Assembly: GCF_009909615.1 (NCBI RefSeq)
Contig: NZ_WWNE01000006.1
Span: 1-64,000 of the forward strand
Direction: 5' to 3'
From: Acidiluteibacter ferrifornacis
Lineage (GTDB): Bacteria; Bacteroidota; Bacteroidia; Flavobacteriales_E; Vicingaceae
DNA length: 64,000 nt
How positions within the stretch are numbered: the first letter of the stretch is position 1; each line of letters starts with the position of its first letter. Position numbers and translations under genes: made by a program. Positions 1 to 64,000 of the stretch are shown here, piece after piece. The notes beneath the pieces were generated by a model, which did no database searches, was not told the DNA's origin, and was given only the letters and a program-made list of their open reading frames with translations.

Positions 1-894
1 GGAGATGTGTTGAACGATACCATCGTTTCTACCATTAATAGTGGATTTGCACAACCGTTGAACCAAGCATTCCCGTTCTACTACAACGACTTTGAAGGAG
101 CTACCAACAATTGGGTAACTTATGGAACCAATAATTCATGGGAAATAGGAACCCCAAGTACGTTCTTCATCAGCGGTCCTGCAGGCGGAATGAATGCTTA
201 TGTAACATCAGCAGCGAGTAACCACAATGCGAACGAACTGTCGTACATCGAAACACCATGTTTTGACTTGTCGATCTTTAATGCAGCAGATGAGTTTGAG
301 ATCATATTTGATGCATTGTTCAGAACAGAATCAGATTCAGACCAAGTATGGATGGAGATGACAATGGACAATGGATTGACATGGTCTAAAGTAGCAGCAG
401 CTACTTTTGCGATAAACTTCTACAACAATACTACCGATGATGTTTGGGATGGATTCTCTAACGGAGGAGCAGGAAACTATATTCCGGTATTTAATACCAT
501 TACAGGAATAGGTGGAGTGTCTCAAGTGAAGTTTAGATTTGTATTCAAATCCAACGGAAGTATAGAGAATGACGGGTTTGCATTAGATAACTTTAGAATC
601 AACTCTCCATTATATATAGGAGTTGGAAAGAATAGCTTAGATGCTTCAAGTTTTGGATTATATCCAAACCCAACGAGAGAGCAAGTAACCATTTCATTCA
701 ACAATGTAGCAACTGGTAATTATGAGTTGACTATAGAAGACGTAAAAGGTCAGAAAGTAGTGAACGAAGTAATCGCTGTTAAAAACAGCAACTCAACTAG
801 AGAAGTGAATACTTCACAGTTTGAGAAAGGCGTTTACTTTGTAAGATTAGTAAATGGTACTTCAACTGTTACGAAAAAGTTAGTAGTGAACTAA
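1..894 (+). CDS. T9SS-exported surface protein, 3' part only (gene starts before the window)
   Basis: The reading frame is open from base 1 (Gly-Asp-Val-Leu-Asn-Asp), so the gene begins upstream of the window and the GTG at position 7 is not its start. The visible part aligns with the last ~280 residues of the 2021-residue protein next door. It starts at the end of a CARDB-like Ig adhesion domain, continues through a ~180-residue jelly-roll (MAM or lectin-like) domain with the motif FYYNDFEG, and ends in an ~80-residue T9SS type A sorting domain (YPNP, then GVYFVRLVNG, ending KKLVVN). In this family the sorting domain is recognised by the type IX secretion apparatus and the protein is released or anchored at the cell surface. 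It is the first of four tandem paralogues. The ligand is unknown. Confidence 0.85.
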   Translation, partial: GDVLNDTIVSTINSGFAQPLNQAFPFYYNDFEGATNNWVTYGTNNSWEIGTPSTFFISGPAGGMNAYVTSAASNHNANELSYIETPCFDLSIFNAADEFEIIFDALFRTESDSDQVWMEMTMDNGLTWSKVAAATFAINFYNNTTDDVWDGFSNGGAGNYIPVFNTITGIGGVSQVKFRFVFKSNGSIENDGFALDNFRINSPLYIGVGKNSLDASSFGLYPNPTREQVTISFNNVATGNYELTIEDVKGQKVVNEVIAVKNSNSTREVNTSQFEKGVYFVRLVNGTSTVTKKLVVN

Positions 895-923
895 AAGATA
901 GCGTTCATTCAACTATAACAATC

Positions 924-960
924 AAAAGCCCCCAAGATTTAAATCTTGGGGGCTTTTTTA
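924..960 (+). terminator. Rho-independent terminator of the first T9SS cargo gene
   Basis: A perfect inverted repeat (AAAGCCCCCAAGATTT and its complement, 925-956) is followed by a T run, 30 bases after the stop codon. The same GCCC...GGGC stem core recurs after the next three paralogues. Confidence 0.85.
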
Positions 961-1111
961 ATACCATTTTACACGAATATAGATAAACAAATCTCGTATA
1001 CCTTTCATATTAAAACTATTAATATTCTATAAAACAAGAATAGTGTGGCTATTTGAAAATTGAGAAACATTAAAGAATGTCTCGAAATGCTGCCTTTTAA
1101 CAAATTTTAAT

Positions 1112-1119
1112 TAAATTGG
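1112..1119 (+). promoter_or_regulatory. Possible -7 promoter element of the 2021-residue cargo gene
   Basis: TAAATTGG lies 33 bases before the ATG and resembles the Bacteroidota box TAnnTTTG with mismatches. The context TTTTAATTAAATTG is close to the better match at 61888. The two short paralogues downstream also carry TAAATTG 22 bases before their ATG. The -33 element is not clear. Confidence 0.3.
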
Positions 1120-1152
1120 GGTTCCGTAAATTCTAACTTAAACTAATAAACT

Positions 1153-4100
1153 ATGAAAAAAATTATGCCTTTAATAAGGGTAGTGTTCTCATTGCTATTA
1201 TTTACAAACCTCAATTTAAGTGCTCAAATAATCTGGCAGGATGATTTTGAGACTTATGTTACAGACTCCATTATTGAACCCCAAAGTCCTTTATGGAATG
1301 GCTGGGGCGGAGCCGTAACAAGTGCACTTGTCTCAGGAGACTCCGCATTTAATGGTACTAATTCATTAAAAATATGGAATGGACTTCCCCCAGGAGCGGC
1401 AGTTGCTCTTTCAGATGTACTTTTAGACCTCGGAGACTCTACTTCTGGCAGGTATGAATTTAATTTCAAAGTTCTTATTCCTTCTAATCTAGGGATATCC
1501 GGAGCAGGTGGCTATTACAATATTCAACATACAATTGATGCGACTAATACAGGAGTCGAATTTGCCTTTGAAGTGTATCTAGGACCTGATGGGGAATCCT
1601 ACATTTCGGTAATGGGTCAACAATATTCTATACCTGAACGATTGGATGAGTGGGTTACGATAACCCATATTTTTGATTTGGATAGAGACCGGCATGACTT
1701 CTTCTATGATGGAATTTGGATAACCACACAACCATTTTCTGCCCAATCAAACACAACTGTGCTCGGAACAAATAGATTAGCAGGAATGGACTTGTATGCA
1801 GCATGCAGTAATAGTTGCCCCGAGCTAGCCTATTTTGATGATTTTGTTTTCAAACATTTTCCTGATCAACAAAATGATGGTGGAATTATAGCCATTAACT
1901 CCCCTACTTATTGTCAAGGAGACTCTATACCACTTCTGATCGACCTGAAAAATTGGGGGTTCAATGCAATAAACTCAGCTAGTATTAATTGGTCGGTAGA
2001 TGGTGTGTTACAAACCCCTATTACCTACTCAGGAGTTTTAGCACCAGATAGCATCGAAACTATCAATTTAGGAAAATTTAAATTTACTGGAACTTACCCT
2101 TATAATGTGAAGTTCTGGATCTCTGGTGTTAATGGAGTTGCTGATACAGTAGCCTTTAATGACACCAACAAAATTGAAATTGGTGGACCAGGAGTGAGTG
2201 GTAATTTCACAATAAACTCACTATTAGCACCATCCGCAACCAATTTCATTGATTTTACTTCCTTTTTTAACTTTATTAACCAATCCAACGTTTGCGGAGA
2301 TGTTATCGTTGATGTCGTTCCAGGTTCGGGCCCTTATATGGAACAAGTTGCTGTTTCAGGAATTCAAGGTGCTGCAAATGCAAAGCTTATTATAAATGGA
2401 AATGGAGAATTATTGGACTTTGCAGCTACTACATCAACTGAAAGAGCAACTTTCGCAATTGAAAATTCTTCTTATATCACTCTAGATAGCTTAAACATAT
2501 CTGCAAGTGGAAGTACATATGGTGTGGCTTTATATATGGATGATATTGATAACGTAACCATAAAAAATTGTACTTTTTCTGTGGACAGCACCTCCACTTC
2601 CACCAATTATTCATCGGTTAGAATTAGTGGAATTCAAACAACACAATCGTCTGCTACGAGCTTTAATAATTTAGTTTTTGAAGGCAATACAGTAATTGGA
2701 GGTTATTATGGATTTTCATTTTATGGTAACTCTACCTCACCCTCTTCTAACATTCTAATTAAGAACAATAAATTTAGAGGGTTTTATTACTACGGTAATT
2801 ACCTTTACTATTCAGATAATATGATTTATGAGGGTAACGATATCAGCAGACCTAATCGATCTGTAGTTACTACTTTATATGGATTATATATGTTTGGACA
2901 CACTAATCAAGTTGTGAATAGAAATAGGATCCATAATTTATTTGACGGAGCCACTACTTCATCATCCACTTGCTATGGTCTATACAATAGTAGTGATGCA
3001 TCTACATCCAATTCTAATGTAGTAATGAACAACTTATTGTATGGCTTTAATCATAGAGGAAGTGTTTATGCATTGTATGATGGAGGAAGTGATAATACTT
3101 ACTACTATAATAACACAGTTTCTTTAGACAATACGACTAACACAAGTGGTAGTTCATACGCAATGTATCACCCTACTGCATCTATTGGAACTGAATTCCA
3201 AAATAATATTGTGTCAGTTTCTAGAGGTGGATCAGGAACCATATATGGATTGTACTTCACACAATCTGTAGCGGTGTCCAATCATAATAACGTTTTTATC
3301 AATTCTGCCGGAACTGGAAATCACTATTATGGATATAATGGTTCTGCTAAATCTACTTTAGCCGACTGGAAAGCTTCTGGATATGGGTCGAACGATGTGG
3401 ACACTGATCCATTATTTAATAATATCGCTTTAGATGATTTTCAGCCAATGAGTGTTAGTTTAAATGCAGCTGGTTTTCCTGCACCACAAGTAACTGAAGA
3501 TTTTAATGGTGCACCTAGAATTGTAGCAGCTAATGATATCGGTTCTTTTAATATTCAATCTCCACCATTAGATGTTGCAGCTGCTAAAATTGATGTTGCA
3601 ACTCCATTTTGTGCCAGTACTCAGCCGGTATCTGTTGTTATTTCTAATAATGGCTCAGTAAAGGTCGATAGTTTAATGATTAATTGGTCCATTGATGGTG
3701 TATTACAGACTCCTATTGCTTATAAAACTGTAATTGATACAGCAGGAGCATTGACAGGAAATAAGGATACCGTTTTATTAACGAACTATACTTTTGCATC
3801 TGGAGTAGGAGCCGACTTTGTTGCATGGTTAAGTGCACCAAACGGAGTTTCTCCTGACTCATACATTGCCAATGACACAGCTAGTAGATTTGTTGGTGGT
3901 GCGCTGGTAGGAAACTATACTGTTAACCCAAGCCTACCTGCAAGTGCTACGAACTTTATTGACCTCAACACTATGTCAACAAACCTAAGTACGTTCGGTG
4001 TTTGTGGCCCTGTAAGTATTACTGTATCTTCTGGTAACTACACCAGCAATATCTCTTTAGATAATGTAGAAGGTTCTGGAGCAAACAATCCAATTCTTAT

Positions 4101-7100
4101 TGATGGTGTTGATTCATCTCTAACATTTGTAACTTATCCTGGAAATGGAATTGGGATTGGAGCCATTTCTATCAACAATACTGACAATGTAACTATTAAG
4201 AATTTTAGCCTTGAAGCATCTGCAAACTCTAACGCCGTTGGTGCAATCATAGCTAACTCTTCGAATATTACAGTTTCTAACTGTTACATGGAAGTTGATA
4301 CAGTGAGTACATCCTCTACCTTAAATGGAATTTCTATTTCCTCTAATATTACAGGAAATTCCTCAGGTGGTTCAGGACGAAACATTCGATTTGAAAACAA
4401 CACTATAAAAGGAGGTTACTATGGTTTTTATGCATATGGGTCAACTGGAGAAGCTATTCAAAACATCCAGTTAATTAACAATACCTTTAGCCGACCTTAT
4501 TATTACGGTCTTTACACCTATTACTGTGATACACTCGACTTGATCGGTAATAATATCAATCTAATGGATCGTGCAAATGTAAATGCTGATGGAGCTTATA
4601 TCTATTATACCTCAAATGCAAGAATTAATGGAAATAATATTTCAGCTCCTGACTATGGATTGTATTATTACATATTTACATACTATTGGCCTAAGACGAT
4701 TAAGACTGAATTTATCAACAATATGATCTATTCTGACACTGATTATGGATTGTATGTTTATTATGCGGATAGTGTAGACATCTTCCACAATACAGTCGTT
4801 TCAAACAGCAGTTCTTCTTCCGCTGTGAGGCTTTACGGTACAGGAAGCAACAGCCAAGATTTTGACGTAAGAAATAATATTTTCTATTCAAATGGCGCAG
4901 ATGCATTGAATACGAATGTTTCTGATCTTACAATGTTTTCTGTCTTCGACTACAATAACTTTTACACAACTGGATCAAGTTTGCTGACAATAAACGGAAC
5001 GCCTTATTCAGATTTAGCTGGTTACGTATTAGCCCAGCCTGGATTTAATGCCAATAGTATTGAAGGTAATCCAATATTCGTCAATGTCAATTCTGACCTT
5101 CATTTACTGGGAACTTTAGTAAATGGACAAGGAGATAACACGGTAGGTGTTACAACAGATATTGACGGCGATCTTCGTCCGCTTTCGGGTTCTACGATAG
5201 TAGATATGGGAGCTGATGAATTTGATCCTCCATCTTGCCCTCCTCCTACTGCAGTAACTATAACAAACGCAACATTTACCACTGCAGATATAAACATTAC
5301 AGGAGGTGCTACATCCACATGGACTTATGAATATGGTTCAGTAGGATTTACTCCTGGTACAGGTACTTTTGGAACAGCAGCAACAGCAATTTCAACCATT
5401 ACAGGTTTAACTTCTGGTTCGGCGTATGATTTATACATCAGAGAAATCTGTACGGCTACAGATTCCTCTCCTCAAGTTGGACCATATAGCTTTGTTACTG
5501 CCTACGGAGTTCCTTATAGTGAAGACTTTGAAAACTTTACAGTTGGTGAAACCGGCCCGAACTTCTCCAATGGTTGGACAAGTACTGCAGCTTCTGGCTT
5601 TGGTTGGGAGTCGGAGTTAGGTTCCGGATTTAATACAAACTCTAGTAGTACAGGTCCACTTTGGGACAGAACTAATTTTGGAACAACTAGTGGTATCTAT
5701 ATGTATATGGAAACATCAGGAGGAACTACTGGTGATACAACAATTTTAGCTTCACCACCTATTTTTGTAGATCCCAATAAAACAACATTACTATTGGAAT
5801 ACTCTTTATTTAATTACGGAGCAAACGTAGATAGAATGGATGTTTTGATTGATACCAATGGAGTATCTAATGTAGTGGCAAGCTTTGTTGGTCAGCAACA
5901 AACTTCTCAAAGTGATGCTTGGATAGACACATCAGTGGTCCTTCAAGGTTACCAAGGAAAGTCTGTTCAAATAATGTTTAGAGGTGTTAATGTAGCATGC
6001 TGCACGGGAGATATAGCAATAGATCAGATTCGTTTATTCGATACTGTAGCAGTAGATTTAGCTATAGACTCTATCGTTTCTCCCGTATCAAACTGTGGAC
6101 TATCATCTGCTTCGAATGTTACGGTAAGTATTTCTAATGTTGGATTAACAGGAATGTCAAACTTCCCTGTTTCATTCGAGTTAAATGGAGGAACAGCGGT
6201 TACAGAAACTGTAACAGCAACTATACTTCCTGGAAATAGTTTGAACTACACATTTACTACTACGGTGAATCTTCAAACAGTAGGAAGTTACGACCTAAAA
6301 TCATACATAGCAGTTCCAGGTGATGGAGATTTAATGAATGATACAGTGAGTTCCATTGTTAATAGTGGATTTGCTCAACCATTAAATCAAGCATTCCCTT
6401 TCTATTACAATGATTTCGAAGGAACAGCTAATAACTGGGTTACTTATGGAACCAATAATTCATGGGAAATTGGAACTCCAAGTACATTTTACATTAGTGG
6501 TCCTGCAGGTGGCTTAAATGCTTATGTAACCTCTGCTTCTGGCAATCATAACGCCAATGAAATGTCATACATTGAAACTCCTTGTTTTGATCTTTCACTA
6601 TTCACCAGTAGTGATATCTTTGACATTAGCTTTAAAGCATTGTATAAGACAGAAATGGATTCTGATCAAGTTTGGATGGAAATGTCAATGAACAACGGGG
6701 CAAGCTGGACGAAAGTAATGCCAAGTGGTAGTTCAATTAACTTCTATAATAATTCTAACGACAACGTTTGGGATAATTTTTCAAGTGGAGGAACAGGCAA
6801 TTATATACCTGTACTGAATACGCTAACAGGTATTGGTGGAAACTCTCAAGTGAAGTTTAGATTTGCATTTAGATCAAATGGATCAAATGAAAACGACGGA
6901 TTTGCTATGGATGAGTTTAGAATGAACTCTCCACTGTATACTGGTGTTGATGGAAATGGATTAACAGATGCTAGCTTTGGATTGTATCCAAACCCTGCAA
7001 AAGACAATGTGACCATTACTTTCAACAATGTTGAAGCAGGAAATTATGAAATGACTATTGAAGACGTTAAAGGTCAGAAAGTAGTGAATGAAGTAATTAC

Positions 7101-7218
7101 TGTTAAAAACAGAATTTCAAACAAAGTGATTGATTTATCAAAAATCGAAAGCGGTATCTACTTCGTAAAAGTGGTGAATGGCTCTTCTATCGTCACTAAA
7201 AAATTAGTAGTGAATTAA
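1153..7218 (+). CDS. Giant multidomain T9SS cargo protein with two beta-helix modules
   Basis: This 2021-residue protein has a signal peptide (1-24, ending LSAQ). Next come a LamG/concanavalin-like domain (~25-235), a CARDB-like Ig domain (~240-345) and a right-handed parallel beta-helix (~350-795, many N-N and Y-Y-G turns). A second Ig domain (~804-910) and a second beta-helix (~919-1354) follow. The C-terminal part holds an FN3 domain (~1361-1448), a jelly roll (~1452-1630), a third Ig domain (~1633-1735), another jelly roll (~1746-1930) and a T9SS type A sorting domain (~1940-2021). The two Ig plus beta-helix halves are clear internal duplicates: both contain WS[VI]DGVLQTPI and SATNFID. 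Beta-helix proteins of this type are often adhesins or polysaccharide-active, but I see no lyase catalytic motif. I infer a surface adhesin or glycan-binding protein. Confidence 0.8.
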   Translation: MKKIMPLIRVVFSLLLFTNLNLSAQIIWQDDFETYVTDSIIEPQSPLWNGWGGAVTSALVSGDSAFNGTNSLKIWNGLPPGAAVALSDVLLDLGDSTSGRYEFNFKVLIPSNLGISGAGGYYNIQHTIDATNTGVEFAFEVYLGPDGESYISVMGQQYSIPERLDEWVTITHIFDLDRDRHDFFYDGIWITTQPFSAQSNTTVLGTNRLAGMDLYAACSNSCPELAYFDDFVFKHFPDQQNDGGIIAINSPTYCQGDSIPLLIDLKNWGFNAINSASINWSVDGVLQTPITYSGVLAPDSIETINLGKFKFTGTYPYNVKFWISGVNGVADTVAFNDTNKIEIGGPGVSGNFTINSLLAPSATNFIDFTSFFNFINQSNVCGDVIVDVVPGSGPYMEQVAVSGIQGAANAKLIINGNGELLDFAATTSTERATFAIENSSYITLDSLNISASGSTYGVALYMDDIDNVTIKNCTFSVDSTSTSTNYSSVRISGIQTTQSSATSFNNLVFEGNTVIGGYYGFSFYGNSTSPSSNILIKNNKFRGFYYYGNYLYYSDNMIYEGNDISRPNRSVVTTLYGLYMFGHTNQVVNRNRIHNLFDGATTSSSTCYGLYNSSDASTSNSNVVMNNLLYGFNHRGSVYALYDGGSDNTYYYNNTVSLDNTTNTSGSSYAMYHPTASIGTEFQNNIVSVSRGGSGTIYGLYFTQSVAVSNHNNVFINSAGTGNHYYGYNGSAKSTLADWKASGYGSNDVDTDPLFNNIALDDFQPMSVSLNAAGFPAPQVTEDFNGAPRIVAANDIGSFNIQSPPLDVAAAKIDVATPFCASTQPVSVVISNNGSVKVDSLMINWSIDGVLQTPIAYKTVIDTAGALTGNKDTVLLTNYTFASGVGADFVAWLSAPNGVSPDSYIANDTASRFVGGALVGNYTVNPSLPASATNFIDLNTMSTNLSTFGVCGPVSITVSSGNYTSNISLDNVEGSGANNPILIDGVDSSLTFVTYPGNGIGIGAISINNTDNVTIKNFSLEASANSNAVGAIIANSSNITVSNCYMEVDTVSTSSTLNGISISSNITGNSSGGSGRNIRFENNTIKGGYYGFYAYGSTGEAIQNIQLINNTFSRPYYYGLYTYYCDTLDLIGNNINLMDRANVNADGAYIYYTSNARINGNNISAPDYGLYYYIFTYYWPKTIKTEFINNMIYSDTDYGLYVYYADSVDIFHNTVVSNSSSSSAVRLYGTGSNSQDFDVRNNIFYSNGADALNTNVSDLTMFSVFDYNNFYTTGSSLLTINGTPYSDLAGYVLAQPGFNANSIEGNPIFVNVNSDLHLLGTLVNGQGDNTVGVTTDIDGDLRPLSGSTIVDMGADEFDPPSCPPPTAVTITNATFTTADINITGGATSTWTYEYGSVGFTPGTGTFGTAATAISTITGLTSGSAYDLYIREICTATDSSPQVGPYSFVTAYGVPYSEDFENFTVGETGPNFSNGWTSTAASGFGWESELGSGFNTNSSSTGPLWDRTNFGTTSGIYMYMETSGGTTGDTTILASPPIFVDPNKTTLLLEYSLFNYGANVDRMDVLIDTNGVSNVVASFVGQQQTSQSDAWIDTSVVLQGYQGKSVQIMFRGVNVACCTGDIAIDQIRLFDTVAVDLAIDSIVSPVSNCGLSSASNVTVSISNVGLTGMSNFPVSFELNGGTAVTETVTATILPGNSLNYTFTTTVNLQTVGSYDLKSYIAVPGDGDLMNDTVSSIVNSGFAQPLNQAFPFYYNDFEGTANNWVTYGTNNSWEIGTPSTFYISGPAGGLNAYVTSASGNHNANEMSYIETPCFDLSLFTSSDIFDISFKALYKTEMDSDQVWMEMSMNNGASWTKVMPSGSSINFYNNSNDNVWDNFSSGGTGNYIPVLNTLTGIGGNSQVKFRFAFRSNGSNENDGFAMDEFRMNSPLYTGVDGNGLTDASFGLYPNPAKDNVTITFNNVEAGNYEMTIEDVKGQKVVNEVITVKNRISNKVIDLSKIESGIYFVKVVNGSSIVTKKLVVN

Positions 7219-7244
7219 ACATGAATTCAATCCTAAATTTTATC

Positions 7245-7277
7245 AGCCCTCAAGATTTTTCTTGGGGGCTTTTTTTG
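7245..7277 (+). terminator. Rho-independent terminator of the giant cargo gene
   Basis: AGCCCTCAAGA pairs with TCTTGGGGGCT around a TTTT loop (one G-T pair) and is followed by seven or more Ts. Confidence 0.85.
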
Positions 7278-7319
7278 TAATGAATTGATTTGTTTTTAAT
7301 TCTAAAATTTACGTACTTT

Positions 7320-7475
7320 AAATTGTCTAAAATTCAATACATTACCTATGAATAAAAATCAAATCTACTCCTTTCGACACTTTATAACATTTATAGCAAT
7401 CCTACTCCTTTCGTTCAATAGTACTGCTATTGATTTATCGGTGGATTCCATTCTTTCTCCTGTTTCAGATTGCGG
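7320..7475 (+). repeat. Direct repeat, copy A: promoter region plus signal-peptide coding sequence
   Basis: These 156 bases match 8703-8858 with only about three substitutions by eye. The repeat covers the region before the ATG, the full signal peptide and the first mature residues. The offset between copies is 1383 bases, which is the length of the tandem gene unit. Confidence 0.9.
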
Positions 7476-8598
7476 GATCTCTACCCTATCTTTTGTTGAA
7501 GTAAAAATTCACAACCACGATTCGGTTGCGGTTTCTAATATTCCGATTTCTTACCGTTTAAATGGTGGAGCTACCGTAACAGAAATAATTACATCAAGTA
7601 TTTTAGGAGGAAGTAGTTTTAATTATACCTTCACCTCGACTGTAAATATGCAAACCCATAGAGTTTATGAAGTTCAAATATATACTGCGTTGATTAGTGA
7701 CACGAATTCGTTGAACGATACTTTAAGTAAAACAGTTGTAAATGGGTATATACATCCTCTGAATTTTACAAACCCTTTCTATTTCTATGACTTCGATAGG
7801 CCTCCGATTGAATGGGTGACATATGGAACCAATAATTCTTGGGAAATGGAAACACCTAGTACCAGCTATATCAGTAATGCAGCAACAGGATCTACTGCAT
7901 TTGTTACCAATGCAACTGGAAACTATAATGCCAATGAATTATCGTACATTGAAACACCTTGTTTTGATTTATCATTTTTCGATCAAACTGATTATTTTGA
8001 CCTTATTTTTGAATGCTTGTATAGATTGGAACCAGATTCAGACTATGTTTGGATAGAACAATCAGTAGATGGAGGAAATGCTTGGACAAAAATACTCCCT
8101 AAAACCCTATCTATCAATGTATACAATGACACCTCATTAAAAGCATGGACAGGAATATCTAATGCAGGAGCTGGAAATTTCATACCTACGATGCATATAG
8201 CAGATAACATTGGTGGCCGCTCAAAAGTAAAGTTTCGATTTGTATTTAAATCTAATGGAACAGTTCAAGATGATGGATTTGCAATTGACAATTTTAGAAT
8301 TAATCCCCCATATTGGATCACAAACATAGAAACCAACAACTTTAAGCATGTCGATTTTAACCTTCACCCCAACCCTTCCAATCAAAATATTACCATTTCA
8401 TTTAATTCGATTGAAAAAGAAAGGCACACATTAATTATTGAAAATATTAAAGGTCAACAAGTGTTGAAAGAATCAATACCCATTCAAAATGGCCTTGCCT
8501 CAAAAGTGATCGATGTATCTCAATTTAAAAGCGGCATCTACTTCGTAAAAGTAGTGAATGGCTCTTCTATCGTCACTAAAAAATTAGTGGTGAACTAA
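7348..8598 (+). CDS. Short T9SS cargo paralogue 1 (CARDB-like, jelly roll, sorting domain)
   Basis: This 416-residue exported protein has a signal peptide (1-27, ending NSTA), a CARDB-like Ig domain (~28-120, with ILSPVSDCG), a jelly-roll domain (~140-325, with YGTNNSWE and ELSYIETPCFDLS) and a T9SS type A sorting domain (~337-416, with HPNPS, SGIYFVKVVNG and KKLVVN). It is colinear with the last ~390 residues of the 2021-residue protein upstream. It looks like a C-terminal fragment of that gene which gained its own promoter and signal peptide. It has its own terminator, so it is probably transcribed alone. No enzymatic motif is visible. I infer a surface-displayed or released binding protein of unknown ligand. 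Confidence 0.85.
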   Translation: MNKNQIYSFRHFITFIAILLLSFNSTAIDLSVDSILSPVSDCGISTLSFVEVKIHNHDSVAVSNIPISYRLNGGATVTEIITSSILGGSSFNYTFTSTVNMQTHRVYEVQIYTALISDTNSLNDTLSKTVVNGYIHPLNFTNPFYFYDFDRPPIEWVTYGTNNSWEMETPSTSYISNAATGSTAFVTNATGNYNANELSYIETPCFDLSFFDQTDYFDLIFECLYRLEPDSDYVWIEQSVDGGNAWTKILPKTLSINVYNDTSLKAWTGISNAGAGNFIPTMHIADNIGGRSKVKFRFVFKSNGTVQDDGFAIDNFRINPPYWITNIETNNFKHVDFNLHPNPSNQNITISFNSIEKERHTLIIENIKGQQVLKESIPIQNGLASKVIDVSQFKSGIYFVKVVNGSSIVTKKLVVN

Positions 8599-8624
8599 AC
8601 ATTAATTCAATCCTAATTTTTATC

Positions 8625-8660
8625 AGCCCTCAAGGTTTTTCTTGGGGGCTTTTATTTTTA
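8625..8660 (+). terminator. Rho-independent terminator of short cargo paralogue 1
   Basis: AGCCCTCAAGG pairs with TCTTGGGGGCT and is followed by TTTATTTTT. It is the same element as after the other paralogues, with small changes at the base of the loop and in the T run. Confidence 0.8.
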
Positions 8661-8702
8661 CAAAGAATTGATTTGTTTTTAATTCTAAAAATTACGTTCT
8701 TT

Positions 8703-8858
8703 AAATTGTCTAAACTTCAATACATTACCTATGAATAAAAATCAAATCTACTCCTTTCGACACTTTATTACATCTATAGCAATCCTACTCCTTTCGTTCA
8801 ATAGTACTGCTATTGATTTATCGGTGGATTCCATTCTTTCTCCTGTTTCAGATTGCGG
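8703..8858 (+). repeat. Direct repeat, copy B: promoter region plus signal-peptide coding sequence
   Basis: This is the second copy of 7320-7475, with about three substitutions by eye. Such low divergence next to much more diverged jelly-roll coding DNA points to recent duplication or local gene conversion. Confidence 0.9.
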
Positions 8859-9969
8859 AATTACTACCTTATCATTTGTTGAAGTGAAAATTCACAACCA
8901 TGATTCGGTTGCGGTTTCTAATATTCCGATTTCTTACCGACTAAACGGAGGAGCACTAGTAACAGAGACAATCACTTCATCCATTTTAGGAGGAAGCAGT
9001 TTTAATTATACCTTCACCTCGACTGTAAATTTGCAAACCACCGGAGTGTATGAAATTCAAGTATATACTGCGTTGACTAGTGACACGAATTCGTTGAACG
9101 ATACTTTAAGTAAAACTATTAGGTCTAGCTCAATTTACCAATTGAATCAAACTACTCCTTTTTACTTCAACGACTTTGAAGATTCAATAAATTCTTGGTT
9201 AACCTATGGAATTAATAATTCTTGGGGAAGGGGTACACCAAGTACGTTATACATTAGTGGTCCTGCAGGGGGCTTTAAAGCATACGTGACTAATGCAACT
9301 GGAAACTATAATGCCAATGAATTATCATACATTGAAACTCCGTGTTTTGATCTTTCTTTATTCGTTCAAACTGATGGATTTGAAATGTATTTTGAATTAT
9401 TGTATAATATGGAGTCCGATACGGACATGGTATGGATGGAACAGTCAATCGATGGGGGAAACTCTTGGACAAGGGTACTACCCTCAAGTGCTTCTTTCAA
9501 TTTCTACTCAAATATATGGACAGGTTCTTCAAGTAGTGGCTCGGGCAACTATATTCCTGTCTTTAACTTTTTTACAGGGATAGGAGGATTTTCTCAAGTG
9601 AAATTTCGATATGCATTCAAGTCGAATGGTACCATTCAAAATGATGGATTTGCAGTTGATAATTTTAGATTTCAAATTCAAGCAATGTCAACAGTAGTTG
9701 GAAATAATAATTTAAAGGCTAAAAACTTTAAACTTCACCCCAACCCTTCCAATCAAAATATAACCATTTCATTAAATGCAAATGAAAATAAAAACCACAC
9801 ATTAATTATTGAAAATATTAAAGGTCAACAAGTGTTGAATGAATCAATATCCATTCAAAATGGCCTTGCCTCAAAAGTGATTGATGTCTCTACTTTTGAA
9901 AGCGGAGTATACTTCGTAAAAGTGGTGAATGGCTCTTCTATAGTCACAAAAAAATTAGTGGTGAATTAA
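8731..9969 (+). CDS. Short T9SS cargo paralogue 2 (CARDB-like, jelly roll, sorting domain)
   Basis: This 412-residue protein has the same layout as the gene before it: signal peptide (1-27), CARDB-like Ig domain, jelly roll (with FYFNDFED, ISGPAGG and ELSYIETPCFDLS) and T9SS type A sorting domain (HPNPS, SGVYFVKVVNG, KKLVVN). The first ~110 residues and the last ~80 are nearly identical to paralogue 1. The central jelly roll differs much more and in places is closer to the 2021-residue protein (ISGPAGG). This mosaic suggests recombination between copies. Its promoter and terminator were duplicated with it. Confidence 0.85.
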   Translation: MNKNQIYSFRHFITSIAILLLSFNSTAIDLSVDSILSPVSDCGITTLSFVEVKIHNHDSVAVSNIPISYRLNGGALVTETITSSILGGSSFNYTFTSTVNLQTTGVYEIQVYTALTSDTNSLNDTLSKTIRSSSIYQLNQTTPFYFNDFEDSINSWLTYGINNSWGRGTPSTLYISGPAGGFKAYVTNATGNYNANELSYIETPCFDLSLFVQTDGFEMYFELLYNMESDTDMVWMEQSIDGGNSWTRVLPSSASFNFYSNIWTGSSSSGSGNYIPVFNFFTGIGGFSQVKFRYAFKSNGTIQNDGFAVDNFRFQIQAMSTVVGNNNLKAKNFKLHPNPSNQNITISLNANENKNHTLIIENIKGQQVLNESISIQNGLASKVIDVSTFESGVYFVKVVNGSSIVTKKLVVN

Positions 9970-9995
9970 ACATTAATTCAATCCTAAATTTTATC

Positions 9996-10025
9996 AGCCC
10001 TCAAGATTATTCTTGGGGGCTTTTT
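9996..10025 (+). terminator. Rho-independent terminator of short cargo paralogue 2
   Basis: AGCCCTCAAGA pairs with TCTTGGGGGCT around a short AT loop and is followed by TTTTT. It is the fourth copy of this terminator type in 10 kb. Confidence 0.8.
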
Positions 10026-10062
10026 AATTCGGTGAACTCAAATACAAAACTGATTGTTTAAT

Positions 10063-10070
10063 TATATTTG
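10063..10070 (+). promoter_or_regulatory. -7 promoter element of the carboxyltransferase gene
   Basis: TATATTTG matches TAnnTTTG exactly and lies 24 bases before the ATG. I see no good -33 TTG at 17-23 bases spacing. Confidence 0.45.
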
Positions 10071-10094
10071 AACTTCAAAGGATAAAATACAGCT

Positions 10095-11735
10095 ATGGCG
10101 AAGAAGATAGATTTAGAGAAAAGTAAAAATGATGACAGCATGCGTTTGTTGATCTCTCAGATGAACAGAAAATTGGAAGAAATCTACAAAGGCGGTGGAG
10201 AAAAACGAATTGCGAAACAACATGCAGAAGGGAAACTAACTGCAAGAGAACGTATCGATTTTTTACTAGATAAAAACTCAAAAAGTATTGAAATTGGAGC
10301 ATTTGTAGCCAATGATATGTATGAAGAGTACGGTGGATGCCCCTCAGCGGGAGTTGTAATAAAAATGGGTTATGTATCAGGTAAACAATGTTTAGTGGTA
10401 GCTAATGATGCCACAGTAAAAGCAGGTGCTTGGTTTCCTATTGCTGCTAAGAAAAACTTGAGAGCTCAAGAGATAGCTATGGAAAACCGCATCCCAATCA
10501 TATATTTAGTAGATAGTGCGGGTGTATTCTTACCCCTTCAAGACGAAGTTTTCCCTGATAAAGAACACTTTGGACGGATATTTAGAAACAATGCGAAAAT
10601 GTCGGCAATGGGAATTACCCAAATTGCGGCGGTAATGGGAAGTTGTGTTGCTGGTGGAGCTTATCTACCTATTATGAGCGACGAATCATTAATCGTAGAC
10701 AAAACAGGAACTATTTTTTTAGCAGGAAGCTATTTGGTGAAAGCCGCAATCGGTGAAAACATCGACAATGAAACACTTGGTGGCGCCACTACTCAAAGTG
10801 AAATATCAGGAGTTATTGATCATAAATGTGAAAACGATGAAGCTTGTTTAACATCTATCCGAAACATCATGGATAAGATTGGCGATTTTGACAAAGCGGG
10901 ATTTAACCGTAAAAAAGCAGTTTTACCCAAATCACCTTTGAAAGATATTTACAGCCAAATTCCTGAAGACCGTTCTAAACAATACAATGTAAAGGATGTA
11001 ATTGCCAACTTGGTGGATGATAACACCTTCGAGGAATTTAAAGAATTGTATGGTCAAACATTAGTTTGTGGATATGCTCGGATAGATGGCTGGGCAATAG
11101 GCATTGTGGCTAATCAACGGACGTTGGTAAAAACTAAAAAGGGAGAAATGCAATTTGGTGGTGTTATCTATTCTGATTCCGCCGACAAGGCAGCTCGTTT
11201 CATCATGAATTGCAATCAAAAGAAGATTCCATTGGTATTCCTGCAAGATGTTACCGGATTTATGGTCGGGTCTAAATCTGAGCATGCAGGTATCATAAAA
11301 GATGGGGCTAAAATGGTGAATGCTATGGCCAACTCTGTGGTTCCTAAATTCACTATTTTAATGGGCAATTCTTATGGAGCAGGAAACTATGCTATGTGTG
11401 GAAAAGCTTACGATCCTCGATTAATTGTTGCGTGGCCAACGGCTAGATTGGCAGTTATGGGCGGCGCTCAAGCAGCAAAAGTACTATTGCAGATAAAAGT
11501 AGCTTCGTTAAAATCAAAGGGAGAGGTTATCACCGATGAAGCCAAAGAAAAGTTATTAGAAGAAATTGAATCCAATTACGACGATCAGACTTCTCCCTAT
11601 TACGCTGCATCTCGTTTATGGGTAGATGCCATCATTGACCCTAAAGATACCAGAGATTGGATCTCAATGGGTATAGAAGCAGCAAATCATGCTCCTATTG
11701 AAAAGCCATTTAATGTTGGAGTAATGCAGACTTAG
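10095..11735 (+). CDS. Acyl-CoA carboxylase carboxyltransferase (beta) subunit, methylcrotonyl-CoA type
   Basis: This 546-residue protein has the two crotonase-fold halves of biotin-dependent carboxyltransferases. The N half carries LVDSAGVFLPLQDEVFPD, HFGRIFRNNAKMSAMGI, SCVAGGAYLP and GTIFLAGSYLVKAA. The C half carries FLQDVTGFMVG, HAGIIKDGAKMV and GNSYGAGNYAMCGKAY. The segment EVFPDKEHFGRIF is typical of methylcrotonyl-CoA carboxylase beta (leucine breakdown) rather than propionyl-CoA carboxylase. The subunit transfers carboxyl from carboxybiotin to the acyl-CoA in the cytoplasm. Its length is normal. The biotin carboxylase alpha subunit is not adjacent: the gene has its own -7 box and ends at a strong terminator. 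Propionyl- or geranyl-CoA specificity cannot be fully excluded. Confidence 0.88.
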   Translation: MAKKIDLEKSKNDDSMRLLISQMNRKLEEIYKGGGEKRIAKQHAEGKLTARERIDFLLDKNSKSIEIGAFVANDMYEEYGGCPSAGVVIKMGYVSGKQCLVVANDATVKAGAWFPIAAKKNLRAQEIAMENRIPIIYLVDSAGVFLPLQDEVFPDKEHFGRIFRNNAKMSAMGITQIAAVMGSCVAGGAYLPIMSDESLIVDKTGTIFLAGSYLVKAAIGENIDNETLGGATTQSEISGVIDHKCENDEACLTSIRNIMDKIGDFDKAGFNRKKAVLPKSPLKDIYSQIPEDRSKQYNVKDVIANLVDDNTFEEFKELYGQTLVCGYARIDGWAIGIVANQRTLVKTKKGEMQFGGVIYSDSADKAARFIMNCNQKKIPLVFLQDVTGFMVGSKSEHAGIIKDGAKMVNAMANSVVPKFTILMGNSYGAGNYAMCGKAYDPRLIVAWPTARLAVMGGAQAAKVLLQIKVASLKSKGEVITDEAKEKLLEEIESNYDDQTSPYYAASRLWVDAIIDPKDTRDWISMGIEAANHAPIEKPFNVGVMQT

Positions 11736-11753
11736 AAAACAAAAGTTTATACC

Positions 11754-11792
11754 ACCAAAAAGGGAGTCTAAAATTTAGACTCCCTTTTTGGT
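11754..11792. terminator. Bidirectional terminator between convergent genes
   Basis: A near-perfect 39-base palindrome (ACCAAAAAGGGAGTCTAAA and its complement) provides a T-rich end on both strands. It sits between the carboxyltransferase gene and the minus-strand envelope locus. Confidence 0.85.
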
Positions 11793-11808
11793 GATTATGA
11801 TAGACACT

Positions 11809-13002
11809 CTATCGAATATCCAGTGTTAATTTAAACCGCAACACTCTGCCATTACCAGCATCTGCTACATATAATATCTTATTGTTGTAGGCAACTGAAG
11901 TTGGTTCTTTAAACTGATTCAACTCGACTCCTGTTCCACCAAATGAAGTTTTAACAAATTTGGTTTCTCCCGATGCGGGTGGTGGCGTTACACCTTCGAA
12001 TCCATTTCCTGAAAACTGATAAATGGAGTCTTTTTCTCGATCCGCTACAAAAATGTAATTGGTCCCATCACCAGTAATTGTAACACCATAAGGCTGCTCA
12101 AACTTATAAGGTGTAAATAGAAAACCATCAGCTTCTGATGCATCTCCAGGAGGAGCAACAACTGAATTATACTGACTTCCAAAATCTGACTCTGAATACT
12201 CTATGACTTGGAGTTTCAAAACTGTTTCATCATTCAAAGAGGTAACAATAAAATTTTGACTAGACGATGCGTTAATCTGTGGTGGTTTTACAAAAGATGA
12301 AATCGCATAAGGTTTCTTAAAATAGAATCTATCATTTGCACCACTAACGTTTACAGCAATTGGTGTAATAAAATTATCATTGGCATCAAACTGCAATACA
12401 GCATCATCAGGAGTTCTAGCAGATGAAGCGGTGTTGTTTGGACCCGTTCTCGTAACATAATACTTATTATCCGACAATGTACCAATTCCATTAAATTTAA
12501 CTAAATCATCATTTGATAATAAAGTAGTTCGATCATAAAAAGGATGAATAACTTCATTTGTAATTTTTGCATACTTTATGCCATAGCCTAATGGAGATGA
12601 AAGATCCAATCTATATATACATGTCAGTTTTCTTAAAGTTCCACTAATCATAGTATCTTTTCTTCCGATTGCTAAAATATCCAATCGCCTATCTTGCGCT
12701 ATAGAAATTACTCCTGGAACTGATTTTCTGCCCAATTCTCGCCCTGATTCGTCCATTGCAACAATCTCTTCAGTGGCATTATCTACCACATAAATTAACT
12801 CATCAAAGCCTGCCAAAACAAAAGTTGGGCGAACGAAGTTATCCAATACAGGCTGCACTGGCACATATGCCACCTCTCTATAGTTTTGTGTTGGAACTTC
12901 GATAAAATCCAAATTGGTTTTATCCCCAAAATATTTTTCACATGAAGTGAATAGCAAAATTGAGGTCAATCCTAAAAATTGAAATACTTTAATACTCTTC
13001 AT
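11809..13002 (-). CDS. Lipoprotein with NHL-type beta-propeller repeats
   Basis: This 397-residue protein has a lipoprotein signal peptide with lipobox LFTSC (lipidated Cys21). The mature part is beta-rich with recurring FxxPxGVxxxxxxxIFVADxxxxxIxxF units, clearest at ~315-350 and ~365-397 (DAGNGRVLRF). These resemble NHL propeller repeats. In other proteins such propellers bind partners or ligands; no enzyme motif is seen. It is the last gene of the minus-strand envelope locus. Its ATG overlaps the stop codon of the PorV-like gene by one base (TAATG), which implies translational coupling. It probably sits on the outer membrane. Confidence 0.75.
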   Translation of the reverse strand: MKSIKVFQFLGLTSILLFTSCEKYFGDKTNLDFIEVPTQNYREVAYVPVQPVLDNFVRPTFVLAGFDELIYVVDNATEEIVAMDESGRELGRKSVPGVISIAQDRRLDILAIGRKDTMISGTLRKLTCIYRLDLSSPLGYGIKYAKITNEVIHPFYDRTTLLSNDDLVKFNGIGTLSDNKYYVTRTGPNNTASSARTPDDAVLQFDANDNFITPIAVNVSGANDRFYFKKPYAISSFVKPPQINASSSQNFIVTSLNDETVLKLQVIEYSESDFGSQYNSVVAPPGDASEADGFLFTPYKFEQPYGVTITGDGTNYIFVADREKDSIYQFSGNGFEGVTPPPASGETKFVKTSFGGTGVELNQFKEPTSVAYNNKILYVADAGNGRVLRFKLTLDIR

Positions 13003-14018
13003 TATCGCTCCTCCATTTTATTAAATGCCATTGAAAGTCCTATCATATGTTGAAATCCATAATATTCTGTAGGATTAGCTGCATAATCTATATGGATGGG
13101 AAACCCTGCTACGTTGGCTCTCACTCCCAGACCAAATGTTGGTAATCCTTGCCCTTCTATATTCAATTTTATACCAGTCCTAACAAACAATAACTTCATG
13201 TATTCGAATTCCAAACCGGCTCTATAGTTCTCCGCATTGTCATTGGGGTGATTTAATTGTACAGAGGTAGTTAAAGAATACCTCTCCTTTTTAAGTGGTA
13301 CCATGGAAGCTCCTAATTTAAATACAGTGGGTACTGTATAATCTTGCAACTCCAATGAGTTCAAATCACGGTTAAAGTTTACTTGCACTTCATCTCCACT
13401 CAAAGCCGAATTCCCTCCAAAATTTTGCACCATTACCGCAAACTTTAAGTCCTTATAATCGGTATAGTATAGGAATGAAACATCAACTGCTACTGTAGAG
13501 TTTCTATATTCTGCAATCTGTTCGTAGATGTATTTGAAACTTACACCCGCCGAAAACATATCAGACAACTTTTTTGAGTAACTAAAGCCTGCTGCTAAAT
13601 TTGTTACGTAAAACTGCTCCCCGGTTCCTTCTGGCTGAAATTCAGTCCGAACATCCATCTTACCTGAGTTCAGTATATTTAAAGTCAACCCAAATGCTGA
13701 CTCATTTTTTCTGGGAAGTATGGCAGAAACAAAAGACTGTTGAACGCCAGCTCCCAGACTTAAGCTTGAGGTGGCCAATGTAAACCCTTTGGCATCTGTA
13801 GCTGAAGCGGGATTGGTATATAATGAATAGGCATCACCACTTAATGCCACACTCGTTCCTGATAAACCTGCTGATCGAGGACTCATGTCGTTTTTTAAAA
13901 ACGATAAAGATGACAAGCCGGCCCTTTGCCCTCCAAAGTTGGGTAGCAACTGCGCCGAGGTATCACTAGAAAAAATGAATCCCAAAAATAATAATGATAT
14001 ATATAATGTTTTTTTCAT
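13002..14018 (-). CDS. PorV/PorQ-family outer-membrane beta-barrel protein
   Basis: This 338-residue protein has a signal peptide (1-22, ending SAQ). It then shows the PorV/PorQ pattern: an N-terminal segment with SPRSAGLSGTSVALSGDAYSLY and NPAS, followed by alternating amphipathic strands (for example LGLGVRANVAGFPIHIDYAA) and a short C-terminal strand ending GLSMAFNK. PorV binds T9SS cargo at the Sov translocon and hands it to the attachment complex. PorQ-like relatives are less well defined. Here it lies 2 bases after the TonB-dependent receptor gene in a locus that encodes T9SS cargo, so a dedicated shuttle or barrel partner is plausible. It is probably not the main PorV, because no other T9SS core genes are adjacent. 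Confidence 0.75.
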   Translation of the reverse strand: MKKTLYISLLFLGFIFSSDTSAQLLPNFGGQRAGLSSLSFLKNDMSPRSAGLSGTSVALSGDAYSLYTNPASATDAKGFTLATSSLSLGAGVQQSFVSAILPRKNESAFGLTLNILNSGKMDVRTEFQPEGTGEQFYVTNLAAGFSYSKKLSDMFSAGVSFKYIYEQIAEYRNSTVAVDVSFLYYTDYKDLKFAVMVQNFGGNSALSGDEVQVNFNRDLNSLELQDYTVPTVFKLGASMVPLKKERYSLTTSVQLNHPNDNAENYRAGLEFEYMKLLFVRTGIKLNIEGQGLPTFGLGVRANVAGFPIHIDYAANPTEYYGFQHMIGLSMAFNKMEER

Positions 14019-14020
14019 GC

Positions 14021-16870
14021 TTAAAATCTAAATGCTATCCCATATAAAATGTGTCTTGGAGCTAAGTACCTAGCAGGATTATCCGAAGGTACTCCACTTT
14101 CCTCAGGCCCAATATATCTTGGGTCTCTCCATTCATTTGGCACATCATCCCCGATTTCATAACCTTCGCCTGTGATTGGATTAATGATCTGTGCATTTTT
14201 GTTATTGAATATATTTCGAATCTCTACAGAAACTGTAATTCCAGAATTTTTATCTTTCAATGGAATATCCTTACTCAGTTTTAAGTCACCACTAAACCAA
14301 GCTTTAGCGCTTTTAGAAAGGTATTTATCTTCTTCTAATCGGTATAATGGTCGGCCAAGATCGTTGTAGCCATCGAACGCATATGGAGTGTATCTAAATC
14401 CTGATTGATAATTCATAGAGAAAAATGCTCTAAACCCATTGGTGGATACACCAAAAATTCTCAAAGTTGTATCACCTTTTAATACCAAACCTGCTGTAAT
14501 GTCCCATGGACGATCAAATGCCAAATATTGCTCAGAAGTCAATGGTACAGAACCATTTTGCTCAATTTGCAATCCGGACTCTCTGGCGGAGTTTGACTTT
14601 CCTCTCGCTACCTGATAGGTCACATTTAAAAAGGTTCTAATATGCTTTCCAAATCGATTAGATATTCCTGCTTCTACTCCAATTACTTTAGCATAATCCT
14701 GATTGATATACATCCGTTTAGTAACGGGTCTTCCTGTTTGGTCGTTTACAATTACACTTCGTTGAACGATATAGTCAAATCTATTGTTATTAAAAGCAGC
14801 TACATTTACACCAAAATCCTTTGTAATTTGAGCTTTGTAACCAATTTCATAGGAAATGTTTACTTCAGGGTCAATATCTGGATTACCTAGGTTAGATAAA
14901 AACGATTGATCTTGGTAATCCGGATCCAAACCAGCATATAAAAATCTAGGATGAGGCAGTTTCATGGAGTGTCCGTAATTGAAATACAAGACATTGTTTT
15001 CCGTTACAGGGAACGAGACATTGATTTTCGGTAATAACCGAGTCTTGATTCTATACCCCGCAAAACCAACTGTTTTGTCTTTATAATCTGTTCGAACTTG
15101 GTCAATTACTGGAGAGTTCGGATCTTCTACTGCATTATCAGCAAATTTTCCTGGTGCCCAATAATTTAATCGAGCTCCAACTGTCGCTATAATTCCTTTG
15201 TAGTGGATCTCATCTGAAATAAAGAATCCACCATTAAAAGGCTTTACTGCCCATATATCATTAGAAGAACCAACACTTGTTGAAGGTGTTGTTAATGAGT
15301 CGTTAATTACAATTGGCGCTCCGATCCATGGTTTTGTAACATCCACCCATTGATAGGCTGTAGATTTGTGCTCAAAGCCGAATGAGAGCTTATTGTCTCC
15401 TGTTTTAGAGTATCTAGAGAATGAAGTATTTAATGTCAACTCTCTTGCATAGTGATCGTGCCAAACAGGAGATATACCACCATTATTATATAATCCTGGG
15501 CCAGGAAGAACATACTGCACATCACTTCCAGGATTAAAGATAGTAACCGGGTCAGTAACAATTGAGCTTTCGTCATAAATCTGATCCACTGTTGGGTATC
15601 TGAAAGGTCTTCCATTTGCATCTGCTCGCAGATTGGTAAATAAGCGTCCAACTGATACATTAAACCACCATTGGTCATTGATCAAATGCTTTAGATTTAA
15701 TGCCGTCAAATTGGACTGATGCGTATAGGTGGTAGCATTGTCCAGATTCAGACTCCTTTCCCATTGAAATCCAGGTTGGAGGATGGCATCAAAACCCACT
15801 ATTTGGAGTGTTCTCGTGTTTTGATTTACTCTTAAACTATGCTGATTAGTAATCGTTATTTTGGTTCCCTTCTTAAATTTATAACCCAGCTTTACGGTAT
15901 TGGTATATGCGTTATCTTGTCTAGGAGACCATAAAGAATCGTTGCTAGTGAATAAAGAGGAATGCAATTGATCCGCAGTTGGACCAAAATAATTATCTGA
16001 CAAATTCATCGTTGCATTCACAAAGAATGAAACTCGTTTGTTGGTAAATGGGAGAGGTCCTCCAATAGAAAATTCAGCAATATCAGTATTCCAAGCAGTA
16101 CCTTGATTTTTATTGAATCCAAAATTATCTCGTTGCCAACTTCCTGAAATCTCAATGGTCTCGCCACCTTCACGAATGGTAGTAGAAATAATCCCTGAAG
16201 AGCCATCGCCATATTCGGCACCAACTCCACCAGTAATAATATTCAAACTTTCAATAGAACTAGAAGAAACATCTACACCAAAACCAGTTCCTGCTAATGG
16301 ATCCTGAGCTGATATTCCATCAACAACATATCTCGTTTCGTATACTCTTGCCCCACGAATCTGCAGACCATCAGGAGTTTTATTAACTCCAGTTTGCATA
16401 GCTGCCAATTCTTGAACATCCCTCACATTCATTTCCTTGATTTCTTCCCGTGAAATCTTAACCTCTGTGCTAGCGGATTCCAAATTTACGATACTCTTAT
16501 TTCCGACAATAGTAACTCCTTCTAATGTCTGTGAAGCAGGTAGCATTTTTACATTAAGAGTAGTTGTTTCTCCGGCCTTCACGGTTACACCGTTGTACTG
16601 CTTTTCTCCAAAACCTATAAAGGTAAATTTTAGGGAATAATCCCCAGGCTTCATTTTTAAAAACTCAAAATTTCCATCCAAATCAGCAGAAGCTCCTCTA
16701 TATGTACCAACAACCAATACAGTAGCTCCAATTAATGGCTCTCCTGTTTGTTCATCTAATATAACCCCTTTAATGGTTCCAGTATTGGCTACTTCTCCTT
16801 GATCCTCTTGCGCAAAAAGTGGATGAAAACATATGATAAGAAGCGCTATTAAAAAGTTAAATTTCTTCAT
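14021..16870 (-). CDS. TonB-dependent outer-membrane receptor with carboxypeptidase-regulatory-like domain
   Basis: This 949-residue protein has a signal peptide (1-20). A carboxypeptidase-regulatory-like domain follows (~30-115, GVILDEQTGEPLIGATVLV and DLDGNFEF), then a plug domain (~135-245, LQIRGARVYETRYVVDG and GAEYGDGSSGIISTTI) and a long beta-barrel ending in a terminal Phe. TonB-dependent receptors use TonB-ExbBD energy to import bound ligands across the outer membrane. It is not a typical SusC: no SusD-like gene is adjacent. The partners encoded around it are two lipoproteins and two T9SS-type proteins. It starts 3 bases after the upstream lipoprotein gene. The substrate is not evident from sequence. 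Confidence 0.85.
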   Translation of the reverse strand: MKKFNFLIALLIICFHPLFAQEDQGEVANTGTIKGVILDEQTGEPLIGATVLVVGTYRGASADLDGNFEFLKMKPGDYSLKFTFIGFGEKQYNGVTVKAGETTTLNVKMLPASQTLEGVTIVGNKSIVNLESASTEVKISREEIKEMNVRDVQELAAMQTGVNKTPDGLQIRGARVYETRYVVDGISAQDPLAGTGFGVDVSSSSIESLNIITGGVGAEYGDGSSGIISTTIREGGETIEISGSWQRDNFGFNKNQGTAWNTDIAEFSIGGPLPFTNKRVSFFVNATMNLSDNYFGPTADQLHSSLFTSNDSLWSPRQDNAYTNTVKLGYKFKKGTKITITNQHSLRVNQNTRTLQIVGFDAILQPGFQWERSLNLDNATTYTHQSNLTALNLKHLINDQWWFNVSVGRLFTNLRADANGRPFRYPTVDQIYDESSIVTDPVTIFNPGSDVQYVLPGPGLYNNGGISPVWHDHYARELTLNTSFSRYSKTGDNKLSFGFEHKSTAYQWVDVTKPWIGAPIVINDSLTTPSTSVGSSNDIWAVKPFNGGFFISDEIHYKGIIATVGARLNYWAPGKFADNAVEDPNSPVIDQVRTDYKDKTVGFAGYRIKTRLLPKINVSFPVTENNVLYFNYGHSMKLPHPRFLYAGLDPDYQDQSFLSNLGNPDIDPEVNISYEIGYKAQITKDFGVNVAAFNNNRFDYIVQRSVIVNDQTGRPVTKRMYINQDYAKVIGVEAGISNRFGKHIRTFLNVTYQVARGKSNSARESGLQIEQNGSVPLTSEQYLAFDRPWDITAGLVLKGDTTLRIFGVSTNGFRAFFSMNYQSGFRYTPYAFDGYNDLGRPLYRLEEDKYLSKSAKAWFSGDLKLSKDIPLKDKNSGITVSVEIRNIFNNKNAQIINPITGEGYEIGDDVPNEWRDPRYIGPEESGVPSDNPARYLAPRHILYGIAFRF

Positions 16871-16873
16871 CTA

Positions 16874-18301
16874 TTAATTGAATTCTACATTCAATACTTG
16901 ATTAAACAATGCGTCTAAATCTGATTGGTTCTTATTGAATTTCCACAACTGAACTGAAAAGAAAACCTGAAAAGCTTTACCGTTTCTTTTACGAACAGAT
17001 CCTACTATATTTGGCCCTCTCCAGTTGTTATTAGGTTTTTTTATTTGTCCCGTGTAAAACACTTCTGCATCTGAAGTTGGATAGAATGTATTTACCGCAT
17101 CAACAAAATTCGCAGGATACAGCAAAGGAAATTGATTATTCGTTGGAACAATCGCACTATCATTAAAAATACGAACTCCAAAATCTGAGGACTCTGCCAA
17201 TGTGTCTATCGGCATTACCCCATAAATGGGATCCATATTTGAAGTGGTTTTAAAATCTGTAGTAATGAGGAATTTTCCACCGATGTTTGCATACTCTTGA
17301 AATGAAGGAGCTGCAAATTCCAATAGCATACCAGATTGATTGTTATACGGATTGATTACAGCAGATTCATCAGAGAAGAAGACCACTTTTTCGTATTGCA
17401 AAAGCATTAGTGTAAAAGTAGGATTCCACAACCGCGGTAAATTCTCTGAAGAGTTGACTAGAAAGTCGATATAATCGTATGAAACACCAATATTATTCAA
17501 AGTAGATTTATATATATTGGCGGGAATAGTCGAAAGCCCTGCAATTAACAAGACGTCATTATTCTTTCCTTTTAAATAAAAAGTGGTAGAGGTATCTACT
17601 TTACTTTCTGCATTTGAAACGTCTACAACTTTTAAATAGAAAGTATTGGTATCATTCACTCGAAGTCCATCTAAAATAAGTGAACTCGGATTTTTGTCAT
17701 TTTCATAATATATCAATGCATTCCCTCTTCCACTAGTCGATGGATTCTCAGGGATGATTGAAAAAGTTTTTCTATCTCTATTGATTTCAAACCACTGCCC
17801 ATCATTAATTTTTAGATAAGCAGCTTTGATAGATTCGTTGCCATCTACATCGGAAGCAGTCCATGCTCCGGTGACAACAATATTCGCACTATCAGGAAAC
17901 TCCAATTGTTCGTTAAAAGTAGCTTCTGGTGGTGTATTTTTTAAAGGTATTCTTAAAAATGCAGGTGAAGGATCTACTAACCCTTCGTTGTCCACTGCTC
18001 TAACATAGATATTGATGTCAACAGTATCCGACTCGGCAGATATGGAAAATCTGAAAGTTGAATCTTGATTAGTGACATAACTCCATGTGTTATTGTCAAA
18101 GGAAAGTTCATATCCTTTAACGTAACCATCTGGGTCTTTTCCATACCAGCTTAATCGAACCACGCTGTTCAATCGATTTTCGCCAGTTAAATTAATTTCC
18201 TTAATAGAAAATTGTGTTTCAGGAGATTGATTAAAATCCTTCTCTCCTTTGTCGCAAGCGACTAAAAACAAGAAACAAAAAATGTATACTAAATGCTTCA
18301 T
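16874..18301 (-). CDS. Lipoprotein with Ig/FN3-like domains and a possible GATase-like C-terminal domain
   Basis: This 475-residue protein has a lipoprotein signal with lipobox LVAC (Cys16). Two beta-sandwich domains follow (~30-125, with RLSWYGKDPDGYVKGYE; ~128-240, with WTASDVDGNES). From ~250 there is an alpha/beta-looking part: VLLIAGLS, then YDYIDF, KVVFFSDESAV and GGKFLITTDF. That order resembles the class I glutamine amidotransferase-like fold found at the ends of some secreted proteins, but I see no Cys-His catalytic pair. The fold call is an inference. The gene is separated from the OB-fold gene upstream by a hairpin, and from the TonB receptor by only 3 bases. It probably acts on the cell surface with that receptor. 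Confidence 0.6.
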   Translation of the reverse strand: MKHLVYIFCFLFLVACDKGEKDFNQSPETQFSIKEINLTGENRLNSVVRLSWYGKDPDGYVKGYELSFDNNTWSYVTNQDSTFRFSISAESDTVDINIYVRAVDNEGLVDPSPAFLRIPLKNTPPEATFNEQLEFPDSANIVVTGAWTASDVDGNESIKAAYLKINDGQWFEINRDRKTFSIIPENPSTSGRGNALIYYENDKNPSSLILDGLRVNDTNTFYLKVVDVSNAESKVDTSTTFYLKGKNNDVLLIAGLSTIPANIYKSTLNNIGVSYDYIDFLVNSSENLPRLWNPTFTLMLLQYEKVVFFSDESAVINPYNNQSGMLLEFAAPSFQEYANIGGKFLITTDFKTTSNMDPIYGVMPIDTLAESSDFGVRIFNDSAIVPTNNQFPLLYPANFVDAVNTFYPTSDAEVFYTGQIKKPNNNWRGPNIVGSVRKRNGKAFQVFFSVQLWKFNKNQSDLDALFNQVLNVEFN

Positions 18302-18313
18302 AGATAAAAATAA

Positions 18314-18341
18314 TGGGGAGCAGAATTAAATCCGCTCCCCA
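18314..18341 (-). terminator. Intra-operon hairpin, probable attenuator or partial terminator
   Basis: Read on the minus strand, TGGGGAGC pairs with GCTCCCCA around a 12-base AT-rich loop. ATTATTTTTATC follows, an imperfect T run. It starts 11 bases after the stop of the OB-fold T9SS gene and ends 13 bases before the lipoprotein ATG. It should lower expression of the lipoprotein, receptor and barrel genes relative to the secreted proteins. Confidence 0.6.
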
Positions 18342-18351
18342 ATAAATGAAA

Positions 18352-20538
18352 TTATTTTGAAATAACCAACTTAGTAGTACCTACCACTTCATTGTTATTC
18401 ATGATTCTAACAATATAGATACCATTGTTAAAATCAGAAACATTTACGTTATTCGTAGTATTTCTTAAAGATTCAGACTTTAACAATTGACCTTTTAAGT
18501 CATAGAAAAACGCTTCATAATTAACGCCTTCTGCATTTTTAACCTCAATAGTAACATTGCTTGAAGCAGGGTTTGGATAATACTTCATATTGATAGTATT
18601 ATTAACTTCTTCCTTTGCACCAACAATCACTAGAGGAAGTGAGAAGTTAATGATGTCTGCATTATTTCTAGGAGTTAATTTAAAAGTTCCAAAAGAATAC
18701 CAAAGAATTCCAACCATTGCATCCATATCTTGAGTGGTATCAGTGATAATAGCAGGAACATTCATTACTCCTTGATTCTGGATATAGAAAGAGTCAGTTA
18801 CTAAAGAAACATTTAATGAAGATTGAGCAGTAGTACCACTAACTCTTCCGCTAAGAACTCTAACAAAATCATTAGATCCTGACAAACCAATACCAAACTC
18901 ACCGTTGTTTAAGTCTGCTTCAATGATATCAATTTTTCCATTATTAGGATCATCTAAACTAATCAACATCCCTTCATACATCTCAGCTTTTGCATCAAAA
19001 TTAGCATCAGGTGTTACTGAAATAGGAGCTATATTAAATGTGGTATTCAATTTAGTAACGTTTGTTACAGTTACAGTAGTTACTCCATAAACCTCAGATA
19101 CGTCACCGGTAATTGTAGCTACATCACCTATAGCCAATCCTGCTAAAGCAGCATTTCCTGTAACATAAACACCCGCGTATTCTGTAGCAATAGTATCCTG
19201 AATGTAAACATAACCTAAATTATACTGATTCAAAGTAGCAGTAACTGCTCCTGTGAACGTAACTGACTGTCCGTCATAAGGGGAGTCCGTACTTGAGTTA
19301 GGTCCAGGGTTCTGAACATCAACAATTGAAAAACCAGTAGATCTAACAGTGTAAAAAGCAACACTATTAGCACTCGGGTATGAAGATACGTTGGAACTAT
19401 CATCTGTTGCTTCAATAAAGTATCTTACCATTGTATCTAATGGAAAAGCAGGAATTGTAGCTGTGTAAGAATTACCAGTAGCAGTCATTGCTACGGAAGT
19501 AAATGTTGAACGAGTTGCAGCTGGATCTGCAGAGTAAAATAGACTCGCTGAAGTTACTACTCCATCATTATCAATAATATCAGCTGTAATCGTAACGGTT
19601 TGAGTTGCATTCGGAACTATTGGATTTCTAACTACGTTGGTAATTGAAGGAGGTGTAGCACCCTTTACATAATGCGTAGAGTCAAAAGGATTCAATTCAT
19701 AACCTCTTCCTGTTCCACCAGTACAGCCATTTTCAGAGTGTCTAATCATTCCTTTGATTGAACTATACACTGTTCCAACAACTGGAGCAACAAATGTCCC
19801 AGTTCCAGGTCCACCGTTAGCTACAGAATTCGGAGAATTTGGATTAACGACCGTATGAGATGGTAAACGCTGTGCTAAAAACTCATCGGATACATTAATT
19901 TCATTTCCATTCGCATCAGCGATATCAAAACTAACTCTAGAACCACCGCCAAAAAAACTTACACCAATAACAGTTACATTTTGAAATTCTACAAAAGAGC
20001 CTTCCCATTGTTCTCCAGTTGTTAATTTATTCACTCTACTTTGGTCATTTAAATCTCCAATAGAGATCAATGCTGGAGTTGGAGTAATCGCAGATGGAGT
20101 AATTAACGTCACAGAACTACTTGTTAAAGGAGTTAATTGCAATCCACCTTGATACTGATTAACAATTCCAGTAATTTCAATCAAATCACCTGATTGAGCA
20201 CCTTCAATTGCTGGAGCGGGAGTATTACCTACTGCTCCCATCACTTCAATACCCAAGAAAGAACCTGCCGCGCCATTAGCCGAAGCAGTATCTAATAAAT
20301 AGATAAAAGGGCGAGATCCACCTGTTACCGAACTTGAAGCTACTTCAGACAAATTTCCAGGTGTAACGACGTAACCTCGAGTAATTACTGTATCTCCTAA
20401 GTATTGATTGGTATCAATACAAGCAGCTAAATCTGAAGGACTGACATAACTAATGTCATAAATAGAAACAGGTGTTTGAGCCATTGCCCAAGTTCCTGCT
20501 GCCATTGCAACTAAAGAAAGTAAAATTTTTTTCATCAT
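18352..20538 (-). CDS. T9SS-exported protein with YhcR-type OB-fold domains
   Basis: This 728-residue protein has a signal peptide (MKKILLSLVAMAAGTWAMAQ; a double ATG makes the start uncertain by one codon). A first OB-like domain (~25-150) has GDTVITRGYVVTPG and GDLIEITGIVNQYQGGLQL. A mid-region (~300-390) has IIDNDGVVTSASLFYS and FIEATDDS, like Ig domains of secreted hydrolases. A second OB-like domain (~410-510) has VTFTGAVTA, GYVYIQD and GDVATITGDVSEVYGVTTV. The protein ends in a T9SS type A sorting domain (YYPNPASSNVTIEV...NGIYIVRIM). The OB domains resemble those fused to extracellular nucleases (YhcR/ExeM type). The nuclease-fold domain itself is missing here but is encoded two genes upstream. 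I infer a surface nucleic-acid-binding protein. Confidence 0.7.
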   Translation of the reverse strand: MMKKILLSLVAMAAGTWAMAQTPVSIYDISYVSPSDLAACIDTNQYLGDTVITRGYVVTPGNLSEVASSSVTGGSRPFIYLLDTASANGAAGSFLGIEVMGAVGNTPAPAIEGAQSGDLIEITGIVNQYQGGLQLTPLTSSSVTLITPSAITPTPALISIGDLNDQSRVNKLTTGEQWEGSFVEFQNVTVIGVSFFGGGSRVSFDIADANGNEINVSDEFLAQRLPSHTVVNPNSPNSVANGGPGTGTFVAPVVGTVYSSIKGMIRHSENGCTGGTGRGYELNPFDSTHYVKGATPPSITNVVRNPIVPNATQTVTITADIIDNDGVVTSASLFYSADPAATRSTFTSVAMTATGNSYTATIPAFPLDTMVRYFIEATDDSSNVSSYPSANSVAFYTVRSTGFSIVDVQNPGPNSSTDSPYDGQSVTFTGAVTATLNQYNLGYVYIQDTIATEYAGVYVTGNAALAGLAIGDVATITGDVSEVYGVTTVTVTNVTKLNTTFNIAPISVTPDANFDAKAEMYEGMLISLDDPNNGKIDIIEADLNNGEFGIGLSGSNDFVRVLSGRVSGTTAQSSLNVSLVTDSFYIQNQGVMNVPAIITDTTQDMDAMVGILWYSFGTFKLTPRNNADIINFSLPLVIVGAKEEVNNTINMKYYPNPASSNVTIEVKNAEGVNYEAFFYDLKGQLLKSESLRNTTNNVNVSDFNNGIYIVRIMNNNEVVGTTKLVISK

Positions 20539-20560
20539 TTCAATTTTTGAATTTCAATTA

Positions 20561-22717
20561 TTATTTAATTATTGTGAATTTGCCTCTATATGTTTCATTA
20601 TTATCCAAATTTTCTACAGAGAACAGATAAAGTCCTCTACTGATAATTTGGGTAGATTTTGATAGTAAATCCCAAGCGTGCTCACCGCCTGAAAACTTAT
20701 TGTTCTTTTTATTCTCAGCTCCAAAAGTGTCAAACCATTTAATATCACTTCCATCGTATTCAGGATTGTGATAAATTTCATCGATTAAATCTCCAGCTGG
20801 AGCAAATACTCGAATAATACATCGTTCGGGTAGATTACTAAAAATTAACTTTCTACTTTGTTCTTGAAAATTACTTCTTCCTTCCCAAGATGCACCCATG
20901 TAGTATGGATTAGGATAGGCAAATGGTTCATTTTCATCAAATGAATCGGATGGCTTTTTACCTGGAAATACTCTAAAGTTATTACCCAATATACTGGATT
21001 CTAAAGATTCCAAATTACTTTCCTCGTCTCCTGTATCAAATGAAGAAACAGCGACTGCATATTGCCAACCATCCAACAAATTATCTATTACATATTTATA
21101 TTGATACACATTGGTGTCTCCATCAAATAAAGCTGGCGTAGTTAATCGTATATCATCCAATCCAATATCTTTAAACTTTCCATTATTGGGTAAATCATAC
21201 TCGTCTAGTGCGACAAGATCTTCCGCCAAATTTTGCACTCCAGTTACATCAAAGCCTAATTTCGATAAGTATATACGGTAGCCTTCAAAATCTTTTTGAT
21301 TCGTAATTGGGTCGATTGATTCCTCTGCATTATCCGTCCAGTAAATTTCAATCTTTTTGTCTTGAGCAATTACTTTAGTTCTAGGAATTGCAGGTGGCTC
21401 AGGCAAAATGAATCGAGTAATTTTACCATTGTTATCATTATCCTCACCTGGATCCAACACTCCATTAAAGTTGATATCTTCACCGTAATAAGCCAACTGA
21501 GCTCGATCTGCGTTAGCAAACAAATTTCTCTTTTGCTCAAATGTATTGGCTGATGTTGGATTTCCATCATCAAATTTCTTGGCCATAATTATCGCATAAG
21601 AAACGCGTAACGTATCGCCCTTCTTGAAATCTCTAAATGGTCCTACGGATACTAAATCCGAGCGATTTCCTGCCATGTTCAATGACTCTTGATAACTTCT
21701 TCCTGTACAACCTTGGGCAGAACCATCTTCCCAACATGGGCTATCATTCAATCCTTTGGTCATTTTCTCGTAACGAGCATTATCATTGGCAGGTTGAAAG
21801 AAGATAGGATCAGATGAACTGTTAAACGTCCAAGCACTATAATGAGCATCAAAGCTAGGATCTAAAGTAGGGTGATGAAATCCAAACTTATCTTCAGCAC
21901 CTAAAAACTTTTGTCCAATATAGCTATCGGTAAAGCCAACATCTCCTGCCTTGTCATAACAATAAGCGATGTCCAAAGAATCAATAAATCCATTTCCTCC
22001 TTTATCATAAAAAGACACTCCTCCAGAACCTACAGGAGTAATATTGGTATTACGAACAACTGTATTGGCATAAAAAGCAAAAAAAGCGCTATCTATTAGA
22101 CTTACTGGATCTCCTTTTCGACCTAAATTAATAATCTCGAAATCCAAAAACACTATAAAGTCACTAAAGGTAAAGTTCCAATTATATGTCTTTTGAATAA
22201 TTTTAACGTTCAATGGCTGAGTATGTCCTGCAATAGGAACTCCAGGACCTCCGGAACCACCTGTTCCGGGTACAAACAAATTGGTATCTGTGTAAGATGC
22301 AATAAAGTCTTCATGAGAAACCGCATTGGGGTTATAATTTGGACTATCATATAGAGAAGATCGTACATTAAGTCGATTTCCGATTTCCCCAGTGAATTCA
22401 TACCCACCTCTACCAGTAGCATACCCTTGCGGTTGGTCAAATGCCGAAGTAGATACTAATGGTTGACCTCCTGCGTTTTTTCCTCCAACCCATACACCAG
22501 CTTCAAACAAATGTTCAATTCCTGAACCAGCAGGATACTCGCACGATTGATTACCACTTCCATCTCGATATCCTCTAAAAGCATTTCCGAAAGTACCAAC
22601 GTTGGTAACTGTTATCCTTGTATTGGATACTGATGTCAAACGCTCCTCAAAAGAAGTCGTTTGACCAAACACCAAAATACTACTAAAGAGAAATAATATA
22701 GATAAACCTTTTTTCAT
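20561..22717 (-). CDS. Large exported protein of unknown function with a sorting/FlgD-like C-terminus
   Basis: I chose the ATG at 22717 (718 residues, MKKGLSILFLFSSILVFGQ) over the TTG two codons upstream, because it begins a classic signal peptide. The body is beta-rich. It has a conserved-looking N-terminal block (GVWVGGKNAGGQPLVS), a segment DFEIINLGRKGDP, and at ~410-430 an acidic EF-hand or dockerin-like loop (DINFNGVLDPGEDNDNNG) that could bind calcium. An FN3-like domain follows, then a C-terminal domain starting YPNPYY and ending RGLYLFSVEN...GKFTIIK, which resembles T9SS type A or FlgD Ig-like tails. It lies 22 bases before the OB-fold gene and is cotranscribed with it. I recognise the architecture but not a function. 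Confidence 0.65.
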   Translation of the reverse strand: MKKGLSILFLFSSILVFGQTTSFEERLTSVSNTRITVTNVGTFGNAFRGYRDGSGNQSCEYPAGSGIEHLFEAGVWVGGKNAGGQPLVSTSAFDQPQGYATGRGGYEFTGEIGNRLNVRSSLYDSPNYNPNAVSHEDFIASYTDTNLFVPGTGGSGGPGVPIAGHTQPLNVKIIQKTYNWNFTFSDFIVFLDFEIINLGRKGDPVSLIDSAFFAFYANTVVRNTNITPVGSGGVSFYDKGGNGFIDSLDIAYCYDKAGDVGFTDSYIGQKFLGAEDKFGFHHPTLDPSFDAHYSAWTFNSSSDPIFFQPANDNARYEKMTKGLNDSPCWEDGSAQGCTGRSYQESLNMAGNRSDLVSVGPFRDFKKGDTLRVSYAIIMAKKFDDGNPTSANTFEQKRNLFANADRAQLAYYGEDINFNGVLDPGEDNDNNGKITRFILPEPPAIPRTKVIAQDKKIEIYWTDNAEESIDPITNQKDFEGYRIYLSKLGFDVTGVQNLAEDLVALDEYDLPNNGKFKDIGLDDIRLTTPALFDGDTNVYQYKYVIDNLLDGWQYAVAVSSFDTGDEESNLESLESSILGNNFRVFPGKKPSDSFDENEPFAYPNPYYMGASWEGRSNFQEQSRKLIFSNLPERCIIRVFAPAGDLIDEIYHNPEYDGSDIKWFDTFGAENKKNNKFSGGEHAWDLLSKSTQIISRGLYLFSVENLDNNETYRGKFTIIK

Positions 22718-22765
22718 AAGCAATGCAAAGTTCTTTATTATTGAATTGGCAATTGAATAACAGTG

Positions 22766-24070
22766 TTAAATCTTTATTAACTTTTGAATTTTTACCAACT
22801 CCTTACCTTCATATATCTTTAGAATATAAGCCCCTCTTTTCAAATTAGAGACATCTATTCTAATAAAAGAAGTCTGATTATTAATGGACTCCATTAAGAC
22901 TCTTCCATTCATATCGAATAACTGAATCAATGAAGATTCAAAATTTTTGCCTTCTTTTATAATTCCTAAAAAATCCTTTAGAGGGTTAACAACTCTAATG
23001 TTTTCTCCTAATGTAGAGGAAACAACATTTGTTGGGATAGAATAATCTATTTCATAGGATGAGGTCACTGGTAAATGATCACTCATATTATACAAAGCAT
23101 TCGCAACAGTTGAAGGAACCAATGGATTAGTAGGTGAATTAATATTTCCATTGAAACGATTTCCATCTTGTCCTAAAGCGGTGTATGAGTTGGGTATATA
23201 CCTCATCCGATTGACATTATTTAATACCTCATCAGAAACTAAAGTAAAATCAAATCGATCGTCCATTCCACCGCCAGCTGCACATCCATTGCTTGAAGAG
23301 CGAACAGACTGGGTATGTGCATAGCTAAAATTGCTGTTGTTACTCCAGCTTCCAATAGTATTGATAGGATCAAAAAATCGAACAGATGGATTAGAACTGT
23401 AATTGATTAAATTTTGAAAAGCAGGCTCTGAAGCAGTATAAACATTAAAATCTCCACAGATAAAAACATTGCCTTGTATACTATTCTCATCCAAATATTT
23501 CATTATTGCGGCGGTGGTCTTTGCTCTCTCCAGCTGATCAGCAGAAGTGTTACTTGCTTTTAAATGAGCGGCCAACACTGTAAGATAAACGGTGTCGGTT
23601 TGAGCTGTCATATTCGGTTGTTTGTAATACAAACGGTATACATCAATTAAACGAACAATAGGGACATTATTGGTATCTCGCTCTATTTGATCTTGAGAAA
23701 TTAACCCCAATTTTGTAGTATTGAAGTACAGCATATTGGACAAGCTCGAGCCTTGAGTTACAAAATAATTGGCTTGCGCCCAATGGTTTACTCCATTAAC
23801 ATTTAAAGAGTTTTGCATTAGGTAATAACCATTCGCGAAATTGGCTCCAATTTCATTACAAACAAGCAAATCGGGTTTCACATGATCGACAATAGTCGCT
23901 AAATAACCTTCTTTGTCGGCAGTATTATTGTTGGTATTCGTACAATAAGTGGTAGAATTTCTATAATTCAGCAAGTTATATGACATGATCTTTATAGTAT
24001 CAAGTTGCTGAGAACTAACACTATTTATCGCTGATATAAAAATGAACGCAATCGAGAATAACTTCCCCAT
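22766..24070 (-). CDS. T9SS-exported endonuclease/exonuclease/phosphatase-family protein
   Basis: I chose the ATG at 24070 (434 residues, MGKLFSIAFIFISAINSVSSQ) rather than the TTG eight codons upstream, since it gives a normal signal peptide. The EEP fold motifs are present in order: IKIMSYNLLNYRN, LLVCNEIG (metal Glu), LAAHLKAS, FICGDFNVYTAS (Asp and Asn) and MSDHLPVTSS (catalytic His near the end). A T9SS-type sorting domain of ~75 residues follows (LIQLFDMNGRVLMES, RGAYILKIYEG). The family includes DNase I-like nucleases, phosphodiesterases and lipid phosphatases; the substrate cannot be told apart here. It lies ~48 bases upstream of the rest of the minus-strand locus and is probably its first gene. 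Confidence 0.82.
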   Translation of the reverse strand: MGKLFSIAFIFISAINSVSSQQLDTIKIMSYNLLNYRNSTTYCTNTNNNTADKEGYLATIVDHVKPDLLVCNEIGANFANGYYLMQNSLNVNGVNHWAQANYFVTQGSSLSNMLYFNTTKLGLISQDQIERDTNNVPIVRLIDVYRLYYKQPNMTAQTDTVYLTVLAAHLKASNTSADQLERAKTTAAIMKYLDENSIQGNVFICGDFNVYTASEPAFQNLINYSSNPSVRFFDPINTIGSWSNNSNFSYAHTQSVRSSSNGCAAGGGMDDRFDFTLVSDEVLNNVNRMRYIPNSYTALGQDGNRFNGNINSPTNPLVPSTVANALYNMSDHLPVTSSYEIDYSIPTNVVSSTLGENIRVVNPLKDFLGIIKEGKNFESSLIQLFDMNGRVLMESINNQTSFIRIDVSNLKRGAYILKIYEGKELVKIQKLIKI

Positions 24071-24110
24071 TATAATAGTTATAATTTTATGCAAAAAAAC
24101 TTCAATTACA

Positions 24111-24143
24111 TTGAATACCGAAATATTTTAACAAGTATTTTTG
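24111..24143 (+). promoter_or_regulatory. Promoter of the FAD-dependent oxidoreductase gene
   Basis: TTG (24111-24113), 22 bases, then TATTTTTG (24136-24143). This fits TTG-N17-23-TAnnTTTG and lies 37 bases before the GTG start. Confidence 0.5.
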
Positions 24144-24180
24144 AACAATTAAAAATCTATTTTGAAACTAATAATAGTAA

Positions 24181-25776
24181 GTGTGCTTACTAACTCCTCC
24201 ATTGAATAAAACAATCGACATTTCCCTCCTTTTAGATCAATATCGCAACGAAGTAGAATTAAAAAAACAGTTGTCGAGTCAGTCCGGTATTCCGGTAAAG
24301 GATATCGTGCAGTTCAAAATAGTCAAACGATCTATTGATGCTCGAAAAAAAGACATCAAGATTAATTTAAGAGTAACAATTTACACCACTACTCCTGAAG
24401 AGCCCATTCCATACAATACCAAGTTCAAAAAAATAAGACTCCAAAAAGAAGCAGTGATAATAGGCTTTGGACCAGCAGGAATATTTGCAGCAATTGAGTT
24501 ATTGAAACATGGAATTAAGCCTATTGTATTTGAACGAGGAAAAGATGTTCGTGCACGTAGAAGGGACTTGGCTGCCATAATAAAAGCACAAACAGTAAAT
24601 CCAGAATCTAATTATTGTTTTGGTGAAGGAGGTGCCGGCACTTATTCAGATGGAAAACTATACACACGAAGTACTAAAAGAGGTGATGTTGAAGAAATTT
24701 TAAACCTTTTTGTGGAGCATGGAGCTAACGCAGATATTCTAGTTGACGCTCACCCCCATATAGGAACTAATAAGTTGCCTCAAATTATAGTAGCCATGCG
24801 TGAAAGAATAATAGAAGCGGGTGGCGAAGTGCATTTCAATTCAAAAATGACAGATATTTTCTATTCCAATAATCGTTTAGAAGGTATTGAAATTAATAAT
24901 GAGAAAAAGATTACTTGCGATAATTTAATTTTAGCGACCGGTCATTCTGCTCGAGACATCTTTACTTTATTGCACGATCGTAAGATTGCTATTGAATCTA
25001 AATCTTTTGCAATGGGTGTTAGAGTTGAACACCCTCAGGAGTTAATTGATCGAATGCAATATCACGGTAGAGTCAGTGATGATATTTTACCTCCTGCAGC
25101 CTACCGAATTGTGAAACAAGTAAATGGTCGAGGTGTATATTCCTTTTGCATGTGCCCAGGTGGAATTATCGCCCCATGCGCAACCAATGCTGGAGAAATC
25201 GTTACGAACGGTTGGTCTCCATCGAGACGTAATAATCCTTTTGCCAATTCAGGTATTGTAGTACCAGTAGAAGAAAAAGATATTCATCAATTTGGGTTTA
25301 GCGGCCCATTAGGTGGGATGAAATACCAGCAATATGTAGAGCAATTGGCTTTTAAAATTGCAGACAATGACACCACTACAAAAATAGGCCAAATAGCTCC
25401 TGCCCAACGATTAAAAGATTTCGTGAAACAGCGAAACTCTAATTCTCTCCCACTCAACTCCTACAAAGCCGGAACCAAAGAAAGCAGATTAGATATTGAA
25501 TTACCGCGCCCAATAGCGAGCAGACTCATCAAAGGGTTCGAGCTATTTGGACAAAGTATGCGAAACTACCTCAGCGATGATGCCATTATTGTAGGAGTAG
25601 AAAGTAGAACTTCTTCTCCAGTTCGAATCCCTAGAGATAAAATAACACTCGAACACACCTCTCTTAGAGGATTATATCCATGCGCAGAAGGTGCAGGGTA
25701 TGCCGGGGGAATTGTTTCTGCGGCTATTGATGGGATGAAATGTGCTTCGGCTATCGCAGCGAAATTTGACGCATAA
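24181..25776 (+). CDS. FAD-dependent dehydrogenase (COG2509-like)
   Basis: This 531-residue protein starts at a GTG codon, and a good promoter lies just upstream. After a ~90-residue N-terminal domain (with KRSIDARKKDIKINLRV) comes the dinucleotide-binding motif GFGPAGIFAAIELLKHGIKP. The family motifs follow: FGEGGAGTYSDGKLYTRS, HPHIGTNKLP, ATGHSARDIF, CPGGIIAPCAT and the C-terminal FAD contact EGAGYAGGIVSAAIDGMK. The family is widespread, cytoplasmic and annotated as NAD(FAD)-utilising dehydrogenase; the substrate is not known to me. Its 3' end overlaps the convergent rRNA methylase gene by 26 bases. Confidence 0.88.
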   Translation: MCLLTPPLNKTIDISLLLDQYRNEVELKKQLSSQSGIPVKDIVQFKIVKRSIDARKKDIKINLRVTIYTTTPEEPIPYNTKFKKIRLQKEAVIIGFGPAGIFAAIELLKHGIKPIVFERGKDVRARRRDLAAIIKAQTVNPESNYCFGEGGAGTYSDGKLYTRSTKRGDVEEILNLFVEHGANADILVDAHPHIGTNKLPQIIVAMRERIIEAGGEVHFNSKMTDIFYSNNRLEGIEINNEKKITCDNLILATGHSARDIFTLLHDRKIAIESKSFAMGVRVEHPQELIDRMQYHGRVSDDILPPAAYRIVKQVNGRGVYSFCMCPGGIIAPCATNAGEIVTNGWSPSRRNNPFANSGIVVPVEEKDIHQFGFSGPLGGMKYQQYVEQLAFKIADNDTTTKIGQIAPAQRLKDFVKQRNSNSLPLNSYKAGTKESRLDIELPRPIASRLIKGFELFGQSMRNYLSDDAIIVGVESRTSSPVRIPRDKITLEHTSLRGLYPCAEGAGYAGGIVSAAIDGMKCASAIAAKFDA

Positions 25777-26494
25777 TTTCACTCGACATAATGGAACAAG
25801 CCACCGAAACATTTAAGGACTCAGCTCCTCCCCTTCTTGGAATTTCAAGCCTATGAGAAACTTTAGATAGTATTTGAGTAGAAAGGCCTTTACTTTCATT
25901 ACCTAAAAGAATAACCCCCTTTGATTCAAAATTAGTCTGATATAAATTTTCACCTCCTAAAACTGCGGCATAAACTGGCCTATTCTGATTGGAAATCCAC
26001 TGATCTAAATCTTTATATTCAACAGCCACTCGGGCAATAGAACCCATCGTAGCTTGTATCACTTTAGGATTATAAACATCTACTGAATCCTCACTTAAGA
26101 CAATTTGAGAAATCCCAAACCAATCAGCAACTCGAATGATGGTTCCAAGATTTCCGGGATCTTGTAATTTCTCAATCGCAATGGTCCAATCCGGTTGTTC
26201 TTCTTTTAGCTTAGTGATTTTAAGCAGCAACAATACTTGATTGGGAGTTGAGAGAAATGATATTTTTTTTAACTCCTTCTCAGTTACCTCACAAATTGAA
26301 ATACCTGACGTCAATAATTTTGAATTTAACGAAAGCCATTCAGCAGTGGCATAAATTGTTTCTACTTCAAAAGATTGATGTTCAATAATTTCTTTGGCTA
26401 TTTTCTCACCTTCTGCAACGAACATTTGGTATTCGTTCCTAAATTTCTTTTGCTTGAGTGATTGGATTAATTTAATTTGTCTATTAGAAAGCAT
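25751..26494 (-). CDS. SpoU/TrmH-family RNA 2'-O-methyltransferase
   Basis: This 247-residue protein has an N-terminal substrate-binding domain (QKKFRNEYQMFVAEGEKI) and the SPOUT knot motifs: motif 1 IEKLQDPGNLGTIIRVADWFG, motif 2 ILLGNESKGLS and motif 3 LEIPRRGGAESLNVSVACSI. These enzymes methylate the 2'-hydroxyl of a ribose in rRNA or tRNA using S-adenosylmethionine. The length fits the RlmB/TsnR-like group. The exact target nucleotide cannot be read from sequence. It is divergent from the BamA/TamA-like gene (50 bases apart) and overlaps the oxidoreductase gene tail to tail. Confidence 0.9.
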   Translation of the reverse strand: MLSNRQIKLIQSLKQKKFRNEYQMFVAEGEKIAKEIIEHQSFEVETIYATAEWLSLNSKLLTSGISICEVTEKELKKISFLSTPNQVLLLLKITKLKEEQPDWTIAIEKLQDPGNLGTIIRVADWFGISQIVLSEDSVDVYNPKVIQATMGSIARVAVEYKDLDQWISNQNRPVYAAVLGGENLYQTNFESKGVILLGNESKGLSTQILSKVSHRLEIPRRGGAESLNVSVACSIMSSEIMRQISLR

Positions 26495-26544
26495 GCTTAT
26501 TATTAATTTCGCAGAAAATGAACATCTAAACTTTTCTCATTCAG

Positions 26545-28824
26545 TTGAATTTCAATCGCCACTTATTAATTTTTGTTGCAATCCTGATTGCAGTGATAAT
26601 GAATGCGTGTAAATCTACTAGGCACCTCAACGAGAATGAACTATTAGTCAGCAAAGTTAAAGTAAAAGTTACGAATGACGCATTGGATAAGGAAGCGATG
26701 TTTGGTTTAGTGAAACAAAAGCCGAATCGCCGATTGCTTGGTATTTTTCCACTTTATTTAGGAATATATAATTTATATTATGATAAAGCGGAAAGTAGAA
26801 TAAAGGACGCTATTGGAGAAGCTCCAGTAATCTATGATTCCTTATTGACAAAAAAAACTACCAACCAACTCAAACTCTATCTGAACAACAGAGGATTTTA
26901 TGACTCACAGGTTTCCTACACAACAGACATTAAAAAGAAAAAAATTAAGGTCGAATATAAGATTGATGAGGGTGTACCCTACAAAATAAAAGACCTCAAT
27001 TATTCCATTACTGACAAAACGATTTACTATCATGTTACTCAAGATAGCTCAAATCTTTTAATCAAACCAGGAAAGCGATTTGATGTAGACCTACTCCAAG
27101 AAGAACGCAATAGGCTAACTCGATTAATTCGTAATGAAGGATACTTCTATTTTTCTAAAGAATATATTTATTTTGAAGCAGATACCAATCAAAATAAGGC
27201 CTCTTTGCAATTGGGGATAAAAGATGTGGAGAAGAAAACTTATGAAGATGAAGTTTATTACGAACCGCATGAAAAATTTACTATCAATAATGTTTTTGTT
27301 CGATTGAATTATGATAATCAATTGACTTATCAAATCGCCAGTGACACGCTATACGAAAAGAACATTTATTTCATTGACGAAGGAAGCTTCAAGTTCAAAC
27401 CAAAAGCCATCGCTCGATCCATTTTCATTAGAAAAGGCGAACTATACCAGCTTAAAAATCAAGACTTAACTTATCGAAACTTATCTGCGCTAAGGGCTTT
27501 TAATTTCATCAGCATTCGTTTTGAAAAGGACTTTGAAAACCCCAATAGTTTGAATTGCTTTATAAATCTTTCTCCAAGGAAAGCCAAAAGTTTTACTATT
27601 GAAGCTGAAGGTACTAACAGTGGTGGCAATTTGGGAATTTCGGGAAACGTGGGATTTCAAAATGCCAATGCCTTTAAAGGCGCAGAAACTTTTAGCGTTC
27701 GACTAAAAGGTGGATTGGAGGCTCAACAAGTTTTAGATAACGAATCCAACTCTAACATAACCAGTGGACTACCCTTCAATACAGTTGAGTTTGGTCCCGA
27801 AGTCAATTTGGACATTCCGAGATTCTTACTACCCATTTCTGCCGATCAATTTTCTGCTCGTACTAATCCTAAGACGACCATCAACATGTCTTATAATTTT
27901 CAACAACGACCAGATTACACTAGAAGAATTTCGAAGATTTATTTGGCTTATTCATGGAATGAGACAGCAGAAAAAACACACATTATTCAGCCAATAGATG
28001 TCAGCTATATTAAATTAGATAAAAGTCTCAATTTTCAAAATAGGTTAGACGCAATCAACAACCCATTTATTCAAAATAGCTACAGAGATCATTTCATTAC
28101 TGCAACTAAATATAGCTTTATTTTTAATAATCAAGACTATACAAAAAAGCGAAATGCGCACTTTTTTAGAGGAAATATTGAATTGGCGGGTAATATCTTA
28201 AATGGGATAAATCGGCTTTCGAACCAACCCAAGAACGAAAGTGAAACTTTTGATTTCTTGGGCATTCGTTACGCCCAATACGTTAAATCGGATATCGATT
28301 TAAGAATATATAGAAACTATAGATTTACTTCTTTGGTTTACCGATTCGCTGCAGGAATTGGCTTACCTTATGGTAATATAGACGTAATGCCTTTTGAGAA
28401 AAGTTTTTTTGCTGGAGGCGCCAACGGAATTCGAGCATGGCAAGCCAGAGAGCTAGGACCAGGTTCATTACCGAATACTGAAGAAAACCAAGTAGACCAA
28501 ATAGGAAATGTAAACCTAGAAGCAAATGTAGAATACCGTTTTGATATCACTAAAATTATAGAAGGTGCCGCATTTGTAGACGCAGGAAATATTTGGGAAT
28601 ATAAACAAGGAGACCCTAGACCGTCAACGGAATTCAAATTCAACAAATTATGGGACGACATCGCTATAGGTGTAGGAGCAGGTATCCGTCTTGATTTTAC
28701 CTTTTTTATCTTAAGATTTGACGCTGCTACTCCTTTCAAAGATCCCGGTGCACCCAAAGATCAAACCTATGATGTAAGAATAAAGGAGACCAATTTTAAC
28801 ATTGGTATTGGTTATCCATTCTAA
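26545..28824 (+). CDS. BamA/TamA-like outer-membrane lipoprotein
   Basis: This 759-residue protein starts at TTG (26545). An in-frame TAA at 26527 limits the frame, and the next ATG would destroy the signal. The TTG start gives a lipoprotein signal with lipobox MNAC (Cys22). POTRA-like domains follow (~35-350, with QLKLYLNNRGFYDSQVSY and RLIRNEGYFYFSKEYIYFE). The Omp85 barrel ends with the family signature FFAGGANGIRAWQARELGPGS, VEYRFDI, AAFVDAGNIW and the terminal GIGYPF. Omp85 proteins insert or translocate outer-membrane proteins. Lipidated Omp85 proteins of this size occur in Bacteroidota in addition to the main BamA, so I call it TamA-like rather than BamA. Confidence 0.85.
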   Translation: MNFNRHLLIFVAILIAVIMNACKSTRHLNENELLVSKVKVKVTNDALDKEAMFGLVKQKPNRRLLGIFPLYLGIYNLYYDKAESRIKDAIGEAPVIYDSLLTKKTTNQLKLYLNNRGFYDSQVSYTTDIKKKKIKVEYKIDEGVPYKIKDLNYSITDKTIYYHVTQDSSNLLIKPGKRFDVDLLQEERNRLTRLIRNEGYFYFSKEYIYFEADTNQNKASLQLGIKDVEKKTYEDEVYYEPHEKFTINNVFVRLNYDNQLTYQIASDTLYEKNIYFIDEGSFKFKPKAIARSIFIRKGELYQLKNQDLTYRNLSALRAFNFISIRFEKDFENPNSLNCFINLSPRKAKSFTIEAEGTNSGGNLGISGNVGFQNANAFKGAETFSVRLKGGLEAQQVLDNESNSNITSGLPFNTVEFGPEVNLDIPRFLLPISADQFSARTNPKTTINMSYNFQQRPDYTRRISKIYLAYSWNETAEKTHIIQPIDVSYIKLDKSLNFQNRLDAINNPFIQNSYRDHFITATKYSFIFNNQDYTKKRNAHFFRGNIELAGNILNGINRLSNQPKNESETFDFLGIRYAQYVKSDIDLRIYRNYRFTSLVYRFAAGIGLPYGNIDVMPFEKSFFAGGANGIRAWQARELGPGSLPNTEENQVDQIGNVNLEANVEYRFDITKIIEGAAFVDAGNIWEYKQGDPRPSTEFKFNKLWDDIAIGVGAGIRLDFTFFILRFDAATPFKDPGAPKDQTYDVRIKETNFNIGIGYPF

Positions 28825-28829
28825 TAAAA

Positions 28830-29525
28830 TTAAAAACCTAGTCCACCAGATTTAGTATGTTCCACAAGAACACCAACACATCCCACTTCTTTTATTTTTA
28901 ATTTTTTCTGTACTGCTTCTCCTGGCACTTTTACCTCTATCGTTAAACTTTTGGTATTTTCCGCTGTGAATTCTATTTCTTGCACCATTCCATCTTCTTT
29001 ATTGTCGTAAAGCAACTCTTTAACCAGCTTAAATTTTGCTTCTTTATATTCTCCGCTCCCCGTGTTTGCGTTTCCACCACCTGAATCTCCCCAGCTATCA
29101 TCGCTATACGAATCGTAGGATGCAGAATTCCCCCATCCATCATCACTATCTCCCCAACCGTCGTCCTCCGTGGAAGTCTCTTCTTGCTTAGTTGATGCCG
29201 CAGCCGGCTCATCAGAAGATTCTGCAACAGGTTCGATTCTTGTTCTTACCTTTTCATAGATTCTAAACTCTACCGGCTCAGAAAAGGTTTCATCGGTGCA
29301 CAAAACGATGCGATAATCTTGCCCCTTATAGGCCACCATATTAAAATCAGACTGCTGACCTTTAGAAAACAAAGCACTTTTTGACTGCGTATCTTCTCTC
29401 ATTGGGATTTCACTTTCTGAAGCGCAGTTTCTTTTGTGAAAATAATTGCAAGACTGAGCTTTGAGATTAACAAAAGTTATACTCGCTAGTCCAAAAAAGA
29501 CAATAGAAATTAAATTATTCTTCAT
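28830..29525 (-). CDS. Exported protein with Trp-Gly-Asp low-complexity linker, unknown function
   Basis: This 231-residue protein has a signal peptide (1-23, ending LKAQ) and an N-terminal block conserved-looking around SALFSKGQQSDFNMVAYKGQDYR. A disordered acidic linker (~105-158) holds repeated WGDS/DGWG units and Ser, Tyr and Asp residues. A C-terminal beta-rich domain (~160-231) follows, with FTAENTKSLTIEVKVPG. I do not recognise a family. It starts 3 bases after the lipoprotein gene upstream, so the two form an operon. It ends 5 bases from the convergent Omp85 gene with no terminator hairpin visible. Confidence 0.65.
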   Translation of the reverse strand: MKNNLISIVFFGLASITFVNLKAQSCNYFHKRNCASESEIPMREDTQSKSALFSKGQQSDFNMVAYKGQDYRIVLCTDETFSEPVEFRIYEKVRTRIEPVAESSDEPAAASTKQEETSTEDDGWGDSDDGWGNSASYDSYSDDSWGDSGGGNANTGSGEYKEAKFKLVKELLYDNKEDGMVQEIEFTAENTKSLTIEVKVPGEAVQKKLKIKEVGCVGVLVEHTKSGGLGF

Positions 29526-29528
29526 TTT

Positions 29529-30434
29529 TTAGATTGTTTCGTTTAACATTGAACGTCTAACTTGCTCAACACTTGATTTTAATTGCAGGAACTGTTGAGC
29601 GGACATGTGAATTTTTGTACCTCCACCCAATATCAGCTTTTTACCCTTTTTCTGATTGGATATTTTACCTGTTTTTCTTTCTTCGAAACTAGAAAAAACC
29701 TCCCGTACAGGACTTACCTTTTTCATCATATTCATAACCATAGGATCATCGCTGTAATCCTTTAAATAAGCAAGCAGATTTCCAAAGACTAACTTTTGAT
29801 CTGCAATTCGCTGCATCACTTCATTAGACTCATCGAATTTTTCTACAGAAGATAAAACTATATGCATACTTTCTACCCAACCACTTGCCGCAATAACGGC
29901 CATAACGTTTCCTCGTTTGTTGTTCTCTAAAAACGCTACCGACTCTCGATATGAATTATTCACAATTTTCATTAAAGAATCAGGTTGATCTAAATGAGCT
30001 TGTATTCTATTCATTGTATTTTGAGTCACAGCACCCTCTATTCCTAAATCATTGCCTAGTTCTCGAATAGTTTTATAAAAGGAAATTGACTTCTGAAAAT
30101 CTTCAAAAGAAGCTACATAAGCTAAATTAGTTGAAAATACTCCGAAAGCAACTGCCTTTTGTTCTTCAGAGGAGAATTTAGAAATATCATTACTAATCAC
30201 TTTGGCAGGATCGTACTTCAATTGATTGGCTTTGATAAATTCAAACATTTCCTCTGGTGACGGAATTGGATAATAATTCTCATCAGGTTGGATAGCCGAT
30301 GTCGAAGCTAGTTTTAATGAATCGACTTCTTCGTTAGTCTTTTCAGCTGTTGAATGTTCTGGTTCAGCACATGCTACTACTGAAATTAAACCAACTACTA
30401 CGCAGTTAATCGATGCTGCTTTTAAAATATTCAT
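29529..30434 (-). CDS. Putative lipoprotein of unknown function
   Basis: This 301-residue protein has a hydrophobic N-terminus ending in lipobox VVAC (Cys22) followed by a charged linker (AEPEHSTAEKTNEEVD). The rest looks all-helical (for example EEQKAVAFGVFSTNLAYVASFEDFQKSISFYKTIRELG), with no known catalytic motif. I do not recognise the family. Similar helical lipoproteins are common in Bacteroidota. It is the first gene of a two-gene unit with the Trp-Gly-Asp protein, 3 bases apart. Confidence 0.65.
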   Translation of the reverse strand: MNILKAASINCVVVGLISVVACAEPEHSTAEKTNEEVDSLKLASTSAIQPDENYYPIPSPEEMFEFIKANQLKYDPAKVISNDISKFSSEEQKAVAFGVFSTNLAYVASFEDFQKSISFYKTIRELGNDLGIEGAVTQNTMNRIQAHLDQPDSLMKIVNNSYRESVAFLENNKRGNVMAVIAASGWVESMHIVLSSVEKFDESNEVMQRIADQKLVFGNLLAYLKDYSDDPMVMNMMKKVSPVREVFSSFEERKTGKISNQKKGKKLILGGGTKIHMSAQQFLQLKSSVEQVRRSMLNETI

Positions 30435-30512
30435 TTTGAAAACAATTAAAGTTTTAAGACAACTAATTTATAAATAAGTAACGTGATTCAAAATTGTGAA
30501 GTAAAAATAATA

Positions 30513-31970
30513 TCAGAACTTCTCTTTTTTCCCCTGTTTAATCAGATATAATCCTAGATAAGTAAGCCCTCCATTCAGAATTAATAAGTCGTAACCAAAT
30601 TTATAACCATTTAACAAATCCACTGAATAAGCGTTTATACCATATGAAATGATAGGCGAAGCTAGACATATCAAAGGAACCCACTTATCTTTTACATTCA
30701 AATCCGTAAACAACCCAAAAGCGTAGAGTCCTAATAAAGGACCATAGGTATAACTAGCTGCTTTAAACAATGCATCTATCACGCTGTCGTCGTTGATAAC
30801 CTCGAACAATAAAATCACCAGAAACAAAATAACAGACATTCCTATATGCGTCATTTTTCTTAAAGATTCCTTCCGCTCCTTTGGTTGTTTATTGATATCT
30901 ATGATATCAACGCAAAAGGATGTCGTTAAGGCAGTCAATGCACTATCTGCACTTGAATAAGCTGCTGCAATCAATCCTAAAATAAAACAGATAGCAACTG
31001 TATAACCCAAATAACCTCCTGTAGCGAGCATAGGGAATAATTGATCTGATTTTTGTGGTATAACTATGCCTTTTTGAGCAGAGTATAAATAAAGTAAAGC
31101 TCCTAAAAACAGAAACAGAAAGGTAACAAAAACCATGACCACACTCATAGAATACATATTCCACTTGGCCTCTTTAATGTTTTTACAACTTAAGTTCTTC
31201 TGCATCATATCCTGATCTAAACCGGTCATTACAACCGTAATAAACATTCCACTAAGAAATGATTTAAAGAAGTATTGTTTAGAATTCCAATTCTCAAAAA
31301 AGAATATTTGGGAGTATTGACTTTCCCTCACTTGAGTAATCATCTCTGACAAACTCCAATTTAATTGATCTGAAATAATGTAAATGGTAACACCTACTGC
31401 CGTCAACATAAAAAAAGTTTGCAAAGTGTCTGTCCAAACAATCGTTTTTATTCCTCCCTTAAAGGTGTATACCCAAATCAATAGAATTGTTATAGCTACT
31501 GTCACCCAAAATGGAACTCCCCATTCATCAAAGATGGAAAGCTGGAGAACACTAGCGACTAAAAAAAGACGAAAAGAAGCCCCTATTATACGTGAAATTA
31601 AAAAATAAAATGCCCCTGTTTTATAAGACCAAAAACCAAAACGTTGATCGAGGTAAGTATAAATAGAAGTGAGGTTGAGACGGTAATACAATGGCATTAA
31701 AACATTGGCGATAATAAAATAACCGAATAAGTAGCCAAAAACCATCTGCATATACGAAAACTGTGTGACACTAACCCACCCAGGAACAGAAACAAAAGTA
31801 ACTCCAGACAAAGAAGCTCCTACCATCCCAAATGCGACGAGGTACCATTTAGAATTTTTATTGCCAACAAAAAAGGAATTATTATCTGCCCCTTTCGAGG
31901 TGAAATAACTAATCCCAATTAACAATAGAAAGTAGGCGACAATAATAGAGAGTATTACAATAGGACTCAT
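30513..31970 (-). CDS. Sodium:solute symporter (SSS family)
   Basis: This 485-residue protein has about 13 hydrophobic segments and the SSS family marks: an N-terminal first helix, then GASLSGVTFVSVPGWV in helix 2, FYFLISRIIGASFRLFL, TFKGGIKTIVWTDTLQ (the most conserved SSS block) and AAAYSSADSALTALTTSFCVDI. These transporters couple sodium import to uptake of sugars, amino acids, vitamins or similar solutes across the inner membrane. The substrate cannot be told from sequence. It is transcribed alone, divergently from recR. Confidence 0.88.
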   Translation of the reverse strand: MSPIVILSIIVAYFLLLIGISYFTSKGADNNSFFVGNKNSKWYLVAFGMVGASLSGVTFVSVPGWVSVTQFSYMQMVFGYLFGYFIIANVLMPLYYRLNLTSIYTYLDQRFGFWSYKTGAFYFLISRIIGASFRLFLVASVLQLSIFDEWGVPFWVTVAITILLIWVYTFKGGIKTIVWTDTLQTFFMLTAVGVTIYIISDQLNWSLSEMITQVRESQYSQIFFFENWNSKQYFFKSFLSGMFITVVMTGLDQDMMQKNLSCKNIKEAKWNMYSMSVVMVFVTFLFLFLGALLYLYSAQKGIVIPQKSDQLFPMLATGGYLGYTVAICFILGLIAAAYSSADSALTALTTSFCVDIIDINKQPKERKESLRKMTHIGMSVILFLVILLFEVINDDSVIDALFKAASYTYGPLLGLYAFGLFTDLNVKDKWVPLICLASPIISYGINAYSVDLLNGYKFGYDLLILNGGLTYLGLYLIKQGKKEKF

Positions 31971-32049
31971 GATGACATTTTAAGACACGAAATAAAGCTT
32001 TTTTATTCAATTAAGGATTGGAGAAAAGGTTATTTATAAGAGGATAAAA

Positions 32050-32078
32050 TTGATATTCCAATAAAGATGGTAATTTTG
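32050..32078 (+). promoter_or_regulatory. Promoter of the recR-glycosyltransferase unit
   Basis: TTG (32050-32052), 18 bases, then TAATTTTG (32071-32078). This is an excellent match to TTG-N17-23-TAnnTTTG, 26 bases before the GTG start of recR. Confidence 0.6.
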
Positions 32079-32104
32079 AATCAATCTAAAATTTTAGCCT
32101 TTCT

Positions 32105-32725
32105 GTGGGAAATTATCCTTCAAAACTTTTATCAAATGCCGTTGAGCAATTTAGTACCCTTCCAGGCATTGGCAGAAGAACTGCATTGCGATTAGTCTTG
32201 CATTTACTAAAAAAGGAAAAAGAAGACGTCAATTTATTTGGGCAAAGTTTTATTGATTTACGCAACAACATTACCTATTGTCAAAGTTGTCACAATATCT
32301 CTGATACTCCAACCTGTGATATTTGCAGCAACAGCAATAGAGACAGCTCTATCATTTGTGTTGTGGAGGATGTTAGAGACGTTATGGCGATTGAAAACAC
32401 TCAACTTTTCAAAGGTAAATATCATGTTCTTGGAGGAATTATTTCTCCAATGGATGGAATTGGCCCGAATGATTTAAATATTGATTCCTTAATTGCAAAC
32501 GTCAATAAGGGAGAAATTAAAGAAGTTATTATGGCATTAAGTGCAACAATGGAAGGTGACACTACTAATTTCTATATCTACAAAAAGCTGAAAAGTTTTG
32601 ATGTTAACCTATCTACCATAGCCCGAGGAGTTGCTATTGGAGATGAATTGGAATATGCAGATGAAATTACCTTAGGTCGCTCTATCCAAAATAGAATTCC
32701 ATTCGAACAAACGTTTTCCTCTTAA
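32105..32725 (+). CDS. recR: Recombination mediator RecR
   Basis: This 206-residue protein has the usual RecR length and starts at GTG just after a strong promoter. The domains are in order: helix-hairpin-helix ([15 protein letters not shown]), a four-Cys zinc motif ([16 protein letters not shown]), a Toprim domain ([30 protein letters not shown]) and a Walker B-like C-terminal segment ([18 protein letters not shown]). RecR acts with RecO (and RecF) to load RecA on single-stranded DNA gaps. The glycosyltransferase gene follows after 8 bases. Confidence 0.97.
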
Positions 32726-32733
32726 TTTATCGT

Positions 32734-34707
32734 ATGAAACTATCAGTAATTATAGTCAATTACAACGTTCAGTATTTTCTTGAAAACTGTTTGAGAACAG
32801 TACAAGTTGCTGCAGACAAACTCGGTGACTGCGAAGTGTTTGTAGTAGACAATAATTCTGTTGATGGCTCCATGAAAATGGTTAAAGAAAAATTCCCAGA
32901 GGTCATCCGAATCGAAAATAAAGTAAACGTAGGTTTTTCTAAAGCCAACAACCAAGCGATTCGTCAATCAAAAGGGGAATTTATCTTACTACTTAATCCT
33001 GATACTGTAGTAGAAGAAAACACATTCTTAGATTGTTATCAATTCATGAAAGACACTCCTGAAGCAGGAGGTTTAGGCATTAGCATGATAGATGGTAAAG
33101 GAGTTTTCTTACCCGAATCGAAAAGGGGTCTACCAACACCTGAAGTTGCTTTTTACAAAATATTCGGCTTATCTTCTATTTTCCCTAAATCCAAGAAATT
33201 TGGAAAATATCATTTAGGTTTTTTGGATAACAATGAGACGAACGAGGTAGATGTGCTTTCAGGAGCCTATATGTGGTTGAGGAAAGAAACGCTCGATAAA
33301 GTTGGATTACTTGACGAGAGCTTTTTTATGTACGGAGAAGATATTGATTTAAGCTATAGGATTACATTAGGTGGTTACAAGAATTATTATTTCCCAAAAG
33401 CAAGAATCATTCACTACAAAGGGGAAAGCACCAAAAAAAGTAGCATTAACTATGTTTTTGTCTTCTATAAGGCGATGGTCATTTTTGCTAAAAAACACTT
33501 TTCGCAAAAAAATGCTAAACTCTTTTCATTTTTCATAAACCTAGCAATATACCTAAGAGCCGCTTTAGCGGTTTTGATGCGTTTCTTACGTCAAATAGCA
33601 CTACCACTTTTCGATGCTGTGATTTTATTATTTGGTATGAGCTTCATTACTAAATATTATGAAGAGAATGTTCGTTTTGTAGATGGAGGAGCCTATCCAG
33701 ATGAATTAATTCATATTGGATTCACAGTAATGATCTCAATGATTCTGTTAGCAAACACCTTTAGCAGCGCATATAGCAAAAGGCACAAAATTTCCAACCT
33801 ATTTAAAGGTATATTCTTAGGGGGTATTGTTATCTTAACATCCTACTCGCTACTAGATGAAGCGTTCCGTTTTTCAAGAGCTATTATTCTACTCAGTATC
33901 CTTTGGGCGTTAATTGCACTTCCCCTAACACGATTTTTGCTACATCTTTTTGGAATCAATAAATTAAAAGGGAAGCAATCTAAACGCATAGCAATAGTCG
34001 GCTCGAAAAAAGAGGTTAAAAGAATAGAACAATTCTTGAAAGAGACTTTAGTAGAGGCAGACTTTTTAGCCAGAATAAATCCCTTAAATGAAAACGAAAT
34101 TGAAAATGATAATTTTTACCTCAGCCGACTTTATCAGTTAAATGATGTAGTAGAAATTTATAAAATAAATGAAGTTATTTTTTGCAGTAAAGATCTTGGA
34201 GCTTTTGAGATTTTATCGCAAATGTCTGAGATAAAAGATAAAAATGTAGAATTTAAAATTGCTCCGCCTGAAAGCCTCTATATCATTGGTAGCAATTCTA
34301 TCCAAAATAGTGGAGAGTTTTACATCATGGATACAAATGCTGTAAGCAAACCTAATAACAGACGAAAAAAACGTGTTTTTGATATCGGGTTATCTTTTCT
34401 TTTTTTACTCCTTAGCCCTATTCTTTTACTAATTGTAAGATCAAAAGTTCAGTTTCTAAGAAATATATTTTATATTATAAAGGGAAATGCTTCATGGGTT
34501 GGTTATCAATGGTCTGACAAGGTAGGAGACCAACTTCCTATGCAACAGAAAGGAATCTTTACCCCTTCTGATAATTTTGAAAGAGAGCTAACTGACCCCG
34601 AATTGATTGTCAAAACCAATTATCAATATTCTAGAAATTATACCACTTTAAAGGATATTGAAATTATTTTTAAAAACATTGCAAAACTCGGTACTCCTCC
34701 ACATTAA
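32734..34707 (+). CDS. GT2 glycosyltransferase fused to a degenerate sugar-phosphate transferase-like domain
   Basis: This 657-residue protein has an N-terminal GT2 domain (~1-240): LSVIIVNYNVQYFLENCL, VVDNNSVDGS, LLLNPDTVV (DxD-like) and FFMYGEDIDLSYRI. It resembles rhamnosyl- or other GT-A transferases of envelope glycans. About five membrane helices follow (~265-420), then a Rossmann-like part (~428-530, RIAIVGSKKEVKRIE). The C-terminal end starts like a bacterial sugar transferase (RRKKRVFDIGLSFLFLLLSPILLLI), but the usual catalytic stretch after it is missing. The C-terminal part therefore looks like a shortened polyprenyl-phosphate sugar transferase, perhaps non-catalytic. It overlaps the convergent gene by 4 bases. 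Confidence 0.78.
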   Translation: MKLSVIIVNYNVQYFLENCLRTVQVAADKLGDCEVFVVDNNSVDGSMKMVKEKFPEVIRIENKVNVGFSKANNQAIRQSKGEFILLLNPDTVVEENTFLDCYQFMKDTPEAGGLGISMIDGKGVFLPESKRGLPTPEVAFYKIFGLSSIFPKSKKFGKYHLGFLDNNETNEVDVLSGAYMWLRKETLDKVGLLDESFFMYGEDIDLSYRITLGGYKNYYFPKARIIHYKGESTKKSSINYVFVFYKAMVIFAKKHFSQKNAKLFSFFINLAIYLRAALAVLMRFLRQIALPLFDAVILLFGMSFITKYYEENVRFVDGGAYPDELIHIGFTVMISMILLANTFSSAYSKRHKISNLFKGIFLGGIVILTSYSLLDEAFRFSRAIILLSILWALIALPLTRFLLHLFGINKLKGKQSKRIAIVGSKKEVKRIEQFLKETLVEADFLARINPLNENEIENDNFYLSRLYQLNDVVEIYKINEVIFCSKDLGAFEILSQMSEIKDKNVEFKIAPPESLYIIGSNSIQNSGEFYIMDTNAVSKPNNRRKKRVFDIGLSFLFLLLSPILLLIVRSKVQFLRNIFYIIKGNASWVGYQWSDKVGDQLPMQQKGIFTPSDNFERELTDPELIVKTNYQYSRNYTTLKDIEIIFKNIAKLGTPPH

Positions 34708-35309
34708 ACTTTGATAAACTTTTTCCTTATCACCTCGAGGCTCTGTAAATTCTTCAATTCTAATATATATACTCCCGAAAGTAGGTCATTTGCATTCCAA
34801 ATGACCTGCTGATTCACAAATTCTCTGCTTACAAAATATTCTTTACCTGAATAGTCTAGTATTCTAAACTGATACTTCTGACGACTATTATTTTCAAACC
34901 AAAACTCTAACTGATTTTGGATGGGATTAGGAAAAATATTTATTTCTCCAAAAATCACTTTGGAGTTATAATCCACTTTAATAGCATTAGTAAAATCAAC
35001 ACCTTCAATTTTCATTCGGTAATAATTATAGCTATAATTGATAGGAGTTTGATCAATCCAATTATAACTTTCAGGCTCATCAGAATCGCCACAAATACTA
35101 GGATAAGTATACACATCGCGAAAATTAACAGAATCAATGCTGCGTTGAACCACCACCTCTTGGCAAGTAGACCCCGCTCCAACCACCCAGTTGACAATTA
35201 CACTTTGACCCGATAAAGTCGCAGAAAACTTAACAATTCTATCGACTTGAGAAAGACACGGAGAAATTAACAAGAATAAGCTATTAAGGGATAGTATAAT
35301 TTTTCTCAT
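34704..35309 (-). CDS. Small T9SS-exported protein
   Basis: I chose the ATG at 35309 (201 residues, MRKIILSLNSLFLLISPCLSQ) over the start four codons upstream because it begins a clean signal peptide. The mature protein has one FN3-like domain (~22-120, VNWVVGAGSTCQEVVVQRS, with NYYRMKIEGVDF) and a T9SS type A sorting domain (~125-201, INIFPNPIQNQLEFWFEN, SGVYILELKN). This FN3 plus sorting domain layout is very common among T9SS proteins. No function is predicted. It is a single gene, converging on the GT2 fusion. Confidence 0.8.
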   Translation of the reverse strand: MRKIILSLNSLFLLISPCLSQVDRIVKFSATLSGQSVIVNWVVGAGSTCQEVVVQRSIDSVNFRDVYTYPSICGDSDEPESYNWIDQTPINYSYNYYRMKIEGVDFTNAIKVDYNSKVIFGEINIFPNPIQNQLEFWFENNSRQKYQFRILDYSGKEYFVSREFVNQQVIWNANDLLSGVYILELKNLQSLEVIRKKFIKV

Positions 35310-35406
35310 AAGTAAATCCAAAGTTAGGTAAACGATAAATCTCCCTACATATTTTCAACAATACGTTTTTTAATGATTCCCACTCTGTGAAAACTATTAT
35401 TTTGGC

Positions 35407-35414
35407 TAATTTTG
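35407..35414 (+). promoter_or_regulatory. -7 promoter element of the E2 acyltransferase gene
   Basis: TAATTTTG matches TAnnTTTG exactly, 25 bases before the ATG. No convincing -33 TTG is present. Confidence 0.45.
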
Positions 35415-35439
35415 CAACGTTATTATTTAAAACAAAGAG

Positions 35440-36765
35440 ATGGCAGAAGTAGAATTAGTTATGCCTAAAATGGGCGAAAGTGTTGCAGAGGCAACTATTA
35501 TTAAATGGTTAAAAAGCGAAGGCGACAAAGTTGAAGCCGAAGAAGCTATTATAGAAATAGCCACTGATAAAGTTGATTCAGAAATTCCTTCTCCAGAAGA
35601 TGGAATCATTAAAAAACTTTTGTTTAATGAAGACGATGTTGTACAAGTTGGACAAGTTATAGCAATCATCGAAACTGAAGGCACTAGCTCTGCTGCTCCT
35701 TCCGCTCCTGCAGCCTCGGCTGCCGCAACAGCACCAAGTCCTGTTAAAATGGAAGAAACCAACACGATTTCAACTTCTAACGAAAAACTTGATAAAAATA
35801 CTTCAACTGGAAAATTTTTATCTCCTTTAGTAAGAAGTATTGCTGAAACTGAAGGCATTTCTGCTGCAGAGTTAGATCAAATAAATGGCACTGGTAAAGA
35901 CGCCAGAATTACTAAGGACGACTTATTAAGCTATCTTAAGAATAGAAATAATAGTACGTCAAGTGCTGCTCCTCAGGCGGTCAATAATGTTCCTTCTACT
36001 CCAAAAGCTAATACGGCTTCCTCAACTCCATCGGCTCCGGCAGTTAGCTTAGGTAGCGGTGATGAAATTATAGAAATGGACCGAATGAGAAAACTGATCT
36101 CTGAGCACATGGTTCGTTCTAAACACACCTCCCCTCACGTTACTTCTTTTGTAGAAGCCGATGTAACAAATATGGTACTATGGAGAAATAAGGTAAAAGA
36201 TCAATTTTTAAAGCGTGAAGGTGAAAAGATTACTTTTACCCCAATCATTATAGAAGCTGTTGCAAGTGCAATCAAAGACCTACCGATGATTAACGTGTCT
36301 GTGGACGGCACCAACATTATTAAAAGAGGTCATATCAACATCGGAATGGCAACAGCATTACCTTCAGGAAACTTAATCGTTCCTGTGATTAAAGACGCTG
36401 ATCAAAAGAACCTTCTCGGCTTAACTAAAGCAGTTAATGATCTTGCCAACCGAGCAAGAAATAACAAATTGCAATCAGATGAAGTTTCTGGAGGTACTTT
36501 TACGGTAACCAATGTTGGTTCCTTTGGAAATGTAATGGGAACACCTATAATTAATCAGCCTCAAGCCGCAATTATGGCCATTGGTACAATTAAAAAGAAG
36601 CCTGCTGTAATTGAAACACCTTATGGAGATACTATTGGTATAAGACATATGATGTATTTATCATTATCCTACGACCATAGAGTGGTTGATGGCTCTTTAG
36701 GAGGAAGTTTTATTCGTAAAGTGGCCGATTATTTAGAGAATTTTGACCTGAATCGAGGTTTTTAA
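35440..36765 (+). CDS. 2-oxo acid dehydrogenase complex E2 (dihydrolipoyl acyltransferase)
   Basis: This 441-residue protein has one N-terminal lipoyl domain (1-78, lipoylated Lys44 in ATDKVDSEIPSP) and an Ala/Ser/Pro linker. A peripheral subunit-binding domain follows (~128-165, SPLVRSIAETEGIS and GTGKDARITKDDLL), then a second linker and the acyltransferase domain (~210-441) with the active-site motif SYDHRVVDGSLGG. E2 moves the acyl group from E1 to CoA. The single lipoyl domain and its sequence fit the branched-chain or broad-specificity type more than pyruvate E2, but this is uncertain. No E1 or E3 gene is adjacent. Confidence 0.88.
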   Translation: MAEVELVMPKMGESVAEATIIKWLKSEGDKVEAEEAIIEIATDKVDSEIPSPEDGIIKKLLFNEDDVVQVGQVIAIIETEGTSSAAPSAPAASAAATAPSPVKMEETNTISTSNEKLDKNTSTGKFLSPLVRSIAETEGISAAELDQINGTGKDARITKDDLLSYLKNRNNSTSSAAPQAVNNVPSTPKANTASSTPSAPAVSLGSGDEIIEMDRMRKLISEHMVRSKHTSPHVTSFVEADVTNMVLWRNKVKDQFLKREGEKITFTPIIIEAVASAIKDLPMINVSVDGTNIIKRGHINIGMATALPSGNLIVPVIKDADQKNLLGLTKAVNDLANRARNNKLQSDEVSGGTFTVTNVGSFGNVMGTPIINQPQAAIMAIGTIKKKPAVIETPYGDTIGIRHMMYLSLSYDHRVVDGSLGGSFIRKVADYLENFDLNRGF

Positions 36766-36829
36766 TCGATGAATACAGTTACTTCATAGATTATTTCCTA
36801 TTGACTCTTTCAATATTCCTCATTTAGAA

Positions 36830-36837
36830 TATATTTG
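36830..36837 (+). promoter_or_regulatory. -7 promoter element of the PorE-like gene
   Basis: TATATTTG matches TAnnTTTG exactly, 33 bases before the ATG. TTGAC at 36801 is 26 bases upstream, slightly too far for a standard -33. Confidence 0.45.
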
Positions 36838-36870
36838 TAGGATATTAATAATCCCTTATTCAATCTTTTT

Positions 36871-39800
36871 ATGAAAAAGACGCTTATTTTCTTGTGCATT
36901 AGTTTATTCACAATTGTTGCTATTGCCCAAAAATCCTATAGAGATAAATTTGTTGAGGCCAATTATTTGATGGAGGAAAACAACTACTCAGTAGCCTTGC
37001 CTATTTGGGAAGAATTATATCAAGGAAATGAGAATAATGCAAACATCAATTACAACCTTGGTGTGTGTATGTTAAACTCTACAAATAACAAGGTTAAAGC
37101 TGAGTCCATCGGTTATTTATTAGTAGCAGCTGAAAACGTGGCCACTAATTATGACCCCTACTCAACAAGTGAAAAAAGTGCTCCTGTTTATGCTTACTAT
37201 TATTTAGGCATAGCACAACACTTAAATTACAAGTTTGATGAAGCAATAGTTAGCTTTGAAAAGTTTGACAAAGAGATCACCTCAAAAAATTACTTATACG
37301 ATAACAACAAACGTAGAATAGAGCAAGCGAAATATGCTAAGTATTCTGTTGCTCATCCAGTAAATATTGAAGTGACTAACTTGGGTGGCCAGATGAATTC
37401 TCAATACCCTGATTACAGCCCTGTAGTTAGAATTGATGAATCTGCAATCTATTTTACATCAAGAAGACTTCTGGAAGATAGCTCTAACCAGTACCTTAAA
37501 GATTTTAATGATGCAATGTATTATGAAGACATCTACGTTTCTTACAACGATGATGGCGAGTGGGGAGTGCCAGAACGACTAAACATTAATACAACTGGAC
37601 ACGAAGCGACAATCAACCTTTCAATAGATGGGAGAACACTGTATATTTATAAAGACGATAATGGAGATGGAAATCTTTATTACTCAAAATTAGAATCAGA
37701 TTCAGCAGGCCATGAAATTTGGGCTGATCCAGTTAAATTTGGCTCAAACATCAATTCAGATGCCTATGAAACCCACGTGGCAATTACTCCAGATGGAAAA
37801 AGATTGTATTATGTGAGTGACCGAGAAGGTGGATACGGAGGTAAGGACATTTATTTCTGTAATCTTTTACCAACTGGAAACTGGGCAGCGCCGCAGAATG
37901 CAGGACCTCAAATCAATACTTCTGGAGACGAAGATGGAGTATTTATTCACCCAGATGGAGTTACAATGTATTTCAGTTCGAATGGCCACTCAAGTATTGG
38001 AGGATACGACATTTTTAATGTAGAATACATAGAAGATAGTAACAAATGGGCAAAGCCAAAAAATTTAGGTTACCCTATCAACTCTGTTGACGACGATGTA
38101 TTTTTTGTAACAACCCCTGATGGCAAAAGAGGCTACTTCTCTTCATTTAAAGAAAAAGGATATGGAGATAAGGATATCTACATGATTCAATTGTTTGATG
38201 CGAAAGAAACGGGACTTACTTTGTATACAGGTGAATTTACATTCATCGACCGAATGACTCCACCAGAAGGTGCGTTAGTAACAATTATTGACAATACTAC
38301 AGGAACATTAGTAGGTTATTATAGCCCAAGACAAAGAGATGGAAAATTTAGTGCCATTCTGCGTCCAAACACAAGCTATCACTTAGTTTATGAAGCAGAC
38401 GAATATCAATCCTATGAAGAAGATATTTTTGTACCAGACGGCTCCATGTATCAAGAAATTTATAAAGCTATCCGTCTAAAACCAGTTAGAGTCGGAAAGA
38501 AAGGAGAAATCATAGTTGGTGAAAAAGAAAATATTAAAGGAGTGATTAGCGTAGATGGCGCTAAGAAAAGTGGGGTTTCTATTGATTTGCTTAGTATGGA
38601 TAAAAACCTATTGAACAGCTCGACAACAGATGATGCTGGGATATTTAACTTCGCTGCCTTAGACCCTGATAGTGTTTACTTTATTAGAATCAACACTGAA
38701 GATCCTGAAGTCTTGAAAAAAAATCAAATTGTCATCATGAATGAGCAAGGAGAGGAACTATTATTCAAGAAAATAGGAGAAGGGTTATATCAATTTAGTC
38801 CTAAAAAAGCAGCAGAAAAAGCAACATACACCACTGACATTAGTGGGGTTGCAACCAAAAATGGCATGCCTTTGAAAAAGGTAAATGTTAAACTATTTGA
38901 CAAAGAAGATGATTTAATTGCCTATACAGAAACAGACAATGCGGGTGTATTTAACTTTAGTAAGCTCAATTCAAATGAAAGATATTTAATTGTTTTTGAT
39001 GTAGATAAAGAGCAGTTACCAGATGAAAATGATATCTCTATCGTTAATGAAAAAGGCGAGATTCTTGTTTTTAGGAAAATTAGAGAAGGAGAATTTGAGT
39101 TTATTCCTGACAATATCCGAACAACTGTATCTAAAGAAGCAACAATTCAAGGAGCAATCGCTAGTAATGGTGAACCCCTAAGAGGAGTAAGCATAGATTT
39201 ATTAGATGATCAACAATCTCTTTTATCATCTTCAACTACTGATGATGCTGGAGTGTTTAATTTCTATAAATTAGATCCTTCGAAGAAATACCTTATACGA
39301 ATCAATGCACCAGACGATCAGCTTCCTACTGATGATAATATTATAATCAAGAACAAAGATGGAAAGCCTCTAAACTTCAAAAAAGTAGGAAAAGGTTTAT
39401 ATGAATTTGTTCCGGAAGCAGACAAAACTCCTGTTTATGTAACTAACGTAGGTGGTTTATTAACGATCAATAATAAGCCCGTAAATGGAGCTAACGTAAG
39501 ATTATTAAACGATAAACAATCTTTATTAGCTTCAACAACGACCGATCAAGTAGGTGCATTTAATTTCTATAACCTTTCGACTGACAAACAATATTTCGTG
39601 CAGTTTGATGCCATTGATGGTGAATATCCAATTGAAAGTCAAATACTATTGACTAATGCAGATGGAGAACCAATGGTTTTAAATAAAGTAAAGGATGGCC
39701 TATATGTTTTCACTCCAACAGTTAAAAAGAATATTGGGCTGATCTACTCTGTTGGACCAAACGGAGAAAGGATATATAGTACAAAATCTTACAGTATTGA

Positions 39801-40233
39801 AGCGAGAGAGGGTATTAAATATGATGAGTCCTACCCGACTCCAGCGGAACTAGAAGGAGTAATTGTGTACTTCCAAAAATTCTTTACTTACAATGTAAAA
39901 GATATTAGTGAGAATAATCAGCAGTTCTTGATGTTTGCAAATGACATTGCAGAATTAGTTAGACAAAGAGGATATGCAGATATCATTATTACTTCTAGTG
40001 CGTCAAAAGTGCCTACAAGAACTTGGAAAAATAATACAGTTGTATCGTCTAAACGAGCTTATGATACTAAAGCTTTGCTCGAGAGAGTAATGTTAAAAAG
40101 AGGACTAAAGCCAAGTCAGTACAACTTTGTAGACATCAATACGCTCATAACAGGGCCAGAATACAAAGGTGATTACTTAACCAATAAAAAGGTTTACGAG
40201 AAATTCCAATATGTAAGAGTATTCGTAAAATAG
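36871..40233 (+). CDS. PorE-like envelope protein: TPR, beta-propeller, repeated regulatory-like domains, OmpA-like end
   Basis: This 1120-residue protein has a signal peptide (1-19, ending AIAQ) and TPR-like helices (~20-160). A PD40-type propeller follows (~165-440, with LYYVSDREGGYGGKDIYF and MYFSSNGHSSIGGYDIFN). After a first carboxypeptidase-regulatory-like domain (~445-540) come four tandem ~100-residue repeats (~553-955), each with SxTTDxAGxFNF and GxxxFxP. The C-terminal part is OmpA-like (~990-1120). PorE of the T9SS has the same domain order with a single regulatory-like domain and binds peptidoglycan. Here the OmpA-like end keeps the general pattern (VYFQKFFTYN, SSKRAYDT) but lacks the usual HTD segment, so peptidoglycan binding is uncertain. 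Confidence 0.78.
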   Translation: MKKTLIFLCISLFTIVAIAQKSYRDKFVEANYLMEENNYSVALPIWEELYQGNENNANINYNLGVCMLNSTNNKVKAESIGYLLVAAENVATNYDPYSTSEKSAPVYAYYYLGIAQHLNYKFDEAIVSFEKFDKEITSKNYLYDNNKRRIEQAKYAKYSVAHPVNIEVTNLGGQMNSQYPDYSPVVRIDESAIYFTSRRLLEDSSNQYLKDFNDAMYYEDIYVSYNDDGEWGVPERLNINTTGHEATINLSIDGRTLYIYKDDNGDGNLYYSKLESDSAGHEIWADPVKFGSNINSDAYETHVAITPDGKRLYYVSDREGGYGGKDIYFCNLLPTGNWAAPQNAGPQINTSGDEDGVFIHPDGVTMYFSSNGHSSIGGYDIFNVEYIEDSNKWAKPKNLGYPINSVDDDVFFVTTPDGKRGYFSSFKEKGYGDKDIYMIQLFDAKETGLTLYTGEFTFIDRMTPPEGALVTIIDNTTGTLVGYYSPRQRDGKFSAILRPNTSYHLVYEADEYQSYEEDIFVPDGSMYQEIYKAIRLKPVRVGKKGEIIVGEKENIKGVISVDGAKKSGVSIDLLSMDKNLLNSSTTDDAGIFNFAALDPDSVYFIRINTEDPEVLKKNQIVIMNEQGEELLFKKIGEGLYQFSPKKAAEKATYTTDISGVATKNGMPLKKVNVKLFDKEDDLIAYTETDNAGVFNFSKLNSNERYLIVFDVDKEQLPDENDISIVNEKGEILVFRKIREGEFEFIPDNIRTTVSKEATIQGAIASNGEPLRGVSIDLLDDQQSLLSSSTTDDAGVFNFYKLDPSKKYLIRINAPDDQLPTDDNIIIKNKDGKPLNFKKVGKGLYEFVPEADKTPVYVTNVGGLLTINNKPVNGANVRLLNDKQSLLASTTTDQVGAFNFYNLSTDKQYFVQFDAIDGEYPIESQILLTNADGEPMVLNKVKDGLYVFTPTVKKNIGLIYSVGPNGERIYSTKSYSIEAREGIKYDESYPTPAELEGVIVYFQKFFTYNVKDISENNQQFLMFANDIAELVRQRGYADIIITSSASKVPTRTWKNNTVVSSKRAYDTKALLERVMLKRGLKPSQYNFVDINTLITGPEYKGDYLTNKKVYEKFQYVRVFVK

Positions 40234-40252
40234 AAATAGCTACAAATCTTCT

Positions 40253-40290
40253 AAAGAGGGAAACTTTGAAAGTTTCCCTCTTTTTTTTTA
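40253..40290 (+). terminator. Rho-independent terminator after the PorE-like gene
   Basis: AAAGAGGGAAACTTT pairs with AAAGTTTCCCTCTTT around a very short loop and is followed by a run of Ts, 20 bases after the stop codon. Confidence 0.88.
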
Positions 40291-40299
40291 ATAAACTAT

Positions 40300-40307
40300 T
40301 AAGTTTG
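40300..40307 (+). promoter_or_regulatory. -7 promoter element of the exonuclease gene
   Basis: TAAGTTTG matches TAnnTTTG, 13 bases before the ATG, which would give a very short leader. The terminator T run occupies the -33 position. Confidence 0.35.
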
Positions 40308-40320
40308 TAAAAAACACCCT

Positions 40321-41088
40321 ATGAATTTAGAATTAAACAAACCAATCGTTTTCTTTGATTTGGAAACAACAGGAGTGAATGTTGCAACCGATCGAATTGT
40401 AGAAATTTCCATCTTAAAACTGCATAAGGATGGCAAAAAAGAAATAAAAACAAGAAGAATCAATCCTACAATACCCATTTCGCCAGAATCAACTAGTATT
40501 CATGGGATTTCTGATGAAGACGTAAAAGATGAACCTACATTTAAATCTCTTGCCAAAGGCATTGCACAATTTATTGGTAACGCTGACCTAGCAGGTTATA
40601 ATAGCAATAAATTTGATGTCCCTATGCTTATGGAAGAGTTTCTTCGAGCAGAAGTTGATTTCGATCTTTCTAGTAGAAAACTGGTAGATGTACAGAATAT
40701 ATTTCATCGTATGGAGCAGCGAACTCTAGTGGCTGCTTATAAATTTTACTGCAATAAAGACCTAATTGGTGCGCATGGAGCTGAAGCAGATAATTTAGCT
40801 ACTTACGAAGTATTAGAGGCACAAATTGAAAAATACCCTGAACTAGAAAATGATGTTAATTTTCTATCCGAGTTTTCAAAAAGAGGAAATAATGCGGATT
40901 TGATGGGTAGAATTGTTTTTGATGAAAACAATGTCGAAGTTTTTAATTTTGGAAAACACAAAGGAAAACCAGTTGAGGAAGTTTTAAAAAATGAATCCTC
41001 CTACTACGACTGGATGATGAAAGGAGATTTTCCACTTTATACTAAAAAAGTGTTAACAGCAATCAAAATGAGGAGTTTCGGAAAATAA
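40321..41088 (+). CDS. DEDDh 3'-5' exonuclease (DNA polymerase III epsilon-like)
   Basis: This 255-residue protein shows the DEDDh motifs in order: Exo I FFDLETTGVNVATDRIVEI (Asp and Glu), Exo II AGYNSNKFDVPML (Asp) and Exo III GAHGAEADNLAT (His and Asp). A small C-terminal module (~198-250, FNFGKHKGKPVEEV, YYDWMMKGDFPLYTKK) is the one often attached to exonucleases of this group. It degrades DNA or RNA 3'-5' in proofreading, repair or RNA turnover. It may not be the replicative epsilon subunit. A FAH-family gene follows after 9 bases. Confidence 0.88.
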   Translation: MNLELNKPIVFFDLETTGVNVATDRIVEISILKLHKDGKKEIKTRRINPTIPISPESTSIHGISDEDVKDEPTFKSLAKGIAQFIGNADLAGYNSNKFDVPMLMEEFLRAEVDFDLSSRKLVDVQNIFHRMEQRTLVAAYKFYCNKDLIGAHGAEADNLATYEVLEAQIEKYPELENDVNFLSEFSKRGNNADLMGRIVFDENNVEVFNFGKHKGKPVEEVLKNESSYYDWMMKGDFPLYTKKVLTAIKMRSFGK

Positions 41089-41097
41089 TCTAATGAT

Positions 41098-41712
41098 ATG
41101 AAAATAATATGTATTGGTAGAAATTACGCCAAGCACGCCAAAGAATTAAATAACCCACTACCCACGGAACCAGTTTTTTTCTTCAAACCAGACACCGCTC
41201 TGCTACCTAAGAAGATGCCGTTCTTTATTCCAAATTTCTCAAATGAAATTAATTATGAAACTGAAATTGTAGTTAGAATTGATCGGTTGGGCAAAAACAT
41301 TGAAGAGCGATTTGCACATAAATACTACAGTGAAATAAGCTTAGGGATTGATTTTACCGCCCGTGACATCCAAAACGATTGCAAAGAAAAAGGATTACCA
41401 TGGGAAAAAGCAAAAGCTTTCGATGGTTCTGCTCCTGTTGGCCATGAGTTTATCCCAATCAATACATTTAAAAATATTAATGAAATCGAATTTCAATTAT
41501 TAATCAATGGAGAACAAAGACAAGTTGGAAATAGTGCAGATATGATTTTTTCCATTGACCAAATCATCGCTTATATTTCACAATTTGTTACTTTGAAGAT
41601 TGGCGATTTAATTTTTACTGGAACTCCTGAAGGTGTTGGAAAAGTAAATATTAATGATCATCTAGAAGGTTTTCTGAATAATAAAAAGGTTTTGGATTTA
41701 AAAATAAAATAA
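41098..41712 (+). CDS. Fumarylacetoacetate hydrolase family protein
   Basis: This 204-residue single-domain FAH protein has ICIGRNYAKHAKEL at the N-terminus, the metal-ligand stretch NYETEIVVRI, then LGIDFTARDIQNDCKEKGLPWEKAKAFDGSAPVG and IFTGTPEGVGKV. Related small members are acylpyruvases or oxaloacetate decarboxylases (FAHD1 type); others act on ring-cleavage products. FAHD1-like acylpyruvate hydrolysis is my best guess. It is cotranscribed with the exonuclease and ends at a strong bidirectional terminator. Confidence 0.87.
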   Translation: MKIICIGRNYAKHAKELNNPLPTEPVFFFKPDTALLPKKMPFFIPNFSNEINYETEIVVRIDRLGKNIEERFAHKYYSEISLGIDFTARDIQNDCKEKGLPWEKAKAFDGSAPVGHEFIPINTFKNINEIEFQLLINGEQRQVGNSADMIFSIDQIIAYISQFVTLKIGDLIFTGTPEGVGKVNINDHLEGFLNNKKVLDLKIK

Positions 41713-41742
41713 AAAAGCTCGGCCATATGGCCGAGCTTTTTT
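41711..41742. terminator. Bidirectional terminator between convergent genes
   Basis: A perfect palindrome, AAAAAGCTCGGCCAT and its complement, overlaps the stop codons of both flanking genes. It gives a T run on each strand. Confidence 0.9.
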
Positions 41743-43079
41743 TATTGAATTAATTTTTCCTTGAAATCAACTCCATATCTCCTTAGCTCAGATAACACAG
41801 GCTCATATATCTCCCTCGCAATTGGAATCTGAATACCAGGACGATCGATAACTCCTTTTAATAACATTTTGGCTGCTATCGCAACAGGATACCCAACGGT
41901 TTTGGCCATCGCGGTTCTTAAACTATCCTCTCCTTTAACCACCATTGAAGAATGTAACTCATGGATTGACCCGTCCAGCTCGTATACAAATTTATGCCAC
42001 ATAACAATCATATCCTTATCCTCTTTACTTAACGACCATTTTCGTTCCAAAATATATTGCAATATTTGAGCAGGCGAAGCATTTTTTAAAGGAATTCTAA
42101 TCGATTTAAAAATATCTAACCATTCCAGTTTATCAAAGAGCTCAACATCATCCTGATGCATATTTAGGTAATGCTTCAACTTCAATTCTACCGAATCATT
42201 TGGGTTATAGGCAAGAAATAAATTTATAAAATCTCTAAACGTCATTTGGTCAGAATTCTCAATTTGATAAGAATCGTCAGTCGCTCCTAACTGCACAAAA
42301 ACATTCCAAGCTCTTGAAAAACCAGGTCTTCGAAGTGTCCCTCTATACATCGTTTTAATATCTTCTAACTGATAAACTGAACGATACATTAATGAATCTC
42401 TATTCGCATATCCCTCAAATTTACCATAGCCCTCTACATCAATAATTTCGGTTCTTCTAAACAGTTTGTGATAAGGGATATACTTATAAGTTCCACTTTG
42501 TATAAACTTAACAGCACCCCCCTGACCAGCAAGTACCACATTTCTGGGATTCCAAGTAAACTTATAATTCCAAGGATTATCATCACTCTCGGGAGCTATA
42601 AGTCCGCCTGTAAATGTTTCAAACTCTTCTATTTTTCCTCCTTTTCCACGAATTTCGTCTATCACTTTCATAGCAGACATATGATCAATACCCGGATCAA
42701 CTCCTATTTCATTAATAATGGTCACTCCATTCGCTATCGCATCTTGCTCCAATGCTCGCATCTCTTTTGAAACATAAGAGGCTGTTACCATATTTTTTTT
42801 AAAACGAATGCAATCTTTCGCAACCGACACATGCATATGTGCAGGTAGCATCGATATTACAATATCCGAATCACTTATCTCTTGCTCTCTTTGCTCATCA
42901 TCTGTCACATCAAATGCGATAGCTGAAGCTCTTGAATGATCTCCTATTTTAGACTTTGCAAAATCAATGTTCTGATCTCCGACCAAAAGTGTCCAATTTT
43001 CCTTTTCTAAATTTTCAAGTAAATAATCTATCAACGAAATAGTTGATCTTCCCGCCCCTATCAATAATATCTTTTTCAT
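41742..43079 (-). CDS. Saccharopine dehydrogenase family protein
   Basis: This 445-residue protein has the NAD(P)-binding motif KKILLIGAGRSTISLIDYLL, then SDIVISMLPAHMHVSVAKDCI, VTASYVSKEM and the signature INEIGVDPGIDHMSAMKVID. The C-terminal domain (SRAWNVFVQLG, AKTVGYPVAIAAKMLLKG) fits saccharopine reductases and dehydrogenases. In lysine metabolism these enzymes form or split saccharopine, but many bacterial members have other substrates. The gene stands alone between two plus-strand units. Confidence 0.88.
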   Translation of the reverse strand: MKKILLIGAGRSTISLIDYLLENLEKENWTLLVGDQNIDFAKSKIGDHSRASAIAFDVTDDEQREQEISDSDIVISMLPAHMHVSVAKDCIRFKKNMVTASYVSKEMRALEQDAIANGVTIINEIGVDPGIDHMSAMKVIDEIRGKGGKIEEFETFTGGLIAPESDDNPWNYKFTWNPRNVVLAGQGGAVKFIQSGTYKYIPYHKLFRRTEIIDVEGYGKFEGYANRDSLMYRSVYQLEDIKTMYRGTLRRPGFSRAWNVFVQLGATDDSYQIENSDQMTFRDFINLFLAYNPNDSVELKLKHYLNMHQDDVELFDKLEWLDIFKSIRIPLKNASPAQILQYILERKWSLSKEDKDMIVMWHKFVYELDGSIHELHSSMVVKGEDSLRTAMAKTVGYPVAIAAKMLLKGVIDRPGIQIPIAREIYEPVLSELRRYGVDFKEKLIQ

Positions 43080-43096
43080 ATGAAATTTATGCTCTT

Positions 43097-43129
43097 TTGT
43101 GAGTGGGCTAAATTAATGGTTTACCTTTG
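43097..43129 (+). promoter_or_regulatory. Promoter of the DUF423 gene
   Basis: TTG (43097-43099), 22 bases, then TACCTTTG (43122-43129). This matches TTG-N17-23-TAnnTTTG. The box covers the upstream in-frame TTG at 43127, so that codon cannot be the start. Confidence 0.55.
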
Positions 43130-43168
43130 TCAATATCAAATTTTAAAGAAGATAAAACTTTCTTTCTC

Positions 43169-43558
43169 ATGAAAAATAATGCAACTACATTCGGTGCAGC
43201 ATTTGGTCTTTTGGCAGTGATTTTAGGAGCTATGGGTGCTCATGCTTTAAAAAGTGAGCTTTCTATAGATCAGTTAGAAAGCTTCCAGACTGGTGTGAGG
43301 TATCAAATCTATCACGCCATTATGCTTTTTATTATAGCTAATCGAAATAATGCTAACTCTAAATTATTAAACACAGTATCCACACTTTTTATAATTGGGA
43401 TTATTCTATTCTCATTTTCCATCTATTTGCTGAGTACTAGATCAATTACCGGAATCGAAGGGTTAAGTATTCTTGGACCGATAACTCCGATTGGAGGTTT
43501 ATTTCTTATTTCAGGATGGATCATGCTTCTATTTGGAGCAATTAGAAAAAAAATATAA
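43169..43558 (+). CDS. DUF423 family small membrane protein
   Basis: I chose the ATG at 43169 (129 residues). The longer frame begins at a TTG that lies inside the -7 promoter box. Four hydrophobic helices are visible, with the family marks GAAFGLLAVILGAMGAHALKS, FQTGVRYQIYHAIMLFI and ITPIGGLFLISGWIMLL. DUF423 proteins (YwdK/YgdD-like) sit in the inner membrane and have no established function. Confidence 0.88.
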   Translation: MKNNATTFGAAFGLLAVILGAMGAHALKSELSIDQLESFQTGVRYQIYHAIMLFIIANRNNANSKLLNTVSTLFIIGIILFSFSIYLLSTRSITGIEGLSILGPITPIGGLFLISGWIMLLFGAIRKKI

Positions 43559-43566
43559 CAATAAAC

Positions 43567-43597
43567 TTGTCCAAACTACATAGCTTAGCTACCTTTC
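43567..43597 (+). promoter_or_regulatory. Possible promoter of the asnB-like gene
   Basis: TTG (43567-43569), 20 bases, then TACCTTTC, one mismatch to TAnnTTTG, about 33 bases before the ATG. Confidence 0.35.
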
Positions 43598-43629
43598 TTA
43601 TTCCATTACTTACTATAAATTAATTTCTG

Positions 43630-45525
43630 ATGTGTGGCATTTGTGGTTGTTTTACCTTTAAAGATAGAGACTTCTTAAATATTGACTATCTGAAACTTGC
43701 CACAAAAAAATTAGAAAAAAGAGGCCCTGATGCTGAGGGAATTTATACTGAGGGCAACATCGGGCTTGGACATAGAAGATTATCTATTATAGATACCTCT
43801 GAACACGCTAATCAGCCATTCACTGATGAAACAGGTAGGTATACGATTGTATTTAATGGAGAAATCTTTAATTATTCCGTTTTAAAGCAAAAATTAATAA
43901 ATTTTGGCTGTGAATTCAGAACATCAAGTGATACAGAAGTATTGCTGCAAATGTTCATTCACTACAAAGAAAAATGCTTGACCTTTCTAAATGGCTTCTT
44001 TGCTTTTGCCATATACGATAACCAATCTAAGGAATTGTTCCTAGCTAGAGATCGTTTTGGTATCAAACCTCTCATATACTACAAAGACGAAACGCATTTT
44101 ATCTTTTCTTCGAACCTAGACAGTTTACTATCTTTCCCAATAAAGAGAGAGCTAGATCATACTTCGTTAAATATTTATTTACAATTAAATTATTTACCAG
44201 AACCGCATAGTTTTATTCAAAGTGTGAAAAAACTAGAAAGTGGTAGCTATGCGATTATAAGTAAGGAAGGTAAAATACAAATGGACACCTTCTACCAATT
44301 AGAAATCGCCAATGAACTTCCTTCCTCAAAAATACTAGACTATCAGTCGGCACAAAAGAAGTTGATGTCAATTTTAGAAGAATCAGTGCAACAAAGGATG
44401 ATAGCAGATGTGCCTTTGGGCACCTTTTTAAGTGGTGGTATTGATTCATCAATTATTACCGCGTTAGCCTCTCAAGCGTCTAACAAAACACTTGAAACCT
44501 TCTCTATCGGATTTAAAGATGAACCATTATACGATGAAACTAAATATGCAGAATTAGTAGCAAATAAGTATCAAACAAATCACCATACCTTCAAACTATC
44601 CAATACAGACTTACTGGAGAGTTTTCACGATTATATTCATCATATTGACGAGCCATTTGCTGACTCTTCTGCATTAGCAGTAAACATCTTAAGTAGAGAA
44701 ACCAAAAAACATGTAACTGTGGCCTTGTCAGGTGACGGAGCAGATGAAGTGTTTTCAGGATATCGTAAGCACATGGCTGAATACCAAGCCAGAAATGGTC
44801 ATTTTAGAAATAAGTTAGTTACAGGTCTCGGGCCTATATGGCAGTATTTACCACAGTCTAGAAATTCAAAAGCAGGAAATTTATTTCGGAAGCTTTCCAA
44901 ATTTAATGACGGTTTACAATTGAGTCCAAAGGATAGGTATTGGGCTTGGGCCTCCCTTCTTGACGAAGCTGCTGTGACTAATTTACTAATTAAAGAGACC
45001 CCTAAAAATACTTACTTTTCGCGAAAAGACAACCTTCTATCAGCTATTAAAGGCATTGATTTTAATGAAGTTTTATTGTCTGATGTAAAAATGGTTTTGA
45101 AAGGAGACATGTTAAAAAAGGTCGATAGCATGAGCATGAGAAATGGACTCGAAGTTAGGGTGCCTTTTCTGGACCATCGATTAGTAGAGTTCGCTTTCTC
45201 TTTGCCTTCCCACTATAAAATTGATGGCAAAATGAAAAAGAAAATCCTTCAAGATGCCGGAAGACATTTATTGCCCCATGAAATTTATAATCGTCCAAAA
45301 CATGGTTTTGAGGTTCCTCTAGTGAAGTGGTTCAACAAAGAACTAAAACCTTTAATTCATGAGGAATTGCTCTCGGATAAGTTTATAAAAGATCAAAACC
45401 TATTTAATTTAAAATCTGTTAATGAGTTGAAAAGCAAGCTTCAATCCAATTATCCAGGAGATAGCCCGGCAACAGTTTTTGCGCTGCTTATCTTCAACAA
45501 TTGGTGGAAAAAATACTTATCTTGA
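43630..45525 (+). CDS. asnB: Asparagine synthase (glutamine-hydrolysing), probably in a polysaccharide locus
   Basis: This 631-residue protein has the class II glutamine amidotransferase nucleophile Cys2 (MCGICGCF), GHRRLSIID and FNGEIFNY. The synthase domain has the PP-loop LSGGIDSS, then FADSSALAVN, ALSGDGADEVFSGYRKH and RVPFLDH. AsnB makes asparagine from aspartate with ATP and glutamine. Homologues inside surface polysaccharide loci amidate uronic acid sugars instead (WbpS/WbmE type). The start of an exopolysaccharide gene run 66 bases downstream makes this second role possible. General asparagine synthesis is equally consistent. Confidence 0.85.
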   Translation: MCGICGCFTFKDRDFLNIDYLKLATKKLEKRGPDAEGIYTEGNIGLGHRRLSIIDTSEHANQPFTDETGRYTIVFNGEIFNYSVLKQKLINFGCEFRTSSDTEVLLQMFIHYKEKCLTFLNGFFAFAIYDNQSKELFLARDRFGIKPLIYYKDETHFIFSSNLDSLLSFPIKRELDHTSLNIYLQLNYLPEPHSFIQSVKKLESGSYAIISKEGKIQMDTFYQLEIANELPSSKILDYQSAQKKLMSILEESVQQRMIADVPLGTFLSGGIDSSIITALASQASNKTLETFSIGFKDEPLYDETKYAELVANKYQTNHHTFKLSNTDLLESFHDYIHHIDEPFADSSALAVNILSRETKKHVTVALSGDGADEVFSGYRKHMAEYQARNGHFRNKLVTGLGPIWQYLPQSRNSKAGNLFRKLSKFNDGLQLSPKDRYWAWASLLDEAAVTNLLIKETPKNTYFSRKDNLLSAIKGIDFNEVLLSDVKMVLKGDMLKKVDSMSMRNGLEVRVPFLDHRLVEFAFSLPSHYKIDGKMKKKILQDAGRHLLPHEIYNRPKHGFEVPLVKWFNKELKPLIHEELLSDKFIKDQNLFNLKSVNELKSKLQSNYPGDSPATVFALLIFNNWWKKYLS

Positions 45526-45565
45526 CATTTCGACGATTATTAGTATTTTTTCGACCAAAGCGGCA

Positions 45566-45573
45566 TATATTTG
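45566..45573 (+). promoter_or_regulatory. -7 promoter element of the GT4 gene
   Basis: TATATTTG matches TAnnTTTG exactly, 18 bases before the ATG. No -33 TTG is seen at normal spacing. Confidence 0.4.
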
Positions 45574-45591
45574 TTTAAAAGTTTTTAATTC

Positions 45592-46785
45592 ATGGGTAAA
45601 AAGGTTCTACGTATTATCAATCGTTTCAATTTAGGTGGTCCTACATTTAATGCCGCTTACTTAACTAAATACCTTGAACCGGAATTTGAAACTTTATTAG
45701 TTGGTGGACAATGGGATGAATCAGAAGAAAGTTCTCAACATATTCTAACTAACCTGGGACTTAAACCTACCATCATCGAGGAAATGAAAAGAGAAGTGAG
45801 TATGACTTCTGATCGGGAAGCATACAAACGTATCAAAAAAATAATCAAGGACTTTCAACCAGATATTATCCATACGCATGCCTCAAAAGCTGGGGCTCTT
45901 GGTAGACTAGCTGCAATTAATTATGGTAAAGCAAAAGTAGTTCACACCTTCCACGGTCATGTATTTCATTCCTACTTTGGTAGTTTAAAAACGAACATAT
46001 ACAAAAATATAGAGCGTGGACTCGCATATAAAACAGACAAAATAGTCGCTATCAGTGAACGACAAAAGCTAGAACTTACCAAGCGTTATCACATTTGCGG
46101 TGCTGAAAAAATTGAAGTAATTCCTTTGGGGTTCGATTTGAATAAATTTCAGGAAAACAATGTTGAGAAAAGAATCTCATTTAGAAAACAGTATTGTATT
46201 CAGGATGATGAAATTGCTGTTGGAATAATAGGTCGGTTGGTTCCGATTAAAAACCACCAATTATTCATCGATGCGATTCATGAAGTAAGAAAAAGAACAA
46301 CACTAAAAATTCGTGGTTTTATCATTGGTGATGGAGAAGAAAGAGAAAACTTGAAAGCATATGCAAATATGATCGGTCTTCCTCATGTCAATGGAGAGTT
46401 TCGAGGCAATAACCCAGCTCCATTGCATTTTACATCATGGATAAAAAATATTGACTGGGCTAATTCGGGCCTGGATATCATTGCTTTAACTAGTTTTAAT
46501 GAAGGGACGCCAGTAAGTTTGATTGAAGCACAAGCTGCAAACAAACCAGTTATAAGTACTAAAGTTGGAGGAATCAAAAATACAGTGATTCAGAATGAAA
46601 CTGCTTTGTTGGTCAACCAAAATGACAAAGAAGACTACATCAACAACCTCATTAAACTAGTAGAAAATAAAGAATTAAGAGAAAGATTGGGTGCGAATGG
46701 ATGGGCACATGTTAAAAGTAAATTTCATTATGAGCGTTTAGCTAATGATATGAGCAAGTTATATAATGAACTATTAACCTCCTGA
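45592..46785 (+). CDS. GT4-family glycosyltransferase
   Basis: This 397-residue GT-B enzyme has a Gly-rich N-terminal loop (RFNLGGPTFNAAYL), IIHTHASKAGALGRLAA, VAISERQKLELTKRY, IGRLVPIKNHQLFI and the nucleotide-sugar binding EX7E motif (SFNEGTPVSLIEAQAANKPVIST). These enzymes transfer a sugar from a nucleotide donor to a lipid-linked or growing glycan on the inner face of the membrane. The donor sugar is unknown. It lies directly before the wza/wzc-like export genes, so it probably builds the exported polysaccharide. Confidence 0.9.
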   Translation: MGKKVLRIINRFNLGGPTFNAAYLTKYLEPEFETLLVGGQWDESEESSQHILTNLGLKPTIIEEMKREVSMTSDREAYKRIKKIIKDFQPDIIHTHASKAGALGRLAAINYGKAKVVHTFHGHVFHSYFGSLKTNIYKNIERGLAYKTDKIVAISERQKLELTKRYHICGAEKIEVIPLGFDLNKFQENNVEKRISFRKQYCIQDDEIAVGIIGRLVPIKNHQLFIDAIHEVRKRTTLKIRGFIIGDGEERENLKAYANMIGLPHVNGEFRGNNPAPLHFTSWIKNIDWANSGLDIIALTSFNEGTPVSLIEAQAANKPVISTKVGGIKNTVIQNETALLVNQNDKEDYINNLIKLVENKELRERLGANGWAHVKSKFHYERLANDMSKLYNELLTS

Positions 46786-46821
46786 TGACAGCCAATGTTA
46801 CTACAAGTTGATATATTTTAA

Positions 46822-46829
46822 TAGCTTTG
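46822..46829 (+). promoter_or_regulatory. -7 promoter element of the export operon
   Basis: TAGCTTTG matches TAnnTTTG, 29 bases before the ATG at 46859. TTG at 46808 is too close to be the -33. The box would put the longer TTG-start frame inside the promoter. Confidence 0.4.
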
Positions 46830-46858
46830 CAGCTCATTCATCAATAGTCGAAACATTC

Positions 46859-47629
46859 ATGAAAAGAATTCTTTATTTCCTAGGTATTATAGCGTTTGTT
46901 AGTTTAAGCTCTTGTAACCGACTAAATCCTAGCATAATGCTTAAAACAGATAAGAATTATGAATATGACGAAGTCCCCAATGAAAGTATTTTAGAATATA
47001 AGATTGCTCCTAATGATATAGTTAGTTTTAGACTTTATACGAACGATGGCTTCAAATTAATCGATTTCACAACTTCCAACAACATGAATACGAACATTAA
47101 TGCTCGTAACGATGGTTCGCTTGAATACTTAGTGGAGTTTGATGGTTACTGTAACCTTCCAATCCTAGGACGTACTAAAATTTCTGACCTTACTATTCGA
47201 GAGGCAGAATTATTGTTAGAAGAGAAGTATGCTGAGTTATATATAGACCCATTTGTATTGCTGAATATTACTAATCGAAGAGTGACTATTTTTCCAGGTA
47301 GTGATGGAAGTGGAAAGGTTATAACACTTCAAAATAATAACACTACATTGATAGAAGCCTTGGCTTTAGCAGGAGGAATATCAGATAATGGTAAAGCCTA
47401 TCGAATAAAGTTGATCCGAGGAAACTTAAAAGATCCAGAGGTTTACCTTATTGACTTATCTAAAATTGAAGGCTTAAAGTATGCAGATATAATTTTACAA
47501 GCCAATGACATCATATACATTGAACCAATTGGGGTAACCACAAGACAGATTATTTCTGAAATTGCTCCAATTATAAGCGTCATAACCTCGTTAATAACAT
47601 TGGTAGTAGTTATTAATCAAACAAAATAA
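46859..47629 (+). CDS. Wza-like polysaccharide export lipoprotein
   Basis: I chose the ATG at 46859 (256 residues) because it starts a lipoprotein signal with lipobox LSSC (Cys19). The polysaccharide export domain follows (~55-150, YKIAPNDIVSFRLYTNDG, GYCNLPILGRTKISDLTIREAELLLEEKY). An SLBB-like domain comes next (~160-225, NNTTLIEALALAGGISDNGKAYRIKLIRG), and a C-terminal hydrophobic helix ends the protein (~228-250, IAPIISVITSLITLVVVI). Wza-type proteins form the outer-membrane exit channel for capsule or exopolysaccharide. It is followed after 24 bases by the Wzc-like gene, its normal partner. Confidence 0.9.
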   Translation: MKRILYFLGIIAFVSLSSCNRLNPSIMLKTDKNYEYDEVPNESILEYKIAPNDIVSFRLYTNDGFKLIDFTTSNNMNTNINARNDGSLEYLVEFDGYCNLPILGRTKISDLTIREAELLLEEKYAELYIDPFVLLNITNRRVTIFPGSDGSGKVITLQNNNTTLIEALALAGGISDNGKAYRIKLIRGNLKDPEVYLIDLSKIEGLKYADIILQANDIIYIEPIGVTTRQIISEIAPIISVITSLITLVVVINQTK

Positions 47630-47653
47630 CTTCAAATAGGAGAACATCGCAAA

Positions 47654-50095
47654 ATGGATGAAAACTCGAACCTATCCAGCCCAAATACAGTAAATAGCTC
47701 CAATGAGTTTGATCTGGGTTTACTCCTATTCATATTGAGGAAAAATTTAGTGTGGATTGCAGTTATTCTTTTAATTTCATTCATTGCTATTTTTCTAACA
47801 CTTAGATACTCTGTGCCAACTTATAGAGTTAGCTCCGTCATTCAAATTGAAAAAAACGATAGAGCTAATCAATTGCTAGAAGTTCAAGGCTTTAATGAAA
47901 CAGGCGACATTTCTGGTGAAATTGAATTACTGAAATCTAAATATCTTATTCTAAAGACAATAGAGAATCTTCCAATGGAAGTGAGCTATTATTCTCAAGG
48001 AAAGTTTTTAGAAAAAGAACTTTATGTTGAATCTCCTTTTGTGGTTGAATTTGATTTAATTGATTCAAGCTTGATTGGTCGGCCAATTTTTGTTGATTTT
48101 TCAAATAAAACCAATGGATCGATCTCCTATACCAATACAAATTTAGAAGTTAATAATTATGATGTAACCTTTAATGAATGGGTTGGTGTTCCTGAAGGCA
48201 GAATAAAAATCATCATTAAAAATTTTGATTTTATAAAGAACTTCAATAATCAAATTAAACAAAATCAACTCTTCTTTAAAATAAACAATAAAGAAGCCAT
48301 CGCGAATGCATTCGCGCAAAAATTAACAGTTACCGTTTTAAACCAAGCAGCAAAAACCATTCAGATCTCGTTTATAGACGAAAACCCTTTTAAAATCCGT
48401 GATTTTGTTTCAGGATTAATTAAAGAGTTTCAGGTATACGACATTAACAGAAGAAAGAAAAGTTCTTCTAGAATTTTAGATTTTATCAATGAACAATTGG
48501 GAGCAGTTTATCAGAGGCAACAAAAATCTGAGCGTACAATCCAAGAATTTAAAAGAGACAACAAAGTTTCTGGAGCCAAAGAATTCTCTTCAATATTCAT
48601 TGAAAGACTCAATCAATTAGATAATGCTATTGTAGAATCAACTATTCAAAAGAATATCCTTGAAGAAATCTATAATCAAATAAATGTTGACCCTGAGAAA
48701 ATTGACGTTTATCAAATATTACCCATTCTTATGGGCTCAGATTTCCAAAAGTCTCTGGAAGGATTAATGTCTGAATTAAATTTTTTATTAATAGAAAAAC
48801 AAAATCAGTTATACTCTAACACTGCTTCAAGCGATCAGGTAAAAAACATCAACTATAGAATTGAAGTTCAAAAAAAGCTACTCCTAACAACAGTTAAGGC
48901 GATTAAAGAGAAAATGAACCGAAGAGTTGAAGAACTTGAGAAAAATTTGGAAACGGCTCAGACAGAATTTTACGGCATTCCTGAAAAAGAAATTGAACTG
49001 AATCGATTGCAACGTACTTTCGATATCGACGAAAAATTCTACACTATGCTTTTGGAGAAAAGAACAGAATACTCTATTTCAGAAGCAGGTTTCGTATCGC
49101 AAATGCTCATACTAGAAGCTCCATCAATTCCTAGAAGCCCAATTACTCCAAACAAAGAGTTTATTGTTATTGGTTTTATCATTGCGGGAGTATTTTTAAG
49201 CGTTGTATTACTAGTAATTAGATATACACTTCACAACCAAATAACCACAATAGCGGATATTAAAAAGTATTCTTCAGTGAGTTTTAGCATTCTAGGTATT
49301 ATCCCAAAATATAAGAAAGAGATTCCTGTATCTCAATTAGTAATTAACGAAAATCCCAAATCATTAATTGCTGAAGCATTTAGAACTATTCGAAGTAACC
49401 TCCAATTTATTTCGACGAAAGAAGGCCCCAAATTAATGGCTGTAACTTCTACCATTTCAAGAGAAGGTAAAACATTTGTAGCCATCAACATTGGCGGCAT
49501 TATTGCCTACTCCGGAAAAAAAGTAATCCTATTAGATCTAGATATGCGTAAACCAAAGATTCACTTGGGTTTTGGCGCAGAAAATATCAAAGGGATGAGT
49601 ACCTTGTTAATAGATAAGGACAGTCTGGAAAATTGTATACAGCACAGTAAATTAGAAAATTTAGATTTTATAACTGCAGGACCTACTCCTCCAAACCCTT
49701 CCGAACTAATAATCAGTGGCAAATTGGATGAAATAATTGCTACATTAAAAAAGACTTATGACCTGGTCATAATTGATAATCCACCAGTTGGACTTGTTAC
49801 AGACGGAATTAGTATCATTCAGAAAGCTGATTATCCATTATATATTGTCCGCTCTGAGTATTCAAAGAAAAACTTTATCCAAAATATCGATAAATTAATC
49901 ATAGATAATAAAATCACTAAACTTTCTGTAATCCTAAATGGATTTAACGCTAATGCTTCAGGCTATGGTTATGGCGGAAAGTACGGATATGGATATGGTT
50001 ATGGTTACGGATATGGATACGGATACGGGTATTATGAGGAGAATGGTGACCAGAAAGAAAATTTAATCAATAGAATATTTAAAAAAGACAACTGA
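47654..50095 (+). CDS. Wzc-like co-polymerase with bacterial tyrosine kinase and Gly-Tyr tail
   Basis: This 813-residue inner-membrane protein has a first helix (~32-52), a Wzz-type periplasmic domain with coiled coils (~265-480, with ELNRLQRTFDIDEKFYTMLLEKR before the second helix) and a second helix (~502-526). The cytoplasmic BY-kinase domain (~560-765) has Walker A VTSTISREGKTFVA, Walker A' VILLDLDMRKP and Walker B LVIIDNPPVG. The tail (~770-795) has 12 tyrosines, mostly as Gly-Tyr repeats. In this family the tail tyrosines are autophosphorylated and control chain length and export with the Wza-like channel. The gene overlaps rfbC by one base (TGATG). Confidence 0.92.
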   Translation: MDENSNLSSPNTVNSSNEFDLGLLLFILRKNLVWIAVILLISFIAIFLTLRYSVPTYRVSSVIQIEKNDRANQLLEVQGFNETGDISGEIELLKSKYLILKTIENLPMEVSYYSQGKFLEKELYVESPFVVEFDLIDSSLIGRPIFVDFSNKTNGSISYTNTNLEVNNYDVTFNEWVGVPEGRIKIIIKNFDFIKNFNNQIKQNQLFFKINNKEAIANAFAQKLTVTVLNQAAKTIQISFIDENPFKIRDFVSGLIKEFQVYDINRRKKSSSRILDFINEQLGAVYQRQQKSERTIQEFKRDNKVSGAKEFSSIFIERLNQLDNAIVESTIQKNILEEIYNQINVDPEKIDVYQILPILMGSDFQKSLEGLMSELNFLLIEKQNQLYSNTASSDQVKNINYRIEVQKKLLLTTVKAIKEKMNRRVEELEKNLETAQTEFYGIPEKEIELNRLQRTFDIDEKFYTMLLEKRTEYSISEAGFVSQMLILEAPSIPRSPITPNKEFIVIGFIIAGVFLSVVLLVIRYTLHNQITTIADIKKYSSVSFSILGIIPKYKKEIPVSQLVINENPKSLIAEAFRTIRSNLQFISTKEGPKLMAVTSTISREGKTFVAINIGGIIAYSGKKVILLDLDMRKPKIHLGFGAENIKGMSTLLIDKDSLENCIQHSKLENLDFITAGPTPPNPSELIISGKLDEIIATLKKTYDLVIIDNPPVGLVTDGISIIQKADYPLYIVRSEYSKKNFIQNIDKLIIDNKITKLSVILNGFNANASGYGYGGKYGYGYGYGYGYGYGYGYYEENGDQKENLINRIFKKDN

Positions 50096-50637
50096 TGAAG
50101 ATAACTACTACTCCTATTCCTGATTTATTGATTTTAGAACCTAGAGTTTTTCATGATGAAAGAGGTTACTTTTATGAGTCTTATAATGAAAATACCCTAC
50201 GTCAATTAGGTTTTGAAGAGAACTTCAAGCAAGACAATATTTCCAGATCAACCAAAAATGTGCTTAGGGGATTGCACTTTCAGAAAAACCCATTTGCTCA
50301 GGGTAAGTTGGTTCAAGTATTAAAAGGAGCTGTTCTTGATGTCGCAGTTGATATTAGAAAGGAATCTAAAACTTATGGCCAACATTTCAAAATAGAGTTG
50401 TCTGAGTCGAATAAACTATTATTTTATATTCCTCCGGGGTTTGCACATGGCTTCCTAACATTGGAAAATGATACTATTTTCTCTTATAAATGTACAAATG
50501 TCTACAATAAAGAATCTGAAGGAGGATTGATGTGGAACGACTCTTCCATTGGAATTGATTGGGGCACCACCGATCCAATTCTATCTGAAAAAGATTTGGA
50601 TTATACTGATTTTAAAAATTTTACATCTCCATTCTAA
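50095..50637 (+). CDS. rfbC: dTDP-4-dehydrorhamnose 3,5-epimerase
   Basis: This 180-residue protein has normal RfbC length with the cupin motifs LEPRVFHDERGYFYESYN, KNVLRGLHFQKNPFAQGKLVQVLKG (catalytic His), VAVDIRKESKTYG, YIPPGFAHGFLTL and SEGGLMWNDSSIGIDW. It catalyses the third step of dTDP-L-rhamnose synthesis. RfbA, RfbB and RfbD are not in this window, so they must lie elsewhere. It is translationally coupled to both neighbours by one-base overlaps. Confidence 0.95.
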   Translation: MKITTTPIPDLLILEPRVFHDERGYFYESYNENTLRQLGFEENFKQDNISRSTKNVLRGLHFQKNPFAQGKLVQVLKGAVLDVAVDIRKESKTYGQHFKIELSESNKLLFYIPPGFAHGFLTLENDTIFSYKCTNVYNKESEGGLMWNDSSIGIDWGTTDPILSEKDLDYTDFKNFTSPF

Positions 50638-51707
50638 TGGAAAATATTTACGCCAGCAAATATTTAGTTTTCCTATTTACTGCATTTTGCTTTTCTTTTT
50701 TAATCAATAAACTGTTTCTAAATTTTTCTAAAAACTTAGGCGGAAGAGCAAAAAACGAAAATATGGTGAGGTGGTCCAGTGTTACTAAACCTGCGTTTGG
50801 AGGAATCTCCTTTTTTATCGTATTCCTGCTCACTTATTCAGCTTACCCCTTGTTCTTTGAGAATAGTTTGACATTTACCAAACCCGAAACCCTTGGAATT
50901 CTAATTGCCTCTACTCTAGCTTTTCTTATGGGATTAGCTGATGATGCCTATGATACTAACCCCTCTTTAAAATTTATTATACAGTTTGCTAGTGCAATAG
51001 TACTAATAGTAAGTGGCACTTTTATAGAAGTATTTGACTCTACCATAGCGAACTACATTATAACTATCCTTTGGGTAGTGGGAATGATGAACTCCATCAA
51101 TATGCTGGACAATATGGATGGTATAAGTACTCTGGCATCCATTTTTGCATTTGTGTCTATGCTTATAGTAGGAGCATACTCAAATGAGGTTCAGTCAATC
51201 TATTTTCTTATAACCTCCTGTATGATTGCAGGATTAATAGGATTTTTGTTTTTTAATTGGAATCCTTCTAAAATGTATATGGGGGATACAGGAAGCCAGT
51301 TTTTAGGCATTATACTGAGTGCATTATCTATAAAATTCTTATGGAATCCTATTCATTTAACTGGAGAAATTGCTATTTCTAAACAATTCGTACTAGTAAC
51401 CTTAGCATTTTTGGTACCGCTCAGCGATACAACCACTGTTGTAATTAATCGCCTTGCTAAAGGTCAATCACCCTTCGTTGGTGGAAAAGATCACACTACT
51501 CATCACCTTTCATATCTTGGGTTTTCTGATCGTCAAGTTGCGTTAATTGTAGGAATTATATGTTCAATAAATACATTATTAATCTTTTATGCCCTGACTA
51601 TTAAAAACTGGTCAGGATTGTTCACATTTTTATTCGGTGGATACGCTTTTTTGGTTTTCTTATCGTTATTTTTAATAACTAAAAGAACAACACCAAAAGC
51701 GACATAA
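50637..51707 (+). CDS. WecA/MraY-family undecaprenyl-phosphate sugar-1-phosphate transferase
   Basis: This 356-residue membrane protein has about 10 helices and the family motifs: GLADDAYDTNP (metal-binding Asp pair), NMLDNMDGIS, FLFFNWNPSKMYMGDTGSQFLG and the His-rich loop GGKDHTTHHLSYLG. The HIS motif and lack of MraY-specific blocks favour the WecA/TagO branch. That branch links HexNAc-1-phosphate to undecaprenyl phosphate to start a surface glycan. It sits in the export operon, so it is the likely initiating enzyme for this polysaccharide. Confidence 0.9.
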   Translation: MENIYASKYLVFLFTAFCFSFLINKLFLNFSKNLGGRAKNENMVRWSSVTKPAFGGISFFIVFLLTYSAYPLFFENSLTFTKPETLGILIASTLAFLMGLADDAYDTNPSLKFIIQFASAIVLIVSGTFIEVFDSTIANYIITILWVVGMMNSINMLDNMDGISTLASIFAFVSMLIVGAYSNEVQSIYFLITSCMIAGLIGFLFFNWNPSKMYMGDTGSQFLGIILSALSIKFLWNPIHLTGEIAISKQFVLVTLAFLVPLSDTTTVVINRLAKGQSPFVGGKDHTTHHLSYLGFSDRQVALIVGIICSINTLLIFYALTIKNWSGLFTFLFGGYAFLVFLSLFLITKRTTPKAT

Positions 51708-51709
51708 CT

Positions 51710-52645
51710 ATGACTAGTAATATCTCCAAAGCAGGCTCATATATCATCACCTTTTTAGCAGGGATAGGCATTGTTAGCTTATTTAGTAATGCATTCGACA
51801 CGTCAAAGGAAGAGCAATCTTATCAAGAAAGAATTGATCTAAATTATAATATCTATTCCCTTTCAATACCTGAACAGGTGACTTTTGCAGATGAAATTAT
51901 ACCTCTTAAAGACTTTGAATTAAAAGAACGTCTAGATAGAGAACTTCATGTAAACACTTATTTTCACTCTCAAACTATTATTTTCTTCAAACGAGCCAAT
52001 CGATGGTTTCCAGTAATTGAACCAATTTTGAAAGAACAAAACATACCAGATGATTTTAAATACTTGGCATTAATAGAAAGTGGATTGGACAATGTCATTT
52101 CTCCTGCAGGAGCGACAGGATTCTGGCAATTTATGAAACCTACTGCTCTTGAATACGGTTTAGAAATAAACGAGGAAGTAGACGAAAGGTATAATGTTGA
52201 AAAAGCAACGAGAGCTGCCTGTAAGTATTTGAAAAAATCATATGAAAAATTTGGAAGCTGGAGTTTAGTGGCTGCATCATACAATGCCGGCATGAGTAGA
52301 ATTGAATCACAATTGAATAGACAGATGGCAAGTAGTTATTGGGATTTATTGCTTAACACAGAGACGGAACGATACGTCTTTAGAATTGCAGCTGTAAAGA
52401 TAATCTTTGAAAACCCTGAGAACTTTGGTTTTAATATTAGAAAAAAAGACCTTTATAAAAGTTTTAACCTCTATACCGATACAATTACCGGAAGTGTGGA
52501 AAATTTTGCAGCTTATGCTAAGGAGAAAAAAATAAACTATAAAATATTGAAGTTTTTTAATCCTTGGCTGAGAGAAAATTATTTAAAAAACAAAAGTGGC
52601 AATACATACGTTATCAAACTACCCCAAGAAGGAGAATTGAATTAA
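51710..52645 (+). CDS. Lytic transglycosylase (SLT/GH23, MltD-like)
   Basis: This 311-residue protein has an N-terminal hydrophobic anchor or signal (~8-28) and then an SLT domain: LALIESGLDNVISPAGATGFWQFM (catalytic Glu in IESG), KATRAACKYLKKSYEKFGSWSLVAASYNAGMSRI and ETERYVFRI. It cleaves peptidoglycan glycan strands to 1,6-anhydro products in the periplasm. There is a C-terminal extension but no clear LysM repeat. It starts 2 bases after the WecA-like gene, so it may open the wall locally for the export apparatus or simply share the transcript. Confidence 0.87.
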   Translation: MTSNISKAGSYIITFLAGIGIVSLFSNAFDTSKEEQSYQERIDLNYNIYSLSIPEQVTFADEIIPLKDFELKERLDRELHVNTYFHSQTIIFFKRANRWFPVIEPILKEQNIPDDFKYLALIESGLDNVISPAGATGFWQFMKPTALEYGLEINEEVDERYNVEKATRAACKYLKKSYEKFGSWSLVAASYNAGMSRIESQLNRQMASSYWDLLLNTETERYVFRIAAVKIIFENPENFGFNIRKKDLYKSFNLYTDTITGSVENFAAYAKEKKINYKILKFFNPWLRENYLKNKSGNTYVIKLPQEGELN

Positions 52646-52679
52646 TTCTATCCTTCAGGAGCTATACTGTATCAAATCT

Positions 52680-55523
52680 ATGCCAAATACTATTATCGAA
52701 GAAGAACTTGTTGAGCCATTAATTGTTTCAGGCGCAAGAGTTCACAACCTAAAGAATATTGATATCTCTATCCCTAGAGAGAAATTTGTAGTCATTACTG
52801 GCCTTAGTGGAAGCGGTAAATCTTCTTTAGCTTTTGACACTATCTATGCTGAGGGACAAAGAAGATATATTGAAAGCTTTGCTTCTTATGCCCGTCAATT
52901 TCTTGGAAATTTAGAACGACCAGATGTTGAGCAAATAACCGGGCTTAGCCCTGTTATCGCCATTGAGCAAAAGACCGTTAGTAAAAATCCGCGTTCAACT
53001 GTTGGTACCATTACGGAGATTTATGATTTCTTAAGGCTATTATTTTCCAAAGTTGCTGATGCCTACTCCTTTAATACAGGAGAACAGATGGTTAAATATA
53101 GTCAAAGCGAAATTGTAGATTTAATCTCTCAAGATTGTAACAACCAACCAATATCAATCTTAGCTCCTGTAATTAAAGGTCGAAAGGGACACTATAGAGA
53201 ATTATTCAAACAGATATCAAAAATGGGCTTTCTTCGAGTTCGCGTAGATGGCGAAATCAAAGAGATAACATCTACCATGCAATTGGATAGATATAAGGTG
53301 CACGATATAGATATTGTTATTGATCGACTTGAAGTTAAAAAAGAAAATAGAAAACGACTTGACGAATCAGTTTCTACAGCTATGAAGCATGGAAAAAATT
53401 CCATCTTAATATTACCTAAAGAATCCTCTGAACCAAGGCATTTTAGTAAAAACTTGATGTGCCCCACAACCGGAATTAGTTATGATGAGCCAGCACCCAA
53501 TTTCTTTTCCTTTAACTCCCCTTATGGCGCTTGCGAAAACTGTGGCGGTTTGGGTAAAATATCAGAAGTAGATTTAGACAAAATTATCCCATCAGATAAA
53601 AAATCTATTAAGCAGGGGGCTATAGAACCGTTAGGAAAATTCAGCGACAAATGGATATTTAAGCAATTAGAAGCAATTGGAAGGAAATACGACTTTAAGG
53701 TAACTACTCCAGTCAGCGAAATTAGTGAGGAAGCGATGAGAGTAATTCTTTATGGCACATCTACTCCGCTAAAAATGGAGGACTCTATAGCAGGTGTAAA
53801 TAGTACATACTCTTTTGAATTCGAAGGGATAGTTAACTTTATTAGCCGTCAATTCGACGACAATCCCTCAAGTTTGATTTCTAATTGGGCAATTAAGTTC
53901 ATGAATAAAATTGACTGTCCAGAATGCCAGGGCAATAGACTTAAAAAAGAAGCCTATTTTTTCAAAATATTAGATAAAAATATAGCCGATGTCTCAAATA
54001 TGAGCATTGAAGACTTAAGTAAATGGATGCTTTCTATTGAGAAAAAACTCAGTAAAAAAAACCAAATTATTGCGAAAGAAATACTCAAAGAAATTAACAC
54101 AAGACTTCAATTCCTTTTAGATGTTGGGTTAAATTATTTAAGCCTCAATCGTCCTTCTAAATCCCTGTCCGGCGGCGAGGCTCAGCGAATTCGTCTCGCT
54201 ACACAAATTGGTTCTCAATTGGTTGGAGTACTTTACATCCTAGACGAGCCCAGTATTGGGCTTCATCAAAGAGATAACATTCGATTAATTAACTCATTAA
54301 AAGAACTCCGCGACCTGGGAAATTCAATAATTGTAGTGGAGCACGATAAAGAGATAATGCTTGCAGCGGATTACTTAATAGACATTGGGCCTTTTGCAGG
54401 GGTAAATGGGGGACAAATTATTGGTGCTAATTCGCCAAAAGAATTTCTTAAAAACAATACCACTACTGCAAAATACCTCAATGGCAAACTTGAAATTCCA
54501 TTTTCAAAGCAAAGAAGAAAAGGAAATGGTAAAAAACTCTCTCTAAAAGGAGCAAGTGGAAATAATTTAAAATCAGTAGATATTACGATACCGTTGGGTC
54601 AATTTATTTGTGTGAGTGGTGTATCTGGTAGTGGTAAGTCTACATTAATTAATGAAACTCTTTACCCCATATTGAGTCAACATTTTTATAAAAGTAGAAA
54701 GTCTCCGTTACCGTATAAAAAAGTTACTGGATTAGAGCACTTAGATAAAGTTATCGATATTGATCAATCACCTATAGGAAGAACTCCTAGATCAAATCCT
54801 GCTACATATACAGGAGTCTTTACAGATATAAGAGCATTATTTAGTGAGTTACCCGAAGCAAAAATTCGAGGATATAAACAAGGGCGATTTTCTTTTAATG
54901 TTGCTGGAGGAAGATGTAACACTTGCAAAGGTGCAGGTCTGCAAACTGTTGAAATGAACTTTCTTCCTGACGTATATGTCGAATGCCCTGAATGTCACGG
55001 GAAGCGATATAATCGGGAAACATTAGAAATTAGATACAAAGGAAAATCTATCTCTGATGTGCTTAACTTAACTATTAATGAAGCTGTTGATTTTTTCAGT
55101 CACATTCCTTCTATTCTCGTAAAAATTCAAACACTGAAGGATGTAGGTTTAGGCTATATTAGACTAGGTCAGGCCTCCACTACATTATCAGGAGGAGAAG
55201 CCCAAAGGGTTAAATTAGCCACTGAGTTATCGAAGAAAAATACAGGAAATACTTTTTATATATTAGATGAACCTTCAACAGGGCTTCATTTTGAGGACAT
55301 TCGAATTCTACTAGAAGTACTTAATAAAATAGTGGATGCAGGAAATACAGTATTGGTTATTGAACACAATTTAGATATCATCAAGGTGGCTGACTACATC
55401 ATTGATATTGGTCCAGAAGGAGGAGACAAAGGAGGAAAAGTAGTTGCCGAAGGCACTCCTGAAAAAGTGAGTCAATCTAAGTCAAGTCATACTGCTCCAT
55501 TTTTATTAGAAGAATTAAAATAA
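52680..55523 (+). CDS. uvrA: Excinuclease ABC subunit UvrA
   Basis: This 947-residue protein has standard UvrA length with both ABC ATPase halves: Walker A GLSGSGKSSLAFDT and GVSGSGKSTLINET, signatures LSGGEAQRIRLATQIG and LSGGEAQRVKLATELS, and Walker B ILDEPSIGLHQRD and ILDEPSTGLHFED. The C-terminal zinc module is intact (CNTCKGAG and CPECHGKR). The first zinc site has Cys261, Cys285 and Cys288, but the fourth position is Thr264 (CPTT). UvrA detects bulky DNA lesions and loads UvrB. It lies 34 bases after the transglycosylase gene, and a LOG-family gene follows after 6 bases. Confidence 0.98.
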   Translation: MPNTIIEEELVEPLIVSGARVHNLKNIDISIPREKFVVITGLSGSGKSSLAFDTIYAEGQRRYIESFASYARQFLGNLERPDVEQITGLSPVIAIEQKTVSKNPRSTVGTITEIYDFLRLLFSKVADAYSFNTGEQMVKYSQSEIVDLISQDCNNQPISILAPVIKGRKGHYRELFKQISKMGFLRVRVDGEIKEITSTMQLDRYKVHDIDIVIDRLEVKKENRKRLDESVSTAMKHGKNSILILPKESSEPRHFSKNLMCPTTGISYDEPAPNFFSFNSPYGACENCGGLGKISEVDLDKIIPSDKKSIKQGAIEPLGKFSDKWIFKQLEAIGRKYDFKVTTPVSEISEEAMRVILYGTSTPLKMEDSIAGVNSTYSFEFEGIVNFISRQFDDNPSSLISNWAIKFMNKIDCPECQGNRLKKEAYFFKILDKNIADVSNMSIEDLSKWMLSIEKKLSKKNQIIAKEILKEINTRLQFLLDVGLNYLSLNRPSKSLSGGEAQRIRLATQIGSQLVGVLYILDEPSIGLHQRDNIRLINSLKELRDLGNSIIVVEHDKEIMLAADYLIDIGPFAGVNGGQIIGANSPKEFLKNNTTTAKYLNGKLEIPFSKQRRKGNGKKLSLKGASGNNLKSVDITIPLGQFICVSGVSGSGKSTLINETLYPILSQHFYKSRKSPLPYKKVTGLEHLDKVIDIDQSPIGRTPRSNPATYTGVFTDIRALFSELPEAKIRGYKQGRFSFNVAGGRCNTCKGAGLQTVEMNFLPDVYVECPECHGKRYNRETLEIRYKGKSISDVLNLTINEAVDFFSHIPSILVKIQTLKDVGLGYIRLGQASTTLSGGEAQRVKLATELSKKNTGNTFYILDEPSTGLHFEDIRILLEVLNKIVDAGNTVLVIEHNLDIIKVADYIIDIGPEGGDKGGKVVAEGTPEKVSQSKSSHTAPFLLEELK

Positions 55524-55529
55524 TAGGTT

Positions 55530-56246
55530 ATGAAAAAGAATGAGGAAGATTTTAGAATAGCTGATAAATTTGAGGACAAAAACTGGAATGAAATCAAGTC
55601 AAACGATTCATGGGCAATTTTTAAAATAATGTCTGAATTCGTAGAGGGATACGAAAAATTAGCTAAAATAGGGCCTTGTGTTTCTATTTTTGGTTCTGCA
55701 CGCACTAAAGAAGATCATAAATATTATAAGATTGCTGAAAGTTTAGCCTATAAGTTATGTAAAAAGGGTTACGGAGTAATAACTGGTGGTGGTCCCGGAA
55801 TAATGGAAGCTGCCAATAAAGGCGCCCACGAAGCTGGAGGTAAGTCTGTAGGACTAAATATAGAACTACCATTCGAACAACACTTTAATCCATACGTTGA
55901 TGATGACAAAAGGTTAAATTTCGATTACTTCTTTGTTAGAAAAGTAATGTTCGTAAAATATGCTCAGGGCTTTATAGTACTTCCCGGAGGATTTGGCACT
56001 TTGGATGAACTTTTTGAGGCGATCACTTTAATTCAGACCAACAAAATAGCAAAATTCCCCATTGTATTAATGAGTAAATCTTTTTGGGGTGGTCTTATTG
56101 AGTGGATGAAAACTATTCTTTTGGAAACCAATAATAATATTCATAAAGATGATTTAGACTTATTCTATTTGGCCGATACTGAAGAGGAAGCCGTTGAATA
56201 TATCGACAAATTCTATCAAAAATACCTCCTTAAACCCAACTTTTAA
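55530..56246 (+). CDS. LOG family protein (TIGR00730-like nucleotide 5'-monophosphate phosphoribohydrolase)
   Basis: This 238-residue Rossmann-like protein has VSIFGSARTKED, GVITGGGPGIMEAANKGAHEAGG and the family signature LPGGFGTLDELFEAITLIQTNK. Lonely-guy (LOG) enzymes release the base from nucleoside 5'-monophosphates; bacterial members may act on AMP or cytokinin nucleotides. The longer N-terminus (about 45 residues before the fold) is common in Bacteroidota members. It is cotranscribed with uvrA. The physiological substrate is not known. Confidence 0.88.
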   Translation: MKKNEEDFRIADKFEDKNWNEIKSNDSWAIFKIMSEFVEGYEKLAKIGPCVSIFGSARTKEDHKYYKIAESLAYKLCKKGYGVITGGGPGIMEAANKGAHEAGGKSVGLNIELPFEQHFNPYVDDDKRLNFDYFFVRKVMFVKYAQGFIVLPGGFGTLDELFEAITLIQTNKIAKFPIVLMSKSFWGGLIEWMKTILLETNNNIHKDDLDLFYLADTEEEAVEYIDKFYQKYLLKPNF

Positions 56247-56472
56247 CTCCATTCTCTTTTTAACAAAATTGCGTTAATAACTTAACTACAATCCACTCCT
56301 ATCCTCTGATGTTAATCTATAGCTTTGTTTTAGCTGTTATTAACAACTGTTGAAAACTCCTTTGAATAGCTTAGTTCTACTAACATTCATATTGAGTATT
56401 ACTTATAATAGTAATTAATTCAATTCAACAGATAACTAACAGTTTATTAACAAACACTAAATGCATTAGAAA
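56247..56472. other. 226-bp non-coding gap with repeated TTATTAACAA motifs
   Basis: The 10-mer TTATTAACAA occurs at 56337-56346 and 56444-56453, and GTTAATAAC (its inverse core) at 56273-56281. The first copy runs into CTGTTGAAAAC (56347-56357). A TAGCTTTG box (-7 type) lies at 56320-56327. No open frame or terminator hairpin is evident. It may hold the promoter of the next gene and binding sites for a regulator. It also has a loose likeness to DnaA-box clusters, but no dnaA gene is adjacent. Confidence 0.4.
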
Positions 56473-57858
56473 ATGGCGAAATCGATCATCCTTCTATTAA
56501 ACCTTATTGGAGTTATCATTTTTGAACTATTTTATGGAGAAGTAGTTACAGTAAAACAAGACTTTCCAACCAATATGGAAATAAATGTAACAGATACGAT
56601 TGTAGTTACTATTTCTAAAAATGAATTGAATGGATTTGCAAAACTTCAACAAGACATCCCAAATGGCTTTAATATTGAAGTAGTGGATTCTAAAGGAGGC
56701 ACTTTCTCCTTTAAAGATAATATCCTAAAAATTATTTGGATAGCACTCCCTTCTGAAAAAGAATTCCAGATTAGCTACGCCATTACTCCTACAGAGGGAG
56801 TGGCAAAAACAGTAACATTTGCTGGTAAATTCTCATACATAGTAGAAAATGAGCGTCAAAATATTGATTTTGGCCCCTCGAGTGTAACAATAGGTGCTTC
56901 AGACGCTACTCTTGCTGAGGATTCAGAGGTAACTAAAGAAGAGAAGAATGCAAACAAAAAAAGCGCTAAACAAAATAAACCAAAAAGTGAACTAGTAGCA
57001 GAAGGTGATGATTATTTAGTTTATAGAGAAATAGCTCAACTTCAAGATGAGACCAATAAATTCAGAGTAACGCTTATCATAGAAAAAAATGAAATAAATA
57101 GTTTTGGAAAGATTGAAGAGACAATACCTTCCGGGTTCGTTGCAACAGAAGAAAATTCAAACGAAGGATTCTTTTCATTTAAGGGCAATCAGGTCAAACT
57201 ACTTTGGATGGCGCTACCTTTTGGAGAATCGGTTACAGCCTCTTATTTAATTGAAGCTACTTCTGAGATTTCAGGTGAGCCTGAAATTTTTGGAAAATTC
57301 TCATTTTTAAAAGACGAAGAGACTTATGCTACAAACCTATCTGCTTCAAAGATAAACACTAACAATCTCACAGAAATTATTCCGACTGAGGAAATCGCTG
57401 AGGAGACAGCTACAGAAACACCACTAGAAAAAGTGATTGATGATGCCAAAGAAGAAGTCGCTATGATTGAGAGTGAGGAAATTGTTGAAGCACCAATTGA
57501 AACTCCAAAACCAGAGATTAAAGAGGAAAAACTCGTAAGTAACATCACTAATATTCCTTCACCAGAAACTGGAATTAGTTATAAAGTACAAATAGCTGCA
57601 GGACATAAAGAAGTTGCTGCAAACTACTTTGCTAAAGTTCATGCTATTAAGGAGCCAGTTGCTACAGAATTTCACGAAGGCTGGAGAAAATATACTGTTG
57701 GAAAATTTCCGATTTATAAAGCTGCAAGAGACAAAAGAAATGAAATCTGGGCTGCAAACAACAAAATCTCAGATGCTTTTGTAACAGCATACAACCAAGG
57801 GAATCGGATAACCGTGCAAGAAGCTTTAATGATTAGTAAACAGCAATGGTTTAAGTAA
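56473..57858 (+). CDS. Envelope protein with a duplicated beta domain and SPOR-like C-terminus, unknown function
   Basis: This 461-residue protein begins with a hydrophobic signal or anchor (~4-20). Two related domains follow (~24-135 and ~185-290). Both contain [IV]xKNE[LI]NxF[AG]K, then D/E-x-IPxGF, FSFK, W[IM]ALP, SY and GKFS. The pattern somewhat resembles DUF11-type surface repeats. An acidic linker (~300-360, Glu/Thr-rich) leads to a C-terminal SPOR-like domain (~366-455, ISYKVQIAAGHKEVAANYFAKV, WRKYTVGKFPIYKAARDKRNEIW). SPOR domains bind denuded peptidoglycan. I infer a periplasmic wall-linked protein. The next gene also ends in a SPOR-like domain. Confidence 0.65.
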   Translation: MAKSIILLLNLIGVIIFELFYGEVVTVKQDFPTNMEINVTDTIVVTISKNELNGFAKLQQDIPNGFNIEVVDSKGGTFSFKDNILKIIWIALPSEKEFQISYAITPTEGVAKTVTFAGKFSYIVENERQNIDFGPSSVTIGASDATLAEDSEVTKEEKNANKKSAKQNKPKSELVAEGDDYLVYREIAQLQDETNKFRVTLIIEKNEINSFGKIEETIPSGFVATEENSNEGFFSFKGNQVKLLWMALPFGESVTASYLIEATSEISGEPEIFGKFSFLKDEETYATNLSASKINTNNLTEIIPTEEIAEETATETPLEKVIDDAKEEVAMIESEEIVEAPIETPKPEIKEEKLVSNITNIPSPETGISYKVQIAAGHKEVAANYFAKVHAIKEPVATEFHEGWRKYTVGKFPIYKAARDKRNEIWAANNKISDAFVTAYNQGNRITVQEALMISKQQWFK

Positions 57859-57932
57859 GATTCTAAGGGAGCATTCTTCATATTTACAAAAAAGCACGTA
57901 TATTTAAATTCTGATAACCAGAGTGCAAGCCA

Positions 57933-59684
57933 ATGAAAATCATATCCCTATTTGTAACCTTAGTCTGCCTGTTCTTTTCCACTCAAATATCCGCTCAATA
58001 TGAGCAAGATACGTTAGAGACTATCGAAAAAACACCTTCTTCATTCACTCCACCAACTGTTGGTTTAGGGGTTGGACTTATTTCATTTTATGGAGATTTA
58101 CGAGATTATAAATATGGAAACCCTTTTGTAAGCAATCCTGTTTACGAACTATATGTACATCAACCAATCTTAGACTACTTAAGTTTAAATGTTTATTTCA
58201 TGTTTGGTAAGCTTAGGGTAGAAGAAAGACGAGTAGAAAGAAACTTAAACTTTGAATCTACCATTCGTGCAAGCGGATTAAATTTTGAATATAATTTTGG
58301 AAATTTTTTAAACCCTGATAGAAACTTTAGTCCATTCATAACTGCAGGAGTAGAGATTTTTGAGTTTAATTCGAAAACAGATATTCTTGATAAAAATGGT
58401 AACCCATATTATTACTGGAGCGACGGAACCATCCGAAATATAGCTCAAGATGATCCCAGTGCAGAGTTTGCAGTAGAAGTTTCAAGAGATTACACGTATG
58501 AAACCGATATTCGTGAAGCCAGATTTGGAGGAAAGGAACTGTATCCAGAAAGAGGAGTTGCAATTCCTCTTGGAATTGGATTTGGGCTAAAAATAACCAA
58601 TCAAATTAATTTTAGATTGGCCTCTACCATGCATCTAACTTTTACCGACAATATTGATGGCATTGATGTTCATTCACCACCAGAAAGACTTGCTAATGAT
58701 AGAGCAAATGCAAACAATGACTATTTTTTAGCATCAACAGTCTCTTTGACCTATAATTTTAGAAAGGTAGATTCCTATAAAGATGGATTTGATAAGGATG
58801 AGGTTATTGATTTTTACGCATATGATAACAACGATTATGATAATGATGGAATCATAGATTTTTATGATAAATGCCCCAATACTCCTGTTGGTGTGGAAGT
58901 AGACACACTTGGTTGTCCAATTGATAGTGATGGAGACGGTTTAGCTGATCACTTAGATAAAGAAATTAATTCTCCGGGAACGACTGTAAATGCTGAAGGA
59001 GTTTACTTAACAGATGAGATGATCTATGAATCATATCTAAGATATTCAGACACTTCTGGAGAATTCGCTGATGTGGTTTCTACAAATTTTTCAGGAAAAA
59101 GCAAAACTCAAAGTAGGTTTAGAATAAATGTAGGAGAATACGCTAGGGGACAAGAGCCTGCGGGAATGGAGCAATTGCTTAACCTTCCTGATTTAAAAAC
59201 AGAGGTTAAGGATTCTACTGTTTTGTATTCTGTTGGAAGCTCTAACAATTTAGAAGATGTGGTTAAAAGAAAAACTGAAATAAGTCAGTTAGGTCTAAAC
59301 CCCACGATAGAGGAAAGAAAAAATGATAATAGTTACAGTGATGCAGGTCAACGTGTAAATGAGCTAAAACCTCTTAATAACTCTGGCTCAGGAATTGATC
59401 CTAATCAAGTAATATTTAGGGTGCAATTAGGGGCATTTAAATCAAAACCAGATGATTCATACTTCAAAAATGTGGATAACATTATTGTACAAGAGAACGA
59501 TAATATTTTTAGATATTATTCTGGAGCATTTGACACATTTGAAGCTGCAGCTGCTCACAAAGTAAAGTTGTCTGTGGCAGGATTCAAAGGAGCGTTTGTA
59601 GCAGCATTCAAAGGTGGTAAGAAGGTTCCTTTAAAATCAGTTGGTGTTAATCCTATCCAACAATCTCCATTGATTGGAAATTAA
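57933..59684 (+). CDS. Outer-membrane beta-barrel protein with thrombospondin type 3 repeats and SPOR-like domain
   Basis: This 583-residue protein has a signal peptide (1-22, ending SAQ) and a beta-barrel (~30-290, with FGLKITNQINFRLAST and STVSLTYNFRK). Calcium-binding thrombospondin type 3 repeats follow (~300-350, DNDGIIDFYDKCPNTPVGV, DSDGDGLADHLDKE). A linker leads to a SPOR-like domain (~490-570, IFRVQLGAFKSKPDDSYF, IFRYYSGAFDTFEAAAAHKV). The usual OmpA layout is barrel, type 3 repeats, then OmpA_C domain. Here a SPOR-like domain takes the place of OmpA_C, a different way to reach peptidoglycan. It is followed after 6 bases by the oxidase gene. Confidence 0.75.
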   Translation: MKIISLFVTLVCLFFSTQISAQYEQDTLETIEKTPSSFTPPTVGLGVGLISFYGDLRDYKYGNPFVSNPVYELYVHQPILDYLSLNVYFMFGKLRVEERRVERNLNFESTIRASGLNFEYNFGNFLNPDRNFSPFITAGVEIFEFNSKTDILDKNGNPYYYWSDGTIRNIAQDDPSAEFAVEVSRDYTYETDIREARFGGKELYPERGVAIPLGIGFGLKITNQINFRLASTMHLTFTDNIDGIDVHSPPERLANDRANANNDYFLASTVSLTYNFRKVDSYKDGFDKDEVIDFYAYDNNDYDNDGIIDFYDKCPNTPVGVEVDTLGCPIDSDGDGLADHLDKEINSPGTTVNAEGVYLTDEMIYESYLRYSDTSGEFADVVSTNFSGKSKTQSRFRINVGEYARGQEPAGMEQLLNLPDLKTEVKDSTVLYSVGSSNNLEDVVKRKTEISQLGLNPTIEERKNDNSYSDAGQRVNELKPLNNSGSGIDPNQVIFRVQLGAFKSKPDDSYFKNVDNIIVQENDNIFRYYSGAFDTFEAAAAHKVKLSVAGFKGAFVAAFKGGKKVPLKSVGVNPIQQSPLIGN

Positions 59685-59690
59685 AAATTC

Positions 59691-60806
59691 ATGAATAGCT
59701 TCTGGGAAAAAGAATCTCTTTTGCATTTTGATGTCATTATAATTGGGGGTGGGATAACAGGTATTTCTGCTGCAATTACGGTCAAAGAGAAAAGCCCGAG
59801 TACTTCTGTAGCAATTTTCGAAGCTGGGTCATTTCATTCTGGAGCTACTACCAAAAATGCTGGGTTTGCCTGTTTCGGTAGCATCACTGAACTTCTCGAC
59901 GATGAACAGTCTATGGGAACTTCTAAAATGCTAGATTTGGTTGAGAAAAGGTGGAATGGATTAAAAAAATTAATCAAAAGAATTGGAGAGTCTAACCTAG
60001 ACTATCATAATTATGGTGGTTTTGAATTATTGTTCCATCCAATTGATCAAGCTGAAATTGATAGAATTAATCAATTACTCTTTCCTATTTTTAATCAACC
60101 AGTTTTCTCAATTAAAAACCAACTTATCCAACAATTTGGGTTTGATCCTCGAAGGGTAAAGCAAATAATTGCAAATCCATTTGAAGGTCAATTGGACAGC
60201 GGTAAAATGATGAATCAGCTTCTTAGAATCGCAGGAAGTCTAGATATTAGAATATTTACCAACACAATGGTGAATGAGATAAAATCAAATGTAGTTGAAA
60301 CGGAGGCTGCAAGTTATACTTGCAATCAAACCGTAATTTGTACCAATGCATTTACGAAGCAATTGTTACCTACTTATGAATTAGATTTGATTCCGGGTCG
60401 AGGTCAAGTATTAATTACTAAACCAATACAAAACTTAAAATTTAAAGGGGTATTTCATTATGACAATGGATACTTCTACTTTAGAAATATTGGTAACAGG
60501 GTATTATTTGGAGGTGGAAGAAATCTAGCAATGAAAGAGGAAGAAACGACAATTATAGATTTAAACTTTAGCATCCAAAATAAACTCCTCGAAGATTTAC
60601 ATTCAATCATCCTCCCTTCCACTCCATTTGAAATTGACTATCAATGGGCAGGAATAATGGCATTTGGTAAAGATAAATACCCAATAGTAAAAAGAATCAA
60701 TAATCAACAAACACTGGCTGTTAAATTGGGCGGAATGGGCATTGCCCTAGGTAGCCTAATTGGAGAAGAAATAGCAGAATTAACATTAGAAAAAATTTCC
60801 ACATGA
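59691..60806 (+). CDS. FAD-dependent amino-acid oxidase-like protein (DAO/DadA family)
   Basis: This 371-residue protein has the FAD motif FDVIIIGGGITGISAAITVKE, then IFEAGSFHSGATTKNAGFACFGS, VICTNAFTKQLLPTYELDLIPGRGQVLIT and the C-terminal WAGIMAFGKDKYPIVKR plus KLGGMGIALGSLIGEEIAEL. The DAO family oxidises amines such as D-amino acids, glycine or sarcosine. The substrate is unknown. The ATGA overlap (4 bases) with the next gene points to translational coupling with a lipoprotein, which is unusual company for a cytoplasmic oxidase. Confidence 0.85.
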   Translation: MNSFWEKESLLHFDVIIIGGGITGISAAITVKEKSPSTSVAIFEAGSFHSGATTKNAGFACFGSITELLDDEQSMGTSKMLDLVEKRWNGLKKLIKRIGESNLDYHNYGGFELLFHPIDQAEIDRINQLLFPIFNQPVFSIKNQLIQQFGFDPRRVKQIIANPFEGQLDSGKMMNQLLRIAGSLDIRIFTNTMVNEIKSNVVETEAASYTCNQTVICTNAFTKQLLPTYELDLIPGRGQVLITKPIQNLKFKGVFHYDNGYFYFRNIGNRVLFGGGRNLAMKEEETTIIDLNFSIQNKLLEDLHSIILPSTPFEIDYQWAGIMAFGKDKYPIVKRINNQQTLAVKLGGMGIALGSLIGEEIAELTLEKIST

Positions 60807-61837
60807 AAAAGTATTTAATCATTCCCTTCGTTTTATTCCTTGGTTGCACAACGACAAAAGAGTCTACTAAAAAATCAAAATCAATCTCATATACAATAGG
60901 ATTTTACAATGTAGAAAACTTGTTTGATGTAGAAGATGACCCACTAATAAACGACGATGAATTTGTCCCTGGTTCAGAAAAAGATTGGACTCCCCAGAGA
61001 TACGAAGATAAACTTATAAAAATAGGCACCGTAATTTTGAATTCTGGGCAAGGAGAGTTCCCATTAGCATATGGGTTGTGTGAAATAGAAAATAAAGCTG
61101 TTCTAAATCAACTCATCAATACTGAAATATTATCTGGTGGCAATTATGCCATTGAACACTATGATAGTCCTGATGAAAGAGGTATAGATAATGCTTTTAT
61201 TTATAGGAAGGATTTTCTGACAGTAGTAAAATCCACTCCAATTTCAATAGATTTAGAGAAACTAGGATATAATGATCAAACGAGGGACATTCTATATGTT
61301 GAGACCGTTATTAAAAACACTAAAAAGAAAGTCCACTTTTTTATTAATCATTTTCCCTCTCGTAGTGGCGGACAAGAAGCGTCTGAACCAAAAAGAATGG
61401 AAGTAGCCAAAGTTCTCAAAAGCATGGTGGATGATATCGCGCAAAATGAAAAAGATCCATCAATAATAATTATGGGAGACTTTAATGATATGCCGGAAAA
61501 CAAAAGTATTAGAGAGGTTTTGAAAGCATGTCCTCTAGAAGAGAAGTGTTATCTAAATAATCTTTCATACCCTGAAGCCAAAGCCAATAGAGGAACTTAT
61601 AAATATAAAGGAGATTGGAATATGTTGGATCAAATAATAGTGTCTAACAGTCTAACTGATACTAGTAATTCCATACATGTTGAAGAAAATAAAGCGCTCA
61701 TATACCGAGAAGATATTGTAATGTATAACAATGATGCTGGAGATGCTTCTCCAAATAGAACATATGGAGGAAACAATTATTATGGTGGATACTCCGATCA
61801 TTTGGCAACCTATATTAAACTTATAGTTCGTAAATAA
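60803..61837 (+). CDS. Endonuclease/exonuclease/phosphatase-family lipoprotein
   Basis: This 344-residue protein has a lipoprotein signal with lipobox LGC (Cys15). EEP motifs follow: IGFYNVENLFDVEDDP, YGLCEIENKAVL (metal Glu), FFINHFPSR, IIMGDFNDMPENKS and GGYSDHLATYIKL. Many such Bacteroidota proteins are annotated as endonucleases, but phosphodiesterase activity on other substrates is possible. The lipid anchor puts it in the envelope. It is coupled to the oxidase gene and is the last gene of the unit that starts at 57933. Confidence 0.87.
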   Translation: MKKYLIIPFVLFLGCTTTKESTKKSKSISYTIGFYNVENLFDVEDDPLINDDEFVPGSEKDWTPQRYEDKLIKIGTVILNSGQGEFPLAYGLCEIENKAVLNQLINTEILSGGNYAIEHYDSPDERGIDNAFIYRKDFLTVVKSTPISIDLEKLGYNDQTRDILYVETVIKNTKKKVHFFINHFPSRSGGQEASEPKRMEVAKVLKSMVDDIAQNEKDPSIIIMGDFNDMPENKSIREVLKACPLEEKCYLNNLSYPEAKANRGTYKYKGDWNMLDQIIVSNSLTDTSNSIHVEENKALIYREDIVMYNNDAGDASPNRTYGGNNYYGGYSDHLATYIKLIVRK

Positions 61838-61887
61838 CAATTCAAGGAGCTTAACTTTTCTTAACTGTAAAAGGATTCATTTTTAAT

Positions 61888-61895
61888 TAAATTTG
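61888..61895 (+). promoter_or_regulatory. -7 promoter element of the S41 peptidase gene
   Basis: TAAATTTG matches TAnnTTTG exactly, 22 bases before the ATG. A TTAAC at 61861 could serve as a weak upstream element. Confidence 0.5.
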
Positions 61896-61917
61896 GTTTC
61901 TTACAATTATTTACGAT

Positions 61918-63534
61918 ATGATAAAGGCCTTAAAAATCAGTTTCTGTGCAATTTTACTCTCAGGAATTGCTCCTACTTCATTGACTGCACAAACAATGAG
62001 TGCAGAACAAGAAAAAGGAATTCAAAAATTTAATACCCTATTAAGTATAGTTAATTATGCCTATGTAGACACGGTGAATAATTCGCAAATGGTAGATAAT
62101 GCGATTGTTGCCGTACTAAAAGAACTTGACCCTCACTCCGTGTACATACCCAAAGATGAACTTCAAAAAATGAATGAGCCTTTAGAAGGCAATTTCGAGG
62201 GTATTGGGATCCAGTTCAATATTTTAAATGATACTATTACTGTAGTTTCTCCAATTTCAGGAGGACCCTCTGAAAAGTTAGGAATACAGTCAGGTGATAA
62301 AATAGTGAATATCGAAGGTGAACTAGTCGCAGGTGTTAAAATTACCAATAGTGGCGTAGCTGATCGGCTAAGAGGTAAAAAAGGCTCGATGGTCAATGTT
62401 GAGATTAAGAGGACAGGTGAAAAGAAATTATTATCTTTTGATATAGAACGAGATAAAATTCCAATTTTCAGTTTGGATGCTGCTTATATGGCCACTCCAG
62501 AGATTGGATACATTAAAATAAATCGTTTTGCTAGAAATACAACTCAAGAGTTTGATGAGGCGCTTTTAAAATTGAAAAAAGAAGGACTAACTGACCTCAT
62601 TCTCGACTTAAGAGGCAATGGTGGTGGTTACTTAAACACTGCTTTTACTTTAGCAGATGAATTTTTGGGAGATAAGAAATTAATTGTTTACACCGAAGGA
62701 TTGAAACAAAGAAGAGAAAACTATGAAGCTACCAATAGAGGAAACTTTGAGAAAGGACGATTAGTCGTTTTGATTGACGAAGGATCAGCTTCAGCAAGCG
62801 AAATTGTTTCAGGAGCTATTCAAGATTGGGACAGAGGACTAATAATTGGACGAAGGTCCTTTGGAAAAGGACTGGTACAAAAACCATTTCCTCTTCCTGA
62901 CGGTTCAGCTGTTAGATTAACAACAGCTAAGTATTACACTCCTACAGGACGTTCCATTCAGAAGCCATATGAAGAAGGGAAAGACGCTTACTATAAAGAT
63001 ATTGTTAATCGATATAAACATGGAGAGTTATTTTCTTCTGATAGTATCAACTTTCCAGATTCCTTAAAATACTTCACCCCAAATCATAGAGTGGTATATG
63101 GTGGTGGTGGTATTATGCCTGATTTATTTGTGCCTATTGATACCTCACTTACTTCTGATTATAATTCTAAGCTAATTCGAACTGGCGCATACAATCAGTT
63201 TATATTAAATTACTTAGATAAGAATAGAAAAAAACTTTCAAATACCTATCCAACATTCAAAGAGTACAACTCTAATTTTGAGGTCAACAATGATTTATTA
63301 GAAGATTTTTACACATACGCTGAAAAAAAGAAAGACATTGAACGCAACTTAGAGGACATTGCAACGTCTGAGAGATTAATCAAAGTTCAATTAAAAGCAC
63401 TTTTAGCAAGAAACTTATTTGAAGTTTCAGAATACTTTGAAGTAATCAACGAGTTGAATGAAGCATACCAAGAAGCACTAAAAGTATTGCAGAATGACGA
63501 ATTCATGGGATTACTAGAAGACAATAAAAAATAG
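61918..63534 (+). CDS. S41-family C-terminal processing peptidase
   Basis: This 538-residue protein has a signal peptide (~1-25, ending LTAQ), an N-terminal helical part and a PDZ domain (~85-165, GIGIQFNILNDTITVVSPISGG, LGIQSGDKIVNIEG). The S41 catalytic core (~185-360) has the nucleophile Ser in DEGSASASEIVSGAIQD and the general base Lys in GRRSFGKGLVQ. The C-terminal extension is helical (~430-538). These periplasmic proteases trim C-termini or degrade misfolded proteins and can regulate peptidoglycan enzymes. The length fits the Bacteroidota CtpA-like family. It is transcribed from its own promoter. Confidence 0.93.
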   Translation: MIKALKISFCAILLSGIAPTSLTAQTMSAEQEKGIQKFNTLLSIVNYAYVDTVNNSQMVDNAIVAVLKELDPHSVYIPKDELQKMNEPLEGNFEGIGIQFNILNDTITVVSPISGGPSEKLGIQSGDKIVNIEGELVAGVKITNSGVADRLRGKKGSMVNVEIKRTGEKKLLSFDIERDKIPIFSLDAAYMATPEIGYIKINRFARNTTQEFDEALLKLKKEGLTDLILDLRGNGGGYLNTAFTLADEFLGDKKLIVYTEGLKQRRENYEATNRGNFEKGRLVVLIDEGSASASEIVSGAIQDWDRGLIIGRRSFGKGLVQKPFPLPDGSAVRLTTAKYYTPTGRSIQKPYEEGKDAYYKDIVNRYKHGELFSSDSINFPDSLKYFTPNHRVVYGGGGIMPDLFVPIDTSLTSDYNSKLIRTGAYNQFILNYLDKNRKKLSNTYPTFKEYNSNFEVNNDLLEDFYTYAEKKKDIERNLEDIATSERLIKVQLKALLARNLFEVSEYFEVINELNEAYQEALKVLQNDEFMGLLEDNKK

Positions 63535-63575
63535 TTCATAATTTTACACACAACTAACAATAAACTTTAATTAAA

Positions 63576-64000
63576 ATGAAAAACAACGTACTAATAGGAA
63601 TTGTAGCCGGAATCGGACTTTTGACCGTTATTAACTCTTACATGATTTTTACAGACAATGGTGTCGACTATCAAAAAACAGAAGCCGTAACACCAACTAA
63701 TAATATTGCAGCAACTCCTGCAAATCCAAATATGGATATCCAAAGTACTCCTGAAGTGCCTGCAGGTCCTTCTACTTCGATAAAATTTGAAGAAATGGAG
63801 CATGATTTTGGAACTATTGAACAAGACACAAAAAACACCAAGATTTTTAAGTTTACTAATACAGGTGAAAATCCATTGATAATTTCTAATGCAACTGGTT
63901 CGTGTGGATGTACCGTACCTAACTACCCAAGAAATCCAATCGCACCTGGAGAAACTGGAGAAATTGAAGTTGTTTATAGCCCAGGAAAACAGGTTAATCA
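63576..64000 (+). CDS. DUF1573-containing exported protein, 5' part (runs past window end)
   Basis: The frame opens at ATG 63576 and stays open to the window edge (141 full codons). The N-terminal hydrophobic helix (NNVLIGIVAGIGLLTVI) is a signal or anchor. A Pro/Thr/Asn-rich linker follows, then a DUF1573 domain: EMEHDFGTIEQDTKNTKIFKF, TNTGENPLIISNATGSCGCTV and PGETGEIEVVYSPGK. DUF1573 is an Ig-like fold of envelope proteins in Bacteroidota, related to ASH/MSP domains. The SCGC pair is typical, and the function is unknown. It lies 41 bases after the S41 peptidase gene, so it may share its transcript. Confidence 0.88.
   Translation, partial: MKNNVLIGIVAGIGLLTVINSYMIFTDNGVDYQKTEAVTPTNNIAATPANPNMDIQSTPEVPAGPSTSIKFEEMEHDFGTIEQDTKNTKIFKFTNTGENPLIISNATGSCGCTVPNYPRNPIAPGETGEIEVVYSPGKQVN

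Follow-up and report, generated by a model that had tools for sequence, protein, structure and literature searches.

A conserved SusD-free locus of Bacteroidota joins a TonB receptor, T9SS cargo and a PorV-like barrel and may take up nucleic acid

SusC/SusD systems are the textbook route of polymer uptake in Bacteroidota. In their loci (PULs), a TonB receptor adjoins surface binding proteins and secreted degradative enzymes, and one genome may carry several such loci with differing enzymes. Other described systems combine some of the same parts. Transformation of Riemerella anatipestifer requires a CarboxypepD_reg outer-membrane protein and a surface DUF5689 protein encoded in one operon (RA0C_RS04915/04920; PMC8459023), and is reduced in TonB mutants (PMC8383284). 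In F. johnsoniae, type B CTD cargo is served by PorP/SprF-like shuttles, with the shuttle-barrel gene directly 3' of the cargo gene; for type A CTDs, PorV is stated to be the recognition partner throughout (PMC12618676). Marine-sediment Bacteroidota consume extracellular DNA (PMC8289736), and H. pylori NucT has been implicated in both purine salvage and transformation (PMC5714352). In the literature searched, whose scope excluded most subscription journals and all preprints, we found no earlier description of a SusD-free unit made of a receptor, a T9SS cargo protein and a PorV-like barrel.

The window analysed here, the first 64,000 nucleotides of contig NZ_WWNE01000006.1 of Acidiluteibacter ferrifornacis, contains such a unit. 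Seven minus-strand open reading frames, named g7 to g1 in order of transcription, span positions 11809-24094 (or end at 24070 if an internal ATG of g7 is used as its start), and lie at the places and distances given in the preliminary description (gaps of about 42-48, 22, 50, 3, 2 and -1 bases). These short intergenic distances suggest one transcript. An Rfam scan of the window returned zero matches. As in PULs, a TonB receptor stands beside surface proteins and a putative secreted degradative enzyme; unlike in PULs, the surface partner is exported by the T9SS, a PorV-like barrel adjoins, and domain scans found no SusD among the seven genes, in agreement with the preliminary description.

The receptor is encoded by g3 (14021..16870, minus strand), which matches PF13715 (CarboxypepD_reg), PF07715 (plug) and PF00593 (barrel) above cut-off and carries a conserved TonB-box-like motif, EVVVIG. 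Its score against the SusC model TIGR04056 is 73.6 bits for a cut-off of 368; we therefore rejected a SusC/SusD PUL reading, given also that SusD is absent. Directly downstream, g2 (13002..14018, minus strand) belongs to the PorV/PorQ family (NF033709, 157 bits, cut-off 90) and falls below the equivalog cut-offs for PorV, PorQ and PorV2 (62 versus 250 bits for PorV NF033710). The canonical PorV is encoded elsewhere on this contig (376905-377969) and scores 433 bits against the 157 of g2, so g2 is a paralogue and not the general PorV of the organism, a possibility that the preliminary description had named as one that would undo its reading. The host genome holds seven PorV-family members and 114 matches to T9SS tails. 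A paper on the Bacteroidota BAM complex, considered as a link between PorV and receptors, proved unrelated.

The preliminary description had counted two T9SS cargo proteins and a possible third. The first two stand. In g5 (18352..20538, minus strand), the tail matches TIGR04183 and PF18962 (Por_Secre_tail, 50.7 versus 27 bits), and in g7 (22766..24094, minus strand) it matches PF18962 with 41.4 bits for the same cut-off of 27, as expected of type A cargo. The third, g6 (20561..22723, minus strand), is a 720-residue protein that matched no family in Pfam and NCBIfam, Por_Secre_tail included; its last ~120 residues nevertheless align with the type A tails of g5 and g7 (hhalign probability 88.5%, E = 2.7e-6 for a single comparison, against 0.15% for a control stretch), consistent with a long variant of the type A sorting domain.

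Upstream of its tail, g5 carries OB-fold regions. The first half of the ExeM/NucH model NF033681 aligns with residues 429-629 (E = 5.6e-14; 52 bits, below the family cut-off of 300), and the first OB region resembles DUF5689 proteins by profile comparison (hhalign probability 97%, E = 9.8e-11, profile columns 41-287), the domain itself scoring below the Pfam cut-off. The exported protein g7 appears to be an EEP-family (DNase-I-like) enzyme. It scores 14.9 bits against PF03372, below the cut-off of 24.5, and weakly matches the second, C-terminal half of the ExeM/NucH model (22 versus 300 bits), and a PDB sequence search returned matches to its tail only; its candidate catalytic residues (N32, E73, H169, D207, N209, D274, D331 and H332) are invariant in 12 orthologues. 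To judge from their sequences, g5 and g7 together look like one ExeM/NucH nuclease split in two, differing from the known enzymes in that the halves are distributed over two T9SS cargo proteins, both under the family cut-off.

PDB sequence searches with the profiles of g4 and g6 gave nothing, so structures were predicted for both. The AlphaFold model of g6 (pLDDT 83.7) shows a predicted beta-supersandwich over residues ~22-438, of the type that fronts the catalytic domains of GH94 and GH116 (best structural match Z = 19.5, rmsd 3.4 over 257 residues), followed by a Ca-binding-like loop motif, an FN3-like region and the long sorting domain. Supersandwiches are best known from glycan-acting enzymes; in g6 the model would indicate a shared fold rather than a shared function. 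For g4 (16874..18301, minus strand; pLDDT 89), the N-terminal half is predicted to be FN3-like and residues 247-475 GATase-like (Z = 14.8), which bears out the earlier label of a GATase-like protein, for which domain scans gave no family. A Pfam scan of 17 distant g4 proteins recovered only FN3 and inserted repeats. Because the lipobox C16, which is invariant, is the sole conserved Cys among 59 orthologues, leaving no candidate for the catalytic Cys of class I GATases, g4 is probably not an amidotransferase. The last gene, g1 (11809..13002, minus strand), encodes an NHL-repeat, beta-propeller-like protein (PF01436 above cut-off) whose lipobox Cys21 is likewise invariant, and the two lipoproteins of the preliminary description are thus upheld.

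The arrangement is conserved far beyond the window. In a set of 60 relatives, g6 was found in 22 (in three through short weak matches only), and the full set of seven is arranged as in the window in about a dozen genomes from several genera of the family, as well as in one genome of another family. The order is complete in 45 of 80 named loci (GTDB representatives), one of which has g5 in duplicate, and contig ends interrupt the majority of the others; cultured carriers include Schleiferia thermophila, Thermaurantimonas aggregans, Phaeocystidibacter luteus and Salibacter halophilus. Across the phylum, 77 of 247 genomes contain a match to the g6 profile, usually a single full copy, and apart from the window's genome every one of them falls outside the window's class; in a separate sample of the window's class, 27 of 119 genomes carry g6. 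In most g6 genomes the best g2 match lies ~7-9 kb downstream of g6 on the same strand, as judged by eye, and the order g6-g5-g4-g3-g2-g1 is held in 54 of 60 fetched stretches from many families (all six genes called in 46), with median gaps of 16, 64, -4, 2 and -1 bases. In contrast, g7 is a member of the block in the window's wider group and not elsewhere. The conservation of the order is far beyond chance. Pairwise distances among the six proteins g6-g1 are correlated at 0.80-0.95, so these proteins diverge in step and were inherited together, with no sign of a recent assembly. The seven genes are a real unit, and the block is an ancient one of the phylum; the preliminary description would have fallen had the neighbourhood not been kept in related genomes. 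The link to the T9SS is strongly supported as well, since the channel protein SprA is present in 77 of 77 g6 genomes against 190 of the 247 overall (P ~ 1.5e-11, uncorrected for kinship), and no case of the locus without SprA occurs in that sample.

Part of the unit recurs in other surroundings. A second cluster in the window's genome comprises a g3-like receptor (1.4e-72), a 1409-residue long-CTD protein and a PorV-like barrel, and a search for the g6-type sorting domain in 13 genomes returned many paralogues. Among the matches listed, which are those PorV-family members most similar to g2 and hence concern a subfamily, 29 of 29 PorV-like genes outside the main locus sit 120-336 bases 3' of a g6-type domain, on the same strand and in 12 of the 13 genomes, where chance would give about 0.2% per gene; in the window's genome, one of the six other PorV-family genes has a long sorting domain upstream, and the canonical PorV has none. 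Twelve of 12 pairs fetched are triads with a g3-like receptor first. Their receptors match the g3 profile over most of its length (1e-104 to 1e-122), and their long-CTD proteins match the g6 profile in two to four blocks (1e-34 to 1e-51). These pairings support the earlier suggestion of a private PorV-like protein for its own cargo, and g2 is likely such a shuttle. The layout recalls the type B cargo and shuttle genes of F. johnsoniae, but the barrels here are of the PorV family and the sorting domain is a long form that resembles type A.

The triads, a recurring association that is new here, are flanked by degradative genes, as are PULs: GH94 in two cases, GH16 with malectin and CBM9 in one, starch-binding modules in three, peptidases S51/M14 in two and peptidase M16 in two. 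By the same logic, the nuclease and OB-fold genes point to the substrate of the present locus. It looks as though, in a PUL-type uptake core, the place of SusD is taken by a surface protein of the T9SS together with a private PorV-like barrel, and the triad looks like an overlooked alternative to SusC/SusD systems. On this basis we propose, with the odds about evenly balanced, that a g3-type receptor, a long-CTD surface cargo of the T9SS and its private barrel of the PorV family form a general TonB-dependent polymer-uptake core of Bacteroidota, chiefly outside the window's class and parallel to SusC/SusD, whose barrels would be a further class of dedicated T9SS shuttles and whose most conserved, nucleic-acid-handling member would be the seven-gene locus.

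In families beyond the window's wider group, the gene directly 3' of g1 is often a phosphodiesterase. This slot holds an EEP protein, mostly with a T9SS tail, in 11 loci, a NucT-like protein that combines a pair of PLD domains with a T9SS tail in eight, and a PF01663 protein in eight; in one further locus an EEP gene lies 5' of g6. Thirteen of the 27 phosphodiesterases after g1 are confirmed by Pfam, and the remainder rest on profiles built from the confirmed ones. Against PF03372, the EEPs that follow g1 in distant loci score 46-62 bits, and at least one HxKxxxxD motif is retained in seven of the eight PLD proteins according to a pattern search. An adjacent phosphodiesterase on the same strand thus occurs in 28 of 54 loci (12 EEP, 8 PLD/NucT-like and 8 PF01663), about half of the phylum loci being without one, as against five among 315 other genes of the same stretches (Fisher 5e-16, a flattering value, since some of the adjacent genes had themselves gone into the profiles). 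The best named matches of the accessory enzymes are nucleases (NucT, ExeM/NucH and MnuA); the NucT-like proteins, which are absent from the window, differ from the H. pylori enzyme in that they have two PLD domains together with an OB region and a T9SS tail.

Because three unrelated phosphodiesterase types (EEP, NucT-like PLD and PF01663) occupy the slot, and because g5 carries OB domains of the ExeM/NucH and DUF5689 kinds, nucleic acid, which the preliminary description had offered as a first guess, is a probable substrate, and this is somewhat firmer than the reading of the locus as a whole. That reading, in which the locus captures nucleic acid at the outer membrane and imports it, we hold at a probability of roughly 0.6. 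On this view, the general T9SS channel would export g5, g6 and g7; the long sorting domain of g6 would serve as a handle by which g2 collects or anchors it, holding it beside the receptor g3; DNA or RNA would be bound by the OB domains of g5 and cut by the nuclease g7; g4 and g1 would supply the receptor complex with its surface lipoproteins; and fragments would cross the outer membrane through g3 with energy from TonB. Elsewhere, g3, g6 and g2 would act as a general uptake core for other substrates. The machine would be self-contained, as first described, in having its own barrel, receptor and cargo, but not in its dependence on the general T9SS channel and TonB. If this is correct, a phylum-wide alternative to SusC/SusD that lacks SusD, made of a TonB receptor, T9SS cargo and its own PorV-like barrel, links protein secretion to nutrient import, unexplained PorV paralogues gain a role, and there is a concrete candidate for the uptake of extracellular DNA by Bacteroidota as a source of phosphorus or nitrogen, possibly also for transformation.

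The alternative that survives best, although we consider it unlikely, is that the same machine imports long DNA for natural transformation and hands it to ComEC, which would fill the outer-membrane uptake step left unexplained in this group. The R. anatipestifer system works less well in TonB mutants and combines a CarboxypepD_reg barrel with a surface DUF5689 protein, of which g5 has a domain of the same type, and NucT offers a further tie to transformation. Loci of the Riemerella build, likened to ours by architecture alone and not by Riemerella sequences, occur in relatives without g6, one of them a member of the window's family, and in some of these loci genes for g5-like T9SS proteins and for EEPs are present. 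Such loci and g6 (18 against 27 genomes) never co-occur in the 119 sampled genomes of the class (P = 0.006, ignoring kinship), and all 41 g6 genomes examined for ComEC have it. However, genomes of other phyla commonly have ComEC too, and the Riemerella-build loci lack g6, g4, g2 and g1. Their receptor, which we rejected as a g3 orthologue, gives no g3-profile match in most loci and a weak one in three, the best g3 matches there being other receptors of ~1250 residues. The present locus is accordingly not a member of the Riemerella system, given these differing receptors, but may do a similar job. Transformation and nutrition could both be served; of the two, nutrition agrees better with the paralogous triads, whose neighbours include enzymes for glycans and peptides.

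Import of nucleic acid for nutrition must also be weighed against phosphate scavenging from phospholipids or other phosphodiesters. Each of the three families, EEP, PLD and PF01663, has members that act on lipids or are general phosphodiesterases. The PF01663 genes in the slot, all from one family, may belong to the next operon. The OB domains of g5 and the nucleases among the best named matches of the accessory enzymes stand against this reading, which we find more doubtful than transformation. Uptake of glycans with incidental nucleases would suit the supersandwich of g6 and the paralogous triads that adjoin GH94, GH16 and starch-binding modules, yet neither the seven-gene block nor the scanned genes of the accessory slot, where nuclease types recur independently, include a glycan-active one, and this reading is improbable. 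Least probable of all is a surface scaffold or adhesion unit without import. Modules such as the FN3, propeller and supersandwich domains typically serve in binding, but the TonB receptor keeps its conserved plug and TonB-box-like motif throughout.

The genome that contains the window carries a second triad elsewhere (L215, 1183-10286, which is about 251182-260285 of contig 17), composed of a 1250-aa receptor similar to the TonB-dependent receptor g3, a 1409-aa protein with a long T9SS sorting domain (long CTD), and a PorV-like barrel. In many genomes of the class, g3 finds its best match in a similar receptor of ~1250 aa, so the triad may itself be a further unit with wide conservation. Triads of receptor, long-CTD protein and PorV-like barrel were also observed inside PUL-like loci (L220-L231), with several such loci per genome, where they are surrounded by GH94, GH16, starch-binding or peptidase genes.

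Loci L194 (3651-12576) and L200 (73-8545) present the build of the Riemerella anatipestifer transformation operon (a CarboxypepD_reg outer-membrane protein and a DUF5689 protein), flanked by a T9SS protein similar to the OB-fold cargo g5 and by EEP genes, of which one (PF19580) is transcribed divergently from the receptor gene and a second carries a T9SS tail. These flanking genes possibly represent an extension of the known operon.

In one family (f44: L062, L063, L165, L169, L170, L173, L180, L185), a PF01663 phosphodiesterase gene comes after the lipoprotein gene g1, and in most of these loci the genes behind it encode a protein of 111 aa plus one or two of about 270 aa. In L061 and L189, g6-g5 are followed by two genes without match to the g4-g1 profiles, and the g2-like barrel genes of these genomes sit on other contigs. 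A 6-kb contig (L076; G020 contig 173) carries in tandem a partial second copy of g6, the 720-aa surface protein gene, and an EEP-tail remnant, reflecting either duplication or an assembly effect.

Finally, the window holds several further ORFs with T9SS tails, on the plus strand at 658-9963 (tails ending at 888, 7212, 8592 and 9963) and on the minus strand at 34716-34937 (tail at 34716).
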